Assembly: GCF_036785885.1 (NCBI RefSeq)
Contig: NC_092329.1
Span: forward strand, 5,580,001 to 5,644,000
From: Coffea arabica
Taxonomy: Eukaryota; Streptophyta; Magnoliopsida; Gentianales; Rubiaceae
Direction of reading: 5' to 3'
DNA: 64,000 nucleotides
The notes under the pieces were generated by a model. It searched no databases, was not told the origin of the DNA, and was given only the letters and a program-made list of their open reading frames with translations. The position numbers and the translations under genes are program-made. Below, piece by piece: positions 1-64,000 of the stretch. The stretch's first letter is position 1; every line of letters starts with the position of its first letter.

Positions 1-156
1 ACCTCACCTCTTGCTGACTCGAGCTTCGACTACATTTTACTTGTGTTCTTTTTTCAGACTATTTTGATAAGAAAGCAGCCCCTTGAAAATAAACATAACT
101 TAGACAGCGAATTTTGGGATGCAAGTTGCAGCCGTACTTAGGACTGGAGTTTTTGC

Positions 157-3100
157 TTATAGAGGCTGATAAGATATCCACCTTTCAAACATTGCTTGAC
201 ATTCAGCAGGCCTGTACTCAGGAGCAGTATGGCCTCCTCCCTGGTGAAAATTCAGTATGATTGGTTCAGGTATTTTCTCAATTTTTACTGTTAAATTGTG
301 CATTGAAGCAAAGGAAGATGAGAATTTCTTGCCTTTACTGTTGCAAACGTCATCTTATTTGCATAGGCCCTCGTATAACTGCACTTCAAGAAAAATAAAT
401 CCATGTGAGTTGTTTCTATTGCAGATTTATCTCCAATTAGTAAAAGATCCATTTTGTGAACGAACCCGGCAACTTGGCCCTGTAGAATCCATTGGCGCCA
501 ATCATCTATTATGGAATAATTAAGAGATTTTATCCATGCTTGAGTTCCAAAATGTGGCACAACCATATCATGGTCACCACTGAACCACAAATTTTTACTT
601 TCATCAAAGACTTAATAACAATTAACAGAATTGAGAGTTTACTCAATGATTGCACTACGTGCTAACACTTGAACTTGTGAAGCATAGGTATCAAACCTGT
701 ATATGAGCGATCTGTAGCCTCTAATGCTGAGGTTTGCATGGTATGGCAAACTAGTTCCTATATTCCTTATGTACGGGTAGCGACAGTTGCATCTTATCCA
801 TTCTCCAATACTCCCCTGCCATGTGATTTCACAAAATTACATACACAGAGACAAGCAAACACAACACGCATATTTAGCTGCTTGTTTTCTGTTGACATAC
901 CTTCCGGACATGGAGGGCCTCTTGGACACTCTCGTCATTAGCCCAATGATAAGCAAGTCTATATCCATCCATCTAAAACAAGCATAGAAACAAATCCATA
1001 ATTGCTGCGAGAACTCAAATTAACCACAAGAGTTGCTGCAAATAATCACAATGTGTTTATGCAGAAGTTCATGAAGATATTACTATCTTACACGACACGT
1101 AAATGGTGCAGTAAGTTCCTGAATTTTCAGCTCTCGAGTCTTCTTACAGAACACTTGAATGGTCGATCTCCTGCCAATGAATAAATTGTTTGGCTTTGGG
1201 GAAGCATAAGGACAGTCAGGCTCCAGAATATGTGCTGTGTCAATGTTAGTAAGTAACTGCACAAACGCATTGATTACATTAATTTTGAAATTGAAGACAA
1301 GTTTTTTAGTTATCCCCTTTTCTTGGAGAGGGGGAGGGGTTTGGGAAGTTGAGTATATGGACTTGGATAGTGACTAATTTCTCAAAATAGAGAAGCACAA
1401 AACTTGCAGAAAAGTGGTTGCTTGCCTGATTGTATGCCTGCATATTTTGTAAGCAGAGGGCATTGCTGGGATCTATATTTTGATATTCTCCTTTACAGGA
1501 AAGCTTCAAGGACTGTACAACAGTTATCTTGGCCCATTAGAAAACTATGGAAATTATTTAGTACTGAGTACGTAAGAAAGTTCTAAAAGACCTCAGGTAT
1601 TCAAAGAATAAACAACCTCATAGAGCTCATCAGAAATTAGCCCCATCCCATGAGCAAATTGGATTGCATAGTTTCCATCCCCTGGAGTGGTGGTAGGATT
1701 TCCTAGTAAGTATCCCTGAAGCCATTTGAGGGTTGTGACAAGTTAGCAGTGAAGCATAAATAACAAAATATGAGTATAGTGTTGATAATGGTTGAAAGTT
1801 GCGGTTGTGGTCCGGACCGTTCCACATCGGTCTCGGCGAGACGCAAATTTTTGAAATATTTAATATTCTAAAAATTGTAAAAAAATATGATAAACAAAAA
1901 TAATTAAAAAATTAGCAAAAATAATAAAAAATCAAGTTGACTCGAGACTACTCGGCCGTTTCTATCCGTCTCAGAGACGTCTCAACCGAGTTCTTGGTGA
2001 TCCATTATCTCGGATTCATCTCGTCCCGGTATTGGAATGGAAAGCCCCGTTCCGGTGACGACTCGGCCGAGCCTTTGAAACATGGTGTTGATACGCCAGA
2101 TTGGTAAATGAAGCGCATCTCTTAAACAATGGTCAACCTCATTATGAGGAAAATTTGTCCAGGAAAATAGTTATCTTGCTATCCCTAGATGAAAGAGAGA
2201 AGACTGTGAAAAATACAAACCTTAAGATCGATATGTGGCTCAATACCGACCTCATTTCCTGCAGAGACACCAGAACAGTAGTTTTAGAGCCATTGAATCC
2301 TTTGAGAGAATTCTTCAACATGAGCAAGTGCAAGGACATTGAACAGTGCAACTCCAAAGAGTAATGCTTCAAAGATAAATAAACTGTACGCAGATTCTGG
2401 AGGCACTTTCTATTTCTATTTCTCTCAAAGCTCGGTCATTAAATTGCTAAACATTGACTTCAAGTGTAAGCAGGCAGTATGTCTACTAAAGATGCCTGGG
2501 ATATCTAAAATTTCAAAAGCATTTGCAATACCTTCAAGTCTTTTACAAAGGCTAGTAAATAACTGTTATCATCGGAATGTACTAGAGCCTAATCAATAAG
2601 AGGTGCCTGCATAAAGAACCAAATTAAGGTCCTACCATCTGATATAATTTGAGTGACAATTGGCACAGTAATCCCCGAGTATGAGTCTCCACCAATATAG
2701 ACTGGACTGGAAATGAACTCTGGATGATCAACCAGCCACTGTAAAGCAATCAACAGTTGAGAGGCACTTAGCAAAGATGAATATCATTTATCATCACTCT
2801 TTTCATGTTAATGTCATTGAGAAGTCTACGTGCTTCAATACATGGATCATTAAAGCTTAGGTCACCAGCAAGCTTTATTTTATGATCTAAATCAGTAAAG
2901 ATGTAACGAATTCTCAATCACCAAAATAATGGACGCGGTTGTTAACTTCTTTTACGGATACTTATGCAGTACATAACGACATATAAACAGAGAAAATTGA
3001 TATACACAGTCACTTAAAGTAAAAGATTTGCCTACGAATATGGCATTTTCCTGAGTAGTAATTAGAGGTGACATCTATAACTGGCAGTTTGGTCCAAAGG

Positions 3101-4636
3101 TACTGGAGTCTTGTCCAGGTCTACGTAGGCAGGGATCAAATCTCTGGTTCAGTGGCATCAAGATAAAAGTGGAAACTTTCTAGCTTTTGATCAATTGCAC
3201 TCTCCAGTGTAAAATGATGACTAATGATCATTTAATGGTAGGAGAGTACCTTTCTAAGAAATTCATAGGCTTGGTTACAGGCTTGTAAAACTGTAGACTG
3301 AGAAGCTTTTGCAGTCCTTGCATAAGAAAAACCACTTGCCACTGGCAAATCGACAAATATTATGCTTGCCACCTGAAAAGTAACGATACATTATGGTCAG
3401 TCTAGCATTCAACTAAACACCAGAAAATCGAAACATTATCAAACACTATCAGTAGTGAACTAGTGATAGATCAGTAATCTACTGTACAATGAACTTTCTA
3501 TTTTTACTTCAGAGGAGTCTACCCTACCAGTATATCATTGATATCTTTTGACCAACAAGGAAGAAAGACACTCGAGGATGAGTTTACCTTAGTCCAAGAA
3601 TAGGGATTTAACAGCAACTTGGGCAAAGTCCCATGGTACAGCACTTGCTCGAATTTTATTGGCCCTGCAAAATCACAGGTCAACGAGGAATTGGTTGGGT
3701 TTTGGCGTGTTTCCGCTCCACTACATACATCATTCATACAGAGAGGATTGGGTTTGAAACACTGATGGGAAAAAGGGTGGATATTGATGAAGCCAAAATC
3801 TATTGTCAGAAAAATGGTTTCTTTTGCTCTTTTCCTGGACGTACGATTGAAAACAATCCTGAATCCTTTGAATAGGATGTTTTACTGAGTCTTGCTTGTA
3901 TTCATTAATTAAAACATGTATACAAATATACGGGCCTCCCCAACTAGATATATGTCTGGTGAAACAACCAAAAGGAAGAAGAAAAAAATACAGGGGCCTA
4001 ATATAGAATCGCAAAGTACATAATTTATGAAGCTAAGTTTCTGAACTGGCAAAAAGGGATCTTTCAAGATTTCAAGCTTGTGCAAAAGTCAAAGATGAAA
4101 GGGTATGGTGGAATTATGAAGAAATCAGGAAAAGGGATTACGTATCATCCATGCTCTTAATTCACACTCCATACTTATTATCGGCGTGCACTAAATCTAC
4201 CTATCTCATAAGCAAGCCCAGAGAATGAGGTGCAGCAATTGCCTCCAGTCAACCAGAGCACAAGAGGGTCTGTTTCAGGACTGGACTCTGACTTGACAAA
4301 GTAGTAGAAAAGCTGCACATCCTCTGATTCATCAACTCCTATATACCTGGTTGTACAATCTCAAAACAACTTCAATCTTTCCCAAGTTTAAATCCACATT
4401 AATGCACCAGAAATTAACTTACTGTTACAAAAATATTGAGTTACCCACCCGGTTTCGAGTTCAAATGGCAGAGGTCCTTCGAATCCTGGGAGAAACTTAA
4501 CAGGGGAACCAGCCGAAGCAAGGTTTGAACATAATTGCACAAGAACTAGCGGCAAAATCAGGTAGCTGAAGAGAGAGGATCGAATGAGAATGCGTAGCTT
4601 CCCAGTTGAGCAGCTTGGCCTAACATGTTCTGTCAT
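157..4636 (-). CDS. Serine carboxypeptidase-like (SCPL) acyltransferase-type protein, 14 exons
   Basis: Exons (minus): 4636-4449, 4346-4201, 3664-3588, 3372-3250, 2738-2636, 2258-2221, 1715-1617, 1512-1426, 1256-1092, 972-901, 815-697, 579-466, 378-333, 240-157. They join in phase to 486 aa, the usual SCPL length. An N-terminal hydrophobic segment (about residues 15-40) suggests secretory or vacuolar targeting. Seen: nucleophile Ser197 in GDSYSG, Asp408/Asp410 in YSGDHDM, His463 in GGGHTAPEY. The C-terminal half ([28 protein letters not shown]) resembles clade IA SCPLs, which transfer acyl groups from glucose esters; that role is inferred. Odd points: the conserved GGPGCS box reads GGNCCT (residues 97-102), and introns 8 and 13 begin with GC. 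The ATG at 4636 is the first in frame; a stop lies upstream. The substrate cannot be predicted. Confidence 0.9.
1788..2084. mobile_element. Small Mutator-type MITE in SCPL intron 6
   Basis: A 297-bp segment, GC-richer than the surrounding intron at both ends and AT-rich in its middle, is flanked by identical 9-bp direct repeats (GTGTTGATA) at 1779-1787 and 2085-2093. The ends are weakly inverted (ATGGTTGAAAG at the left; ATGTTTCAAAG on the opposite strand at the right). The 9-bp target duplication fits the Mutator superfamily. It has no coding capacity and lies between exons 6 and 7, so it should be spliced out. Confidence 0.7.
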
Positions 4637-5716
4637 CTCTTTACTTGGCGGAGTAACTACTGTGTTTTCCAACTCCAATAATGGATATGCTTACAATTCT
4701 GCTGATGCCCGGCACTGACGCTCACTCTGGCTGTTTCTTCTCACATCTTCTTTCCATAATAAATAGATTAAAAACTGGCTCCTCCAGAGTCCAAACGTGC
4801 CTATTCAATTACCTAGGTAGGAGGAAAAACGAGGTGCTCAATTGCTCATCTCTTCTTTTTTTTTTTTTTCCAGTGAATAAGACAGGTAAATTAGCTTGGA
4901 CGCTTCTCGTTGGCGAACCTTCAGAAAAACGTATCCCAGTCCCTATTCCCTAACGTGACCTCACTGCTTAGGTTGCTTGACAATTGACATTGTACTTTGG
5001 CAGCATGCAATTGAGTTTAAACGTCGTCTTTAGCCATCATTTGCTACGCCAAAACAGAGAGTTATTACGGGTGCTAGCCGATTTTGCCGTCCCACCCTGA
5101 TAGCTCACTTTGCCAAAGTTTTGACAAAGTTGGCGTGACAGGTCAACACGTTACGAGATTGATTGCAGGTGGCCTATCAATCGATGGATAGGGTCTGAGT
5201 CGATTCGTTTGCTCCATACAGACCAATTAAATTTGGAGTAAATTATATATAATCTCCTATAATTTTGTCTAATGCTAGATGACTTCCAGTAATTTTAAAA
5301 TAGTCACATAATTTCCTTGTAATTTTATGTAAAATGAAAAATAGAGGGAATGCATAATTAGTTATGGCGATTAGACCACATGCGCAGTAAGAATGCGTGC
5401 AATGAAATCATATAGTTTGCATGGATATCCACTTTATCCTTTTATAATTTTTGTATTTATTCACATAACCCCTACAGTTGTACAAAGTTATTAAGTAGTT
5501 ATTTGGTTAACATTTAAGTAAGGGCACCACTGTTATTTCCAATAATGATGTTACATAAGTTATTTTTCTTTAAATTTCCATGTTCACATTAAACCATAAG
5601 GAGGTGAATTGAAATTTTGAAACGTTAAGAGAAATATGTGGAAATAGATAAAACTATAGGAGGGTTATTGATAATTTACCATTAAATTTGACTAGACCCA
5701 GACCCTTTCATGAATA
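4637..5716. other. Intergenic: SCPL upstream region
   Basis: This is the 5' flank of the SCPL gene. It holds an 18-base pyrimidine tract near 4855-4872. No convincing coding region, RNA gene or TATA box at a usual distance was seen. Confidence 0.4.
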
Positions 5717-5725
5717 TTTTTTTGA

Positions 5726-6754
5726 GGGAAATTTGCTAAATCGGTCCCTAACATTTGTCAAAAAAACTTTTTTAGTCCCTAATATTTAAAATCAACCAGA
5801 ATTGTCCCTTACATTTAAGTTATGAACCATTTTTGTTCTAATGTTCGTATTTGCTCATTTTTCCCACCAAAAATAGCACGCCTCTCTCATGCGGGTATAT
5901 TTTCAAGGGCAAAAGCGAAAAACACACTTCATTAACAGTTCATTAACATATTAGACCCACCAACAATTATCTTCTAATTTTAGTTCAACTCCAACTCATT
6001 AACAATAGCAAAGTGCACATCCAATAGGCAACCAAACCAGTCCAAAGCAATTTCTCTCTTCGGATTCTCCGTTCTTGATCAGCTTCCAGCCGGTTGATTG
6101 TTCTTAATAGACCAAGTATTATTGACACAGATCTACTACACATTGGCAGGTCATACCACTTGAAGTAGCCACAAGCACGAGTTACCTAAAATGCACAAAG
6201 AACATCACATATCAAGACGAAATTTTAACTCCACACCCTAAACCCAAACTGATTTGAAATGTTTATAAAGCTTACTCCATAATTTGGACAACCATAGAAT
6301 CTTCTTTCCGGATTTGTAGATTTCCAAGAAGTCACAATGATGGGCTGCTTTCCACAAAGACATCGCTCGTTGTTCGGATCCATTTTATTCTTCAATATGT
6401 CAGCTTATTCTTCACATTTTCTTACTATTCTTCCTTCATTACACAGTCATCTAGTTGCAGCTGCGTTTTTTCTCTTCAATTTCGTTCTTTCAGTGAGGTA
6501 ATTAGGACACAAATGAAAAAATATGAAGGAAAGATGGCTTTACTCAACTGAAAATAAAATGTATGTTTCGATTTTTCCCTTGAAAATATACTCACGTGAA
6601 AGAGACGTGCTATTTTCAGTTGAAAAAATGAGCAAATATTAGCACTAAAATGGATCATAATTTAAATGTTCGGGATAATTATGGCTGATTTTAAATGTTT
6701 GGGACTAAAAAAGTTTTTTGGGCAAATGTTAGGGACCAATTTGGCAAATTTTCC
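5726..6754. mobile_element. Mutator-like element with long inverted repeats carrying a zf-GRF gene
   Basis: A 1029-bp element. Its ends are inverted repeats of about 200 bp (left about 5726-5938, right about 6549-6754) that pair over most of their length. The termini are GGGAAATTTGC and, reverse-complemented, GGAAAATTTGC. Flanks are TTTTTTTGA (5717-5725) and TTTTTCTGA (6755-6763), a 9-bp target duplication with one mismatch. Long inverted repeats with a 9-bp duplication are typical of Mutator-like elements. No transposase is present, so it is non-autonomous. The interior holds a two-exon minus-strand gene. Confidence 0.8.
5985..6383 (-). CDS. GRF-type zinc-finger protein with C-terminal membrane segment, inside the Mutator-like element
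   Basis: Exon 1 is 6383-6276 and exon 2 is 6185-5985, with a 90-bp GT-AG intron (GTAAG...TTTAG) at a phase-0 junction; 102 aa. The finger starts with CLCGK (Cys8, Cys10), continues with VTSWKSTNPERRFYGCPNY (Cys32), and ends after the intron with ACGYFKWYDLP (Cys41). This is the zf-GRF pattern of plant proteins. A helical basic stretch follows, then a hydrophobic tail at about residues 79-100 (WTGLVAYWMCTLLLL). Zf-GRF domains bind single-stranded DNA in better-studied proteins; the role here is unknown. It lies wholly between the inverted repeats. It could be a captured host gene or a long-standing passenger. Confidence 0.75.
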
Positions 6755-6763
6755 TTTTTCTGA

Positions 6764-7439
6764 ACTAAATTTTTTTTTATAAATATTAGAGTTCAAAAAT
6801 AACATATATATCATCCAATTTTTGTTTTTAAATAATAAAATTAGCAAAAAAATAACCATAACATTTTTTTGTAACTGGGGAGGCCCGCTTCAAATAACAT
6901 AGTGTCCAATTAGGTTTTGGGTGTCCAATTGAGATTCAGGTGGATTCAAATTTTGAGAAAAAAATAAATAATAATAGATTCAAATATGATACATAATATT
7001 AGTGAACGATTAATTTATGATAAAAATAGGATCAAAGGGTTATGTAAGGTTTTAAAAATCTGTTGTCTTATTATTTTTTTACCGACATTATTAATTAGCT
7101 CGTTAGTCCAAATAAAAATTAAGAAAATTTATTATTTAATAAATGAAATTAATTTATAGAAAATTTTACTATATTTACGTAATGAAATGAGCTGTGTGAG
7201 TACGAAACGACCCACACGGGACGAATGAGGAATAGCTACGGCACAGTACAGTTTAATATTAGAAGAGTAGTCATATTATGTGGACACAAACATTTAATAA
7301 ATTAATTACCTCATGCTAGCAAAACCATTTCCAACTATGAATTATTAGAGTAAATGTCAAAAATTTCAAAGTTTTGGTCATCTCTTCCGAGAATTGGTGG
7401 AACTGCCACAAAGACAACTTTGTGCTGTATCCAAAATTA
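6764..7439. other. Intergenic AT-rich DNA between two Mutator-like elements
   Basis: AT-rich sequence with homopolymer runs. No gene, RNA or repeat structure was recognised apart from the 9-bp target duplication at 7431-7439, which belongs to the next element. Confidence 0.4.
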
Positions 7440-9168
7440 GGGTTAATTACATTTACTTCCCTTGAGATTTGTCCATATTACCAAACAAACCTTATAGTTA
7501 AATCAAATAACATTCAACTCCTTTGACTGCCCAAACATTTATCAATAAGTTCCTTACCATTATCAATCGTTAATAATTATAGTGACATCAACAAAGAAGA
7601 AGTTGTGGAGTCCTATAATGCCCTTATCTTTCCAGTAATATATGGCCTTTTTTTTCTACCTAACTTTTTATTTTACCCATAAAAATCTTCTTCCATTCTT
7701 TCTCACGACCAATCCTTATCAATCCTACCCCCACAATATCGTATTCTCCATTACCCATCTTTATCAACATCCACCAGAAAATTCTAAACTTCAACTCCAT
7801 ATTTTCCCAACCAAGCCAATAAGAAATCCCTTTGCAAGACAATCTGCCCAAATTGTTCTCCCCTCTTAATTCTTGCAAGATAGATTAAGATCGTAGAAAG
7901 GAAAGTGCATTTGTTTGCTCGCTTTTTGATAAGAATTCTGCAAGTAGTGAATGGGTGAAAATAGCAATCAGATTAGAGGCCAGAAGAACATGATGGTGGT
8001 ACTAAAAATACCTACCAATACTAGCTGTCAATGCTGCTACAACCGCGGTCATCTACTCTTTACTCGACGAAATGCCGCATAGAAGTGGTCTTTGGGTTTA
8101 GGGAGATGGCTTTTGTGAAATTATAGTTTTCTTAAGTTTTTGTGAGTTTGGAGAATTGGAGTGATGTGTGGTTTCTTCAAATGGGATTTCTAGTAATTCC
8201 ACATATACTACAAGTATTTGGGTAGCATGTTCTATTGTTCCCTGAGTCATTGATGATGAAGATTGCATTTTTTTTTCTTTTTCTTTTTCTTTTTTTCCCT
8301 TTCTCCCCAAACCTGAAATCTAGAGTCGGAATCATAGGGCCTGGACTATGGATCCTTGCATTGAAGTTGAATTTTGGATGCAGTTCCCATGATGACCCTT
8401 AGCTAGTTTGGAAGAGCAGATTTGGTGAGAAAAGAAAAGATTATAAAGGAAAGTTGAATCTTTCTCACATTTGGGACTTTGGATAGGAAAGAATTGAAAA
8501 GAAACGGCAGGCTGTCAGCTCCCTTCCACGCCAGAAAAACTTTCTGCCCAAAATCGGCGGAAAACGTGAGAAAGTGGAGTGAGTTAAATGAATTATACCA
8601 TATGCCATTTTTACCCTTAAAAGATTAAAATATAACTATATAACCTAATAAAATTCTCATGGTATCTTAAGATTTAAGGATTTTTACATAAAATTGAATC
8701 TTGTCTTTTCAATTCTTTCCCTTCCAAACAAAGGAAAGTTATTTCATCTCCTTTCTTCTCCAAAACTCCCAAATAACATGAAAAGATAATATAATCTTTT
8801 CTTTTCTTTTCTAACTTAAGGTTTCTGTTCTTTTCTTTTCTTTCCTAAACTCCCAAACTAGCTATAAATCTTTAACTTTTCGTCATGTGAATTTTTGACA
8901 CCGTTGATGTACAATCAAGTGATGATATCTTATCATTTTTGGAAGAGATTTAGGTGAAATTGCCACCAGAGCTAGGCAAACAGATTTTTGTTCCTTTTTT
9001 TTATCCCTAAATTAAGAACATCTTAAGTGGCAATTTCGACTTTTCACTAAATCCGTCAAGCTCAATTAATAGAAGTTACTATGAAGGGGGGTATCGGTTA
9101 TTTGGCCAAACCATAAGGTTTATTTAGTAATATGGATAAACCTCAAGAGAGGTAAATATAATTAACCC
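7440..9168. mobile_element. Non-autonomous Mutator-like element (1.7 kb)
   Basis: The termini are perfect inverted GGGTTAATTA at both ends. The inverted repeats continue for about 75-80 bp (left 7440-7520, right 9090-9168) with scattered mismatches. An identical 9-bp direct repeat CCAAAATTA lies at 7431-7439 and 9169-9177. No transposase ORF is present. The interior includes a second inverted-repeat element (8401-8866) and about 0.8 kb of sequence (7640-8330) that I do not recognise and that may be acquired. Confidence 0.8.
8401..8866. mobile_element. Nested inverted-repeat element inside the 1.7-kb Mutator-like element
   Basis: The left end reads TAGCTAGTTTGG and the right end its complement CCAAACTAGCTA. 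Purine-rich sub-terminal stretches at the left (AGAAAAGAAAAGATTATA) pair with pyrimidine-rich ones at the right. The terminal TA may be a short target duplication, but this could not be settled, so the superfamily is left open. No coding capacity. Confidence 0.5.
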
Positions 9169-9177
9169 CCAAAATTA

Positions 9178-9540
9178 AGGATGAAATGACAAGAAATGAA
9201 TTGTTCCTTAATTCTCTCTTACCTTCAGTTAATGCTACCTCATATCAATTTACGAATTCAAATTTATCAACAAAGTAAAATTTAAATTACAAGGGTCAAA
9301 CACATGCCATGTAGCTCTAACATAACTATCTTATATGAATTAACATAAACGGTAGTTAAATATAATGTCCTATATATTAATAAAGATGTAGTACAAGTTG
9401 TTTGTCCACATAAACAGTAGTAATTAAATATGAGTAGCTTGTTAAAGAGCTTTGACATGCCTTTTTTGGAAAGATATGAAATGCTTCAGAACAGTTACAT
9501 TAGTAACTTTTTCTGCCCCTCTCCCATGCTAGAGATCTTT
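9178..9540. other. Intergenic flank of the LTR retrotransposon
   Basis: AT-rich sequence with no gene recognised. Its last bases continue into GTCAG (9541-9545), the target site of the LTR element. Confidence 0.4.
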
Positions 9541-9545
9541 GTCAG

Positions 9546-10107
9546 TGAAGAGGTCGTTTTTGTCCTGCTGGAGTGAGTCACCCGAGCTGGAGAAGGCCTC
9601 TTATCCTGGGTGGTTATCTCAGACGAGGTAACCTGCTTAAATTGTAGGAGGGACTAGAGTCCCCGGTGTAACTCCGAAGCTTAAGTCAGTTCGGGAATGA
9701 AAGAGTAATGAGTAGAGAAGACTAATACGCCTTTACCAGAATTTTGGTCGTCCCCTTTCTCAGTGGAGGCGTTGAGTATTTATAGGGGTCAGATAGGAGA
9801 GAGGGACTGCTTGCACAGGTCCCCAGAGATCCGGCAGTGTCAGTATATCAAGGTGAGTTAATGGACTCTGCGGAAAGGTGCGCCGGAACAGTTGTGTCAG
9901 GCGGCGCATGTCAGAGCAGGTTTAACAGAAGTGTCAGAGGTGTCAGACGTGTCAGAGGTCGACTCCGGTTGCCAGGTCATTATACTTGACCTCGGCTGGC
10001 TGAGTGAAAGCCTTGGCCGAGGCAATAATTAGGCCGAAGTCAAGGCTCGATGGTGGGAGGCCGAAGCAGTCGGAACAGCTCTAGCCGAGATGGAAATACC
10101 CACCTCA
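9546..10107 (-). repeat. 3' LTR of the Tat-type element
   Basis: 562 bp, TG...CA. It matches the 5' LTR at all but five positions, near 9678, 9920, 9938, 10084 and 10090. It contains the same minus-strand TATA-like motif as the 5' LTR. Confidence 0.95.
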
Positions 10108-10124
10108 CTAAGCCCCCCAGCCTT
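10108..10124 (-). other. Polypurine-like tract before the 3' LTR
   Basis: On the element strand a short G-rich stretch (AAGGCTGGGGGGCTTAG) directly precedes the 3' LTR. This is the expected place of the plus-strand primer. It is not purely purine, so the exact primer is uncertain. Confidence 0.45.
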
Positions 10125-10374
10125 GGGAAGGGCGAGGTCGTGGTCACCCGAAGTCGTCACTTCCCGAGGCTGACGCGCGTGTGGAACACGGAACATGGCA
10201 AGGACACGTCACGACTGTGTAGATGTGACTGGGGGAAGGTGGAACGGGGGCTGGCAGCTTTAACGTCGGATCAATACGATCGATTGTCAGGTGAACAGCA
10301 CCTTCATTAATGAGGGGAGAGAGAGCTTTAGGGAATCCCAAAGATCGCGTCTCTTCGGTTCCCCCCCTATTGCC

Positions 10375-10382
10375 TATAAATA
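10375..10382 (+). promoter_or_regulatory. TATA box of the antisense gene in the retrotransposon
   Basis: TATAAATA lies in the context CCTATAAATAGGGG, about 160 bp before the ATG at 10542 on the plus strand, with pyrimidine-rich leader sequence between. The position and context are those of a plant pol II promoter. It lies outside the 3' LTR, so the antisense gene appears to have its own promoter. Confidence 0.6.
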
Positions 10383-10541
10383 GGGGTTTCTTTTCACCGT
10401 TCCATTCTTTACCAAAATTTGAAATCACCTCAGAGCTCTGTCTATTTGCTTTTTCACTTCGGCAATCTTTCCAACCTATCTTCCTCAGCAACTTCCTCAC
10501 TTCGCATCTTCTAAGTAAGTTCACTTCTTCTTTCTGTATTA

Positions 10542-12749
10542 ATGGCTAGAACAGCTCGCACACACAGAGAGACGGTGAGGCCTGACTTCACCGAGGCAGA
10601 GAGGCCCGGCCCTTCCGAAGAGAGAACTGCATCCGACGCCGAGGAAGGAGGTGCGGAAGCTTCTTACCAAGCCCGGGGAGGAGGTGCAGAGACATCTCGC
10701 CGAGCCGAGTCTCCGGAGGAACAGGCCGAAGAGATTGAGGTAGAGCCCGAGGTCTTGTACAATGATGACCTCGGGAATGAAGTTCCTAGGGACGAAGGTG
10801 TACAGGAGCCCTCCACTCCTCCAAACGTGGCCACGCTGAACTATGGTCAGATGCCGGCCTTCATCAGTGCGATGGACCAAGATTCCATAGCCGAAGTGAT
10901 CCGCAAGTACCCGTGGAGGAGGGATTACAGTGTCTACCTGCCGCGCCCACATCAGTCCGCCGCTCTGCCTCCAAAGGGTAGGGTAGCTATCTACATAGAA
11001 CAGCTGGAGGCCGGACTCAGGGTGCCCACCACAAGGTTTCTTCGGGACTGCCTGAGGTACTGGGGGGTGAGGATTACTCAGCTCACCTCAAATGCAATTC
11101 GTATCCTTGTCGGTTTCCAGCTACTCTGCCAACATCAAGAGATAGAGCCGAACGTGAACCTCTTCCGCCGTTGTTATTCACTCAAGAACAGTGGGAACGA
11201 GAAGGGGTGGTTCTACTTCGGGAACAAGGTTCCCAAGTTGGTATATGATGCCCCGAGCTCAATAAAGGAGTGGAAGAATAACTTCTTCTTCGTCCCGGCT
11301 GAGGACTTCCCCAGGGGATTCTGGTGGAGACCTCCCACTTCGGTCAAAGAAACCTCCCCGGGCAAATTGGAAGAACGTAACTTCCAAAAGTTGACGGGGT
11401 CGGGCCTGAAGATTAACTGTTGGGACTTCCCTGAAAGGGTGCTCGTGGAGGGCGAGCTCAGCCGAGCCTTGATCAGCTCGGATCACACCATCCTCATTTC
11501 TACTAGGCTAAAAATACCTTGTAATTTTCCATTCCCCTCCTTTGTTTATTCTTCTTGAATTCTAACTGACTCTATTTCATTCTTTGCAGTGGTGAAGGTT
11601 TCCGACCTGATTACCTCGGGAGAGGTCGAGGTGGCGAAGAGGCCAGCAAAAAAGCGCAAGGACGCTGGTGAGTCCTCTTCCAGGCCGGTCAAGAAGACCA
11701 CCGCGGCGGCAGTCACTCACGACCCTGCCGTGGTGATCATAGGCGAAGGGTCGCACACCTTGGGCACGCCGGGGAGGTCCAAAGCGTCCATTCCAGTGGG
11801 AGTTTCATCCCATGGAGTAACAATAGCCTCTCAACCTCGGGGCCGAGGTCGAGGTGCGACCGTTGTCCAGGGTGACTCCATCTCGGGGAACTCATTATTC
11901 AACCTCCACCACGTGCCCTCTCTAGCAGCCGGGGAGGACAAGAGGCACTCCGGGGCACAATTTTGCCCGGAGTGGTCGGTCAATGTCAATGACCGCTGCA
12001 AGAATCCCCTGGTCGCGCACGAGCTCCTGGTGAATTCAGTCCTGCCACAGGACAATACTTACACCAGAAAACTCAATCTGGCCGAGCTGATGCAGGGCGC
12101 CTCGGTTTCTTGGGCTTCCACCACGGCGTTCCTCGCTGAGATGTACCAACGCTTCGGTGACTTCGTAGAGACTTACGAATCACCTGCCGAGCTCCAGAAG
12201 AAGATCGCCGATCTGGAAGGGAAACTAAAGGCCGCCGAGCTGGCACGTGACAAGGCCGAGGCGGCGAAGAAGCAGGCCGAGGTCTCGAACAACTCCCTCA
12301 TAACTGCTCTTGATGAGGAGAGGGAGAAGAGAGCTCAGGAAGAGCAATCATCCAAAGTGGCCATAGACACAGCCGGGGCCACCGCCGTGGAAGCATTCCG
12401 GAAGTCGGAGTCTTTCATTCGCGACCTCGGTGAACTCACTCGGCCGAGCTTCATGTTCGGGTATACGTCGGCCATTAATGATGCGGCACCCTTTCTTCTC
12501 TCTGAGCAGCTGGAGTCCTTCCAGAGTGCCTCACACTACAATGAGGATGCCAAGGAATTATGCGACCGCGTGGGTGAGGACATCCGGACTGGAAAGGACC
12601 TGGCTGAGGTCCGAGCTGAATTCAACAAGTGGCTCCAGGAATTCGAGCTGGATGGTGATAGTGCCGAAGGAGACCAGGCCGGTGGAGGAGATGAAGAACA
12701 GCAGGATGCCGAGGCAGGCGGCGAGACCACGGGGGGCCAGAACCCCTGA
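10542..12749 (+). CDS. Antisense additional ORF of the Tat element: gypsy-type transposon-associated protein, two exons
   Basis: Exons 10542-11520 and 11590-12749, with a 69-bp GT...TTTGCAG intron, in phase; 712 aa. The N-terminus (1-100) is acidic and low-complexity. Residues about 118-285 (RDYSVYLPRP, GLRVPTTRFLRDCLRYWGV, GWFYFGNK, WKNNFFFVP) match the pattern I know as the 'putative gypsy type transposon' family (Pfam PF04195, from memory). A basic KRPAKKRK stretch after the intron could be a nuclear signal. Residues about 525-590 form an Ala/Lys/Glu coiled coil, followed by an acidic tail. The gene runs opposite to gag-pol, converges with pol, and has its own TATA box and AATAAA. Its function is unknown. 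The stop at 12747 is created by a 142-bp tandem duplication. Confidence 0.75.
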
Positions 12750-12888
12750 GGTCCGAGCTGAATTCAACAAGTGGCTCCAGGAATTCGAGCTGGATGATGA
12801 TAGTGCCGAAGGAGACCAGGCCGGTGGAGGAGATGAAGAACAGCAGGATGCCGAGGCAGGCGGCAAGACCACGGGGGGCCAGAACCCC
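12605..12888 (+). repeat. 142-bp tandem duplication at the 3' end of the antisense gene
   Basis: Two adjacent copies (about 12605-12746 and 12747-12888) are nearly identical, with two substitutions seen (GGT/GAT and GAG/AAG codons). The 142-bp unit is not a multiple of three, so the second copy is read in another frame and a TGA at the junction ends the first. Without the duplication the ORF would run through to the TAG at 12904-12906. Confidence 0.9.
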
Positions 12889-13019
12889 GGAGGAGGAGAT
12901 GCTTAGAAGCGTCTATTTTTGTAATAGATGGGCCGAGGTCGTAGATAACCTCGGCCATTAGCTCTTGTAATTGGGGGTCGAGGTCATGAATGATCTCGGT
13001 CTTTTGCTTTTCGAACTTC

Positions 13020-13025
13020 AATAAA
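13020..13025 (+). terminator. Poly(A) signal of the antisense gene
   Basis: AATAAA lies 271 bp after the antisense stop codon on the plus strand and is followed by T-rich sequence. It ends the antisense unit before it reaches the pol coding region, which converges from the other side (pol ends at 13187). Confidence 0.55.
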
Positions 13026-13186
13026 GTTGGCCTTTTTCAGTCTTGCATATTTTTGCCTTTTTTCTTCAATTGAGTTCAGTTTTTCTTTTTGACTACTTCT
13101 TTGTCCCCTTATTTTTCACTTAGGATAAAATGAGAATAAGTGAGAAATAACTTTAAGAAGTAATGAGATATAAAAATACGTACCTC

Positions 13187-16100
13187 TCAAGGGTAATACA
13201 ACTTAAGATTCTCAGCATGCCAGGTTCGGGGCACCCGCGAACCATCTCGGTAGGCTAGTTTTCAATATCCGTTTTGGCTGGACTCAACAACACGATATGG
13301 TCCTTCCCATTTTGGGTTGAGTTTTCCCTGAGACTCAGCTCGGCTAACCGAGTTCTTCCGGAGCACAAGGTCTCCCGGATTGAATCTTAAATTCTTGACC
13401 CGAGCATTGTAATAGCCAGCTAGGATATTTTTGTAGATCGCAACTTTGGCCGCGGCCATATCACGCTTCTCTTCGGCGAGATCGAGGTCAACTCGCCGCT
13501 CTTCTTCATTGACTTCGGCAGCATACGCAGCCATTCGCGGGTTGGGTGTGATGAACTCGGCCGGAACGACGGCCTCAGACCCATAAGTTAGGAAAAACGG
13601 CGTTTCTTGAGTTGCTGACCTCGGCGTAGTCCGGTAGGACCACAGCACGCTGGGGAGCTCTTCCATCCATGACGATCCAACCCGGTGAAGCCTGGTCTTG
13701 AGGCCATGGAGGAGAGTTCGATTGAAGTTTTCGGCTTGTCCATTCGCCTGAGGGTGCCCCACCGAGGTGAAGTGTTGCTTAATTCCCAAGTTCTCGCACC
13801 ATGCCTTGAAAGGGTTATCAGCGAACTGCCTTCCATTATCCGAGATCACCACTCGAGGTAATCCGAAGCGACAGATCACGTTTTTCCAGAAAAATTTTTG
13901 GACAGCCATTCCAGTGATGCTTCTCAGGGGCTCAGCCTCGACCCATTTAGTGAAGTAGTCCACCGCCACTACCACGTAGGCATAGTTGCCTTGGGCCCTG
14001 GGGAATGTACCGATTATGTCAGTCCCCCATTGCTCGAATGGCCATGGTGAGGTGATGGGGATCATAAGGTTAGTGGGTTGGTGGTGCTCAGGGGCATGGT
14101 GTTGACAAGAAGGACAACAAAGGACCATGACCTGGGCATCTACCCTCATGGTGGGCCAAAAGTACCCGAGGAGCAGAGCTTTCTTCACGAGCATCCTAAA
14201 GCCGACGTGGGCACCACAGAGTCCCTCATGAATGTCCTCGAGGATTCTCTCGTCTTCTTCCGGGGTGATACATCGTAGCCAGGGGCCGAGATAGGACCTC
14301 TTGTACAAGAGACCTTGCCGGAGGGTGTACCGAGCTGCTTTTCGTTGGAGCTTCCGTGATTCAGCTCGGTCTTCCGGGAGTTCACCCCGGCTGAGATACC
14401 GGGTAAGGGGCCCCATCCAGGTGTCCCCAGGGTAGACAGGGTACACGACCTCAGTTAAATATCCCGGCTCAGCTAAGACCTCTACGAGAACCGTTTTGTT
14501 CAGATCGGAGAAAGAGGTGGAAGAAAGCCGGGAGAGGGCGTCAGCCCTTCGGTTTTGTGACCGCGGTATCCTTTGAATTTCAAAAGACTCGAAGTGTGTG
14601 GCCAGCTGGAGTACCTTGGAGAGGTAACGCTGCACCACCTCTTCCCTGGTCTCGTATTCGCCTAGTATTTGGCACACGACGAGTTGGGAGTCGCTATAGA
14701 CCATAATATGTGCGGCCCCGAGCTTACAAGCTATTTGCAGACCGACAATGACTGCTTCGTATTCGGCTTCATTATTGGAAGCGGCAAAATCGAACCTCAA
14801 GGCATATGAACATATCTCTCCTTGGGGGTCTTCGAGGAGCAAACCGGCTCCACTGCCCTCACTGTTGGACGAGCCATCCACATGCAAGGTCCATCGCTGA
14901 GGCTCTGGGGTGGCCAGGGTGACATCCTGGGTTGTAGCCGGGATAGTCTCCTTGACTTCCTCAAAAGTAAGCTCGGGAAGGAAATCCGCGAGAGCCTGGG
15001 CTTTAATTGCCGTGCGAGGCTTATAGGATAAGTCATACTCACCCAACTCGATGGCCCACTTGGTGAGGCGTCCTGAGGCCTCCGGTCGCGATAGGACCTG
15101 CCGAAGTGGTTGGTCCGTCCTCAGGCAGACGTGGTGAGCTAAGAAGTAGGGCTTAAGCCTTCGAGCTGCATGAATCAAGGCCAGCACAAGTTTCTCCGCC
15201 TGAGTGTACCTCGTCTCCGGCCCTCGGAGAACTCGGCTGACATAATAAACGGGTGTTTGGACACCTTCCTCCCTTATCAGTACGGCACTCACAGCTTCGG
15301 CCGCAGCAGACAGGTACAAGAATAACTTGTCCCCTGGGCGAGGTGAAGTGAGAGTTGGGAGGTAGTTGAGGTAATCCTTTAACTGCTCAAATGCCTGTTG
15401 ACACTCTTCCGTCCAGGAGAATTTATCAGCTTTCTTAAGGACTTTGAAAAATGGCAACGCCCTGGAGGCTGACTGCGATAAGAACCGATTCAGGGCTGCC
15501 AACCGCCCCGTCAGCCTCTGGACGTCGCGGACACACCGTGGTGGGGACATCTCTTGGATTGCCCTAACTTTGTCCGGATTTGCTTCAATACCCCGCCTAG
15601 AGACGAGGTAGCCCAGGAACTTTCCCGAAGTGACCCCGAGAACACATTTCTTGGGGTTCAGCATCATTCGTGTCTCCCGCAGGACTTCCAGGACTTCTTT
15701 CAGGTCAGCAAGGAATGTGGAGGTTGTCTGGCTCTTCAAAAGGACATTATCTACGTAGGCCTAGACAGTCCGACCGATTTGAGATTTAAAGGCTTGGTTG
15801 ACCAAGCGTTGATATGTGGCCCCGGCGTTCTTTAGTCCGAAAGGCATGGTGGTGTAGCAATATGTGCCTTTGTCAGTGTAGAAGGCGGTCTTTTCCTGAT
15901 CCTCCGGACTCATCCCGATCTGGTGGTACCCTTTAAAAGCGTCAAAAAAGCAGAGGACTTCATATCCCATTGCCGAGTCTACCAAAGTGTCGACCTTAGG
16001 CAATGGGTAGCAATCCTTGGGGCAAGCCTTGTTGAGGTCGGTGAAGTCGACGCACATTCTCCAGGTCCCGGTGTCCTTCTTCACCATGACCGGGTTGGAC

Positions 16101-18661
16101 AACCAGGTCGGATATTGGACCTCCCGGATGATCTTTGCAGGGAGGAGCTTATCCACTTCTTCGCCCACAGCTCGGCTACGCTCAGGGCCGAGGTGCCTCC
16201 TTTTTTGTTTGACCGGGCGGACTTGGGGATCGACATTCAGCTCATGTATCATGAGGTGATGCGGAACTCCTCGAACCTCCTCCGCGGCCAACGTGAAGAC
16301 GTCCCGGTACTTTCTGAGGAGGTCTGTCATGCCTCTTTTAACAGGATCGGGCAGTCGGGTACCAACGCGAACTGTCTGATCAGGCTTCGTGGGGTCCAGA
16401 GGGAGTTCTTCCACCTCATCCCCAGTCTCCAGCCTTGGGATCTTCTCAGCTCGCTGAGGATCAATGCTATCTATTGAGAGGATATTTGACCTCTTCTCGG
16501 ACCTTGCCCCGGAGGTTGATGGGGAGGCTGCTTGCAGAGTGGCGAGGTAACATTCTCGGGCAGCGCAGACATCGCTGCTGACCTCGGCCACCCCCGCAGA
16601 AGTAGGAAACTTGAAGCTTAAGTGGTAGGTGGAGTACACTGCCCGCAAAGCATTAAGTGTAGGTCGGCCGAGTAGTAAGTTATACGGGGAGTCAGCTTTG
16701 ACTACTGCGAAATTGACGGGAATGGTTCTGCTGCGGGGGTGACGCCCTATAGTCACCGTCAAAGTCACCATCCCTTCGGGGTGCACAATGTGTCCCCCGA
16801 ACCTGACAAGAGGGGTTCTCACCGGGGTCATGCACTCCCTGGCCAGTTTAAGGCTTTCAAAGGTGCGGAGGTACATGACGTCAACGGAGCTCCCCGAGTC
16901 AATGTAGACCTTTTTCACGATGTAGTTATTGGCGAGAACCTCGATCACCAAGGCCTCGTGACTGCTGGAGGCAGCCGGGACTGGATCACTAGGCCCGTAA
17001 GTGATCACCTCGGATAGGCGAGCACTTGTCTCGGCCTGATCCGGGTTGGTTTGCCTGTAGGTCCTCTTTCGGGAGTTCTGACTGTCTCCTCCCGTCGGAC
17101 CTCCAGCAATTGTGTTGATGACCCCGGCAATGTTGGATCCATACCCCAGCCCATGGCCTGGGGATCCGTCTCGGGGAGGCCTTTTTGTCTCCCTAGGATC
17201 TTCCGGGGGCCTACAACTGCTTCTTGATGTCCGCCTTTCATCCCGGCGTGGGTCACCCCGGTGGTCACGTCGGGGTTCATTTCGTGGCTGTCCGCCACTT
17301 CGGCGGATGAACTGCTTCAGGTGGCCCTGTCTGATGAGGTTCTCGATCTCTTTTTTGAGATCGTTGCAGTCCTCAGTTTCGTGCCCGATGTCCCGGTGGT
17401 ACAGGCAGTAGAGGTTCGAGTTCCTCTTGTCTTTGTTGCCGAACATCTTGGGAGGGGCCCTCCCGAGGTTGTTCTGCTCCATTACAGACAGTACGCGAGA
17501 TCGGGAAGTGTTTAAGGGAGTCAGTTCGGATTCAGGAATATGTGACTTTCCCTTTGAGATCCTGTCGAACACACTCCGGCGATCTCGGCCGGGACTCTGG
17601 AAGCCAGTTCCTGTCCCCGATTCACTTCGGCTAGGCTCCTTCCCTCTTCGGGCGTCAGTCCTCGGGCGAGCAGCTTGGACTTCTTTTTTCATACGGTTGA
17701 GGTCCTCGGCCTGTATGCCCTTCTCGACCTTCAACCATAATTCGTGAAGTGAACGGGGATACTTCTTATGGATCCCCGTGTTGAATACCCCGGCAACGAG
17801 CCCGTGGGTGAAAGCGGCAATGGTGACCTGCTCATTAGGGTTAGGTATCTGCACGCTTTCTTCGTGGAACCTCTGGACATACGACCGAAGTGATTCCCCC
17901 GGGTTCTGCTGCATGTTCAACAGATAAGCCGAGGTCCGGGTCGTCGGTCGGGAGGAAACAAAACGGTGAAGAAACTTCTCCACTAATTCCCCCAGGGTTG
18001 AAATGCTCCTAGGTTCTAGACCCCAGAACCATTTTCGAGCTGTTCCCTGGAGGAATACCGGGAAAGCCCGGCATATGACGGGATCAGGGATGCAATATAG
18101 GCGGAAGGCCGAGATGAAGGCATGAATGTGGTCTTCCGGATCACCTCGGCCGTCATAAGACGGTATCGAGGGAAGCTTGAAGTTGGGAGGGAGTCTCTCC
18201 TCGTTGATGTCATCGGTGAAGGGTGGAGCCCTCTGGTAATCCACCCCGGCTCTCTCAGTGGGCCGAGGTTCCTCAGGTCGTCGGCCCAAAAGCCCTCTTG
18301 ATAGAGACCTGGTCAGGGAGGCTACCTTAGAGGTGGCCTTGGAGAATGCTTTCTTCGACGCACTTCGGCTCAAGCGTCTCCCATCGGACTCTTCTTCAGA
18401 CGAAACTTCAGGGGATCCGTCCGACTTCCTTTTAGAGGACTCGGCCTTTTGCTTGCCTTGTCTCTTGAAATACCTCCCTAACTCCTCGAAAATGTTAGGA
18501 TTCTCGGTCACAAACTCGGCCATGCGGGTTATGGCTTCTTCGTTTGCGGGCTGGGTCCTTGGGGATTCCTGCCCTTCAGAGATACCTTCTTGCTGAGCTA
18601 CATTACTCTGCTCAGCCCCAATAGCGAGAGCTTTCCTGCTCCTAGAACGCGTAGGCTTCAT
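13187..18661 (-). pseudogene. Interrupted gag-pol polyprotein of the Tat-type element
   Basis: One continuous frame of 1,825 codons with two in-frame stops: TAG at 15763-15761 (codon 967) and TGA at 13264-13262. In order: capsid-type gag domain, CCHC-like knuckle (YCLYHRDIGHETEDC), aspartic protease (DSGSS, LLGRP), RT (MPFGLKNA), RNase H, a second RNase H (LHVDGSS, NNEAEYEA), then integrase with an HHCC finger and D,D,E residues (WGTDIIG, ISDNG, GQAEN). The first stop lies just before the RT metal-binding box, which reads YVDN instead of YVDD. The second removes only the last 24 codons, which remain recognisable (PRTWHAENLKLYY). The start is ATG at 18661; codons upstream to 18697 are open but lack ATG. 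Both breaks suggest this copy cannot make its own RT. Confidence 0.9.
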
Positions 18662-18678
18662 TCTCTGATGTCTTTGTG

Positions 18679-18696
18679 TTCCCACAGACGGCGCCA
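18679..18696 (-). other. Primer binding site
   Basis: TGGCGCCGTCTGTGGG begins two bases inside the 5' LTR. The TGGCGCC start is common to primer binding sites of plant Ty3/gypsy elements, which pair with a tRNA 3' end. I do not assign the tRNA species. Confidence 0.8.
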
Positions 18697-18698
18697 AT

Positions 18699-19260
18699 TG
18701 AAGAGGTCGTTTTTGTCCTGCTGGAGTGAGTCACCCGAGCTGGAGAAGGCCTCTTATCCTGGGTGGTTATCTCAGACGAGGTAACCTGCTTAAATTGTAG
18801 GAGGGACTAGAGTCCCCGGTGTAACTCCGAATCTTAAGTCAGTTCGGGAATGAAAGAGTAATGAGTAGAGAAGACTAATACGCCTTTACCAGAATTTTGG
18901 TCGTCCCCTTTCTCAGTGGAGGCGTTGAGTATTTATAGGGGTCAGATAGGAGAGAGGGACTGCTTGCACAGGTCCCCAGAGATCCGGCAGTGTCAGTATA
19001 TCAAGGTGAGTTAATGGACTCTGCGGAAAGGTGCGCCGGAACAGTTGTGTCAGGCGGCGCATGTCAGAGCAGCTTTAACAGAAGTGTCAGCGGTGTCAGA
19101 CGTGTCAGAGGTCGACTCCGGTTGCCAGGTCATTATACTTGACCTCGGCTGGCTGAGTGAAAGCCTTGGCCGAGGCAATAATTAGGCCGAAGTCAAGGCT
19201 CGATGGTGGGAGGCCGAAGCAGTCGGAACAGCTCTAACCGAGCTGGAAATACCCACCTCA
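18699..19260 (-). repeat. 5' LTR of the Tat-type element
   Basis: 562 bp, TG...CA, directly followed by the GTCAG target duplication at 19261-19265. Being on the minus strand, it is the promoter-bearing LTR. Confidence 0.95.
18929..18938 (-). promoter_or_regulatory. TATA box in the 5' LTR
   Basis: CTATAAATAC on the minus strand, about 320 bp from the upstream edge of the LTR and about 270 bp before the gag ATG. This suits transcription of the element; the transcription start was not determined. Confidence 0.6.
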
Positions 19261-19265
19261 GTCAG

Positions 19266-21142
19266 CCAAAGGCCACCAAGCTTTCACGTTGTTGAAATTT
19301 TTTTTGCTTCTTTTGGCCGCGGGGGAGGGGGCATGTTTGTGGGCGAGCGGGGGGGCTGGTGGGAATTACAGGGGCCGGGGGAGCTCGGCTAAGGATTTAC
19401 CATCCGGATGACAAAGACGATAAAGTATCGATAAGTCTAAGACCACACATTCGCCAGAAACTACAAGAAGCGGTAGAAACTAGCCGACACAATTGATTCA
19501 TATACGATGCGAACGTGGCATTTACACACCCGGGTGCTGTGTCAGGGACCCACATGACCAAAAATAGTGGAGTAATAAAAGACAGCTATTTGGGGTTGGT
19601 AAACTTCATTTGGTCCTTTGAAGTTTGAACTCCAAAACTTTAATTCGGTCAGTCAAATTGGAAAAGTTCAATTTGGTCCTTTGACATACTCTAGTACTAT
19701 TTAGATTGCTTAATAGGAATTTGGATATGTAATACATTAATTATTAAAATATATTTTAAATATTAGAATAATTAGTAGTTTACAAATGTAAATACTTCCT
19801 AAATAATTTTAACTGCTAGATAGATTTGAAAAGATTTCAAATCATTTGTCAAATCCCTTAATTCAAACAAGTATCAATTTGGTCCCTAACATAAAATCTC
19901 AATTTGAAGCATGGAACTAAATAATTCAGGTTAGTCTCATAAAAGTGAGAAATTTTTTCAATTTGGTCTTTTAAATCTATTATGTTAAAAAATATGGGTA
20001 AATATGTCTTGTACTGACTATATATACAAACTATTGGGTCTAGATACATATCGTGCATATTAAATGTGAAACTCAAATTCAAGTTATGATGCTCTAATAT
20101 ATTTTGCCAGTGTAGCAATTCATCTGAAAAATATTATATCATTAAATTATAGACAAATGTTATGTTTGTCATCTTATGAAACATGTGCTCGCCTTAGTGA
20201 TTTACATAATAAAAATGTATTAGTTTACTCATAGAGAATCAAATTATGACACTACATTATTTAACTAATTCGAAATTCCGAAATATTTTGAGATAAAATC
20301 AGAAGAAAGAGTCAAAAGAGCACAATTTTCTCGTCGAAAAATAAAGGTCGGTTTGCTTATTTTTCTTACTGAAAAATAAGGACTAAAAGTAAAATTTATT
20401 GTTTAAAATTAATAGGCATACAACCTCCCATTGATTAACATCTATCTAAAAATTTTGTCATATAAACAAAAGAGTAAATTATGTCATTTATAATTCTATT
20501 TGAAACAAAAAATGGAAATAAAGTGTTACTTAAAAACATTAATGAACTAACTAAGAATATATGGTTAATTTACCAGTCGGGATGTCCGTACTAGTTGAGT
20601 ACTAATTTTATTAAATTCAGTATTATTTAGTTTTTTTTACAATCAAATAAATTTAAAAAAGTTAAAAGTCTGTCGTGTTTGGTTAAATCGATTGATCAAT
20701 AAATCGAAAACTTATTTAGTTCATTTATCGATCTTGATGTAAAAATATTGAGTTGAAGCCAATTAGTGGTTGAATTTTATATTTCTCATCTCGTGGTCAT
20801 GCTTGTATTAGAAACCTCTAAAACATATTAAAAATCCTTTCCTTACTTTGTTATATTTTTCTTTTTTATTATTGTTTCCTTTTGTTCTTCACAAAACTCC
20901 CTCATCTTGGCCAATTTAGTTTAGGTGCTGAATTACTTTAATTTTTCTTTGCCTTTGCCTCCAATTTTTACAAGTTTGTGCTCTCACTCATATAAACAAA
21001 ATACTCCGTGAGAATTTTTATAATATTCCAATTCATTTTTTTAACAATTTTTTAGTATAAATAGGACGGATCGAATCCAAAACCTTTCACTTACACTCTC
21101 TTCTCCAAACCAATTATCTATATATATATATATATATATGTT
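19266..21142. other. Intergenic DNA downstream of the retrotransposon
   Basis: The first 150 bases contain unusually G-rich stretches (19320-19390). The rest is AT-rich, with several 'AATTTGGTCC'-type repeat fragments near 19670 and 19880 typical of old plant transposon ends. A (TA)n tract lies at 21120-21139. No gene recognised. Confidence 0.4.
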
Positions 21143-21158
21143 GAACTAATTGATAGAC

Positions 21159-21322
21159 CAACTGGGGTTGGGCCAAGTGGTAAGCAGCTTGGTTCCGCTT
21201 AAGCAGGTCTCGGGCTCGAAACCTGACGTATGCAGCTATCCTTGTTGGGAGACTCACCCACCACAGCCAGGTGTGCGACCGGGCAAAGCTCTGGATACCG
21301 TGGCAGGCAACAAAAAAAAAAA
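21159..21322 (+). mobile_element. tRNA-derived SINE
   Basis: About 164 bp with a pol III box A-like segment (GGCCAAGTGGTAAGCAGC) and a box B-like segment (GGGCTCGAAACC), ending in an A-rich tail. It is flanked by a perfect 16-bp direct repeat GAACTAATTGATAGAC at 21143-21158 and 21323-21338. These are the marks of a LINE-mobilised SINE inserted recently enough to keep its target duplication intact. Confidence 0.9.
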
Positions 21323-21973
21323 GAACTAATTGATAGACTCGTACACTTAAGTAACTAAAGTAGATATGATTTTTAAATGCTGCTAAAATTTGATTTTTAA
21401 GAGATGGATAAAGGAAAAAAGGAAATAAGTTGCGTGGAGACAAAATGAAAATTTAGTGGAGAGAAAATGCATTGGAAAAAAAAAAAAGTAAAGCGGGTAG
21501 AAATAAAATGGATGTGCAACAAAAAAGAAAAAGAAATGGAAGAATGAAAAATGAGTCAAGAGTACAGAATATTTACTATAGATCAAGAAGAGTATTTGAT
21601 CAAAAAACTTGAAACGGGGCCAAAGTGCCTAATTGAAAAATTATCACAGGCAAAGTGCAACTCCATCATAGGGTTCACTATAATATAATTAACCTACCTG
21701 TGCATTACCACACCTGAAATGCCACATTGCTCTGTACATTGTGCTTGAATAACATGACACATTTAGGCGTGATTTGATTTTCTTAAATTGCTTCCACCTG
21801 CCTTTCGAAATTTTTAGGAAGAAACTATTTTGGCTTAGAAAAGCCGCCGCGTAGGGCCTATAATGTGAGCTCATGAACTTGCAAGCAAGGAATAGAAGTT
21901 AATATCCGTCAGATCTTCACCTAGCTGTACATCCTCTGTGGTTTAACAAAGAAAGTTTGCATGAGTATACAAT

Positions 21974-24900
21974 TCAAGAAGAAGAATCAACCGCCACTCC
22001 CTCATCAGGAGGCTGTGAACTCACAGCAGTCTTTTCCAATTCCATTGCTATGACCTCCTCCAATGGCTTATTGTTGTTCTCCACATTGTCAATTTTCAAT
22101 CGCTGAAAACCAAGAAAAATAAAACATTTAGCCTGTAGCAAACTGCAACCAAAAAAAAGAGTCCCCCTAAGCTTGTATAATCTTTTATTTTCTGGAGGCC
22201 TTCCACTTCTCGAGTTTTCAGCCTCTTTACCTTCAAACCAAACAATAATTATCTTTTGCGCATTTTTAGGATTAACATGACTATCAATTTAGCCATCACA
22301 CTATGCTATTTTATTTCTGTGTACATTTTTTTTTTCTGTGGGGGGTATAACTTGACACCTGTAAAATGAAATTCATTCCGTATAGGTTTCTTTCATTTTG
22401 TCCTTTCATTCTCATCCCTCTCACACCAGCCCCCTTTGTCTGGGTCCTGCAATTATCTACTTCTTCCTCCCTCTTTCTTGTCTAGGTAATAGCAAATTGA
22501 AGAGGATTAAAACACGAGGTCACCTGCATCCTGTGCAAGTAATAAGTTGAACTAGAGGCAGGCAGCAAGAACAAACCTTTGTTGCTGTAGATCCATCCTT
22601 TGTCATGCGGGAAAACATGGTTGTATAGATTTGTGCGTCACTCTTGTTGCTCTCAGCTCGCAGTTGTTTCAAACTCTTCTGTAGCAGCTTCACTTCCCTG
22701 AGAATAAAAGTATTACCGAAAAAGGAGTAAAAGTTAATCAGAAAATTGCAGAATAAATATTTGAATCGATGAACTCATCAAACCAGGTTCATTAGTAAAA
22801 CAGATGACACAGAAATTAAGTTACACAAGGTAACAATCCAAAAATGGACAGGTTTTCTAGGCAACAGGCAAAAACAGGTATACCTGTTCTGAGGTTCAGT
22901 TTCCAGTGCTTTCTTGATGTCCAATTCAGCCAAGTGTAAATCAGCGGTTTCCATATAAGCTTGAGCTCGCCTGTATAAAGCTTTCACATTGGAGGACTCA
23001 ACATCAAGGACCTAATTAATTACCAATAATAGTTTAATATTTTGTATGCACACCCTTTAACAAACTAATGTTTTGTTCTATTGCCAAAAAAAAAAATTAA
23101 CTATACCGTAGAAGGCAGATATATGCATTTATCTGCACATATTCTCAATAAGAAAAGGAACCATGAGAACTCATACATAATACCCAAATCATTTCATCCA
23201 TAGTTTCCACAAAATTTAACTGCTGGATGAGTTAAAGGATTAGAGCTATTTGTTCCTATCTTGATTAACACCCATAAAATGCTGTTTCATTGTTCATACG
23301 CAGGAACTTGGCAGGAGATATGAAAAAGAAAATAATGACATAAAAGAAAACAGGTGCCTTTTGCCTCATTTACTTCACCTTTGAGCATAAATTTACAGCT
23401 CTGTGGAAGTCAAGTAGTTTGAGACAACAAGCAGCAGTATTCAACCAACATGAGACTCTTAATGACTCGACCAGCTTTAGATCATCATCACCAAATGGTA
23501 TATCTCCACTGACAAAGTCCAAAGCCTGGAAGTGAAAAACAAAGCATGTGATTTGAAGTTTCACAAAGAAAGGCCAAGTAACATTCACATTCCTGAAAGA
23601 GAAATCATTCACCAAGACACCTTATCATATTTCTTTCCAGCTCTACGGTACTTTCCATTTTTAAAGAGTAAATTGCCTTCATCTTTTTTCCTCTTACAGG
23701 CCTCTATCTTCTCCTGATCATTCATTTCCCATGGCGCCTTCTCCTTTGTTCTCCAAAAATGAAGAGGAAGATACATGAATATGAGATTCATCATAAATCT
23801 TCAGGCAGAACAGAATGTCATTTAGAATTTAAAATGAACTTAAGAAATGCATTTCACGTCAAATGCTATCTACTGCAAAACATAAGCATGGTCCTCAAAT
23901 AATAGTGTAGCTCTTAAAGCAAATTGGATTTCAATATAAAGTCACTACATCTAAATTTGGAACCAAAACCATAACAACAGCTTAGACTAATCCTATCCCA
24001 CTACAGTACCATGCTTTTTAGGAAGACCTCAGTTAGAAAAATAAAGAAACGTAGAGGGAAAGGGGTGGTCTAAATACTGTTGAATGGTGGTAAGGTGCAA
24101 ACGAACAAGGTTTTTTCAATTGCTCAATTTTTCAAGAAACTAGCCAGATCATTAAACCCGTCTGAAAAGGGCTACTCCAATGATGATCTACCAGCTGAGT
24201 TCCCAAAATATTTGTTTCTCCTCCTACATTCTTTCTCAGCCTTTTTACTTCAAGTATAACAGGGATTTCAAAAGTTCTTTTTTTTGGGCATATTGAAACA
24301 ACTTTTATTGAAGATGAGCAAAACAGCTTACACATAAGGGGATAAAAACTCTATGTACATAAGGCCAGACTATTCTGTACACTATTTACAAAAAGAAGAA
24401 AAATGCACACACAAACTTAGCAAAGCAAGTCCAAGGGGAGGATTTCAAAAGTTAAAAGAACATGAGAGGACAGGACCAGGCAGTAGAGATCAGGCTTTTG
24501 ATGACTTTGCAGAACACTTTCAGTCAAGTAGGAAATGTTGTTTGATGACATGAAGCTCATTAATCTTGACAAGTGTCAGTCATAAATGGTTATCCTATAT
24601 AAAAGAGAATTAACTAAAAAAAAATTGTGAACCATAATGAGTCAAATGTTTGGTTAAGTCCACAACATTTGGTGCTTGCCTAGGAAGAAAAGAAAAAGAA
24701 CGAAAAAATTGGTGTTTATCTTCTATAAAATTCCAATTACTAGGATGTAGAGAACCATGGCCAGGAACACATTCAATAGCTGCATATAAGATAGGACCTC
24801 TTTTAGATGTCATTTTAAAGTTTAATTACATGCTTCTTTCAGCAATGAAGACACACAGTGGGCTTCCCTGAATTATGCCAAAGTGACAGCTTTAATGAGA

Positions 24901-27900
24901 TCATAAAAATGTTTATTTCTGGTTCAGAAGGAAAAATAAACTAACAGGATGTGCAGACAGAAAAGGACATTTAAACACTAGAAAAGCAAGAAAACAAAAA
25001 GCCAGTAATATGTTAATTTAGACCACGATGAAAATCTTATCAGTCACATTAAAACCACTACCAAATGCAATCAGTTTAAGCTCTGTTACTTAATCTGAAA
25101 GCTACAGCAAAACTATGGCTTTTTGGGCAAACTGAATAAGAAGAGCAAGTCCCTAATTCCTTTCCAGAACATGACCAGACAACATTAAAATGGCAATAAT
25201 TAGTAATGTACTTCTGAATTGATAACATCTTCAGAGATCACTGACTTCCAGTATGTGAAATATTACCTTTATGAAATCTAATATTTCAACTTCATAGAGT
25301 ATGGTAGAGATTGGAGGAATTATTGCAAGATCCTGCTTCACTTCAGCATTTCCAAATCCATATTCAGGTTTTATTGTCAGCAGCCCATGTTCACCCTTCT
25401 TCATTGTCATCACTGCTCGATCTAACCCAGCAATCACTTGTTCTGTGAAAATGTAGAAATAGGCCATTGAAGTCTTGTCTTGTTCTTACTGATGAATAGG
25501 ACACTTGACTAATAAAGCTTGCATTTACTCTTTCAGAACCAAAAACCAATTTATCCATATGTGGCACATATTATGGCCACTTTAGATGCTAAACAAAGAA
25601 TTTGCTCAAACAACATACAAACTCTAAAGGATCCGGCTTAAATACAAGAGCACTTCCATCGTGATTGATCCAACACTATAGCTACTGGGATAAAAAGGAA
25701 AATCTAAGACATATCTGTGGCCCATATTCATCATGACTTCTATCCAGGTCCACATGAATGTTTAGTCAGAATCATAAAATACATAACCAAGGTGCAAGAT
25801 CGAGGGGATAATACCAACCCACTTACCTTCATCTGTAACAAACTCCATTGCATCCGTTCCATCAAGACCTCTTTTGTCAAACACAGTACCATCCTCCAGC
25901 ATAGCAGTATACCTAACTGCATAGTTATGGGAATACATAAAACAATTTAAGATATCTAATAGAAGAAAACTATTAGCTGCTTAACGCAATAATTTACTTA
26001 TTTACTACAGTACTCAAAAAAATCAGAAGAATCAGACACGACTGTCATCTTAACAGACACCACAACAATATTACTATCCATAGTCAAAAATTCAAGAATA
26101 AAGAATTCTGAAGTCACAATAAGATGAAAGAGTGAATGGAATGAAGCAAAAGAAAGAAAATGGAAAATCACTACTCAAATCATCCATTCACCAAAAGGAT
26201 AGTCAAGCAAACAATATATTTGACAAGGAATAAAACAAAGCAATGAAGCGTGAATTTTCAAGAACCACCTTGAGATGAGTTCAGAGTCAAATCAGAAATT
26301 AAACAGTATAGTATCCTTTGGCTAGATTGGTTCGCAGATATGAAGATTGGCATTTATTTGAGACAGATTGAGTTTATACTGGATCATATCAAATTCGAGA
26401 AGTGAAAAACATTCAACCAACTTTGGTACCCCTGACAATTCTCACTAACACAGCTCAAAGCTCAGCGCATTTTGATACAGAAGCAATTCTCTCTTTAGAG
26501 AAGACAAACCACTTTCAAAGCATAGTGTAGAGATACATTATACATAATAGCAAGCTGACCCTTTGTACCAAAAAAGAACTTTCTTGATGATTTAGTGATT
26601 TCCAAACTAGTTAGTTCAGGTAAGTATCCAGCTGATCAATCTTAGTCACCAGTTACTATATCAACACATAAGAACATTTACATAATTTAGCATCAGTAAT
26701 TTGCTAGTCTTTCTAGAAAAGTCATCTCTAGATAGTTCTTAGAACCAATGCTCAACCAAAATCTCAATATGAACCACCATCCTCTGTTCTAGGTGCTTAA
26801 TTCATACCTCAACATCAAAATGGCATTCCACAATGAGTGCAGCTTTTAAGTTCCATAATTTAGCCAAATGTCTAAGCCTCAGCTCTCAATAACCTAATTC
26901 TTGCTGCATAGCATTAACTGTCTCATTGTATAAAGGGAAAAGGCAACATGGACAATCCACTTACCAGTAACAGAAGCACCTTCATCTGCAGTGACAAAAC
27001 CTTCCCCCTCTTTCAAGATTTTCTTCAGAACTTTCGAATCACCAGTGACATCCACTACAGGCTTGAAGGACACCAACTCCAAATCAATCCTCAGAACAGA
27101 ACTCTGAGGGAAGGAACGAAAGCTAGTATTGGAATCCTTTTTATCATCTCCGAAGGCATCTACAACAATGTTAAGTAAAAGCCAGATTACAAATTCCAAT
27201 ACCACTTCTTCATTAATCCACAGAAGGAAGATCTTCCACAAATTTCCTTGCTATAATAGAAACTCAATGATGATAAGTAGTGCTTAAAGCACAAAAATTC
27301 AAGAGAGTTTCCTTGTTTTCTATACTGATGATATGTTAGCCAATAAGATGTATAAAGTTTATCTTTGCCAGTAACTCATTAAATTAATCATTCTAAAAAT
27401 ATGAGAAAGAAACAACTCAGTGATTCCTTGAATTCGAAAAAAAAAAAAATGGAAATCTGCAATCATAGTGCCAAGTAATGCACCAAACAAACAAGAAAGT
27501 CAAGTAGCGGAAAAGATTGGGGGAAGACCTACAGTGAGGCTGAACAACTAAATTTACTTTCTCCCGCTTCTTCATGGTTTTGACTGCTTTTGGTAATGCA
27601 GGACAAAGGTGACCTGAAAGAAGCAACTATATTATGTTTCCAAGACATGCTGCTTTGGTGGGAAAAAAACTATTAATAAATGTCCATAAGTGTCTTAAAA
27701 TTACCCTCTTTAACATAGAACTCCAGTCCGTCTTCAGGAGTTTTTGCAACAATGGCACCATCATCTATTGTTGCAGTATACTTTACTGCAAGAAAAATTA
27801 GCATATTACACCATTTCTCCACAAAGAGAACAGAATGCAGTGGGCAGCTCATGGATGATACAAAGATCAGTGCAGACAGAAAAGAAACTGACTGCAAGAT

Positions 27901-29080
27901 GAGCTTGCTATCACGAGATAACATTTCTAAATATACATATTTTTTACCTCGAACTTCATCCAATTCTCCAGGAGGTCCCATCATTTCCCCCTTCTCAATT
28001 ATTTTTTTAATAATTCCTCCATCCTTGCAAACATCGACCACGGTGATCCACGAGATGAGTTCTACTTCAAACTGAACAGAAGAATTTGGTGGAACACCAT
28101 CCATGCCCTCCACTCCATATGCCAACTCTGAAGGCATTCTGAACAATGCTGCTTCTCCTTTCGTCATCGTGATAATCCCATGATTTAGTCCCGAAATCAC
28201 TTGGCCTAATTAACCCAAAAATGCATTAGAACAACCTTCAAAACCAGGAAACTGAATAAGCATATATAGAAGCAAAACTTTACAAGGACTGAAAGTGAAA
28301 CAAGCTACTCAAGCTCGTTCCAAGTAGAGCTGATTCAATATGGGTTGTTTGTCAATTAATCAAACCAAGCCCATTAAGATTCAGCGTTAAGTACAATTTT
28401 TCCCCACACAAATCACTCAAGCTAATCGAGGCTCAAGCTATGGTTTGGATAAAAGCTTGTATGAGCTCGTCTCAAATAATAATCAAACCAAATGAAAAGC
28501 AATCTTAAACTTGTTAAGACAATCGAACTAAGCTCAAACACTGTGTTGTTCTACCACATTAGGCTCGCTTATACCCTTCTATTTACAACTCATTAAGGAA
28601 TTAAACTGCAAAGCAAAAAATGCAAATCCAATATTAGAAGCAATAAACAACATAAACACCCAAAAATTACCTTGTCCAAGATTAAAAATTAAAGGTTTGT
28701 CTCTGTCCCTCGTTGATACAAACTCCGCGCCATCAGCAAGCTTACCCACGTAATGAACTACAATCACCCAAATATATATAGTTTAAGCAAATTACAAACA
28801 ATTAATTCACGAAAATGAAGATGACGATTGACGAGAACGTTACATTTCACGAAAAAGGTAAATTTGGATAAGTAATACCAGTGACTTCATCCCCAAATTC
28901 AGGGGTCTCCCAACCAATGCCCCGTTTTAGGAGCTTCTTTGTAAGACCTAAGGAATTGATTTCTCTCTCCTCGCCGACTTGGAGAGGTGGCGCCGACTCG
29001 ATGACCTCGCCTGGTTCTTCGTCTAGCTCGTCGTCTTCGCCTACGAAATCTGCCGCGTTAAGTTTCGAAAATTCGACCAT
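21974..29080 (-). CDS. Multi-domain FKBP-type peptidyl-prolyl isomerase with TPR (FKBP62/65-like), 13 exons
   Basis: Exons (minus): 29080-28879, 28757-28671, 28205-27948, 27785-27705, 27613-27533, 27159-26965, 25916-25827, 25442-25267, 23743-23621, 23525-23379, 23011-22884, 22697-22577, 22102-21974; 605 aa in phase. Three FKBP-like domains (about 60-153, 175-275, 295-388) are followed by a TPR region (about 398-520) containing KKDEGNLLFKNGKY, LNTAACCLKL and KALYRRAQAY, then a Glu-rich tail. The architecture matches ROF1/ROF2-type plant immunophilins, which bind HSP90 through the TPRs and act in heat and other stress responses; that role is by family. In domain 1 the usual GW(D/E) motif reads GLN and the usual FDS position reads FVS, so catalysis there may be weak. 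Domain 2 is diverged, as is common for middle domains. A retroposon sits in intron 8. Confidence 0.9.
24277..24439 (-). mobile_element. 5'-truncated LINE-type retroposon in FKBP intron 8
   Basis: A 163-bp insertion. On the minus strand it ends with AATAAAAG, a short spacer and an A-run. It is flanked by identical 14-bp repeats GGATTTCAAAAGTT at 24263-24276 and 24440-24453. This is the structure of a severely truncated LINE 3' end or another poly(A) retroposon, in the same orientation as the host gene. Confidence 0.75.
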
Positions 29081-30514
29081 TTTTTTATATGCTTATTTAA
29101 TTACGGTTTTTTTTTCTTGCAATTAGCGGGAATTAATCCATTATTTCTTTCGTTTCTGTTTATCTTCCTTTCTGACATGAATGATCAGAGAGGAACCAAG
29201 GAGGTGGAGCTAGTGGAGCCTGTGGAAAGCGGAGGGTGGAAGACGTAGTTTCCAGAAACTTCCAAGGGTACTTTTGGATTTTAAGTCTCGCGCGGTTTTT
29301 TTTTTATCTTGAAAGAATTTCCCCAAGAGATAAGATCGTATTGGGAGGAATATCGGGGAAGTGAAGGAAAAAGCATTTTTATAGTATTTGCTGCTGAGCT
29401 CAAAAATTGATTATAAAATGAAAGATTTGGAAAGAAATTAAAATTTTGATGATTTGTTGGATAGTAGATTATAAAATTCAATTTTCTTCTTCGAAGCCTA
29501 TTCCATTTTTTGCAGTCCACTACAATGGATAAGACAGGTGGTTGGGCAAGAAGAATGTTCGTGGATGTCAATTTGGCACAAGGGTCCAAAATCTTCATCC
29601 ATCTATGCTCACAGACAATTTCAAAATTTAAGACAATGTCAAATTTGATTTGAAAACTAATGCTACTATAAATTCTAATTGTCTTTTGTTGCCGGAGGAC
29701 AAAAAACTGCATATTCTACTGGTCTTGTTTGGATTACAATTTTCTGAAATTTTTATAAAAAAAATATACTGTAATAATTTAATATATGTGAGGTAAATAA
29801 GTGATTGAAAAATATGTTTACGAAAAACGTAGAAATTTTTTGATGGAAAATGGATTTTCAAACAAGACCGTTCAATTGCTTACTTTTCCCCTAAATTAGT
29901 TATTGTACCACTAATAATGGAGAAATTTCATGAATAGCATAATATGAGGATTAACTATTTACTAGTTCTTGAATAAATTAGTGTTCTTGGAGTTGCCTCT
30001 TGTATTTTAATTTAATCAACGTTCTTTAGGTAGAGTTTTACAATTTTAAACCAGGTTGGATTGCATCGTGTTTTGAAGTTTTAAAACTTTCTAGTCAAGA
30101 GTGCAAAAAGACACAACAAAATAATGTAAAATGTTCATTACCTATGCCTTGGGTAATTTTGACATTTAAATTATTAGAAACTTTACATTATGGTATTATA
30201 TATCGTGTTCAACACAATGAGGTTGGAATGACCGAAACTTTTTTTTTTTTTAATACAATCATTGGTCTGTATAGTTTTTGATCTAGTGTAGTAGTCGATT
30301 ACGTAAGTGTAAGCCCTTGAATGGTAATTCCTGTACCACTCCTTCTCCTTTCTGTGTCCTTATCCTGTCATCCCTCTCTCTCTGTGTCTCAACTGTCGTG
30401 AGTCACATCTATTTTACCGAGTATTTAATGCCACAATTAATTAAGAAAAACCTTCAAAGGCCAAGGCACCACTACGCAGCCAACACGAGTTGGGTGAATT
30501 AGTGAATACGATTA
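29081..30514. other. Intergenic: FKBP upstream region and AT-rich DNA
   Basis: Contains the FKBP 5' flank (29081-29300) and a MITE (29724-29868). The remainder shows no gene or structured repeat. A T-run lies at 30240-30251. Confidence 0.4.
29724..29868 (+). mobile_element. Small MITE with 'TTGTTTGGAT' ends
   Basis: About 145 bp. The left end GTCTTGTTTGGATTACA is inverted at the right (TGGATTTTCAAACAAGAC). The interior carries ACTGTAATAATT and GTGAGGTAAATAAGTGATTG, which recur in altered form elsewhere in the window (near 43,880-43,935). The target duplication was not resolved. Confidence 0.6.
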
Positions 30515-30522
30515 CTTTCTCG

Positions 30523-31318
30523 TATAGGTGGCAAACCAACCCACTTAACTAAAGTTACTCATACCCGTTCATGAATAGATTGATATGGGTATTTCAAATT
30601 TTTGTATATGAATATAAATGGGTTACTCAATAATACCCAATATGAATATAAATGGATATTATTGGGTAACCCATCAAATCCAATTAACCCATTTAGAATT
30701 TTCTTCCCCCACCCATTTTTTTTTTCAGATTTTTCATTTTGTCATGATGTTAACTACTTATGTTTCATTATTATTATTATTTGTTGGTTTTATCTTATTA
30801 TTTTATTTTATCTTAGTTTGTTAACTTGCTCATTTTTCAGCATTACCAATTTATGATAAGTTTTAGCCTCTTTTATTATCTTTCTAAAATGAAATTTTAA
30901 ATTTATATATGAAAAATATGTTAGGGGCTCAAATTTTTGGATTAAGTTTTTATATTAACTTTTACAGTACTTAGTTCAAAATTTTATATTCTTATTATTC
31001 AATTATTAAATAATATGTAATTTTGTGACATAGAGTATAAATGGAAAAAAATTGGTAATTAGGCTTATTGAGTTTTATAAGTAAATATTTAAAACTAATG
31101 ATTGGTACAAAGAGCAGTATAAATTGATAAGTTAGTTTGAAAAAATGAATTTAAATGAGTTTACAAAAATTTAAAATAAATGGGTTACTCAATTCATTTT
31201 TCGATTTACCCATTTATACCCATCTAATTAAATGAGTATAAATGGGTTGACTCACTTATACTCATTACCTATTTTACCCAATCCAAATCCGCCCAAGTCA
31301 CCTATTTTGACACCTCTA
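30523..31318. mobile_element. Non-autonomous hAT element (796 bp)
   Basis: Identical 8-bp target duplication CTTTCTCG at 30515-30522 and 31319-31326. Inverted ends TATAGGTGGCAAA and TAGAGGTGTCAAA match the TA..GGTG.CAAA termini common in plant hAT elements. The sub-terminal regions are rich in short repeats of AAATGGGTTA and its complement. No transposase; the ORFs inside are random. Confidence 0.85.
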
Positions 31319-31326
31319 CTTTCTCG

Positions 31327-32108
31327 TAAACAATCGTATGTTCGAATTTCACTGTTAATGTAAGGGGAGATTTATAACTTCTCGAAAGCATATTCTGATC
31401 TATAGTGATGATTGAAGTCGAATTCATCCAAATCTTTAAAAAATAAAAATAAAAACTCCAAGTTAGGGAAAAAAGAGAGAGAATAAATTCGTGGTCTTTG
31501 CTGCTTTTACAAGATTAGAAATGCATCTATATACCATAATTAAGATGATTGGAAGGCCGTGAGGGCAAGTTGAGTGCAACTGTACAAGTATTATGTTGAC
31601 AAATAATCCATTATAATAATCAGTGTCACTATCTCAACGTACCCCAGCCCCGTCATCTTTCTTATCTGTTAACAGAACCACGGAGCCTAAATGAAGCTAA
31701 CCTTTCTTTTATGGGTACTGGACAATTATTCAGCTGCAAGTTGCATCTAAACTCTCTGGAAATATATAATTAGTTCTTTAACTACCTTGAACTAGAATTC
31801 GTCTCACATTTACGGAATCACCAGAAATGTCTACACACAACTAATTAGCATCTGTTGAGCATTTCAAAGAAGACGTTTTTGTCATTATTATGATTTATGA
31901 GACGGACGAAGAGTGGAAAATTGAGATCGACAATGAGATTTGCAGCTGATGAATTTTTTTATTCCTCGCTTCAACAGTTTCATGAAAAATGATTGATTGA
32001 CGAGGACAGGTGGGTTAAATTGAAAAGAAAATATATTATCATAAGTTTTCAACATTATGACCGAGTTTATTATTTTTTAGATTTATTGTATCAGTCGAGA
32101 TTTTCAGA

Positions 32109-32155
<47 letters not shown>

Positions 32156-33576
32156 TGTGTTTGATATTATAATGAAATTATCCTTTTCTTCGTATATAAT
32201 AAAAAGTCTTCAATGTGGTTGTTGCGAATTTGATAGAGTAAACGTGGACAAGAAAATTACTCCAACTTTGATCATAATATTCAAGGGTAAGCGCCTGTGC
32301 ATATTTTCCAGCAAATAAAATTGACGAGACATAAATTATTGTTTGTAGTTTGAATGTCAAATCAACGTATAGGAAGTTGACAAAAGACCTGCTCCGCTTA
32401 CGTCTTGATTATTGAATTAGTTTATGACTTTCAAATGTTTCCCGTTGTAGTATTCATTTTTTTTTCAGCAAATATTACGGAAATACGCAAGAATTCCATT
32501 CAACATTATCATGCTATATGTGTACCCCACCCTGTTTTCATCTCTATCCATTTTCAGTTTTGGTGCATAATTTATCAATCTGCCTCTTTAATAAGTCTTC
32601 ACGAGATATTGTTCATGTTTTATTTTCTATTTTTCCATGGTCATGATGTATAACGTTGATATTCAGATATGACTTCTATAATCTCGATGTAAATTACTGA
32701 ATATTGAGCTGCAAATAAACGAGGAGCCAAACTGGAACAAGCTCAATATATGGCAGATAATCGTGGCCAAAACTTGGACAGAATTGATTTTTATAAATTT
32801 AATAGTTCAGATTGTACCGCATAATCTTATCAAGTGATGCGACACAATTTAGGTCATTAAATTTTTGAAGATCGAACCTACTCGAATGTAAGCAGATAAA
32901 CATTGGTGAGATTATGAGACTAATATCAAGAAAACATATCAAACCGTTGATAAAAGAGTTTTGACTACGAAAGAATTAATCATGTTAGATGATGTAGTAA
33001 TGTGTCAGCCCTTATCACATCAAAGCCATCCTTATCAGAGTTTGGTTTAACAACTTTGTATGCTGTAGATGCATATTTGTTATGAATGAAAGGTAATTTT
33101 CTTTTGCCTAAAGAAAAATCTTCAAAAACTGATCCATAACTATGCAATAAATGACTCACCCACTTCAAACTTTTAAAAAAGTACCACAAATGAAAAAAAT
33201 TCAGGAACTGGAGACCAAGGGATTGGCACTAACTACTTTTGAGTTTTGAAACTAATATAGCTACCAAACTGCATACATGTCCTTTGTTTTTTCAACCGAC
33301 CATACATGTTAAAGCAGAAAATAAATTAAAAAGAAAAAACAATTAACAATCTTCATCCATTAAGGATGAGAGAAACTTGGCAATTTAGAGATGAAGCCTT
33401 TCCTGTACAAACAACCAAGCCTGAAAGACATAGTATAAAAAAGGAGAGACAGAGAAAGAAAAACAAAAGGAGAATAAGAGAAATTGTATCAGATGAATCA
33501 AAATCCAAAACGAATGAAGAATGAAACTTTCCATCGCTCTCATTCGTACCACTTTCCTAGAGGAAAATGATCAGGA
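31327..33576. other. Intergenic AT-rich DNA
   Basis: Holds a (TA)n microsatellite at 32111-32146 running into a short (TG)n tract. No coding region or recognisable transposon was found. The last about 200 bases are the 3' flank of the small gene that ends at 33577. Confidence 0.4.
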
Positions 33577-34083
33577 TCAGAAGACAACACTCCTCCTATT
33601 AACAGCATGGCTTCTGCTTCTTGGATACACGTCTTTTGGCTTCATATTCGCGTTGTCTTCAGATGCAAAAACAGAAGGGTTTTCTTCATCAATCTTTCCC
33701 ATGCCGACGCTGCAACTTCTTAGTGGCATACTTTTTGGTCCAGCAACCGAGTTTGACATTTGCTGCTTCATAATTAGTTGTTGCAGGTACAAGCAATTGA
33801 TGTCAATATTATCGGATGAAGTCCTCGTTGAAGCAGCTCTAATCAGCTCTCTTAAATCATCATCATTTACATCAGTCGACGCTGATGAATTAGCACTATA
33901 ACTCCTTGGCAAACTCGGCGCGTAGTTTGATGAGGGCATGCCCATGACAACGGTTCCGTGGCCGAAATTATCACTGCAACTTGTAATGCTTCTCACGTAA
34001 AAATCCCTTGCTTTTCCTAAAGCCCTGGCTGGATATGTGATGATCCTCAAGAATCTGTTCTGTTGTCTTGCTTTGCTCCTCAT
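33577..34083 (-). CDS. Conserved plant-specific protein of unknown function
   Basis: Single exon, 168 aa from the ATG at 34083. Upstream codons to 34116 are open but begin with GTG, so I prefer the internal ATG. Seen: a basic N-terminal block (RFLRIITYPARALGKARDFY) that ends in VRSITSCS, a Ser-rich stretch with LPRSYSANSS, an acidic DDDLRELIRAASTR helix, and PLRSCSVGMGKIDEE near the C-terminus. I recognise this block order as a conserved small plant family without a known role. No signal peptide or membrane segment is evident; the basic and Ser-rich composition would suit a phosphorylated regulatory protein. The flank at 34,100-34,300 is pyrimidine-rich on the minus strand. Confidence 0.75.
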   Translation of the reverse strand: MRSKARQQNRFLRIITYPARALGKARDFYVRSITSCSDNFGHGTVVMGMPSSNYAPSLPRSYSANSSASTDVNDDDLRELIRAASTRTSSDNIDINCLYLQQLIMKQQMSNSVAGPKSMPLRSCSVGMGKIDEENPSVFASEDNANMKPKDVYPRSRSHAVNRRSVVF

Positions 34084-35484
34084 TTTTTCTGACGCACAAT
34101 ATGACACGCAGTTCACACACTATGAAAAAGAAATGGAGGATTTCTTTCTTCCTTTCCTCTTTTTTTTCCTCTAATGCAATACTTGGAAAATGATCAAGAA
34201 GAGATAGATTGCCTTCTTGCTAGATGATATTTGAGAAATGAGAAGAACTCAACCGCCTGCGCTCTTTTTTTTTTTTTTTTTTCTTATGAAAGAAAATTGT
34301 GGAAGAAGAGATCTAGAAAGCACTCAAAGTTTTAGAGAGTATGTGGGATTGGTCTTATGGTTTTAGACATAGCGTTTGGAAGGATAATTTGGAATTTGGG
34401 ATAAAGAATATATAGCCAATGGAGGATAAGGGAGGAAGCTTAGAAATCTATGTATGCATTATAAGAGTTAGCGTAGAAAGTAGCAGCGAGGCTGTTATTG
34501 TAGTGTGGACGGTGGACTAATGAGTTGGCAACTTGACATTTCAGCTAATGAGGACACGACGACTTGGCATGGTTAACTAAAAGATCAACAAATGCGGGTG
34601 GACCTTTTCATAGCACGCCATTGGAGAAGACAATAATATGCATTGAGGTAAGAAGAAAATAAATAGACAATTAATCAATGGAACGATGGATCAAAGGACT
34701 GCGCTACTACAAGTCTAGGGCTGCCACCGTATATACTAATCATGCATCTAAGAAAGAAAAAAAGAAAAATCAGTAGAGTCAATTCTAGTCCACGTCTAAG
34801 TTATAATCCCAATTTTCTCAACTAAATGTGAATCGGGTAAATTACAGTCCCCGTTTTCTCAGTTAAATTCGAGGTGCTTAGCGTTAAAGAACATGGGTTT
34901 TGGATATGATTACGAAGAACAAGTGTTCCCGTCTCAAAATTTATTCGCATTGAGTAGAATAATATACAAGATCTTTATTAATTAGCTTAGTTGATCTTGA
35001 CTAATTTTTTTTTTGGTGGTCATGTATCAATATCATCAGTTGTCATCAATTTGCTCAATTATCAGTTATTTTGAATTTGCAGGAAAAGGGATTTATTTGA
35101 GGTGAGCTAAACAATAATATTAATGAAGGTAGGCCAAATTTAAAAGTCAAGAAATACGAGGTGAGCTTTTTCAACATTTGACTTTTTGTGTCTCCATTTT
35201 TAATAGCGACTAATTGCTTTTGCTTTCTCTTGGAAGTTTGGAGAAATACTCAAACAAGTGGGTGGTATTTGATTAGGATTGCTGATTCAGCCACAGCATT
35301 ACCTCATGGCTCAAATCAATTTCAGACAGCCAATGGTTTAATGAGGAGGCAATCAAAGTTTCTGCACTTTATCTGTGGTTTTGTTTGGCAGATGAAGGAA
35401 GCCTGTGTTGAATTCACATGTTATTAGTTTGCCAACCAGTGAAATCCGGACCACGGTATCCGCTAAAACATCCATATCCGTGGG

Positions 35485-35860
35485 AGCCACTGCCATACAA
35501 CAGGCGATGAGTAGGTACAAGGCTTATCTCATTGCTACTATTTTTCGAAGTTTTTATAGAAAAATATTTATAATGAATTGATACAGATAAAATAGAAAAA
35601 TACGTTTTGAAGAACGTTAAAAAAATTTTCTTAGAAAGTAGCAATCTAAAGATGGTGTCGTGGTGAAAAATCATGGATGCAAACATTTTTAACAAAATTG
35701 TAATTTATTAATGCAAAAAATGTATTGTGAAATAATAATAGTTGCAATTAGTAGTTTAAGAAAGAAATAAAAATGGTTCCTCTTTATTAGTTCAATGGGC
35801 GCCGCTGCCACCGGCGTAGACTAGATAAGTGCCACATGCATTATTTGGAAGAGCATTGGA
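35485..35860. repeat. Dispersed repeat, copy 1, interrupted by a MITE
   Basis: The segments GGAGCCACTGCCATA..., TCGTGGTGAAAAATCATGGA... and TTCCTCTTTA... recur in the same order near 49,125-49,400. In this copy about 120 bp (roughly 35535-35652), with ends TTGCTACTATTTTTC and its near-complement GAAAGTAGCAA, separate the first two segments. In copy 2 they are almost adjacent. The parent transposon is not identified. Confidence 0.55.
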
Positions 35861-37424
35861 CGCTGGTCCCTTGACGTGTTACAAAAAGCATCTTGCATAA
35901 GCAAAATTAGAAACGAAACAAAAATATTGCGTCTACCAATTAGTAATATTTTAACCTTCTTCGTTATACATCCTTATACTATATAAGATTGAGTTTTGGT
36001 CAAAAAGGAGGTTGAATTTCAACCGCATAGGTGGGGGCTTTTTGGAAATGTAAAATATTGTGTATTAATTTAAAAACTTTAGGTACAAGTTAAGGAAGCA
36101 TGTATTTGGGTATGTTTACTGAAATGACCCCATTTTAATACATTTAAAGTTGTCATTGATGAGCCATCTGGGTATTGATGGAATGTGTAATTAGTGTGTA
36201 ACCGTTTTTGCATTATGTACAACCCATATATGCTTGTGTGTTGGTGTAATTACCGGAATATTCCTTAACTACCAATAATTCCACTTTTCAACCGTAAATA
36301 ACCGTTTGAGATGTTGCTTTGTCTAAAACATTTGAATGGCAATCGGATTTAGGAAATGAACCAATGATTTCTCTATCAATGGCAGAAACTCATTTCTCTA
36401 TCATTTATAATCTGCATTTATGAGTCACAAACGTTGGTCATTTTATCCCCTTTCAGTTTCAGGAGTTAAGTTTTCCCTTTTTGCCTTTGTCTACAACGAT
36501 TTGCCTCATCGTTTTCTCTTCCATCCGAGCTCAACTCTGAAATTACCTATTATTTCGTCATTAATTACATCCAATTCAATTGCCGAACCGTTGGTATCTT
36601 AATGTCTAAACGGTTGATTATCAGTTTCTCCCTGTTCGCGTTTTAGGATTGAAATAATTCTATCTGGTTTCATACTAATCAGCTCATAATGCTCTTCAGT
36701 CCCAGCTACTCTTGGTGGTTCAACGTGAGGTTAGATTTCACCGCCCCCAATTTTTCAGTTTCTCCCTTAATTTTTCGGTGTGTTTTTAGTACCTACAATT
36801 AGTGATTTTTATCGCGTTGCCTAACCGCAAGATAGCATTTTTCGCGTAACCTAACCCCAATTGGTCTGGGTTGGTTATAATTTTATAAGTTTGGAGCAAC
36901 AACAAGAAAGAGTTCTCGGTGGGGATTCTGGAATAAGGCTAGCTTTCTGTGTTGCTCTGCCTTTCTGCATTATCAACGACCTTCAATTTGACACAATTTT
37001 ATTGTAATACTGTGTGAATTGATTGATTATATCGTTTATCTTTTCATACTCAGTTTTATTTATTCTCACAATGTACTATCATTTGTTCAACAAAAAAACC
37101 TCATTTCCCACAGGTACCAAACATCGCACGGGCACTCCTCCCTAGTATATATATATAATTACATCTATTATACTTCTAGATTATAATCTATAAACGTAGT
37201 CCAATTGAACTATGTAAAAGGTCTGAATATTAGACCTTCCAAGCCAAATAAGCGCATTATTGGATCCGTGATCTTTTTTTTTTTCAGAGAAGCGAAGCAT
37301 TTAATTGCTCGTCTAGTTACAAGCGTTTCATGGTTCAAAGGAAAAAGGAAATTTTGTGATAAATTGGTGGCGGCGACTCGCGCAGGCCTTGCTCTTGTTT
37401 GTCTTAGATTTTGTAAAGATTTAG

Positions 37425-37612
37425 CTCCGTTTAGATTAGCTGTTTTTGAGATATTTTTAAAAAATTTACTGTAATAGTATATATGAAAAATTTTTATTAT
37501 AAATAATTTTTAAAATATTTGATATATCATATGTATAAGATGTTTTTTAAGTTATTTTTATTTATGTATTATTATAACATTATTTTTGAAAAAAGGCCAA
37601 TCCAAACAGACA
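37425..37612. mobile_element. AT-rich MITE with 'GTTTGGATTG'-like ends
   Basis: The left end CCGTTTAGATTAGCTGTTTTT is approximately inverted by GGCCAATCCAAACAG at the right. The interior is AT-rich with ACTGTAATAGT, as in the related copy at 29.7 kb. Diverged, and without a clear target duplication. Confidence 0.45.
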
Positions 37613-38442
37613 TATTAGAAGGTGATTATATAGAATAATTAAAAGTTTCTTTTTGGGTTATTATAAATTATAAATTTTTTTATTGAAAAATGTATCACCT
37701 AACGATAAAAGCAATTGAGAATATTTCAAAATTAATTATTTAAAATTATAATATATAATCAATTAAAATAATCGACCAAAAACAAACCGTGGACGACAAG
37801 ATTGGCGCTATTACGACGAATCCGCTATAGTGGTAGTAAAATTGGACACATTTCATAGTGAGTGACGGTTCAATTTGACAAATGTATACGCTAGAAACTA
37901 TCAGAATAGACAGCTCGAATCTGGCAGTGTCAAAGGGGATCTCCATCTCCAGGAGTGTCAGAAACATTATCATCTTTTTTGACATCGGAGAATGAAATAA
38001 ATGTGAAAGAGACGTGAGAATTTTCAGTCCGATATACCTGAAGAGAGGAAAGCCTTCTCAAACTGAGAAGCCGAATTTCTTCTGCCATCTAGATTTATAA
38101 AAGTCGAATTTCTAACTTCTGTGAGAAAAGGTCAAGAGGAAAGCCTTCTCAAACTGAAAACAATTAAGAGATGGGCGCACTGTTCTAGAAGAGCCAAGCC
38201 AAGTTGCGAGATGAATGGATGATATCCAGTTTCAGTTTGCACTTGTTATAAAGTAAAAGTTTCACATAAGGAGGAGGGAATTTTTTCTGATTGCAAACAA
38301 AATGATGAATTTAGCCTCCAATAGGATCTTCCACTCTTGATAGTTACAAAATGATAAATTTAGCCCAAGAGGCCAGCTTCTGAGGCTGACTTTTGATATG
38401 TGCTTGGCAACTCCCAAGGTGCTGCCACCTTTGGGTGGCTTC

Positions 38443-38603
38443 GCCGAGCCCAATAACGTGGGCTTGTAACCGAGTGGGGCATTAAAGTGGCTGAATGGGG
38501 TGTTGAAATTAGGCTCAAACCATACCCAGGTCTTGGGCCGCTATCTCCTCACTCCCAAACCTCTAGCCCACTCGGACTAGATAAGCACCTGAAAATACCA
38601 AAA
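38443..38603 (+). mobile_element. SINE-like insertion with 16-bp target duplication, nested in another SINE-like repeat
   Basis: 161 bp with an A-rich end (AAAATACCAAAA), flanked by identical 16-bp repeats ACCTTTGGGTGGCTTC at 38427-38442 and 38604-38619. Box-like sequences (CTTGTAACCGAGTGGGGC, GGCTCAAACC) suggest a tRNA origin, but weakly. The sequence right of it (38620-38715) ends TTATCATTGCAAC plus an A-run, like the SINE at 60.1 kb. The insertion therefore appears to sit inside an older SINE. Confidence 0.5.
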
Positions 38604-39750
38604 ACCTTTGGGTGGCTTCCCCCTATGGGATTTTTCGTCGATTATACTTTCCCTCCTTTAAATTAGGTTAAAATAAGTTATATAACTGTTATCATTGCAA
38701 CAAAAAAAAAAAAAAGATAGTTGCCTGCTCTTATAAAGTTACAAACTTTTTTAGTGAATTAGTGATGAACAGATTGCCCAAAGGGTTCAAATCAGTTGCA
38801 ACCTTTGGATGGGGTAAATGGTTGCACACAGAATTCTTAATTCTAGAGAGACTCCAACCCTTGCAAAAACTTGAGAAATCATCATCTAATAATAAAGTCC
38901 GTTTCAGCTAAATAAATTCTTTCTACAAATTCTGACTGTGTTCATAATTAGGGGGTGGGAAAAAGAGAGAAAAAGGACCCAAGAATCTTAAGAATCATCA
39001 AAATTGATCCAAATGATCAACGCCAATTAATTGTTTGGGCTTGAATCTAAAGAAACTTGATGGGTCGGGGTGTCGGGCTTGATTTAGTGTGTTGTTCATG
39101 CTGAGCGCGGCAGGCCCATTTAAGGGTTCTTTTTGATAGTACCTGCCAATACCCAAAGTTTTTAGAAATGTACCCTTCCAGCTACATTTTCATCCAAAAA
39201 CGATTTTTCTCTCGAAAACATTTTCATCCAAGCAACCATGAGTACCCAAGTCTCGGCTCCACTGTCAAACCCTCTCCTTTCCCCCCTTTTCCTTATAACG
39301 CTTGGCATCTCCAATTGAAGGGAAAAAAAATGTTATTAATGCTTCTTTTTGTGCTTGTCAACTTATGTTTAGGTCTTCAGAAAAACAAAATCAGAAATAT
39401 GGCCAATTATGATAGGGGCCATTTTTACCTCTACTGCTTGGGTCAGACTAATTCAAACTTTAGAACCCTGGAGACATTAACAACAATAAAAGCTTCAACT
39501 CAGGCCGAAAGCTTCACAGTTTTTCTTCTTGTTGCCTGCTTTGGACGCCTAAATCAAAGCCCAAAATTTCACCATCTCCAAAGTACAAACATGTAATACT
39601 AGTATTTTGGACCAGAACTACTACTTTTTATTTCTTTCCTTTTTCATAGTACGCTTGAGCGGGCACCACTTCATAGACGTTAACCCATTCCCCACCACAG
39701 AACTTCTCCAACAACGCACGGGGCTCGACACAACACTTGAGTCACTGACA

Positions 39751-39825
39751 ATGTCATCTACCTTCTCACAATTCCAGCTCTCTCAAAGTGGCAAGGAATT
39801 GATCCACAATTCATCAACAAAATGA
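39751..39825 (+). CDS. Possible upstream ORF overlapping the LCAT1-like start by ATGA
   Basis: A 24-codon ORF from ATG 39751 to TGA 39823-39825. Its stop overlaps the main ATG (39822) as ATGA. If the transcript starts upstream of 39751, ribosomes would end translation exactly at the main start. The transcription start is unknown, and the peptide (MSSTFSQFQLSQSG...) matches nothing I know. Confidence 0.35.
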   Translation: MSSTFSQFQLSQSGKELIHNSSTK

Positions 39826-41417
39826 AAGGCATCTATCTGAATTTTGCTGTTCTTTCATTGGCCATGCTGCTGTGTCTATGCCAAGCAAAAACCCACCTTC
39901 ACCCTTTGATCTTGGTACCCGGGACTGGAGGCAATCAACTAGAAGCTAGGCTAACCGCAGAGTACAAGCCTCCAAGCTTGTTTTGCAACCGGTGGTATCC
40001 ATTGAAGAAGGACAAGAATGGTTGGTTTAGGCTGTGGTTCGATCTAAGTATCATATTATCCCCCTTCACTAGATGCTTTGCTGACCGCATGATGCTAAAT
40101 TATGATCCTTACCTCGATGACTACTATAATGCCCCTGGAGTGGAGACTAGAGTTCCTAATTTTGGCTCTATTCAATCTCTCCTTTATCTTAATCCCCATC
40201 TCAAGTAAGTTTTCTTTTACTTTTCAGGTGATTATCTTGAATGTTACTTCGACTTTGAGTAACTGTGGGAAATCGATTCTTAATTTCTACCCATCAACAA
40301 TTGTCAAGTACTGAAAGTTCTTCTTGTTTGACTCCTTTTTAGTTTAGCAGTCTGATACCGAGTATTCTACTATATACTACCACACAGTGGTGGCATGCTA
40401 TCTCCGGTTTCATTAAAAATTGATTGCTCTGTTGATTAACCAACATCATGATGTATTAAGATCCTTGATAATACTTCAAGAAATACTTTGGTTTTGAAGC
40501 TCCATGTGGAATTTGCATTAATTGGCAGGCACATTACTGCATACATGGAGCCCCTTGCAAGGTCCCTGGAACAAATAGGTTACGTGGATGGTGAAAATCT
40601 ATTCGGAGCACCATATGACTTTCGTTATGGTTTAGCAGCAGAAGGTCATCCATCAGCTGTTGGTTCCAAGTTTCTTAGTGACCTGAAACATCTAATAGAA
40701 AATGCAAGCTCTTCAAATGGAGGCAAGCCAGTGATCCTTCTATCCCACAGCCTAGGAGGCCTATTTGTCCTTCAACTACTCAACCGAAATTCGCCTTCTT
40801 GGCGTCAAAAATATGTCAAGCATTTCATCGCACTGTCTGCACCCTGGGGTGGCACAGTTCAGCAGATGATCACCTTTGCTTCTGGATATACGCTAGGGAT
40901 TCCCCTTGCTGATCCTCTGATAGTCAGGAATGAGCAAAGGAGTTCTGAAAGTAACCTATGGCTCTTGCCTTCTCCTAAAGTATTTTCTCAGAAGAAACCA
41001 CTTGTGATTGCACAAAATGCGTCATATTCAGCACATGAAATTGAACAATTTCTTGAAGACATTGGAGCTCCAGAAAGAGTGAAGCCTTACAAATCGCGAA
41101 TTTTGCCTTTGGTGGGAAAATTTGTGGCTCCTGAAGTGCCCATTACTTGCATAGTTGGCACTGGTGTGGAGACACCGGAGACCTTGTTGTATGGAGAATG
41201 CGGCTTTGATGAGCAACCTGAGATTATTTATGGAGATGGAGATGGAACAGCGAACATAATTAGCTTATTGTCTGTGGAACTGGAATGGGCAGATAATAGA
41301 AATCAGACCCTTAAGGTGATTAAACTTCCTGGGGTTTCTCATACTGATATACTGCAGGATGATGCAGCACTTGGTGAAATACTAGGACAAATTAACAGCA
41401 TCAACTCTGAACTCTGA
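39822..41417 (+). CDS. Lecithin-cholesterol acyltransferase-like 1 (LCAT1-type)
   Basis: Exons 39822-40204 and 40529-41417, GT-AG, in phase; 423 aa, typical for plant LCAT1. An N-terminal signal peptide (FAVLSLAMLLCLCQA) implies entry to the secretory pathway. Early conserved block HPLILVPGTGGNQLEARL; nucleophile near residue 201 in LLSHSLGGL (the family usually has HSMGG); Asp in YGDGDGT near 363-365; His in VSHTDIL near 398. The family is related to animal LCAT and phospholipase A/acyltransferases, but the activity of plant LCAT1 proteins is poorly defined, so substrate and reaction are not claimed. The single intron interrupts a Lys codon after the NPHL segment. Confidence 0.92.
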
Positions 41418-42508
41418 AGTCACTAGTATCTCATTCTCAGAATATTATTCTGAGAAGTCAGTAATGGCTGTAATCGTCTATCAATTGAGCTGATTCCCTC
41501 CGAAACAACTGCAGAAAATCAGCAAGAAAGCAGGAGCAAACATTTGCATGTAAATGATGTCTTTCCCTGTAATTATTTTTTTGTTATGGGCAGGGAACTA
41601 TAACATGTTACGTTTCTTATATGATTTGGCAAATTTATACTATTATATTAGGGTGCACATTGATTTTGTTGTGTATATCAAAATTTGTATCAGGTGCAAC
41701 CCTTCAAGGTCAAGGATGTGTATACTAAGTGTTGATAATGTACTGATATGAAGCACAATATGGTATGGTACATGTAGCAAGTTCGGCTAAATATTGAAAA
41801 TGCATTGGATAATTTCAATGACTATCCCACTTACACATTTTTTTCCTATTAACATAGAAAAGAAGTGATTTTCACTCTTTTTTATCCCTAAATTTTTCTA
41901 AAATCCCTAAATATATCTGCAATGTTTAAGTTCAGAAAATAGTTCTTCTGGTCACAGTAGTGTAGTTATGTATTCTTGTGGTCAGTGAGGAAAACCGGGC
42001 AGGGCAGGCCTCTTAAGGAAAAAAGATTATTGAAAAAGGAAGACATCCATAACTTTTATTATTCCATTTTTGTACCCAAACACAGCTTCTTTTAGATGCC
42101 GAGAGTGACAACAAAGAAGAGAAAAGTGAAAGAAAAGAAATCCCATTTTCAATTCTTGAATCTTGATCAACCCCAAATTCACAAATTAGTAAAATGATCA
42201 GCCCAATGCCGGCCAATGATGAAGTGGTGGACCCAGCCTAAGTCATCAAAAACCAAAAAGAAAATCTCTGACACAAAAAGAAATGATGATCAATTGATCA
42301 TCCATCAATTACTATTAGAGACAAATCACCCACGTAGAGACACTGACGGACGCAGAAGACGACGCCGTCTTTTAAATAAAATTCTCTCTCTCTCTCTCTA
42401 GCGTTCCCCCTGCAACCTCGATCCAACTCAATTTCAAAAAAAAAAAAAAAAAAGGTAAAAACAAAGAGCAAAAGGCCGGTTTCGTCCCAGGCTGCAGCAC
42501 CGTCAGCC

Positions 42509-45500
42509 ATGTCATGGTTGGCTCGCTCCATAGCCAACACTCTCCGCCTCGATGACGACGACGACGATGCTGATGCTGACCGACATGAATATGATGCTGG
42601 CGTAATCAAGAAGCCTCAGCAACAGCACTTAAACGACGTCGCTCAACATCACACCTCAATTTTCTTGCATCCCGCCGAATCCCTCGATTTAGAAGAAGTA
42701 GACTTAGAAGATCGCCCCGGGAAAAGCAATAGTTATCATAGTAACAGTAATAATAACAATGCCGTCGGGGATGATAATAGCAATTTCGAGGATATAGGTG
42801 ATCGGAGTACGAATAATCAAGGGCGAGGGGTAAAAGAAGATTTATCTGAATTTAGGGAAACCCTGACGCGCCAATTATGGGGAGTTGCTTCATTTCTAGC
42901 TCCTCCTCCTCCGCCTCCGCCACCTCCTCCGCTGCCGCGACCCAGGAGCTTCAATTGGTTAGAATCGGATCGGAGAAGAACGGAGCTTGCGGAGAGGTCG
43001 GTTTCGGGTGATGAGGAAATGGACGGGCAATTTGGGCAATTTGGGGGATTTCCGCAAAGTTTTTTGGAAGTGGGAATGCCGGAGGAGGAGGAGGAGGAAG
43101 ACGATTTATTAGCCGACGCGGTGGGGATAACGGAGGAAGCTTTGGACTTTGCGGAGAATACGGCTCATCATCCCGAGACGTGGCTGAATTTTCCCTTGTC
43201 GGAGGAGGAAGAATTTGATGGTAATTATATGTTGGATCTTTTTAATTTGTATGCATCAATAATGTGGAATGCAGCTCTTCCCAGAAGTTAAATTTGATTT
43301 TCAAACTTGACTTGCTACTTGCAATGTGATGTCAAGTTACAGTCTTTTTGCTTTCTTGTATTGAATTTTGTTATCTGTTGCTAAAGTTAAGTGGAGTGTA
43401 TTTTGGTTGCTGCTACAGATGCATCATCCGTTAATCATACAGGTGGAACTAGAGGGTCAAGTGGCAGTTGACCTGACGATCTGTTTTTGTTTGGATTTTT
43501 GAAATGGAGCATTTGTAGAACGAAGGTGATTGGTTTAGCAGTGGAGGAAAGTATTAAATTCGTTTAAAAGAGGAGATTAAGGTGGTGTTAGCGTAGGGTG
43601 CTTTTTGGTGGTTTATGGAGAGGGTGGGAGAGGTTTTGTAGTGTGTGAAAGGGGTTGAGATTTTGATGTATCTAGCAAAGTGAGGAAGAGGGCAATGAAT
43701 GCCAAAATTTTGATGATACTGAATCTTTGCTCCTCTTCCTTGTGCTCCTTGATTACTTTTGGGAGCAAACAATACTTTGGGGTGTTGAGGGAAATCTCTG
43801 ATAATGGAGTGACAATTGGACAACAAGAGTTTAGAATAAAAATTTCAGATTTTGTTTTGCTTGCATCATACACACAATTCCCAATCACCTTTTTATCTCA
43901 CATACATCACATCACAAAAAGTGCTACAGTAACTGGATCAAATAAATCATCCAAATAAATTCTTATCCAAACAAACTCAATGAAAATTTGGATAATGTTC
44001 AAAGTGATGACTCAACTCTTGGCTACTTCTTTTAGTTACTCTTAGGGGAATGGATTTTATATGTAAAGAGATGCTTGTCATTAAGAATGTTGGAATACTT
44101 CTTGATTTACATGCCAGGCTTTATGCAGTATGATCTATTCAAGCATGCTCGAGCAATTGAACATCTATGAGGAAGTTATGACTTCACTTTTTACATTTAT
44201 TCATGTGGATTCTATAACTATTGCAATTATTTGATATGCCTTTCTTTATTTCTTCAGATTTTGAAATTTCTGATCTCCAGTTCAAACATGCTCGAGCTAT
44301 TGAACATCTTGCACCTAGATTAGCTGCTCTCAGAAGAGAGCTTTGCCCTGCCCATATGACTGAAGGCTACTTTTGGATGGTCTATTTCGTTCTTCTGCAT
44401 TCGAGACTTGATAAACATGATGTTGATCTTTTGTCTACACCCGAGGTATGTTAGCATTGCTAGGCATTCATTTGATTACGTTTGTGGATTTTTTATCGAA
44501 GGAGTTCACATATCATCAATTAGTTTTAGCATTAGTTGACTGGATACAGTCCTGGAGCAGTTAACTATTAATTGTGGATTTGATATGCTTTTCGTTTAGC
44601 CATTAATGGTTTTTTATTTTTATTCTATTCCATGTAACCAAAACAACATAAAGAGAATAACAATGAGAGTACTAAAATAAAAAGAAACCGCCATGGTAGA
44701 GGCGATTGAGGGCAAGATACGTCAAATTTGGGAAAATAAAAAGATTTAAGAGCCTCTGCTCTTCTGTATTGAAGTAATTATCAAGTGCAGATTGGTGATT
44801 GTGCAATCTGCTAACAAATAGTACAGTAAGCACCCTAATTTAATCTGATAAAGCACCCGTGTTGATTTTACATTGTAAGTACACTTCTGGTGGATTTTGT
44901 GAAACTGCCAGCAGCAAGCAAGTTAAATTAAGTTGCACACACTGATTATTGATTTGATTGGAGCCAAAAGCAATTTACATTGGTGAGATGTTAGGACCAG
45001 TGTAAATATCAAATGGAAGCAAGTGAAGTATTTTTCTTTCAATAGTGAGTTACAAATTTCCTTATCTCACTTTGCAGTTGGTAAAAGCAAGGACCATGTG
45101 GATGTATGAGCTTCAAAAGCAGACAAAGCCAGAGTCACATTGGCTTGGAAGAGATACTTTTGACTTGGAAGAAAGAAATTACTTTCCTTATAAAAGTTTT
45201 GATGTTGCTTCATGTGAAGACAAAACGCCCAGATTCATGTCTCAGACAGCATTTCCTCTTGATTCTACGGCTTTGCAGGTGACTAGTGACTCTGAGCCCG
45301 AGAAGCATCCACATGAAAGTCGTGAAATTCAGTTCATTGATAAAACTGGGCATGAAGAAAATCTAACAAGTGCGACAGGGAATGAGTTGCTATCTGGTCC
45401 ACCCCATAAAGTACCAATTGAGGAATATGATGAGCATGAGGATGACTGGCTAGATGATGACTCAGAATTAGAGGGCTACACGGGAACTGCAATCACTTTG

Positions 45501-45587
45501 GTAAACGAAGAAGATGTATCATTCAGTGATCTTGAGGATGACCTTGATACAATGCCTATAAAATCCAAAGTTATTGTAAAGGACTAG
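42509..45587 (+). CDS. BSD domain-containing protein, 3 exons
   Basis: Exons 42509-43220, 44258-44445 and 45078-45587 join to 469 aa. The BSD domain spans about residues 222-310, from TWLNFPLSEEEE across exon 2 (DLQFKHARAIEHLAP, GYFWMVYFVLLHSRL) to KARTMWMYEL. BSD domains occur in TFIIH p62 and synapse-associated proteins; the plant members are little studied. N-terminal features: an Asp run (residues 16-20), an Asn-rich stretch, and a poly-Pro run of ten near residues 131-142. The C-terminus is acidic (HEDDWLDDDSELE). A (CT)n tract at 42383-42399 precedes the gene and fits a 5' leader. Intron 1 carries a MITE. Exact cellular role unknown. Confidence 0.9.
43486..43985 (-). mobile_element. MITE-like insertion in BSD intron 1
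   Basis: The ends TTTTTGTTTGGATTTTTGA (left) and, reverse-complemented, GTTTGTTTGGATAAGAA (right) are inverted. The right part carries CACTTTTTGTGATGTGATG and AAAAAGGTGATTGGGAATTG on the minus strand, the same sub-terminal motifs as the copy at 29.7 kb. Boundaries are approximate. Confidence 0.5.
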
Positions 45588-46303
45588 ACTTCATATACCA
45601 AAATCTCGTGAGCAGCGGCTTCCACTAAGCAGGAGCGTTTGACTTGCTCAGACTGTTTCCGCTGGAAGTCCTTGTCTCTGGAATCTGGAAATCAGTGTGA
45701 CAAAGCAGTTGCAAAGGGATGCACTTGAATGTGCACCAGCATGATTCAAAGCCTGTGAGCTTCACTGCACCAGAACAAGGACAAATATTCAACCAATTGA
45801 TGTGGTTTTGGTGCCGATCTCAAGGGTATTGAGATATTTTCGAGTTCCAGGTGAAGTATTGTGGGAGATGACAGTGCTCTATGCGCGTTGTATGCTGTAT
45901 ATCAGCCAAGCTTTCCGAAATGGAGTAATGTTTAACTGGATTAGTTGGTTTCCGTTCTTATCCCTTTCTTCATTTGTTATTACCTTACTCTCCATCAAAT
46001 GTAATTATTGTTGTAAAGGTTATTCGTCAAAAGCTGAAATAACTGGAGAACAAATTCCAAAATGTGTGGCCCTTGCAAGGCATGAAAATGAAAGTTTTGG
46101 TATAAATACGATTTTCTATTGGTCATTAGTTTTCACACTTGGCGAATTGAACTTTGCATGCTGTTGCTTGCTCGCTCTTTAAATCTTTTCCAATTTAATT
46201 GCTCTGTACTTGACAAATTACAAATCATCTTCAAAATTGAATATCATTTCTGTCTAGCTTGTCATCCTTAACACTGGAGGAATATTGCTACAAACAGTTT
46301 TTA

Positions 46304-48673
46304 TTAGTGGAGAAGCATCTCTACAACCTGCCTCATGGTTGGCCTAACTTTTCTATCTTCCTCAACACAATGTAAAGCAACCCTAACTAGTAATGCCATT
46401 TTTCCTTTATCACATTGAGTATTGTCCAGCAAGGGGTCTAATATTTCATCAATCCAGGATGTAATTTCACTATCTCCCTTTACCATTTCCCTAACCCACT
46501 CAATCAATGTTTTCTCGACCATTTCTCCTCCGACACCAAATGTTTGAACGTGCATTTTGGGGCTCCTTCCAGTCACCATCTCCAGCAGGACCACTCCGTA
46601 ACTGTAAACATCAACTTTTGAAGTGATGGGAAGATTGCCAATCCATTCAGGAGCCATGTAGCCTCTGGTTCCCCTGATCTTTGAAAAGCTCAAATCATTA
46701 ACCTCAGCTCTCCTCAATAGCTTTGAAAGTCCAAAATCTGCTAGCTTTGGGTGATAGTTGGAGTCCAAAAGTACATTCTGAGGCTTTATATCACAGTGCA
46801 AAACCCACTCCAAGCACTCTTCGTGTAAATAAGCAAGGCCTTTTGCAGTGCCTAGAGCAATTTCAAACCTCATCTTCGAGTCAATCACAGTACAATGCAA
46901 GTTTTCGGCTAAGGAACCGTGCTCCAAGTACTCATACACCAAAAACCGGTGTTTTCCCTCTGCACAGTATCCCCATATATCTATCAAGTGCATGTGGTTA
47001 AGCCTCCCAATAATGCTCAACTCTGCTAAAAATTCTGCTTCATCTTGGTTAGCTTCCTTGAGTCGCTTAACTGCTGCCACACGATGATCCAACAGCACAC
47101 CTTTATACACTATCCCACTACCCCCTCGTCCTATCTCTTCACCAAAATTTATAGTAGCTTTCTTTAGCTCACTAAAGGAGTATTTTCTGAATCCTGTTGA
47201 CAAATGCACGTAAGGTTGCTTATCTGAGGTCCTGCGAGATCTATACAAGAAAAACCATACTGAAACAATGCAGATCATCTCAAGCAATCCCAGAGCAGGG
47301 ACAAACCAGAGCAGAATTCTTACTGATTCCCTCTCACCTTTCTTCTTGTAAGTCCTGTTCAATGTTACAATGCTTGTACTTGAGCAAATTAAGCTGGATA
47401 TTTTTGCTGGCTGGTCAGTGGCGAGTGCAAGGGCCTTAGGCTGTTTCAAATGAAGCACTCCACTGTAAGTAGGCGATATAAATCCATTACGAAAAGCTCT
47501 TTTAGGATAACAATCATACACTCCGTTTTCCTTGTTGAATCTGTATTGGAATCCTTTGCACTTGCGTGATTCATTGCATATCTTCTCACATTTTTCCAAT
47601 GTACAGTTGTGCAAAATGTCAATATTATATCCATAGAAATTAACATGAGGAAGCTTGATATATGTTACCTCTCTGCTGTTGCATGGCAGCTGATACTCAG
47701 GCTCACATCCATAAGCCCAGTCAGTGTAATTTTTAACTCTGTATCCTTGAAGACAAGAACACTTTCTGCCACTACTAGGATAATGGCTGCACAAACTGTT
47801 GGGACCACAAGCACCATGAATCCTGCATGATCCAATCATAGCTTCCCATGAAGCAATCCAACTCCTTGTAGTGGTATCAAGGCTGTATAAACGGAAGTTA
47901 CCATCAAAATCAAGGGTCAACCTTCTCTGTATGCCAGGACCATAATCATCAGCCCTGAACTCAACTCGATCAGATGATTGGAAGTGACCCCATGAATCGA
48001 GTACCGCAACCCTGCTGTCATTGTACCTTGTTCTTCCGGCTTCAAAGCTTAACAACCAAGGGTCAGGCCAATAGATGCTAGATGTCTCAGGGCCATCGAA
48101 AACCAGACGTAGGACATTATCATCATCAAAGAAAAGCTTATAGAAACCTGAAGAGTAATTATTTTGGCTCCTTGATGAAATTAGCCTCGTGTACCTAGTT
48201 AAAGGTTGTCCCGGGAGAAGAGTGTCCGTAGGAACATCAAAACTCTGCCACAGAACATTATCCTTTTCTGTCAGGACAAGGTTTCCAGTGTTTTGAAGGA
48301 GTATCTGAACAAAAGAAGCTGAAGCTGTGTTGGTCGCCCAAGAAATGAACTTACTGGCATCAGTTAAGATGAGATTACCATCCTTGAGTAGAGTGAGCTT
48401 CGAGTGTTTTCCATTTACAGGGTGGTCTCGGTTAGCCATCCACACTATAGTGCGATTACTTAGCTTTTCAGTAAACCAAATTGCAAAAGAGTAAGCATTG
48501 ATGCCAACAGAGTGGAACCCAGCCGTGAATAGACCATTTGGAGAAATCAAAACGTCCTCTTGGTTTTCGACCGATAGAGATGAGCCCTTCGTCAACCGAC
48601 TATATGCAAAAGCTCCTGGAAATGAAAAAGCAGACGACCAGAACAACAGCAATAGTAGAAGACTGCCTAACAT
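46304..48673 (-). CDS. S-domain receptor-like protein kinase, ZmPK1 type (single exon)
   Basis: 789 aa from the ATG at 48673, chosen because it opens a signal peptide (LGSLLLLLLFWSSAFSFPGA). An in-frame ATG at 48796 would add 41 residues before it. Order: G-type lectin (from about residue 30; GLFTAGF, IVWMANRDHPV, DGNLILTD), S-locus glycoprotein-like region, EGF/PAN-like Cys cluster (about 290-420), membrane segment (about 453-478), then kinase (about 512-789) with glycine loop GRGGSGIVYKG, VAAVKRL lysine, HCDIKPQNVLL, DFGLSKL and GTRGYMAPEW. The catalytic loop has Cys before Asp (HCD), making it non-RD, as in ZmPK1-like kinases. It should sit in the plasma membrane; the ligand is unknown. 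The C-terminus stops right after VVEMLLH. It converges with the BSD gene across about 0.7 kb. Confidence 0.93.
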   Translation of the reverse strand: MLGSLLLLLLFWSSAFSFPGAFAYSRLTKGSSLSVENQEDVLISPNGLFTAGFHSVGINAYSFAIWFTEKLSNRTIVWMANRDHPVNGKHSKLTLLKDGNLILTDASKFISWATNTASASFVQILLQNTGNLVLTEKDNVLWQSFDVPTDTLLPGQPLTRYTRLISSRSQNNYSSGFYKLFFDDDNVLRLVFDGPETSSIYWPDPWLLSFEAGRTRYNDSRVAVLDSWGHFQSSDRVEFRADDYGPGIQRRLTLDFDGNFRLYSLDTTTRSWIASWEAMIGSCRIHGACGPNSLCSHYPSSGRKCSCLQGYRVKNYTDWAYGCEPEYQLPCNSREVTYIKLPHVNFYGYNIDILHNCTLEKCEKICNESRKCKGFQYRFNKENGVYDCYPKRAFRNGFISPTYSGVLHLKQPKALALATDQPAKISSLICSSTSIVTLNRTYKKKGERESVRILLWFVPALGLLEMICIVSVWFFLYRSRRTSDKQPYVHLSTGFRKYSFSELKKATINFGEEIGRGGSGIVYKGVLLDHRVAAVKRLKEANQDEAEFLAELSIIGRLNHMHLIDIWGYCAEGKHRFLVYEYLEHGSLAENLHCTVIDSKMRFEIALGTAKGLAYLHEECLEWVLHCDIKPQNVLLDSNYHPKLADFGLSKLLRRAEVNDLSFSKIRGTRGYMAPEWIGNLPITSKVDVYSYGVVLLEMVTGRSPKMHVQTFGVGGEMVEKTLIEWVREMVKGDSEITSWIDEILDPLLDNTQCDKGKMALLVRVALHCVEEDRKVRPTMRQVVEMLLH

Positions 48674-49124
48674 GGCTAACTGTGCATGGAGCACAAAGAA
48701 AAGCTTGGAGGAACTCTGAGAGCTAAAAGCAAGGATTTTTAGTTTGTTATTTTCCAAATTTAGTCGATCTTTTGAGAAATATATAGGAATTCGCATGGTT
48801 TTTTCACCAAACTTGAATCCAGAAATGCTTTTGGTTGAGGAGACAAACTAACTAATCGAGCATGGATGGAATTTTTTTTTACCAAGTAATGATGGAGGTG
48901 TTATTCAACATAGGTAACTTCATTGAATTCAGAGGTTACTTGTCAAAGTTTGGTACTTGGACCACTTCTTGACCTTTTCTAAACTGAAGTCTAGAAATTC
49001 GGCTTTTATAAACCTAATCCCAGAAGAAACCTCAAAAGCCGGCAACTCTTGAGGTCCTTCCAGGGACTTATAAACCAAACCCAAACCCCCCCCCAGGTAC
49101 TTGGACCACAGTAAGCATGAATTT

Positions 49125-49400
49125 ATAGGAGCCACTGCCATATAACACAGGCAATCAGTAAGTACGAGACTCGAGTGGGACCTTGTCGTTGCGAAAAGTC
49201 ATGGACGGAGACTTTCTTAACAAAAATGTAATTTACCAATTCAAATTCACTATTACCTTATTATCACATCATAAAAAAAATGCTACAATATTATTCTAAT
49301 TTTTTCCTGGAATAATCTTCAATCTAAACACACTCACTAGTCGTAGCAAGAAAAGAGTGCCATTCCTCTTTACTTCTTCAATTGGTGCAACTTCAGAGAC
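49125..49400. repeat. Dispersed repeat, copy 2
   Basis: Shares GGAGCCACTGCCATA, a TCGTTGCGAAAAGTCATGGA-type block and a TTCCTCTTTACTTCTTCAAT-type block, in order, with the repeat at 35.5 kb. Its middle (49215-49335) contains a degraded 'CACATCATAAAAAAAATGCTAC' MITE-like stretch. No coding capacity. Confidence 0.5.
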
Positions 49401-49692
49401 AAGAAAAAAGAAGTGAATTTTTTTTAATAAAAAGGTGGCAATCAGCAATCAATTAACCACACATACGAGGGTCAGGTGTATCGAAGAAGGTAGTGCACAG
49501 AAGCCAGTTAACTAATAAGTTTAGCTTAGAAAGTTTTCTCGTGCACTTCACTTGCAAGCTACAGATAGCAGCATATGAAGGTGAGGCGTCTGGAAGAATG
49601 TGTTTTACAAGAGCCAGATTCACTTCTTCAGCTTAAAAAGTTTTGTCGTGCACTTAAAACTTTCAAACTACAAATAACAGTGTATGCGGGAC

Positions 49693-50120
49693 TAGGGCTG
49701 CAGACGAGTCGAGTTGAGTTTTGAACTTATCGAGTCGAACTACATTTGTTAATTTGCAAATTCGAGCTCATCGAGCCAAAAAAATGAAGCTCAAGTTCGA
49801 CTTAGTTTAGGAAAAGAAAAGTTCAAACTCGACTCGTTTCTAACTAGCAAGCTTGGTTTGATTTCTAGCTCACAAGCAGTTCGAGATGTCAGCTCAAGTT
49901 TCGCTCGACATTCTGACTCGTGAGGAGCTTGAAGTCAGCTCGATTTTAATTGATGTAGAGACATTTTTGTAATTTCACATTAACTCGAGCTTTTTGAACA
50001 ACTCATCAAACAATCGAGCCTAACAAATGGCTACTCAAGTTTGACTCGTATATGTTAATTCAATTGACTCGAGTCAAGCTCTGACTCGCTCGCGAGCAGG
50101 TCGAGTCAATTGTAGCCTTA
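49693..50120. mobile_element. Non-autonomous hAT element (428 bp)
   Basis: The termini TAGGGCTGCA and TAAGGCTACA (right end, reverse-complemented) are inverted. The flanking 8-mers TGCGGGAC (49685-49692) and TGTGGGAC (50121-50128) differ at one base, a slightly decayed 8-bp hAT duplication. The interior is built from many short CGAGTCGAG/AGCTCGA-type repeats, characteristic of this plant hAT group. Confidence 0.75.
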
Positions 50121-50129
50121 TGTGGGACG

Positions 50130-50557
50130 CATTCAAGGACGTATGCAGTAGATCTTTCTTGTCATTCAATTCAACTGGAGGAAACTTGTGGTCATCCAAG
50201 TAAATGTTTCAATGAGCATAATGGAGACGGATTCCAAAGTAAGTTTGGAGCTACTAAGCTACAATGCCCCTGATAGTGCCGCATCACACTCAGCTAAAGC
50301 AGATTAGGAAGTTCTTGGACCAGCAATGGGAACGCAAAGCAGCAGCACCAATGGAGAGAAGGAAATCAATGTGCAGACATCTTAGCCAAGGAAAGTCTAA
50401 ATTCAGACCCAGGAGGAAAGTTTCTCCATGCTCCACCAGATGACTTGAGGAACCTGCTAGCTCGGGATGTTATGGGCGTTCCTACGCCTAGACTAATCTC
50501 TATGTAATAGAGCCTTAGGCCTCCCATTAGACCCCCAAAAAGAAAAAAAGAAAAAAA
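50130..50557 (+). pseudogene. LINE relic: RNase H C-terminus and A-rich tail
   Basis: The plus strand encodes QWREGNQCADILAK, then PPDDLRNLLARDVMG and a stop at about 50506. This is the pattern of the C-terminal RNase H region of plant L1-type LINE polyproteins. Reading upstream, the frame is broken by a stop. An A-rich tail follows at 50536-50560. It is a 5'-truncated, decayed copy adjoining the hAT element. Confidence 0.7.
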
Positions 50558-50560
50558 AAG

Positions 50561-51230
50561 TGGATTTTTCCAAATTCACATCACAGAAACGGGTGCTACA
50601 GTAAATTAAAGACTTTTCCTCGAATAAAATAGTGCTTGCCACCCCGCCATCTTCTTGGAAAGTGCTGATAAAGTGTATTCAAATGAAGTATTCCAATTCA
50701 AAGCCGGAAGCTTGTCCAAAAATTGATTTAAAATTAGCTGAAAATGGAAAACTTCGAGCTGGCTAATTAGGTCCTCTTAGCCTGCGGCACCAAGACTAGT
50801 TTGATAGTCTAGCAATTAGAGCAAGTTCAGTGAAGAGCTATGAGCTAGAGATGTCTCTAATTCGTCAACTGATATCTCATCCAGAAGCAGTGCATTTTGC
50901 ATTTACTTCAAACTGACAAAAAGTTTCAGTTATCATATACCTGCATCGGTTGTTGCATAAACTGAGACAACGAAGTACAGCAATCAGCAGAAAATGTAAA
51001 TTAAACCAAGGAGTCTCGGGTTGAATAAACATGCATTTTTGGCAAACAATATGTAGTGTTCATATCAGTAACTAACTCATACAAACATCCAAGAAGAATA
51101 AGAGGTATATCAGGTGCCAGAAGATGAAGAAAGCAGCAAAAAAGAACTGCAAATGATCCCAAAAAATTCATCTTCAGCCACATAGCCTATATTTATATGT
51201 ACACGCAGACAATCATACCAAAGTTCCAAC
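50561..51230. other. Intergenic: 3' flank of the MRG gene
   Basis: Begins with a MITE-like fragment (CACATCACAGAAACGGGTGC at 50577-50600), then AT-rich sequence with no gene recognised. The last part is the likely 3' UTR of the MRG gene. Confidence 0.4.
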
Positions 51231-54200
51231 TCAGGCCTCTTGTTTCTTAATGGTTAAATCAGAGATTTCTGTGGATTGCTGAGCAGCAGCAAAGAAACTA
51301 CTTTGGTTCTTCTGAAGGAACCTGCACTCCAAATACCACATTTAGGAGAAGAAAACCATGTGTGAAATAAGAGAAGCACGTCGTCGCCAAAGAAAATCAG
51401 AATTATGTTTATATCCTACTCCTCTGATGCCATCCTAAAAATATAGGTGAAAAGGGAATTATGCTGTAAAAACAAACAAGAGCGCAGAAAGATTTTATAC
51501 TTGAGAAAGTCCACCAAGTATTCTTGCAACTCTAATAGTATTGTGTCCTCAATATCACCGCTGTGTAATATATCGGGCAATTTAACTGCAGAGAACAACA
51601 AAATTGATTAGGTAGAGAAAGAATCACTCCAGCAGCAAAGACATCTAATCGTATCCCTAAAACAATGAGCAGCAAGACATAAGCTTATGAACCTAGAGGT
51701 TTAGACCTAGCAGTTGATACCAGGCATGTGCATATAGTAGGAGAACCAGCAAAGACTCCCTATCCTGTCTCATCCCTGTATATTGATGAGTTTACCAAAA
51801 CATATATACCAGATTTATAAACATTGTCAGTTTAACCCAAAAAAAAGTTAAACTTGAGAAACTGTTTTCTGATAAACTTCGGTTATTAAAACAAAAATGA
51901 ATTCACAACAAAAAGACCTGGAAGAAATAACAGCATAAAAATTTACAATCAAGTCAGACATATATACAGTTTTTTTTTAAATTATTGTAATCAATTTTTT
52001 GGTCTGCGAACAATTACTCAAGCAGCTTCACAAAATGACCATAATCAGGTAGAAACAAACATTGTTGCTTATCAGAATTACAGCAAATCAATTTGGAATT
52101 TCACAGAATTTGAATATTAACATATTCCAAATAAGCTTAAAAGCATTGACTGAAAAATACAATTGCTAGTTCTAAAGCATAAAAGATTAGTTGATAGCAA
52201 TTTCAGGCATTTCTCTCTCTGAATTTGATGAATCACACTCAAGTCCAGAACTCAATGACCATATACAATCATAAACTATACATTACATTTCAAAGCAATT
52301 CTGTATAGATTTATTAATCCTCTTTTGTAGTCCAATTTTCCATAGACTGCAACACAACATTTTTGCTGTGGTACAGTGGTACTTACTGTTGATTCTCAGC
52401 AGACAAATTTGGAAAAAAAAAGGTACTTAGGTTTCAGCACGAAGTACAAGCATACCAAATAGCCTCAACAAATGTTCAGCTCCATATACAGCTGAAGGGG
52501 CAATATTATCTGTTATTGCTTCTTCATATTGCTGCCGCTCATTCTTGTAAAGCAGCATTGCAGGCAAAGCTTTATCGAAGTAGCGACGCAAACCATTGAC
52601 TACTTCTCCAACAGAACCAGTTAACCTGCATCCATCCCTAAAAGCAATGCAAAATAATCAAAAGAATATAGTCAGTGATACTCATCAATGAAAGAAAAGC
52701 AAAACTTTTCCATCACTAAAAATTTGCTGAAGTTTTGCTACAAGAGACCAGATAGGAGAAAATGCTAAAGCAGGTTGAACAAAGAAAGATTCACAATGGA
52801 AGTATGCTTATCTTTGTGTTTGACTTAACATGCTCCACAACTAAAATCATCCAACATTCTCTCTCCAGATGGATATCAGCTCTTCCTTTCCATTTCTAAC
52901 TAAACAGTTACTGAGTCATACATGCAAAAAGTACTGAACTAAAAATTCAGAACCGTACAATATCAATACAGAAACAGACACCTCGAGTAACTTGGGACCA
53001 ACTCCTACAGGCCTAACTTAGGACCAACTTCTAAAGAGAAATTCAGACATCTGCCTTTTGTACAAACCCTTTTATTGATTCCTTACTTATACCATATCTT
53101 GCATTGACATTTGCTCCTGAAGAATAGTCTAACCACCATGTATACCCTGGTGCACATTATGAGTCATGATTTACCAAAGTACCAAGCAAACAAATAATCC
53201 AGTCAAAGTTCCAACCCCAAGGCTGTCAATGTCATCTAGATCGATATCAATGTCATCTAGATCGATATGTATGATAGGCTAGTTGCACCTCAGTAGAGCA
53301 AAAGATAATGTCCAAGCAGTCTAGATCTCTTTCACCATCAGTTCATAAAAGGATTTTGATAAAAACTTAACAAACTTCCTCAATTGTAGCTTCCAATAGA
53401 ATAAAACTTCAGGAAATTCAGAAAAGGACATTCTATAAGCATCAGTATCTAAAGTTGAGATTTCAGATTAAAAAAAGAGATAGGAACAAGCAGCAAGCAA
53501 ATAACAAGGTTAAAAAACACGAGGACTTACCCATCGTCCTTCTTGAGCCGGTAATCATAATACTTGCTCAAGACTTCATCAACATTTGGAGAGCTAGGAA
53601 GTTTGACTAGCTACAAGAGACAATGTACAGCAAAGACAAGTTGAAATACATGAGAAAACAAAAAGTTCATTTAATATATTGCATAAATAGCTTCAGAAGT
53701 ACCACTTTATTAGACACAAAAATTAACATTGGATACAACATTCCTTGCATATTTTCAGGAAAATTAGGAAAAATTTATCATCTGAAAAGCCTTATGTCTC
53801 TTAAAGTAATATAAGACACCAAATGCAAGAACTGGAAGAGAAGATGGATAAAGTTTTTTATCACTCTAGAGCCCAATATCTCTGTACCTTACATATTTAA
53901 GGAATCAAAACCACGAACAATGATTCCATATACACTTTAAGCTACATGGTACTGAAGTTCAAGTTCAAAGGATGGAACATCCCAGCATAAATGTACTTGC
54001 ATGAAACGGAAGCATTATTACTGTAAAGTTATATACATCTAAAACCTAAAGCCAGCAACCATCTAAGGAGTGGCATCACTAGTAATATAAAGATTTTAGT
54101 CATCTTGATTTCAATATGAAGATGGAAAGAGAAAAAGATGGCTTAGCAGATTGTTTTATTCACCAATGAAGATAGAGCAGTAACGCTGCTAGCTTGTCAG

Positions 54201-57200
54201 GATTTTCTATTTCAGTTTTTGATTAAGAAAGATCTCAGACAGCCATGTTACTTCTGTGATCTTTGTCTCTCCAAGTCAATCTAAACGAAAAACCAAGCAC
54301 CATGGGCAATTTTCCACTTTAATGAGCATCTTAATATAATGTAAGTACCAAGGGGATCATCAGTACAGCCTTTGGCGGCGTTATACCAAAGTCTGACATC
54401 CATAACTGAACATTAATGACAAAAAGATATTTTGGCAATTCACTAGTTGTGCAACACATAGAAACAAACATAACTATGGCACGTTGTATAGAAAAAGTTA
54501 GTTTGACAAATTAAGCTTGATGCTAATAGGTTTACAGTAGATATAAGACCCTCCTGGTGATTTCAGCTACAAATTCTACTTGCTGAAACGAGTGATTTCA
54601 AATAAATCAATCAACAAACAGTGAAGAAATCAGCGACTGAGAATTACTTGCAGACAATGTATAAGAACAAAACAAGCATAATACTACATCAAGAAGCTAA
54701 CCAGGAAATTATCATAGAGGAAGAAATAATTACCTTGCCCAAGTGTGTAACACATTCCCAATCATGAACAAGCAGTTTCTTTAATCCAGGTGGAATATGG
54801 ATATTCACCCGCTTTTCTGTCAAAAGCATTGCTTTCTCCTAGAGAAAAACACACCGATAAGTCCAACTGAAGTGAACTCATTAAGACAACTCCATATTAC
54901 AGATATAAAAACAATCTATGGCACAAAATTTTGAGAACCAAGGGTGAGCAATCAAGCTGCATAGCTGGTAACACCAGACAAAATAGACTCCATATGCAAT
55001 TCACTATCTTATATCTTCTGTCAAGTTTTCTGAGTCCCTAGGAGATGTTTAATTCTAATTGGAAAAGCAAATAGCTTCGACACAATCAGAAAAATGAAAT
55101 TTGACTTGTATCTCTTATCCAGACCTAAATCAGTTCACTAAATTGCCTATTACCTCCCAGACTGAGGAGCAAAACCACAATGGTACAGCAAAAGTCATAA
55201 AGAGACTCCCATTACCAAAGGGAAAATAAGCATACACAACTGAAATCTCAAGAGTTCATGTATGTTCTTTCTCTAAGCAGTAAAACGTTCTCTGCTGCCA
55301 ACTTAAGTGATAGAGATGTCCACCACTCGAGATCACATTCTTGATCTGACTGAATTCTCAAATATTTAGTACTCTAATTTCTACATGATGCACGAATGGC
55401 AAAATTGTCAAGAAAAGAGAAGGTTACACAGGGAAGTAAAGAGTTCACATCTTGCCTTGGCACATAATATAACCCATCATCCCACGTTCCAAGTAATTGA
55501 GTTTCTAACCTTTATTCTTCAGTAATTGAGGTATCATGCTCCCCATGCTCCATATTGAATGATCAAGTTTGACTGACCATTATATTAAGAGAGATTTGAA
55601 ATTTCATATTGGTCATTAAAAGTAACCGAAAAAAATAAAGAACAAACCATACAGGTTACTTTATATTTAAAGAGATAGCAAGAACATTTAAAATCCCTTG
55701 CTTTCCTGGTGTACGCTAACTAAGTATGCAAAGAAAATGAATATGCTATACTTTATAATTTCCACATGAGAACTTATTGCTATTCCAACATAATGCATTC
55801 AGTTTCAGTTGGATTGATACAGATTTTTCTCTTTCCCCAAAAACAAAGACACCACAGTGAGTCTACAGGGAGGAGAGACTCTAGAGCATTATCCACTCAA
55901 TTAAGCTAATAGCAAAAGCCGCTACATATTGACCCAAAGAATCCAGTATAAGGAGCCTGACATCCTATACACAGAGGGAAAAGAGGGAAAAGAGGAAAAA
56001 GAATAAGGCAAAGAATCATAAATGCAAGAAACACAACTAAATAGCAACCTAGGCAAGAAGTAAATTATCAAAAGGACACCAAAGCTTTCATAGTACCCTT
56101 TAATTTTCCAGTTTTGTGTGTGCATGTGAGAGAGAGAGAGAGAGAGAGGCAATAATTAATAAAAACATTACAATTCAAGTTCCAAATCACTGTGGTAAAG
56201 AAAAATGACATAACCCAAACATTTACCATTTGAACTGATCCACTTCTTCGCTTCTTGCCTCTTGCACCTGCAGTGGTCAAACCAGAATAGCCTACAATTC
56301 CATCATTAGATACTAATCTTTCACAAATGCTATTAACCAAAATGGTCTTCAAGCAATCTATTTTCCTTTTTTTTCCCCCAAGCATATCTTGGAGCCTGAA
56401 AAACTTAATTTGACTTCATTGTCTCAAAATAGCGGTATTCCAATTTATTGTTTTAATATAAACTTGCAAGAAGGAAGAATAAGAAGCCATAAATTGGAAT
56501 TGTTGGGATAAGTGCGGCAGCCTTAACCAAGTCAACTCAGACAGTTCAATAAACCATCATTTCAACCCATAACAAAGAACTTAATCCATCCACATATTGC
56601 AAATGTCAACTCAAGACTCTTCTAACTGAAGTCCATAAATAATAACAACAAAAAAGCAGTCTCCGTCGAAAGAAATTTAAATTCATGAGTTTCATTTTAC
56701 CGATTACTAGTATAGTTTAACTCCAGCCACATTCCATCACACAATTTTTAAGAGGAAAACAGTCAGAAAAACAAAAAAGGAACCGAAAGCTATAATGGAA
56801 ATGCAAAACTAATCTAACCAGTCAAAATTTTCTGTTTGCTCCCCGGCTTGGCATTGCTCTCCATTTCTTGCTTTTTGTTGTGTTCCTGCTGTTTTTGTCG
56901 ATTCTCTTCAGTATATTTCATCAAGCGATCCATGCCTACCACTTCATCCCAACTGTAAAAAATGAAATCGAAATTGAACTTCTCACAAAATCGCAATCAG
57001 CATGCCCAATTACTACACCAGTACTCTTAGAACACACTCCTTTCCCAAAGAGGTTTCTGTCCCTATTTAAACAGTCAAATGGTGAGGTGAGTAAGAATGG
57101 GATGAGAATGAGTGTGAAAATTTGAGAATTCGGGCTATGAAAGCATCTTAATAATTAATAACTTCCTAATTCAGTCTATTAATAAAAGACAAACGCTCTA

Positions 57201-59408
57201 CTTATGATACTCTGCAGTAAAGACTATATTGAAAAAAAGGGAAGTTTTTTGTGAAAAGATTGAGTGTAACCAGCCACAACAAGATTACAAAATCTTTATA
57301 ATGAAAAATTCAATTTGCCAAAGTGAAGATTCTCTTATACTAGGCGAGTGGAGAAGACTTAGAGCATTATATCACACACTATTAAGTCTTATACCATTCT
57401 AGGTATACGGTTCTCACATTGCTCAATCTATGTTTGGGCTGCTATGAACTACTAATTATCTTGTAATAATTGGAAAGGCATGGGCAGAAGACAATATCAA
57501 GATAAGGCTTTGAATGTCATAACTCTGGTAATTTTGTTGGGCCTTTGGACTTACAGGAATAGGATGGCCTTCAAGGGTATTAAATGTTGTCTGCAAGTTC
57601 AAATGCTTCACGTTGTGGTACATCTCTTTAAGTTGAAATGCTTACTATTGTGGTACATCTCTTTTGGACTGAGACTTCCCAATCCAACTTTTATACATGG
57701 TCCACTAGATCTTTAGTTTTCCATGTAACTCTGTCACATTTTTTTGTTAAGCCCTATCCTTTTCATGAATTTTAATTTGCCAAAGGTGAACTCTGCCTTC
57801 TGAATAGCATAAATTTGCACTCGATGTGAGATCACTTATTGTAGATCAACGTATCTTTCCTAAAACGGTTGATTTTGCTGATTCAAAGCAAACTATACAT
57901 CATGGTTGAATCATCTGATAGAAAAAGAATCCATTAACTTCAAGAATAATGAATTGTCTTAAAAGATAAAAGAACATCAAAGCTAAAAGAACAATAAAAG
58001 AGGTTACCAAAACCAGAAAAATGAAAAAGAAGAATTAGACAAAGATCCTCAATTATAAATTCAATAAGTGTCCATGGGATATTTAATTGAGATTGCATAC
58101 CAAATTCTGAACTCACCTTTTTTTCCACCCCTGCAGGAAAAAAAAAGCATACCATAAGGAACTAATCAAAGTAAACTATGACTTAAATCAAACATTTTCA
58201 TATTATAAAAAATTATTGATAAACCATGTAAATAAGTGAAGCAGCAGCAGTGAAGTGACTTGAGAATATATAGAACATGGAATAAGGAAAGTAGAACTTA
58301 CGGGATAATGCACTGAATACCTCCATTCATTCAGTAAGAGATCAACCTTCATTATCTGGACAGAAAATACAGAACACAAATGTGAAGCACTTGCATGTAA
58401 GTAGAATTCCAAAAATTATCTGAACAAAAAAGAAAGTTCCTATCCATCAAAACTGGGGTATGTATACGGCTTTTATAGCATATCAAATTTCTGATTGGTC
58501 AAGAGTTATTGGCAGAAAGAAAGTTCAATCTGTCTACATCTATAGTTCCTTTTCTTTCTTCTTCTTCTTCTTCTTCTTTCTGTAACCAGAGATACTTCTA
58601 CTACTACAGAACTATGGTTTCTGAAGAAAGTGGAACTAAGCCTCCAGTATAGAAATACATTTTCTGAGCACTCCAGCTGCCAATTGATCTTGAACCATTT
58701 AAATGGTTGTAAATTTACAATTGCGAGTTTGTGGTTGTTTGACTGTGTATATTTGTCCAAGTCTGTCGTTGCATTAAAACAACTATGTCTAGTCATTGGT
58801 GAGGCCCTTGATCCATAGCTAAATTCTTCCTGATAATTTGAGTTGCTAACGTAATTAACTTTTTATGCAACAAAGGAAAAGCTGACATTTTTCTTCTGAA
58901 TTCTCAACAATTATCAGGTCAATACCATTGCTTTAAGCTACATATCCATAACAAATTTAATTTAATTCATCCTACTTTACAATGCTTTTAAAGAAATTTT
59001 ATCAATTTTAAACATTTCAGAACAAGAAAATGATCACGCCTTGACGCAGACAAAATCCCTAACACCCCCCCCCCCCCGGCTCCAAAAAAAAATCGAAAAA
59101 TGAACCAAAAAAGAAAAAGAAACCAGTTTAAGTTGGATGATAGTAGTAAAGGGTAGAAGGAAAGATTGAATTTTGACAACCTTGGCAGGGTAGACACGTT
59201 GGTTATGATAAGCAAGGACTAGTTCTCCTTCTTGGTAGGGACTGGCCTGCGGCTGCGTGGGCGGGTGTTGGGGCGGGTTGGGTGGCAAGTCCACGGCTTT
59301 TTCGTGTTCTTTGCTGTCTTCAATGTCGTTATAGGTGACGGTGGTGGCTCCGCCATCATCTGATATGGTGGTGGAATCTTCCGCAGCCACGTTTTCTGAG
59401 CCTCTCAT
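51231..59408 (-). CDS. MRG-family chromatin protein (MORF4-related; chromodomain plus MRG domain), 10 exons
   Basis: Exons (minus): 59408-59181, 58355-58302, 58130-58117, 56952-56819, 56267-56227, 54838-54734, 53610-53531, 52637-52456, 51585-51501, 51321-51231; 337 aa in phase. A chromo-like domain (about 58-115) contains EGELVLAYHNQRVYPAK, NEWRYSVHYPGWKKSWDE and MDRLMKY; a basic linker KKRRSG follows. The MRG domain (about 158-325) contains IPPGLKKLLVHDWECV, YYDYRLKKDD and ILLELQEYLVDFLKYK-type sequence, ending FLQKNQSSFF. Plant MRG1/MRG2 read H3K36 methylation and act in flowering control; function here is by family. The third exon is a 14-nt microexon supplying the GWKK residues of the chromodomain core. 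Introns are long; a 13-C run (59065-59077), a (CTT)n tract near 58,555 and a (GA)n tract (56127-56148) lie in them. Confidence 0.92.
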
Positions 59409-60060
59409 GATTATAAAAGTAGCAAAAGATCAAGAGGAAGAATTCTTGCTCAAAACCCAATGTTCAGGTTGAAATGCATAATCCACTTTTTGTGTTTTTG
59501 GGTGCGTTTTAAGCCGGGCAGTGGTGGTGGTAGCGGTGGGAGTGGCTGTGGCTTGTTGCTGCAACAGTGTCCAGGTGATGAGCAGCTTTGACAGAATAGT
59601 AGTGTGAGATTAAAAGGATGTGTGAAAATTAAAAATAATCTTGGGAAAAAAAAGTGTTTATAAGGATAAAAACTTTTATTTCCAAATAATGGGCTATCTT
59701 TTTATCTTTTACTCTTTTTTTTTCTTTTAGAGTTCGAAATTGGTTCAAAAACTTTAAGCTGAACTTGGCATCAAGCAATTTTATTCCCCTCAAAGAAGGG
59801 GAAAAAAAAAAAAGAACATGCTACATATTAAAAATGATGGTTATAGATTATGCTTCCAAATTCTAATCGCTGACCTAATTGTCATAATAGATATTATGGT
59901 ATTAATATATATATATTTTTATTTATTGGAGAAAATTAACACTTGTAGTCTATAACCCTTTTTGAGATGAGATACATATAAAGTAAAAAGTGATTTCGAA
60001 ATGTATTAAAAGAATAATTCTCAAAAACTCCAAAAGTTTATGCCACAAAAATTGCAATCC
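59409..60060. other. Intergenic: MRG upstream region
   Basis: 5' flank of the MRG gene, with G-rich GGTGGTGG-type stretches at 59520-59550 and AT-rich DNA beyond. No gene recognised. Confidence 0.4.
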
Positions 60061-60070
60061 AAGTAAGTTG

Positions 60071-60287
60071 TCATTAGGCCTTTGACCTGGTGATCACCAT
60101 CCATGACTTAAGTCTCGGTGGTGTGGGAGGTCAACCCTTGCCTCCCACCAATTTGTCACCATATGTGGCGGTCTTAATTAGCCATTTTCGATGGAGTTTC
60201 TACTTACATCAAGTCCCTCTCCCCCTCCCCCTAGATTAGACTAGATTAGGTTATAGAAATTTTATCGTTGCGACAAAAAAAAAAAGA
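60071..60287 (+). mobile_element. SINE
   Basis: About 217 bp ending TTATCGTTGCGAC plus an A-run. It is flanked by a 10-bp direct repeat AAGTAAGTTG at 60061-60070 and 60288-60297. A box B-like AGGTCAACCC lies near 60130. The 3' end resembles the SINE-like repeat ending at 38.7 kb (TTATCATTGCAAC plus A-run), so the two are probably one family. Confidence 0.75.
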
Positions 60288-60297
60288 AAGTAAGTTG

Positions 60298-61563
60298 CTA
60301 ATTTATTGATGACAAAAATAATTTTCTACGCATCATCTAGACGATTAATAACCATGATGACGGACAAGATCTTGTGCTGCTCAAGAAATGTGTAGGGAAA
60401 TTTTCTAGTCCCAAAGTTTGGGTGAGGTGATGGGTGAATTTCAGGATTGGAGCTGAATGAGCAGTTGATCATAAAGACAATTGGAATTTCTTTGTGGATC
60501 CAATCCGTGGGATCTGCAATAGTATATGTTTTAGATTTCTCATAACATTTTCAAATTTATTTTTGAGAATGAACAATTTACGTTGTCATGCATGGAAACA
60601 TTAAATGCATATAGTTGACCAACCTTTTTTTTTTTTCTTTCCTTTTTTATTTTTTTCGCTTTTCAATTAATCTGGCTTGAAAAACGAAAGACAACACCCT
60701 TTTCTTATTCATTTTCCTTGACCTTTATAAATGAAGGCTGCTTTTATAGCAATTCAACTAACTTCAACTAGCAATACAAATTGTTGGGATTTCTTCATCA
60801 ATATATTTGGAAGAGCACTAGAGTTAAAACATTCTTTACGTTATAAGCTGCCGATTGAAACTTGCAGTACTTTCTTTTGGTAAAAAATTTGCTGTACCCT
60901 TTTCAATATACTAGCATTAAGAAACATACAATTCCTAATTGAGTTTCGATCGTGATATTATGCTCTAAAATCAAGTTTAAATAACACTTTCTTTGATTAA
61001 TGGAAGCTTTTTCTTCCATGTGGAATATTAAACTCAAACTTCAATTGTATGGAGGCAATTACTGGTCAAGTCTACAGTCTACATGGTCTCAGGAGAAGAA
61101 TTGAACTCGGCCGGCATCCCCACCTTCATAGAAAGTACTCTTGATGGTCAAAATACCACTAACACATTTCATCCCATCTCTTAGTGGATTAGTCTCTTTT
61201 TTTTTTGGTGCAAGAATAGTAGATTAGTAGTGATTACTTCTCCCTTGCAATATACTCTTTTTTTTTTTTTTTTGCAGTATTTGGTAATATTGCGTGCCAT
61301 TAGTGTTAAAAGTGGAATGGGAAAACACGGTGCTGTGCAGGGGAAAAGAAAAGGGGTTCACAACTTCACATGGGCTGTGCAGGCAGGCAAGCAAGTGAAT
61401 CAATTAAATGAATTAATCTGCTGAATATTACTGCTTCGCAGCTCCAAGAAACGGCAACAAAAAATGAATACATGAACAAATAAAGGAATGCTTATAAGTA
61501 CTAAGAATGAAAGAATGCAAAACTCAAACGTCAGCATGATGATAATCTTGATTCTTGCTATAG
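60298..61563. other. Intergenic AT-rich DNA
   Basis: Contains T-runs at 60626-60636 and 61259-61274. No gene or structured repeat recognised. The end is the 3' flank of the PIP-like gene. Confidence 0.4.
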
Positions 61564-61821
61564 CTAGTGGCCTTCACCAGGACTCGGCCCCGACTCCTTG
61601 ATCGCCTCCAGAGAATGCCCTTCAGTAAACTGGTGTCCTTTTCCATCACTCGGGCCTCCAGTCTTGATAGCTTCGACGTACAAATCACCAATTTCAGTCG
61701 TTATTCCTACATCAACAGTGGTTTGAGCCTCTGCAGCCTTCATGGGACGAGCTTCAATGCTCATAAAAACTGAGTTCAGAAGAAGAAGAAAGAAAATCCC
61801 AAAAAACCTGGAATTTGTCAT
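61564..61821 (-). CDS. PIP-like secreted signalling peptide precursor with two SGPS-GxGH motifs
   Basis: 85 aa from the ATG at 61821. Signal peptide at residues 1-24 (FFGIFFLLLLNSVFM...SIEA). After a variable acidic middle, the unit EAIK..GPS..GxGH occurs twice: residues 50-63 (GGPSDGKGH) and 72-85 (SGPSPGEGH, at the very C-terminus). The SGPS...GxGH motif defines the plant PIP/PIPL peptides (PAMP-induced secreted peptides), which are cleaved from precursors and bind LRR receptor kinases such as RLK7. The upstream in-frame codons to 61968 read as non-conserved leader. Which motif is released, and whether both are, is unknown. Confidence 0.85.
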   Translation of the reverse strand: MTNSRFFGIFFLLLLNSVFMSIEARPMKAAEAQTTVDVGITTEIGDLYVEAIKTGGPSDGKGHQFTEGHSLEAIKESGPSPGEGH

Positions 61822-61968
61822 GACTTTTACTTGGCTTTTAAATCTCAGAAAAATTAATAATACTGTGGCAATTACAATATGGGCAATGATGGTGTAAATT
61901 TGCGAGAGAGCAGTTGCTAGTTTTGCTTGGAGAGGAGAATGATCTGCGATAGAGAGCAACACGTACAT

Positions 61969-61980
61969 ACATATATATAG
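61969..61980 (-). promoter_or_regulatory. TATA box of the PIP-like gene
   Basis: CTATATATATGT on the minus strand, about 150 bp before the ATG at 61821. It suits a TATA-driven promoter for this inducible peptide class. Confidence 0.5.
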
Positions 61981-64000
61981 AGCAAGGAATCTTGGGGACT
62001 AAGCAGATAAACTGTAGAAGTTGGGGAACGTTAAGAGGAAGTTAGAGGAAAAATAATACGGAAATGGAGAGGCCATATTTGACTGTGGAAGAACGGAATG
62101 GAATTATGGAAGTGCCCCATTCAAACACGTGGGTGGTAAATTGGAAGTAATTGAATTTGCTATTAAAACTTGAAAAAGGGTGCCGCCACCTCCAAGTTCT
62201 TCTTCTTGGTGGAAGCGACGAGGGAGCTTCATCCCAATAAGTGACATCGGAAAATACCAGAATCTTGACCAATTTCTGTATTATAATTCAAATATTGCTA
62301 CTAGCTAACCAGGACTTTACTAATCAATGTATATATATATATGTATATATATAAAACATATTCCACTTTCTAAAGACGACTTGGACATTGATTTGAAAGT
62401 AGAAGGTTGGGGTTGTGCAAGTTAAGGCATTGATTTTTCGTTGAGAATGACTTTTTCAACATGATGACAGAACACTAGGTCATGGAGCAATACAACGTAC
62501 GGATATTGATGTAAGCGTGAGACTACATAAGCAAGCATCTGTATGAAGATTATACGAAGTATGATTAATTTGTCCTGTAATGTTATCTATGGTGTTTCTT
62601 GCTCTTCCTTTGATTGTTAACATTGGCCTATTGCTAGAGTCTTGCAAATTCTCCGTTTCGGTCAGTTTCAGAGAAGCTACATGGAATAGTTGTATGGGTA
62701 TTCCAGTAGGCACAAGTGTTTTGACCTTAAATAAGTACTGGCACTATTGTTACATGCCAATGCACAAATAGATGCTTTTTGCAGACTTTTTCCATAGTTT
62801 TGGCGTTGTCCTAGTTGAACACAAGTTACAGAATCAATTTTTTTTTATATTATTATTTTCAAGCTAAATTGGGTGAATAGAAAACACCAGGAAACATGAG
62901 ATGAAAAGGAAGTTTAAAGAGGACCCGCCAAAGAGGGCTATCTAATTTTTTAGCAGTATCATCCTCATAGGGACTACTGGACTATGATAGCAGTGGATCC
63001 CTATTATTATTATTATTTTTTTCAATAAAAAACAAATTAAACTAATTTTGTCATACTTCAGCATCAGTTTAACATGTGGGTTTCTTGTCATACTAATTTT
63101 GTCCTGTAAAATGTTATCTATGTTGTTTCTTGCTCTTCTCACCCCACCATGCCAATATTGAAGAAAGAAAGAAAGAAATGGCTCCTTTACATTGGTGATT
63201 TTCCCAGAATAAGGCAATATAACGACAGGCCACGTACATTGTCATGCAATTCTCCTTGGCAGAAATTTTTTTTTTTTTTTTCTGATATTGTCCTTATTTA
63301 AGTTATTGCTGGTGATCAAAAATTATGAACTTACTATGTTTTATCACTACCCCATCTTCTTAGCATTATACTTTAGGTATTTCCCCCTCTCCATTTTAGA
63401 TATTTTAACAAATACTTAAAATTCTAAACGATACAACTAAGTATCGATTGAGAGAATTTTATAGAATACGTTTCAAATTAAGCTGCAGCGCCTGCCTCGC
63501 ATGCTACAAGACTTTCAAAGAAAAATAGGTATAGACACATTTTTCTTGGGTGTGGACAGTATTTCAAACAAAGCAAGCGAGTGTGATCAAGGTGAGACGG
63601 CAAGAATGGAAGTCTAATCAACAGTTTTCTAAGTCAACTTGGGGGCTGAATCATGATTTAGTAACAATCACCTCATGAATTTAACATTTGTTCCACTGCA
63701 TGCTATTGAATGTTAAAGCCATCCCTCATTTGAGTTGATTTTTTTTTTTTTTCAATTCAAAGGAGGCTCCAAAGTCACCTTTCATGTGACCATAATGACA
63801 ACTTCATATGTTACAGTAATGTTTATTTAAATTTAGAGTTTGACAGCCACTAAACCATTTATCAGTTCAAGTTATAACCATCAAACAATTTTTCATCACA
63901 AGTTGGCCATTAAACTCAGTACACCCATGACCATTGCATCAATTAATACTCTTAATCTATGAAATAAGCAGAACACGTGGTATAGTTTTGCTCTTAATCG
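61981..64000. other. Intergenic: end of window
   Basis: AT-rich, with a TA-rich tract at 62330-62352 and a T-run at 63268-63281. A segment of about 40 bp (62570-62608) recurs at 63101-63138. No gene recognised. Confidence 0.4.
62570..63138 (+). repeat. Short direct repeat pair (about 40 bp, 0.5 kb apart)
   Basis: TTGTCCTGTAATGTTATCTA continuing to TTTCTTGCTCTTCC at 62570-62608 recurs at 63101-63138 with a 2-base insertion and one or two substitutions. Only the two ends of this interval are repeated. Origin unknown. Confidence 0.5.

Follow-up and report, generated by a model that had tools for sequence, protein, structure and literature searches.

The Retand-like Tat retrotransposon described here carries, judging by its sequence and that of its genomic relatives, a real, selected and spliced accessory gene on the strand opposite gag-pol. 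The gene lies on the plus strand between pol and the 3' LTR of an element in the 64-kb window (the whole stretch of Coffea arabica DNA that was analysed), begins with an ATG at 10542, and its joined exons encode 712 aa plus a stop codon. We propose that it is an accessory RNA polymerase II gene whose spliced transcript would encode a 712-aa nuclear protein aiding the element family in trans, and we put the probability of this whole account at roughly three in four.

Structure of the antisense gene

A first-pass annotation of the window had proposed a TATA box at 10375, an ATG, two exons, a product of 712 aa and an AATAAA at 13020, and all of these coordinates hold base for base (Table 1). The longest plus-strand stop-free frame measures 396 aa, compared with a maximum of 300 aa in 1000 dinucleotide-preserving shuffles of 10108-13040, none of which contained a plus-strand stop-free frame of 345 aa or more. 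The domain named in the annotation for antisense ORFs of this kind, PF04195 (Transposase_28, 'putative gypsy type transposon'), matches exon 1 above the curated cut-off, with an E-value of 3.8e-14. The stop of the open frame (12747-12749) coincides with the junction of the two 142-bp duplication copies; the repeated C-terminal stretch of exon 2 was seen in the window copy only among the 50 copies described below (tblastn, flanks as fetched).

Table 1. Features of the antisense gene and of the retrotransposon that carries it (window coordinates).
Feature	Position	Strand	Evidence or remark
TATA box TATAAATA	10375-10382	+	167 bp upstream of ATG
Exon 1, coding	10542-11520	+	326 complete codons; TRP28/PF04195 at residues 151-215
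Intron, 69 nt, GT-AG	11521-11589	+	after first base of codon; T-rich, CTAAC, one in-frame TGA
Exon 2, coding	11590-12749	+	NLS-like basic patch, RGRGRG, coiled-coil-like region, acidic C-terminus
142-bp tandem duplication	12604-12745 / 12746-12887	+	at 3' end of antisense gene
AATAAA, candidate poly(A) signal	13020-13025	+	
Ty3/gypsy LTR retrotransposon, Tat type, Retand-like	9546-19260	-	LTR pair, TSD, gag-pol domains
3' LTR, 562 bp	9546-10107	-	5/562 positions differ from the other LTR
5' LTR, 562 bp	18699-19260	-	LTR comparison
TSD GTCAG, 5 bp	9541-9545 and 19261-19265		flanks of element
3' part of pol: RT end, RNase H, second RNase H-like, integrase	13262-15760	-	ORF and Pfam
gag and RT start	15761-18730	-	ends at in-frame stop in RT-coding region

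The pol stop codon occupies 13262-13264 on the minus strand, so the pol and antisense reading frames converge without overlapping, and the AATAAA comes before pol is reached, as the annotation had stated. T makes up 34 of the 69 nt of the intron, whereas no 69-nt window of the joined exons contains more than 22, and the CTAAC lies about 24 nt upstream of the last base of the acceptor AG. Taken by itself, the window copy is no proof of an intron, since both exons share one reading frame, a single in-frame TGA interrupts them and 69 is divisible by 3. The window, which has a GC content of 39%, holds no second copy, and an Rfam search of it returned no match.

The host element

The element is 9,715 bp long, with gag-pol on the minus strand and LTRs that start with TG and end with CA. 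The K2P distance between the two LTRs is 0.009; with plant substitution rates of 1.3e-8 to 7e-9 per site per year, this gives an insertion age of ~0.3-0.6 million years. Pfam matched gag, RT, RNase H, a second RNase H-like domain and integrase in that order, and no protease match was obtained in gag-pol at E 1. Gag-pol consists of two minus-strand ORFs in the same frame, with one stop codon between them inside the sequence that codes for RT; given this stop, the window copy is probably not autonomous. Gag runs into RT as one open frame (15761-18730), without an Ogre-type gap between gag-pro and RT.

The 3' pol ORF contains RT_RNaseH at 143-242, RVT_3 at 294-411 (which we take to be the archaeal-type RNase H) and Integrase_H2C2 at 500-557. 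A second RNase H-like domain thus stands between RNase H and integrase, as in Tat elements. The position of a second (archaeal-type) RNase H is the criterion for the Tat lineage, Ogre or Retand (PMC6317226). The element also has the Retand trait of an antisense TRP28/PF04195 ORF between pol and the 3' LTR, and its dimensions lie within those printed for Retand (PMC11963269): an LTR of 562 bp (printed range 315-1,194), an internal region of 8,591 bp (7,380-12,869) and a pol-3' LTR distance of 3,154 bp (2,933-6,566).

Copies of the gene in the host genome

Exon 1 was searched against the host genome (1.198 Gb); of 1,422 first-look candidates 123 were scored, and these gave at least 125 matches. 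In a PF04195 profile search of the same genome, 150 scored matches (of 979 candidates) passed the curated cut-off, and no signal appeared in any of 14 control genomes. No confirmed relative was found in viral contigs searched with exon 1, RT and integrase, nor in other genome contigs searched with exon 1; searching the latter with integrase gave one distant integrase. A PDB sequence search with exon 1 returned nothing credible (E 2.2).

Fifty copies were compared. The near loci are the best 30 by score (L002-L031, L002 being the window copy) and show 78-100% identity across exon 1; the distant loci are 20 weaker, hand-picked matches (L032-L051), 50-60% identical, three of which were chosen for their seemingly intron-less frames. 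One unbroken tblastn match covers exon 1 in all 50 copies, bar at most 3 residues, and exon 2 follows exon 1 in all 50, in pieces in nine of them. The length of exon 1 is divisible by 3 in 50/50 copies, but this is inherent to tblastn and is therefore not used as evidence. It should also be noted that the values of L005 and L006 are identical, as if a single stretch had been duplicated; hence not all of the 50 copies are independent. Stops occur within exon 1 in 15/50 copies, and exon 2 is open for fewer than 300 aa in 16/50.

These copies bear on the origin of the gene. A host gene, or a fragment of one, recently captured by this single element would be expected to look much as the gene does, on the opposite strand with its own promoter and an intron. 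However, copies are many and spread over many contigs (at least 125 exon-1 and at least 150 PF04195 matches), their families are ~50% identical, and pol adjoins the gene in antisense orientation in 19 of the 20 distant loci (over only 27 residues in L032, and not in L051; for the near loci, the window copy apart, the flank was too short to show pol). So many copies in divergent families refute a recent capture, to which we give almost no credence, whereas a host gene may have been captured in the distant past.

The intron is kept at the same codon

The intron falls at the same codon in 50/50 copies, the window copy and 49 others. Automatic boundaries give GT-AG ends in 49/50, and the alignment of L030 shows a GT donor. 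Lengths are 67-71 nt in 48 copies; the 62 nt of L030 reflect a misplaced boundary, and the 1.4-kb intron of L051 was left out of the 49 short introns. When the lengths of these 49 are divided by 3, the remainder is 2, 0 or 1 in 25, 12 and 12 copies, respectively. Thus, 37/49 lengths are indivisible by 3, and exon 2 nevertheless continues in the spliced frame, which means that splicing alone keeps the frame. These relatives with other lengths prove the intron that the first-pass annotation had read in phase in the window copy, with GT at 11521 and AG ending at 11589. Moreover, the T-rich middle is kept among copies and CT[AG]A[CT] is found within the last 50 nt in 30/50. In five further distant copies (L052-L056), which stand outside the counts of 50, the same 72-nt gap with the same translated ends fits the same intron.

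The stretch could instead be coding, the gene having no intron but, in the window copy, a nonsense codon (11556-11558) in an otherwise continuous frame. The shared frame of the exons and the divisibility of 69 by 3 would agree with this, as would the absence of stops from the stretch in 3 of the 12 copies that have it at 69 nt (L032-L034) and in four of the five further copies. Against it stand the 37 lengths that are not a multiple of 3 and the maintenance of GT-AG ends and of a T-rich middle; the variation in length refutes the continuous frame, which we find barely conceivable. Open frames of 743-833 aa had been taken up as possible intron-less genes; those fetched proved to contain a 69-nt stop-free intron.

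A 140-aa query spanning the splice junction gave 196 matches in the host genome, from 150 scored of 620 candidates. An intron-less copy would rank first in such a search; among the matches listed there was none, each match lying on one side of the junction. This fits copying from sense RNA only. The survival of the intron is explained if the sense genomic RNA serves as template for new copies, since the intron is backwards there and cannot be spliced.

Promoter and 3' end

Upstream of the ATG, TATAAATA is present in 48/50 copies at -138 to -202, the exceptions being L013, with TATAAA at -142, and L021, with only TATAA at -257. The motif TATAAATAGGG occurs in 42 of these 48 copies (24 near, 18 distant), and a pyrimidine run followed by CA comes after the TATA box in 47/48 (a loose pattern). 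The ATG is found at the aligned start in 48/50 copies (exceptions L009 and L050), and in none of the 50 does an upstream ATG occur within the 130 nt that precede the start. Between the antisense promoter and the LTR there is no real similarity (best 14 bases, E 0.10). To judge from these alignments, the antisense gene has a conserved TATA core promoter.

The 3' end behaves differently. An AATAAA at a comparable place (+1237 to +1307 from exon 2) was found in 13/29 near relatives and in 1/20 distant relatives, L051 having been searched over 472 nt only; such a distribution makes it no general feature of the gene. The view, taken in the first-pass annotation, that the element keeps an independent transcription unit is supported at the level of sequence by the conserved promoter, the two exons and the low dN/dS reported below, but not by this signal, which is not widely conserved.

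Selection on the protein

The ratio dN/dS was calculated according to Nei and Gojobori after dropping copies with stops in exon 1 (15/50) or with a short exon 2 (16/50). The annotation had suggested that Ka/Ks be compared among related copies; across the genomic copies dN/dS was far below 1, not near it, and mostly 0.1-0.3, figures to be read with the facts that the filter favours intact copies, that pairs share history and that copies may recombine. For exon 1, the range was 0.08-0.46 in near-near pairs (95/171 pairs, dS 0.05-1) and 0.08-0.33 in distant-distant pairs (120/120 pairs). For exon 2, it was 0.11-0.76 in near-near pairs (108/210 pairs), where 0.76 belongs to the two closest near pairs (dS <0.05), and 0.10-0.31 in distant-distant pairs (78/78 pairs). 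The near-near pairs outside these bins had a dS of 0 or above 1, or yielded no value. In disjoint pairs taken from the dS range 0.04-0.6, the ratio was 0.08-0.49 for exon 1 (n = 14) and 0.15-0.55 for exon 2 (n = 11), each with a Fisher p <0.01; their pooled pN/pS was 0.24 and 0.27, respectively. With transversions only, the ratio was 0.39 in both exons, weaker but alike.

Wrong reading frames, used as a control, had median dN/dS values of 1.19-2.47. The exception was the antisense frame that shares third codon positions (medians 0.20 and 0.24), which in exon 1 is interrupted by stops at least 7 times in every one of 35 copies. We also weighed a sense-coded rival, the 182-aa ORF that runs over exon 1 on the minus strand (10539-11087), and rejected it: its median dN/dS was 1.47, and the matching stretch was stop-free in only 5/19 near copies, the window copy included.

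By these comparisons, both exons are under strong purifying selection at the protein level. A ratio far below 1, together with the frame controls, would be hard to explain without a protein. In the same 63 distant pairs, the median dN/dS was 0.11 for the pol C-terminus and 0.19 for exon 1; selection on exon 1 is thus near that on pol, which argues that the element needs the protein. Given, in addition, that relatives keep both the layout and the protein, the element probably needs the antisense gene.

This constraint helps to weigh two other accounts. In the first, the gene would be a decaying relic with no present role. The exon-1 stops and short second exons counted above would suit a relic, and so would the in-frame RT stop of the window copy and the two closest near exon-2 pairs at 0.76. 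Old inactive copies are nevertheless expected in any family, and close exon-1 pairs have low values (0.08-0.22 at dS 0.05-0.07); a relic is accordingly held to be very improbable. In the second, the antisense transcript itself would work, pairing with the genomic RNA over ~2.6 kb to feed small-RNA silencing or interfering with pol, and the protein would be secondary or absent. The gene is wholly antisense to the genomic RNA, so its transcript would be complementary to it, and a dsRNA role beside a protein role has been proposed (PMC7264820). An RNA-only role, however, predicts neither the protein-level constraint on both exons nor the keeping of the frame through introns of several lengths, and we regard it as unlikely. 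A double role, as protein plus antisense RNA, is possible.

Protein features and proposed role

The first-pass annotation had credited the product with a DNA/RNA-associated look, based on a basic patch and a coiled coil. The patch is conserved: in 34/34 open copies, K+R account for 9-12 of the first 45 residues that exon 2 encodes, and the patch is NLS-like in both the near and the distant families. The coiled coil yielded sub-threshold matches only: NCBIfam and Pfam matches to exon 2, coiled-coil models among them, were below the curated cut-offs, and SMC models matched exon 2 of two distant copies (L044, E 0.35; L033, E 0.082), the window copy not being among them. In the four copies tested, a 3.5-residue periodicity peak was located at residues 295-364 of exon 2, in its C-terminal part. 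Since this peak lies away from the coiled-coil model matches, the coiled coil is a resemblance and not a proof.

In the predicted protein, a TRP28 domain occupies the N-terminal part, the NLS-like patch comes just behind the splice junction, and a region resembling a coiled coil and an acidic tail complete the chain. In the account that we prefer, an independent RNA polymerase II gene, opposite gag-pol and between pol and the 3' LTR, would produce a pre-mRNA that is spliced and then translated into the 712-aa protein. The protein would enter the nucleus by its basic patch, self-associate, probably as an oligomer, and bind element DNA or chromatin. It would act in trans for the benefit of the family, most likely by controlling how copies are transcribed or silenced. 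A nuclear role is suggested by the basic patch, by maize Grande as cited below and by a printed DNA-binding prediction.

Control of transcription or silencing, considered on its own, is a tentative choice, and a role in integration ranks close behind. There, the protein would be a nuclear accessory factor that tethers or imports the pre-integration complex; the NLS-like patch in both families and the weak coiled-coil matches would agree with this, and a connection with the passage of the pre-integration complex into the nucleus has been suggested (PMC7264820). Nothing in our analysis ties the protein to integrase or Gag, however, and we consider an integration factor doubtful. The low dN/dS fits transcriptional control, integration, import or RNA packaging alike.

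Relation to known systems

Antisense accessory genes are widespread in plant retrotransposons, and the literature leaves unsettled what they do (PMC11963269, PMC7264820). Vicient (2025) surveyed 2,735 recent Retand copies in 122 clusters from 34 species and reported antisense TRP28 in 97% of recent Retand clusters; of 104 antisense ORFs over 63 Retand clusters, 57 carried TRP28 and 11 Smc domains, and a DNA-binding region was predicted (PMC11963269). The TRP28 ORFs of that survey share with the present gene the position between pol and the 3' LTR, the antisense orientation and PF04195. The survey used an ORF finder, whereas the present gene has two exons; the word 'intron' is absent from the available text of that paper. 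Elsewhere, Transposase_28 is given for 23% of Retand elements (PMC6317226), and PF04195 tops the domain counts of blackgrass extrachromosomal circles (PMC3091746, PMC10606437).

In Silene latifolia, Retand ORF3 and ORF4 (Kejnovsky et al. 2006) are also antisense between pol and the 3' LTR, and ORF4 carries Transposase_28 (PMC7264820, PMC11728184); Retand-2 ORF3/4 are named in PMC11728184. They are described as separate ORFs, in contrast to the two exons of one gene found here, and could themselves be two exons of one gene. Maize Grande gene23 is likewise an antisense accessory gene in a long 3' region; it is transcribed from its own promoter, to which the conserved TATA box would correspond here, and its protein is nuclear, as the NLS-like patch would predict for the present one (Gomez-Orte et al. 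2013, as cited in PMC7264820). HTLV antisense genes such as HBZ would resemble the present gene in their working only, as antisense genes of an LTR element that encode a nuclear regulatory protein (PMC11963269, PMC7264820); the HTLV antisense promoter is within the 3' LTR (PMC7264820), whereas the TATA box here lies between the LTR and exon 1.

Plant LTR elements are generally without introns, Ogre and EVADE being exceptions (PMC12786077). Ogre (Steinbauerova et al. 2008) also has a spliceosomal intron inside a Tat-type element (PMC6317226, PMC12786077), but in the sense RNA, between gag-pro and RT, whereas the present intron is on the antisense gene. No description of an intron in the antisense gene was found in the passages and listings searched, outside which Gomez-Orte 2013 and one further paper may mention it. 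Antisense PF04195 accessory genes are thus already published, and the well-conserved intron of the present one has apparently been overlooked.

The 'Smc' ORFs that the 2025 survey reported may correspond to second exons of the exon-2 type, a weak link given the matches of SMC models to two distant copies. We lean, with some reserve, to the view that the Retand antisense gene is generally one spliced gene, made of a TRP28 exon, a short intron and a coiled-coil exon, and to the consequences that follow. If this is true, the separate antisense 'TRP28' and 'Smc-like' ORFs of the literature would belong to a single protein as its exons. For the present gene, the intron already alters which protein should be studied, one of 712 aa and not two shorter ORFs. 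Its splice junction would be detectable in stranded RNA data without confusion with sense RNA. On the general view above, a long-lived antisense intron would have been copied intact in each cycle, recording that the antisense mRNA was never the template.

Intron variants in distant copies

In seven distant copies of the antisense gene (L032, L033, L034, L052, L053, L054 and L056), the 69-nt intron is free of stop codons, so its retention would insert ~23 in-frame residues, mostly hydrophobic. Judged from these sequences, a second protein isoform could possibly arise through intron retention in those copies. In L051, another distant copy from the host genome, the gap between exon 1 and exon 2 is enlarged to ~1.4 kb with GT and AG ends still present; this intron apparently grew by insertion.

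Other features of the window and a bacterial-labelled contig

The window copy of the element carries an in-frame stop inside the RT-coding region (15761-15763, minus strand). Two further features were recorded elsewhere in the window.

Further features of the window
Feature	Position	Strand	Source	Reading
847-aa ORF, uninterrupted	46304-48847	minus	ORF listing	looks like an S-domain receptor-like kinase (judged by eye)
Inverted repeat, 121-nt arms, 86% complementary, 789 nt between arms	5725-6755		repeat search	perhaps a small DNA transposon

Outside the host genome, a 5,405-bp contig assigned to a Rhodospirillales MAG (PIVK01000084.1) encodes an integrase with 32% identity to that of the element, and is possibly a eukaryotic contamination.

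Array-like spacing of PF04195 matches

The PF04195 search of the host genome revealed six same-strand matches of equal score, ~9.5 kb apart, at 16207731-16262362 of contig C8, together with a seventh on the opposite strand. Further match pairs, 9.0-9.8 kb apart, were observed on contigs C22, C9 and C19 by the exon-1 and PF04195 searches. From its spacing, the C8 series looks like a head-to-tail tandem array of Retand elements, or else an assembly effect; in such an array, neighbouring elements would perhaps have LTRs in common.
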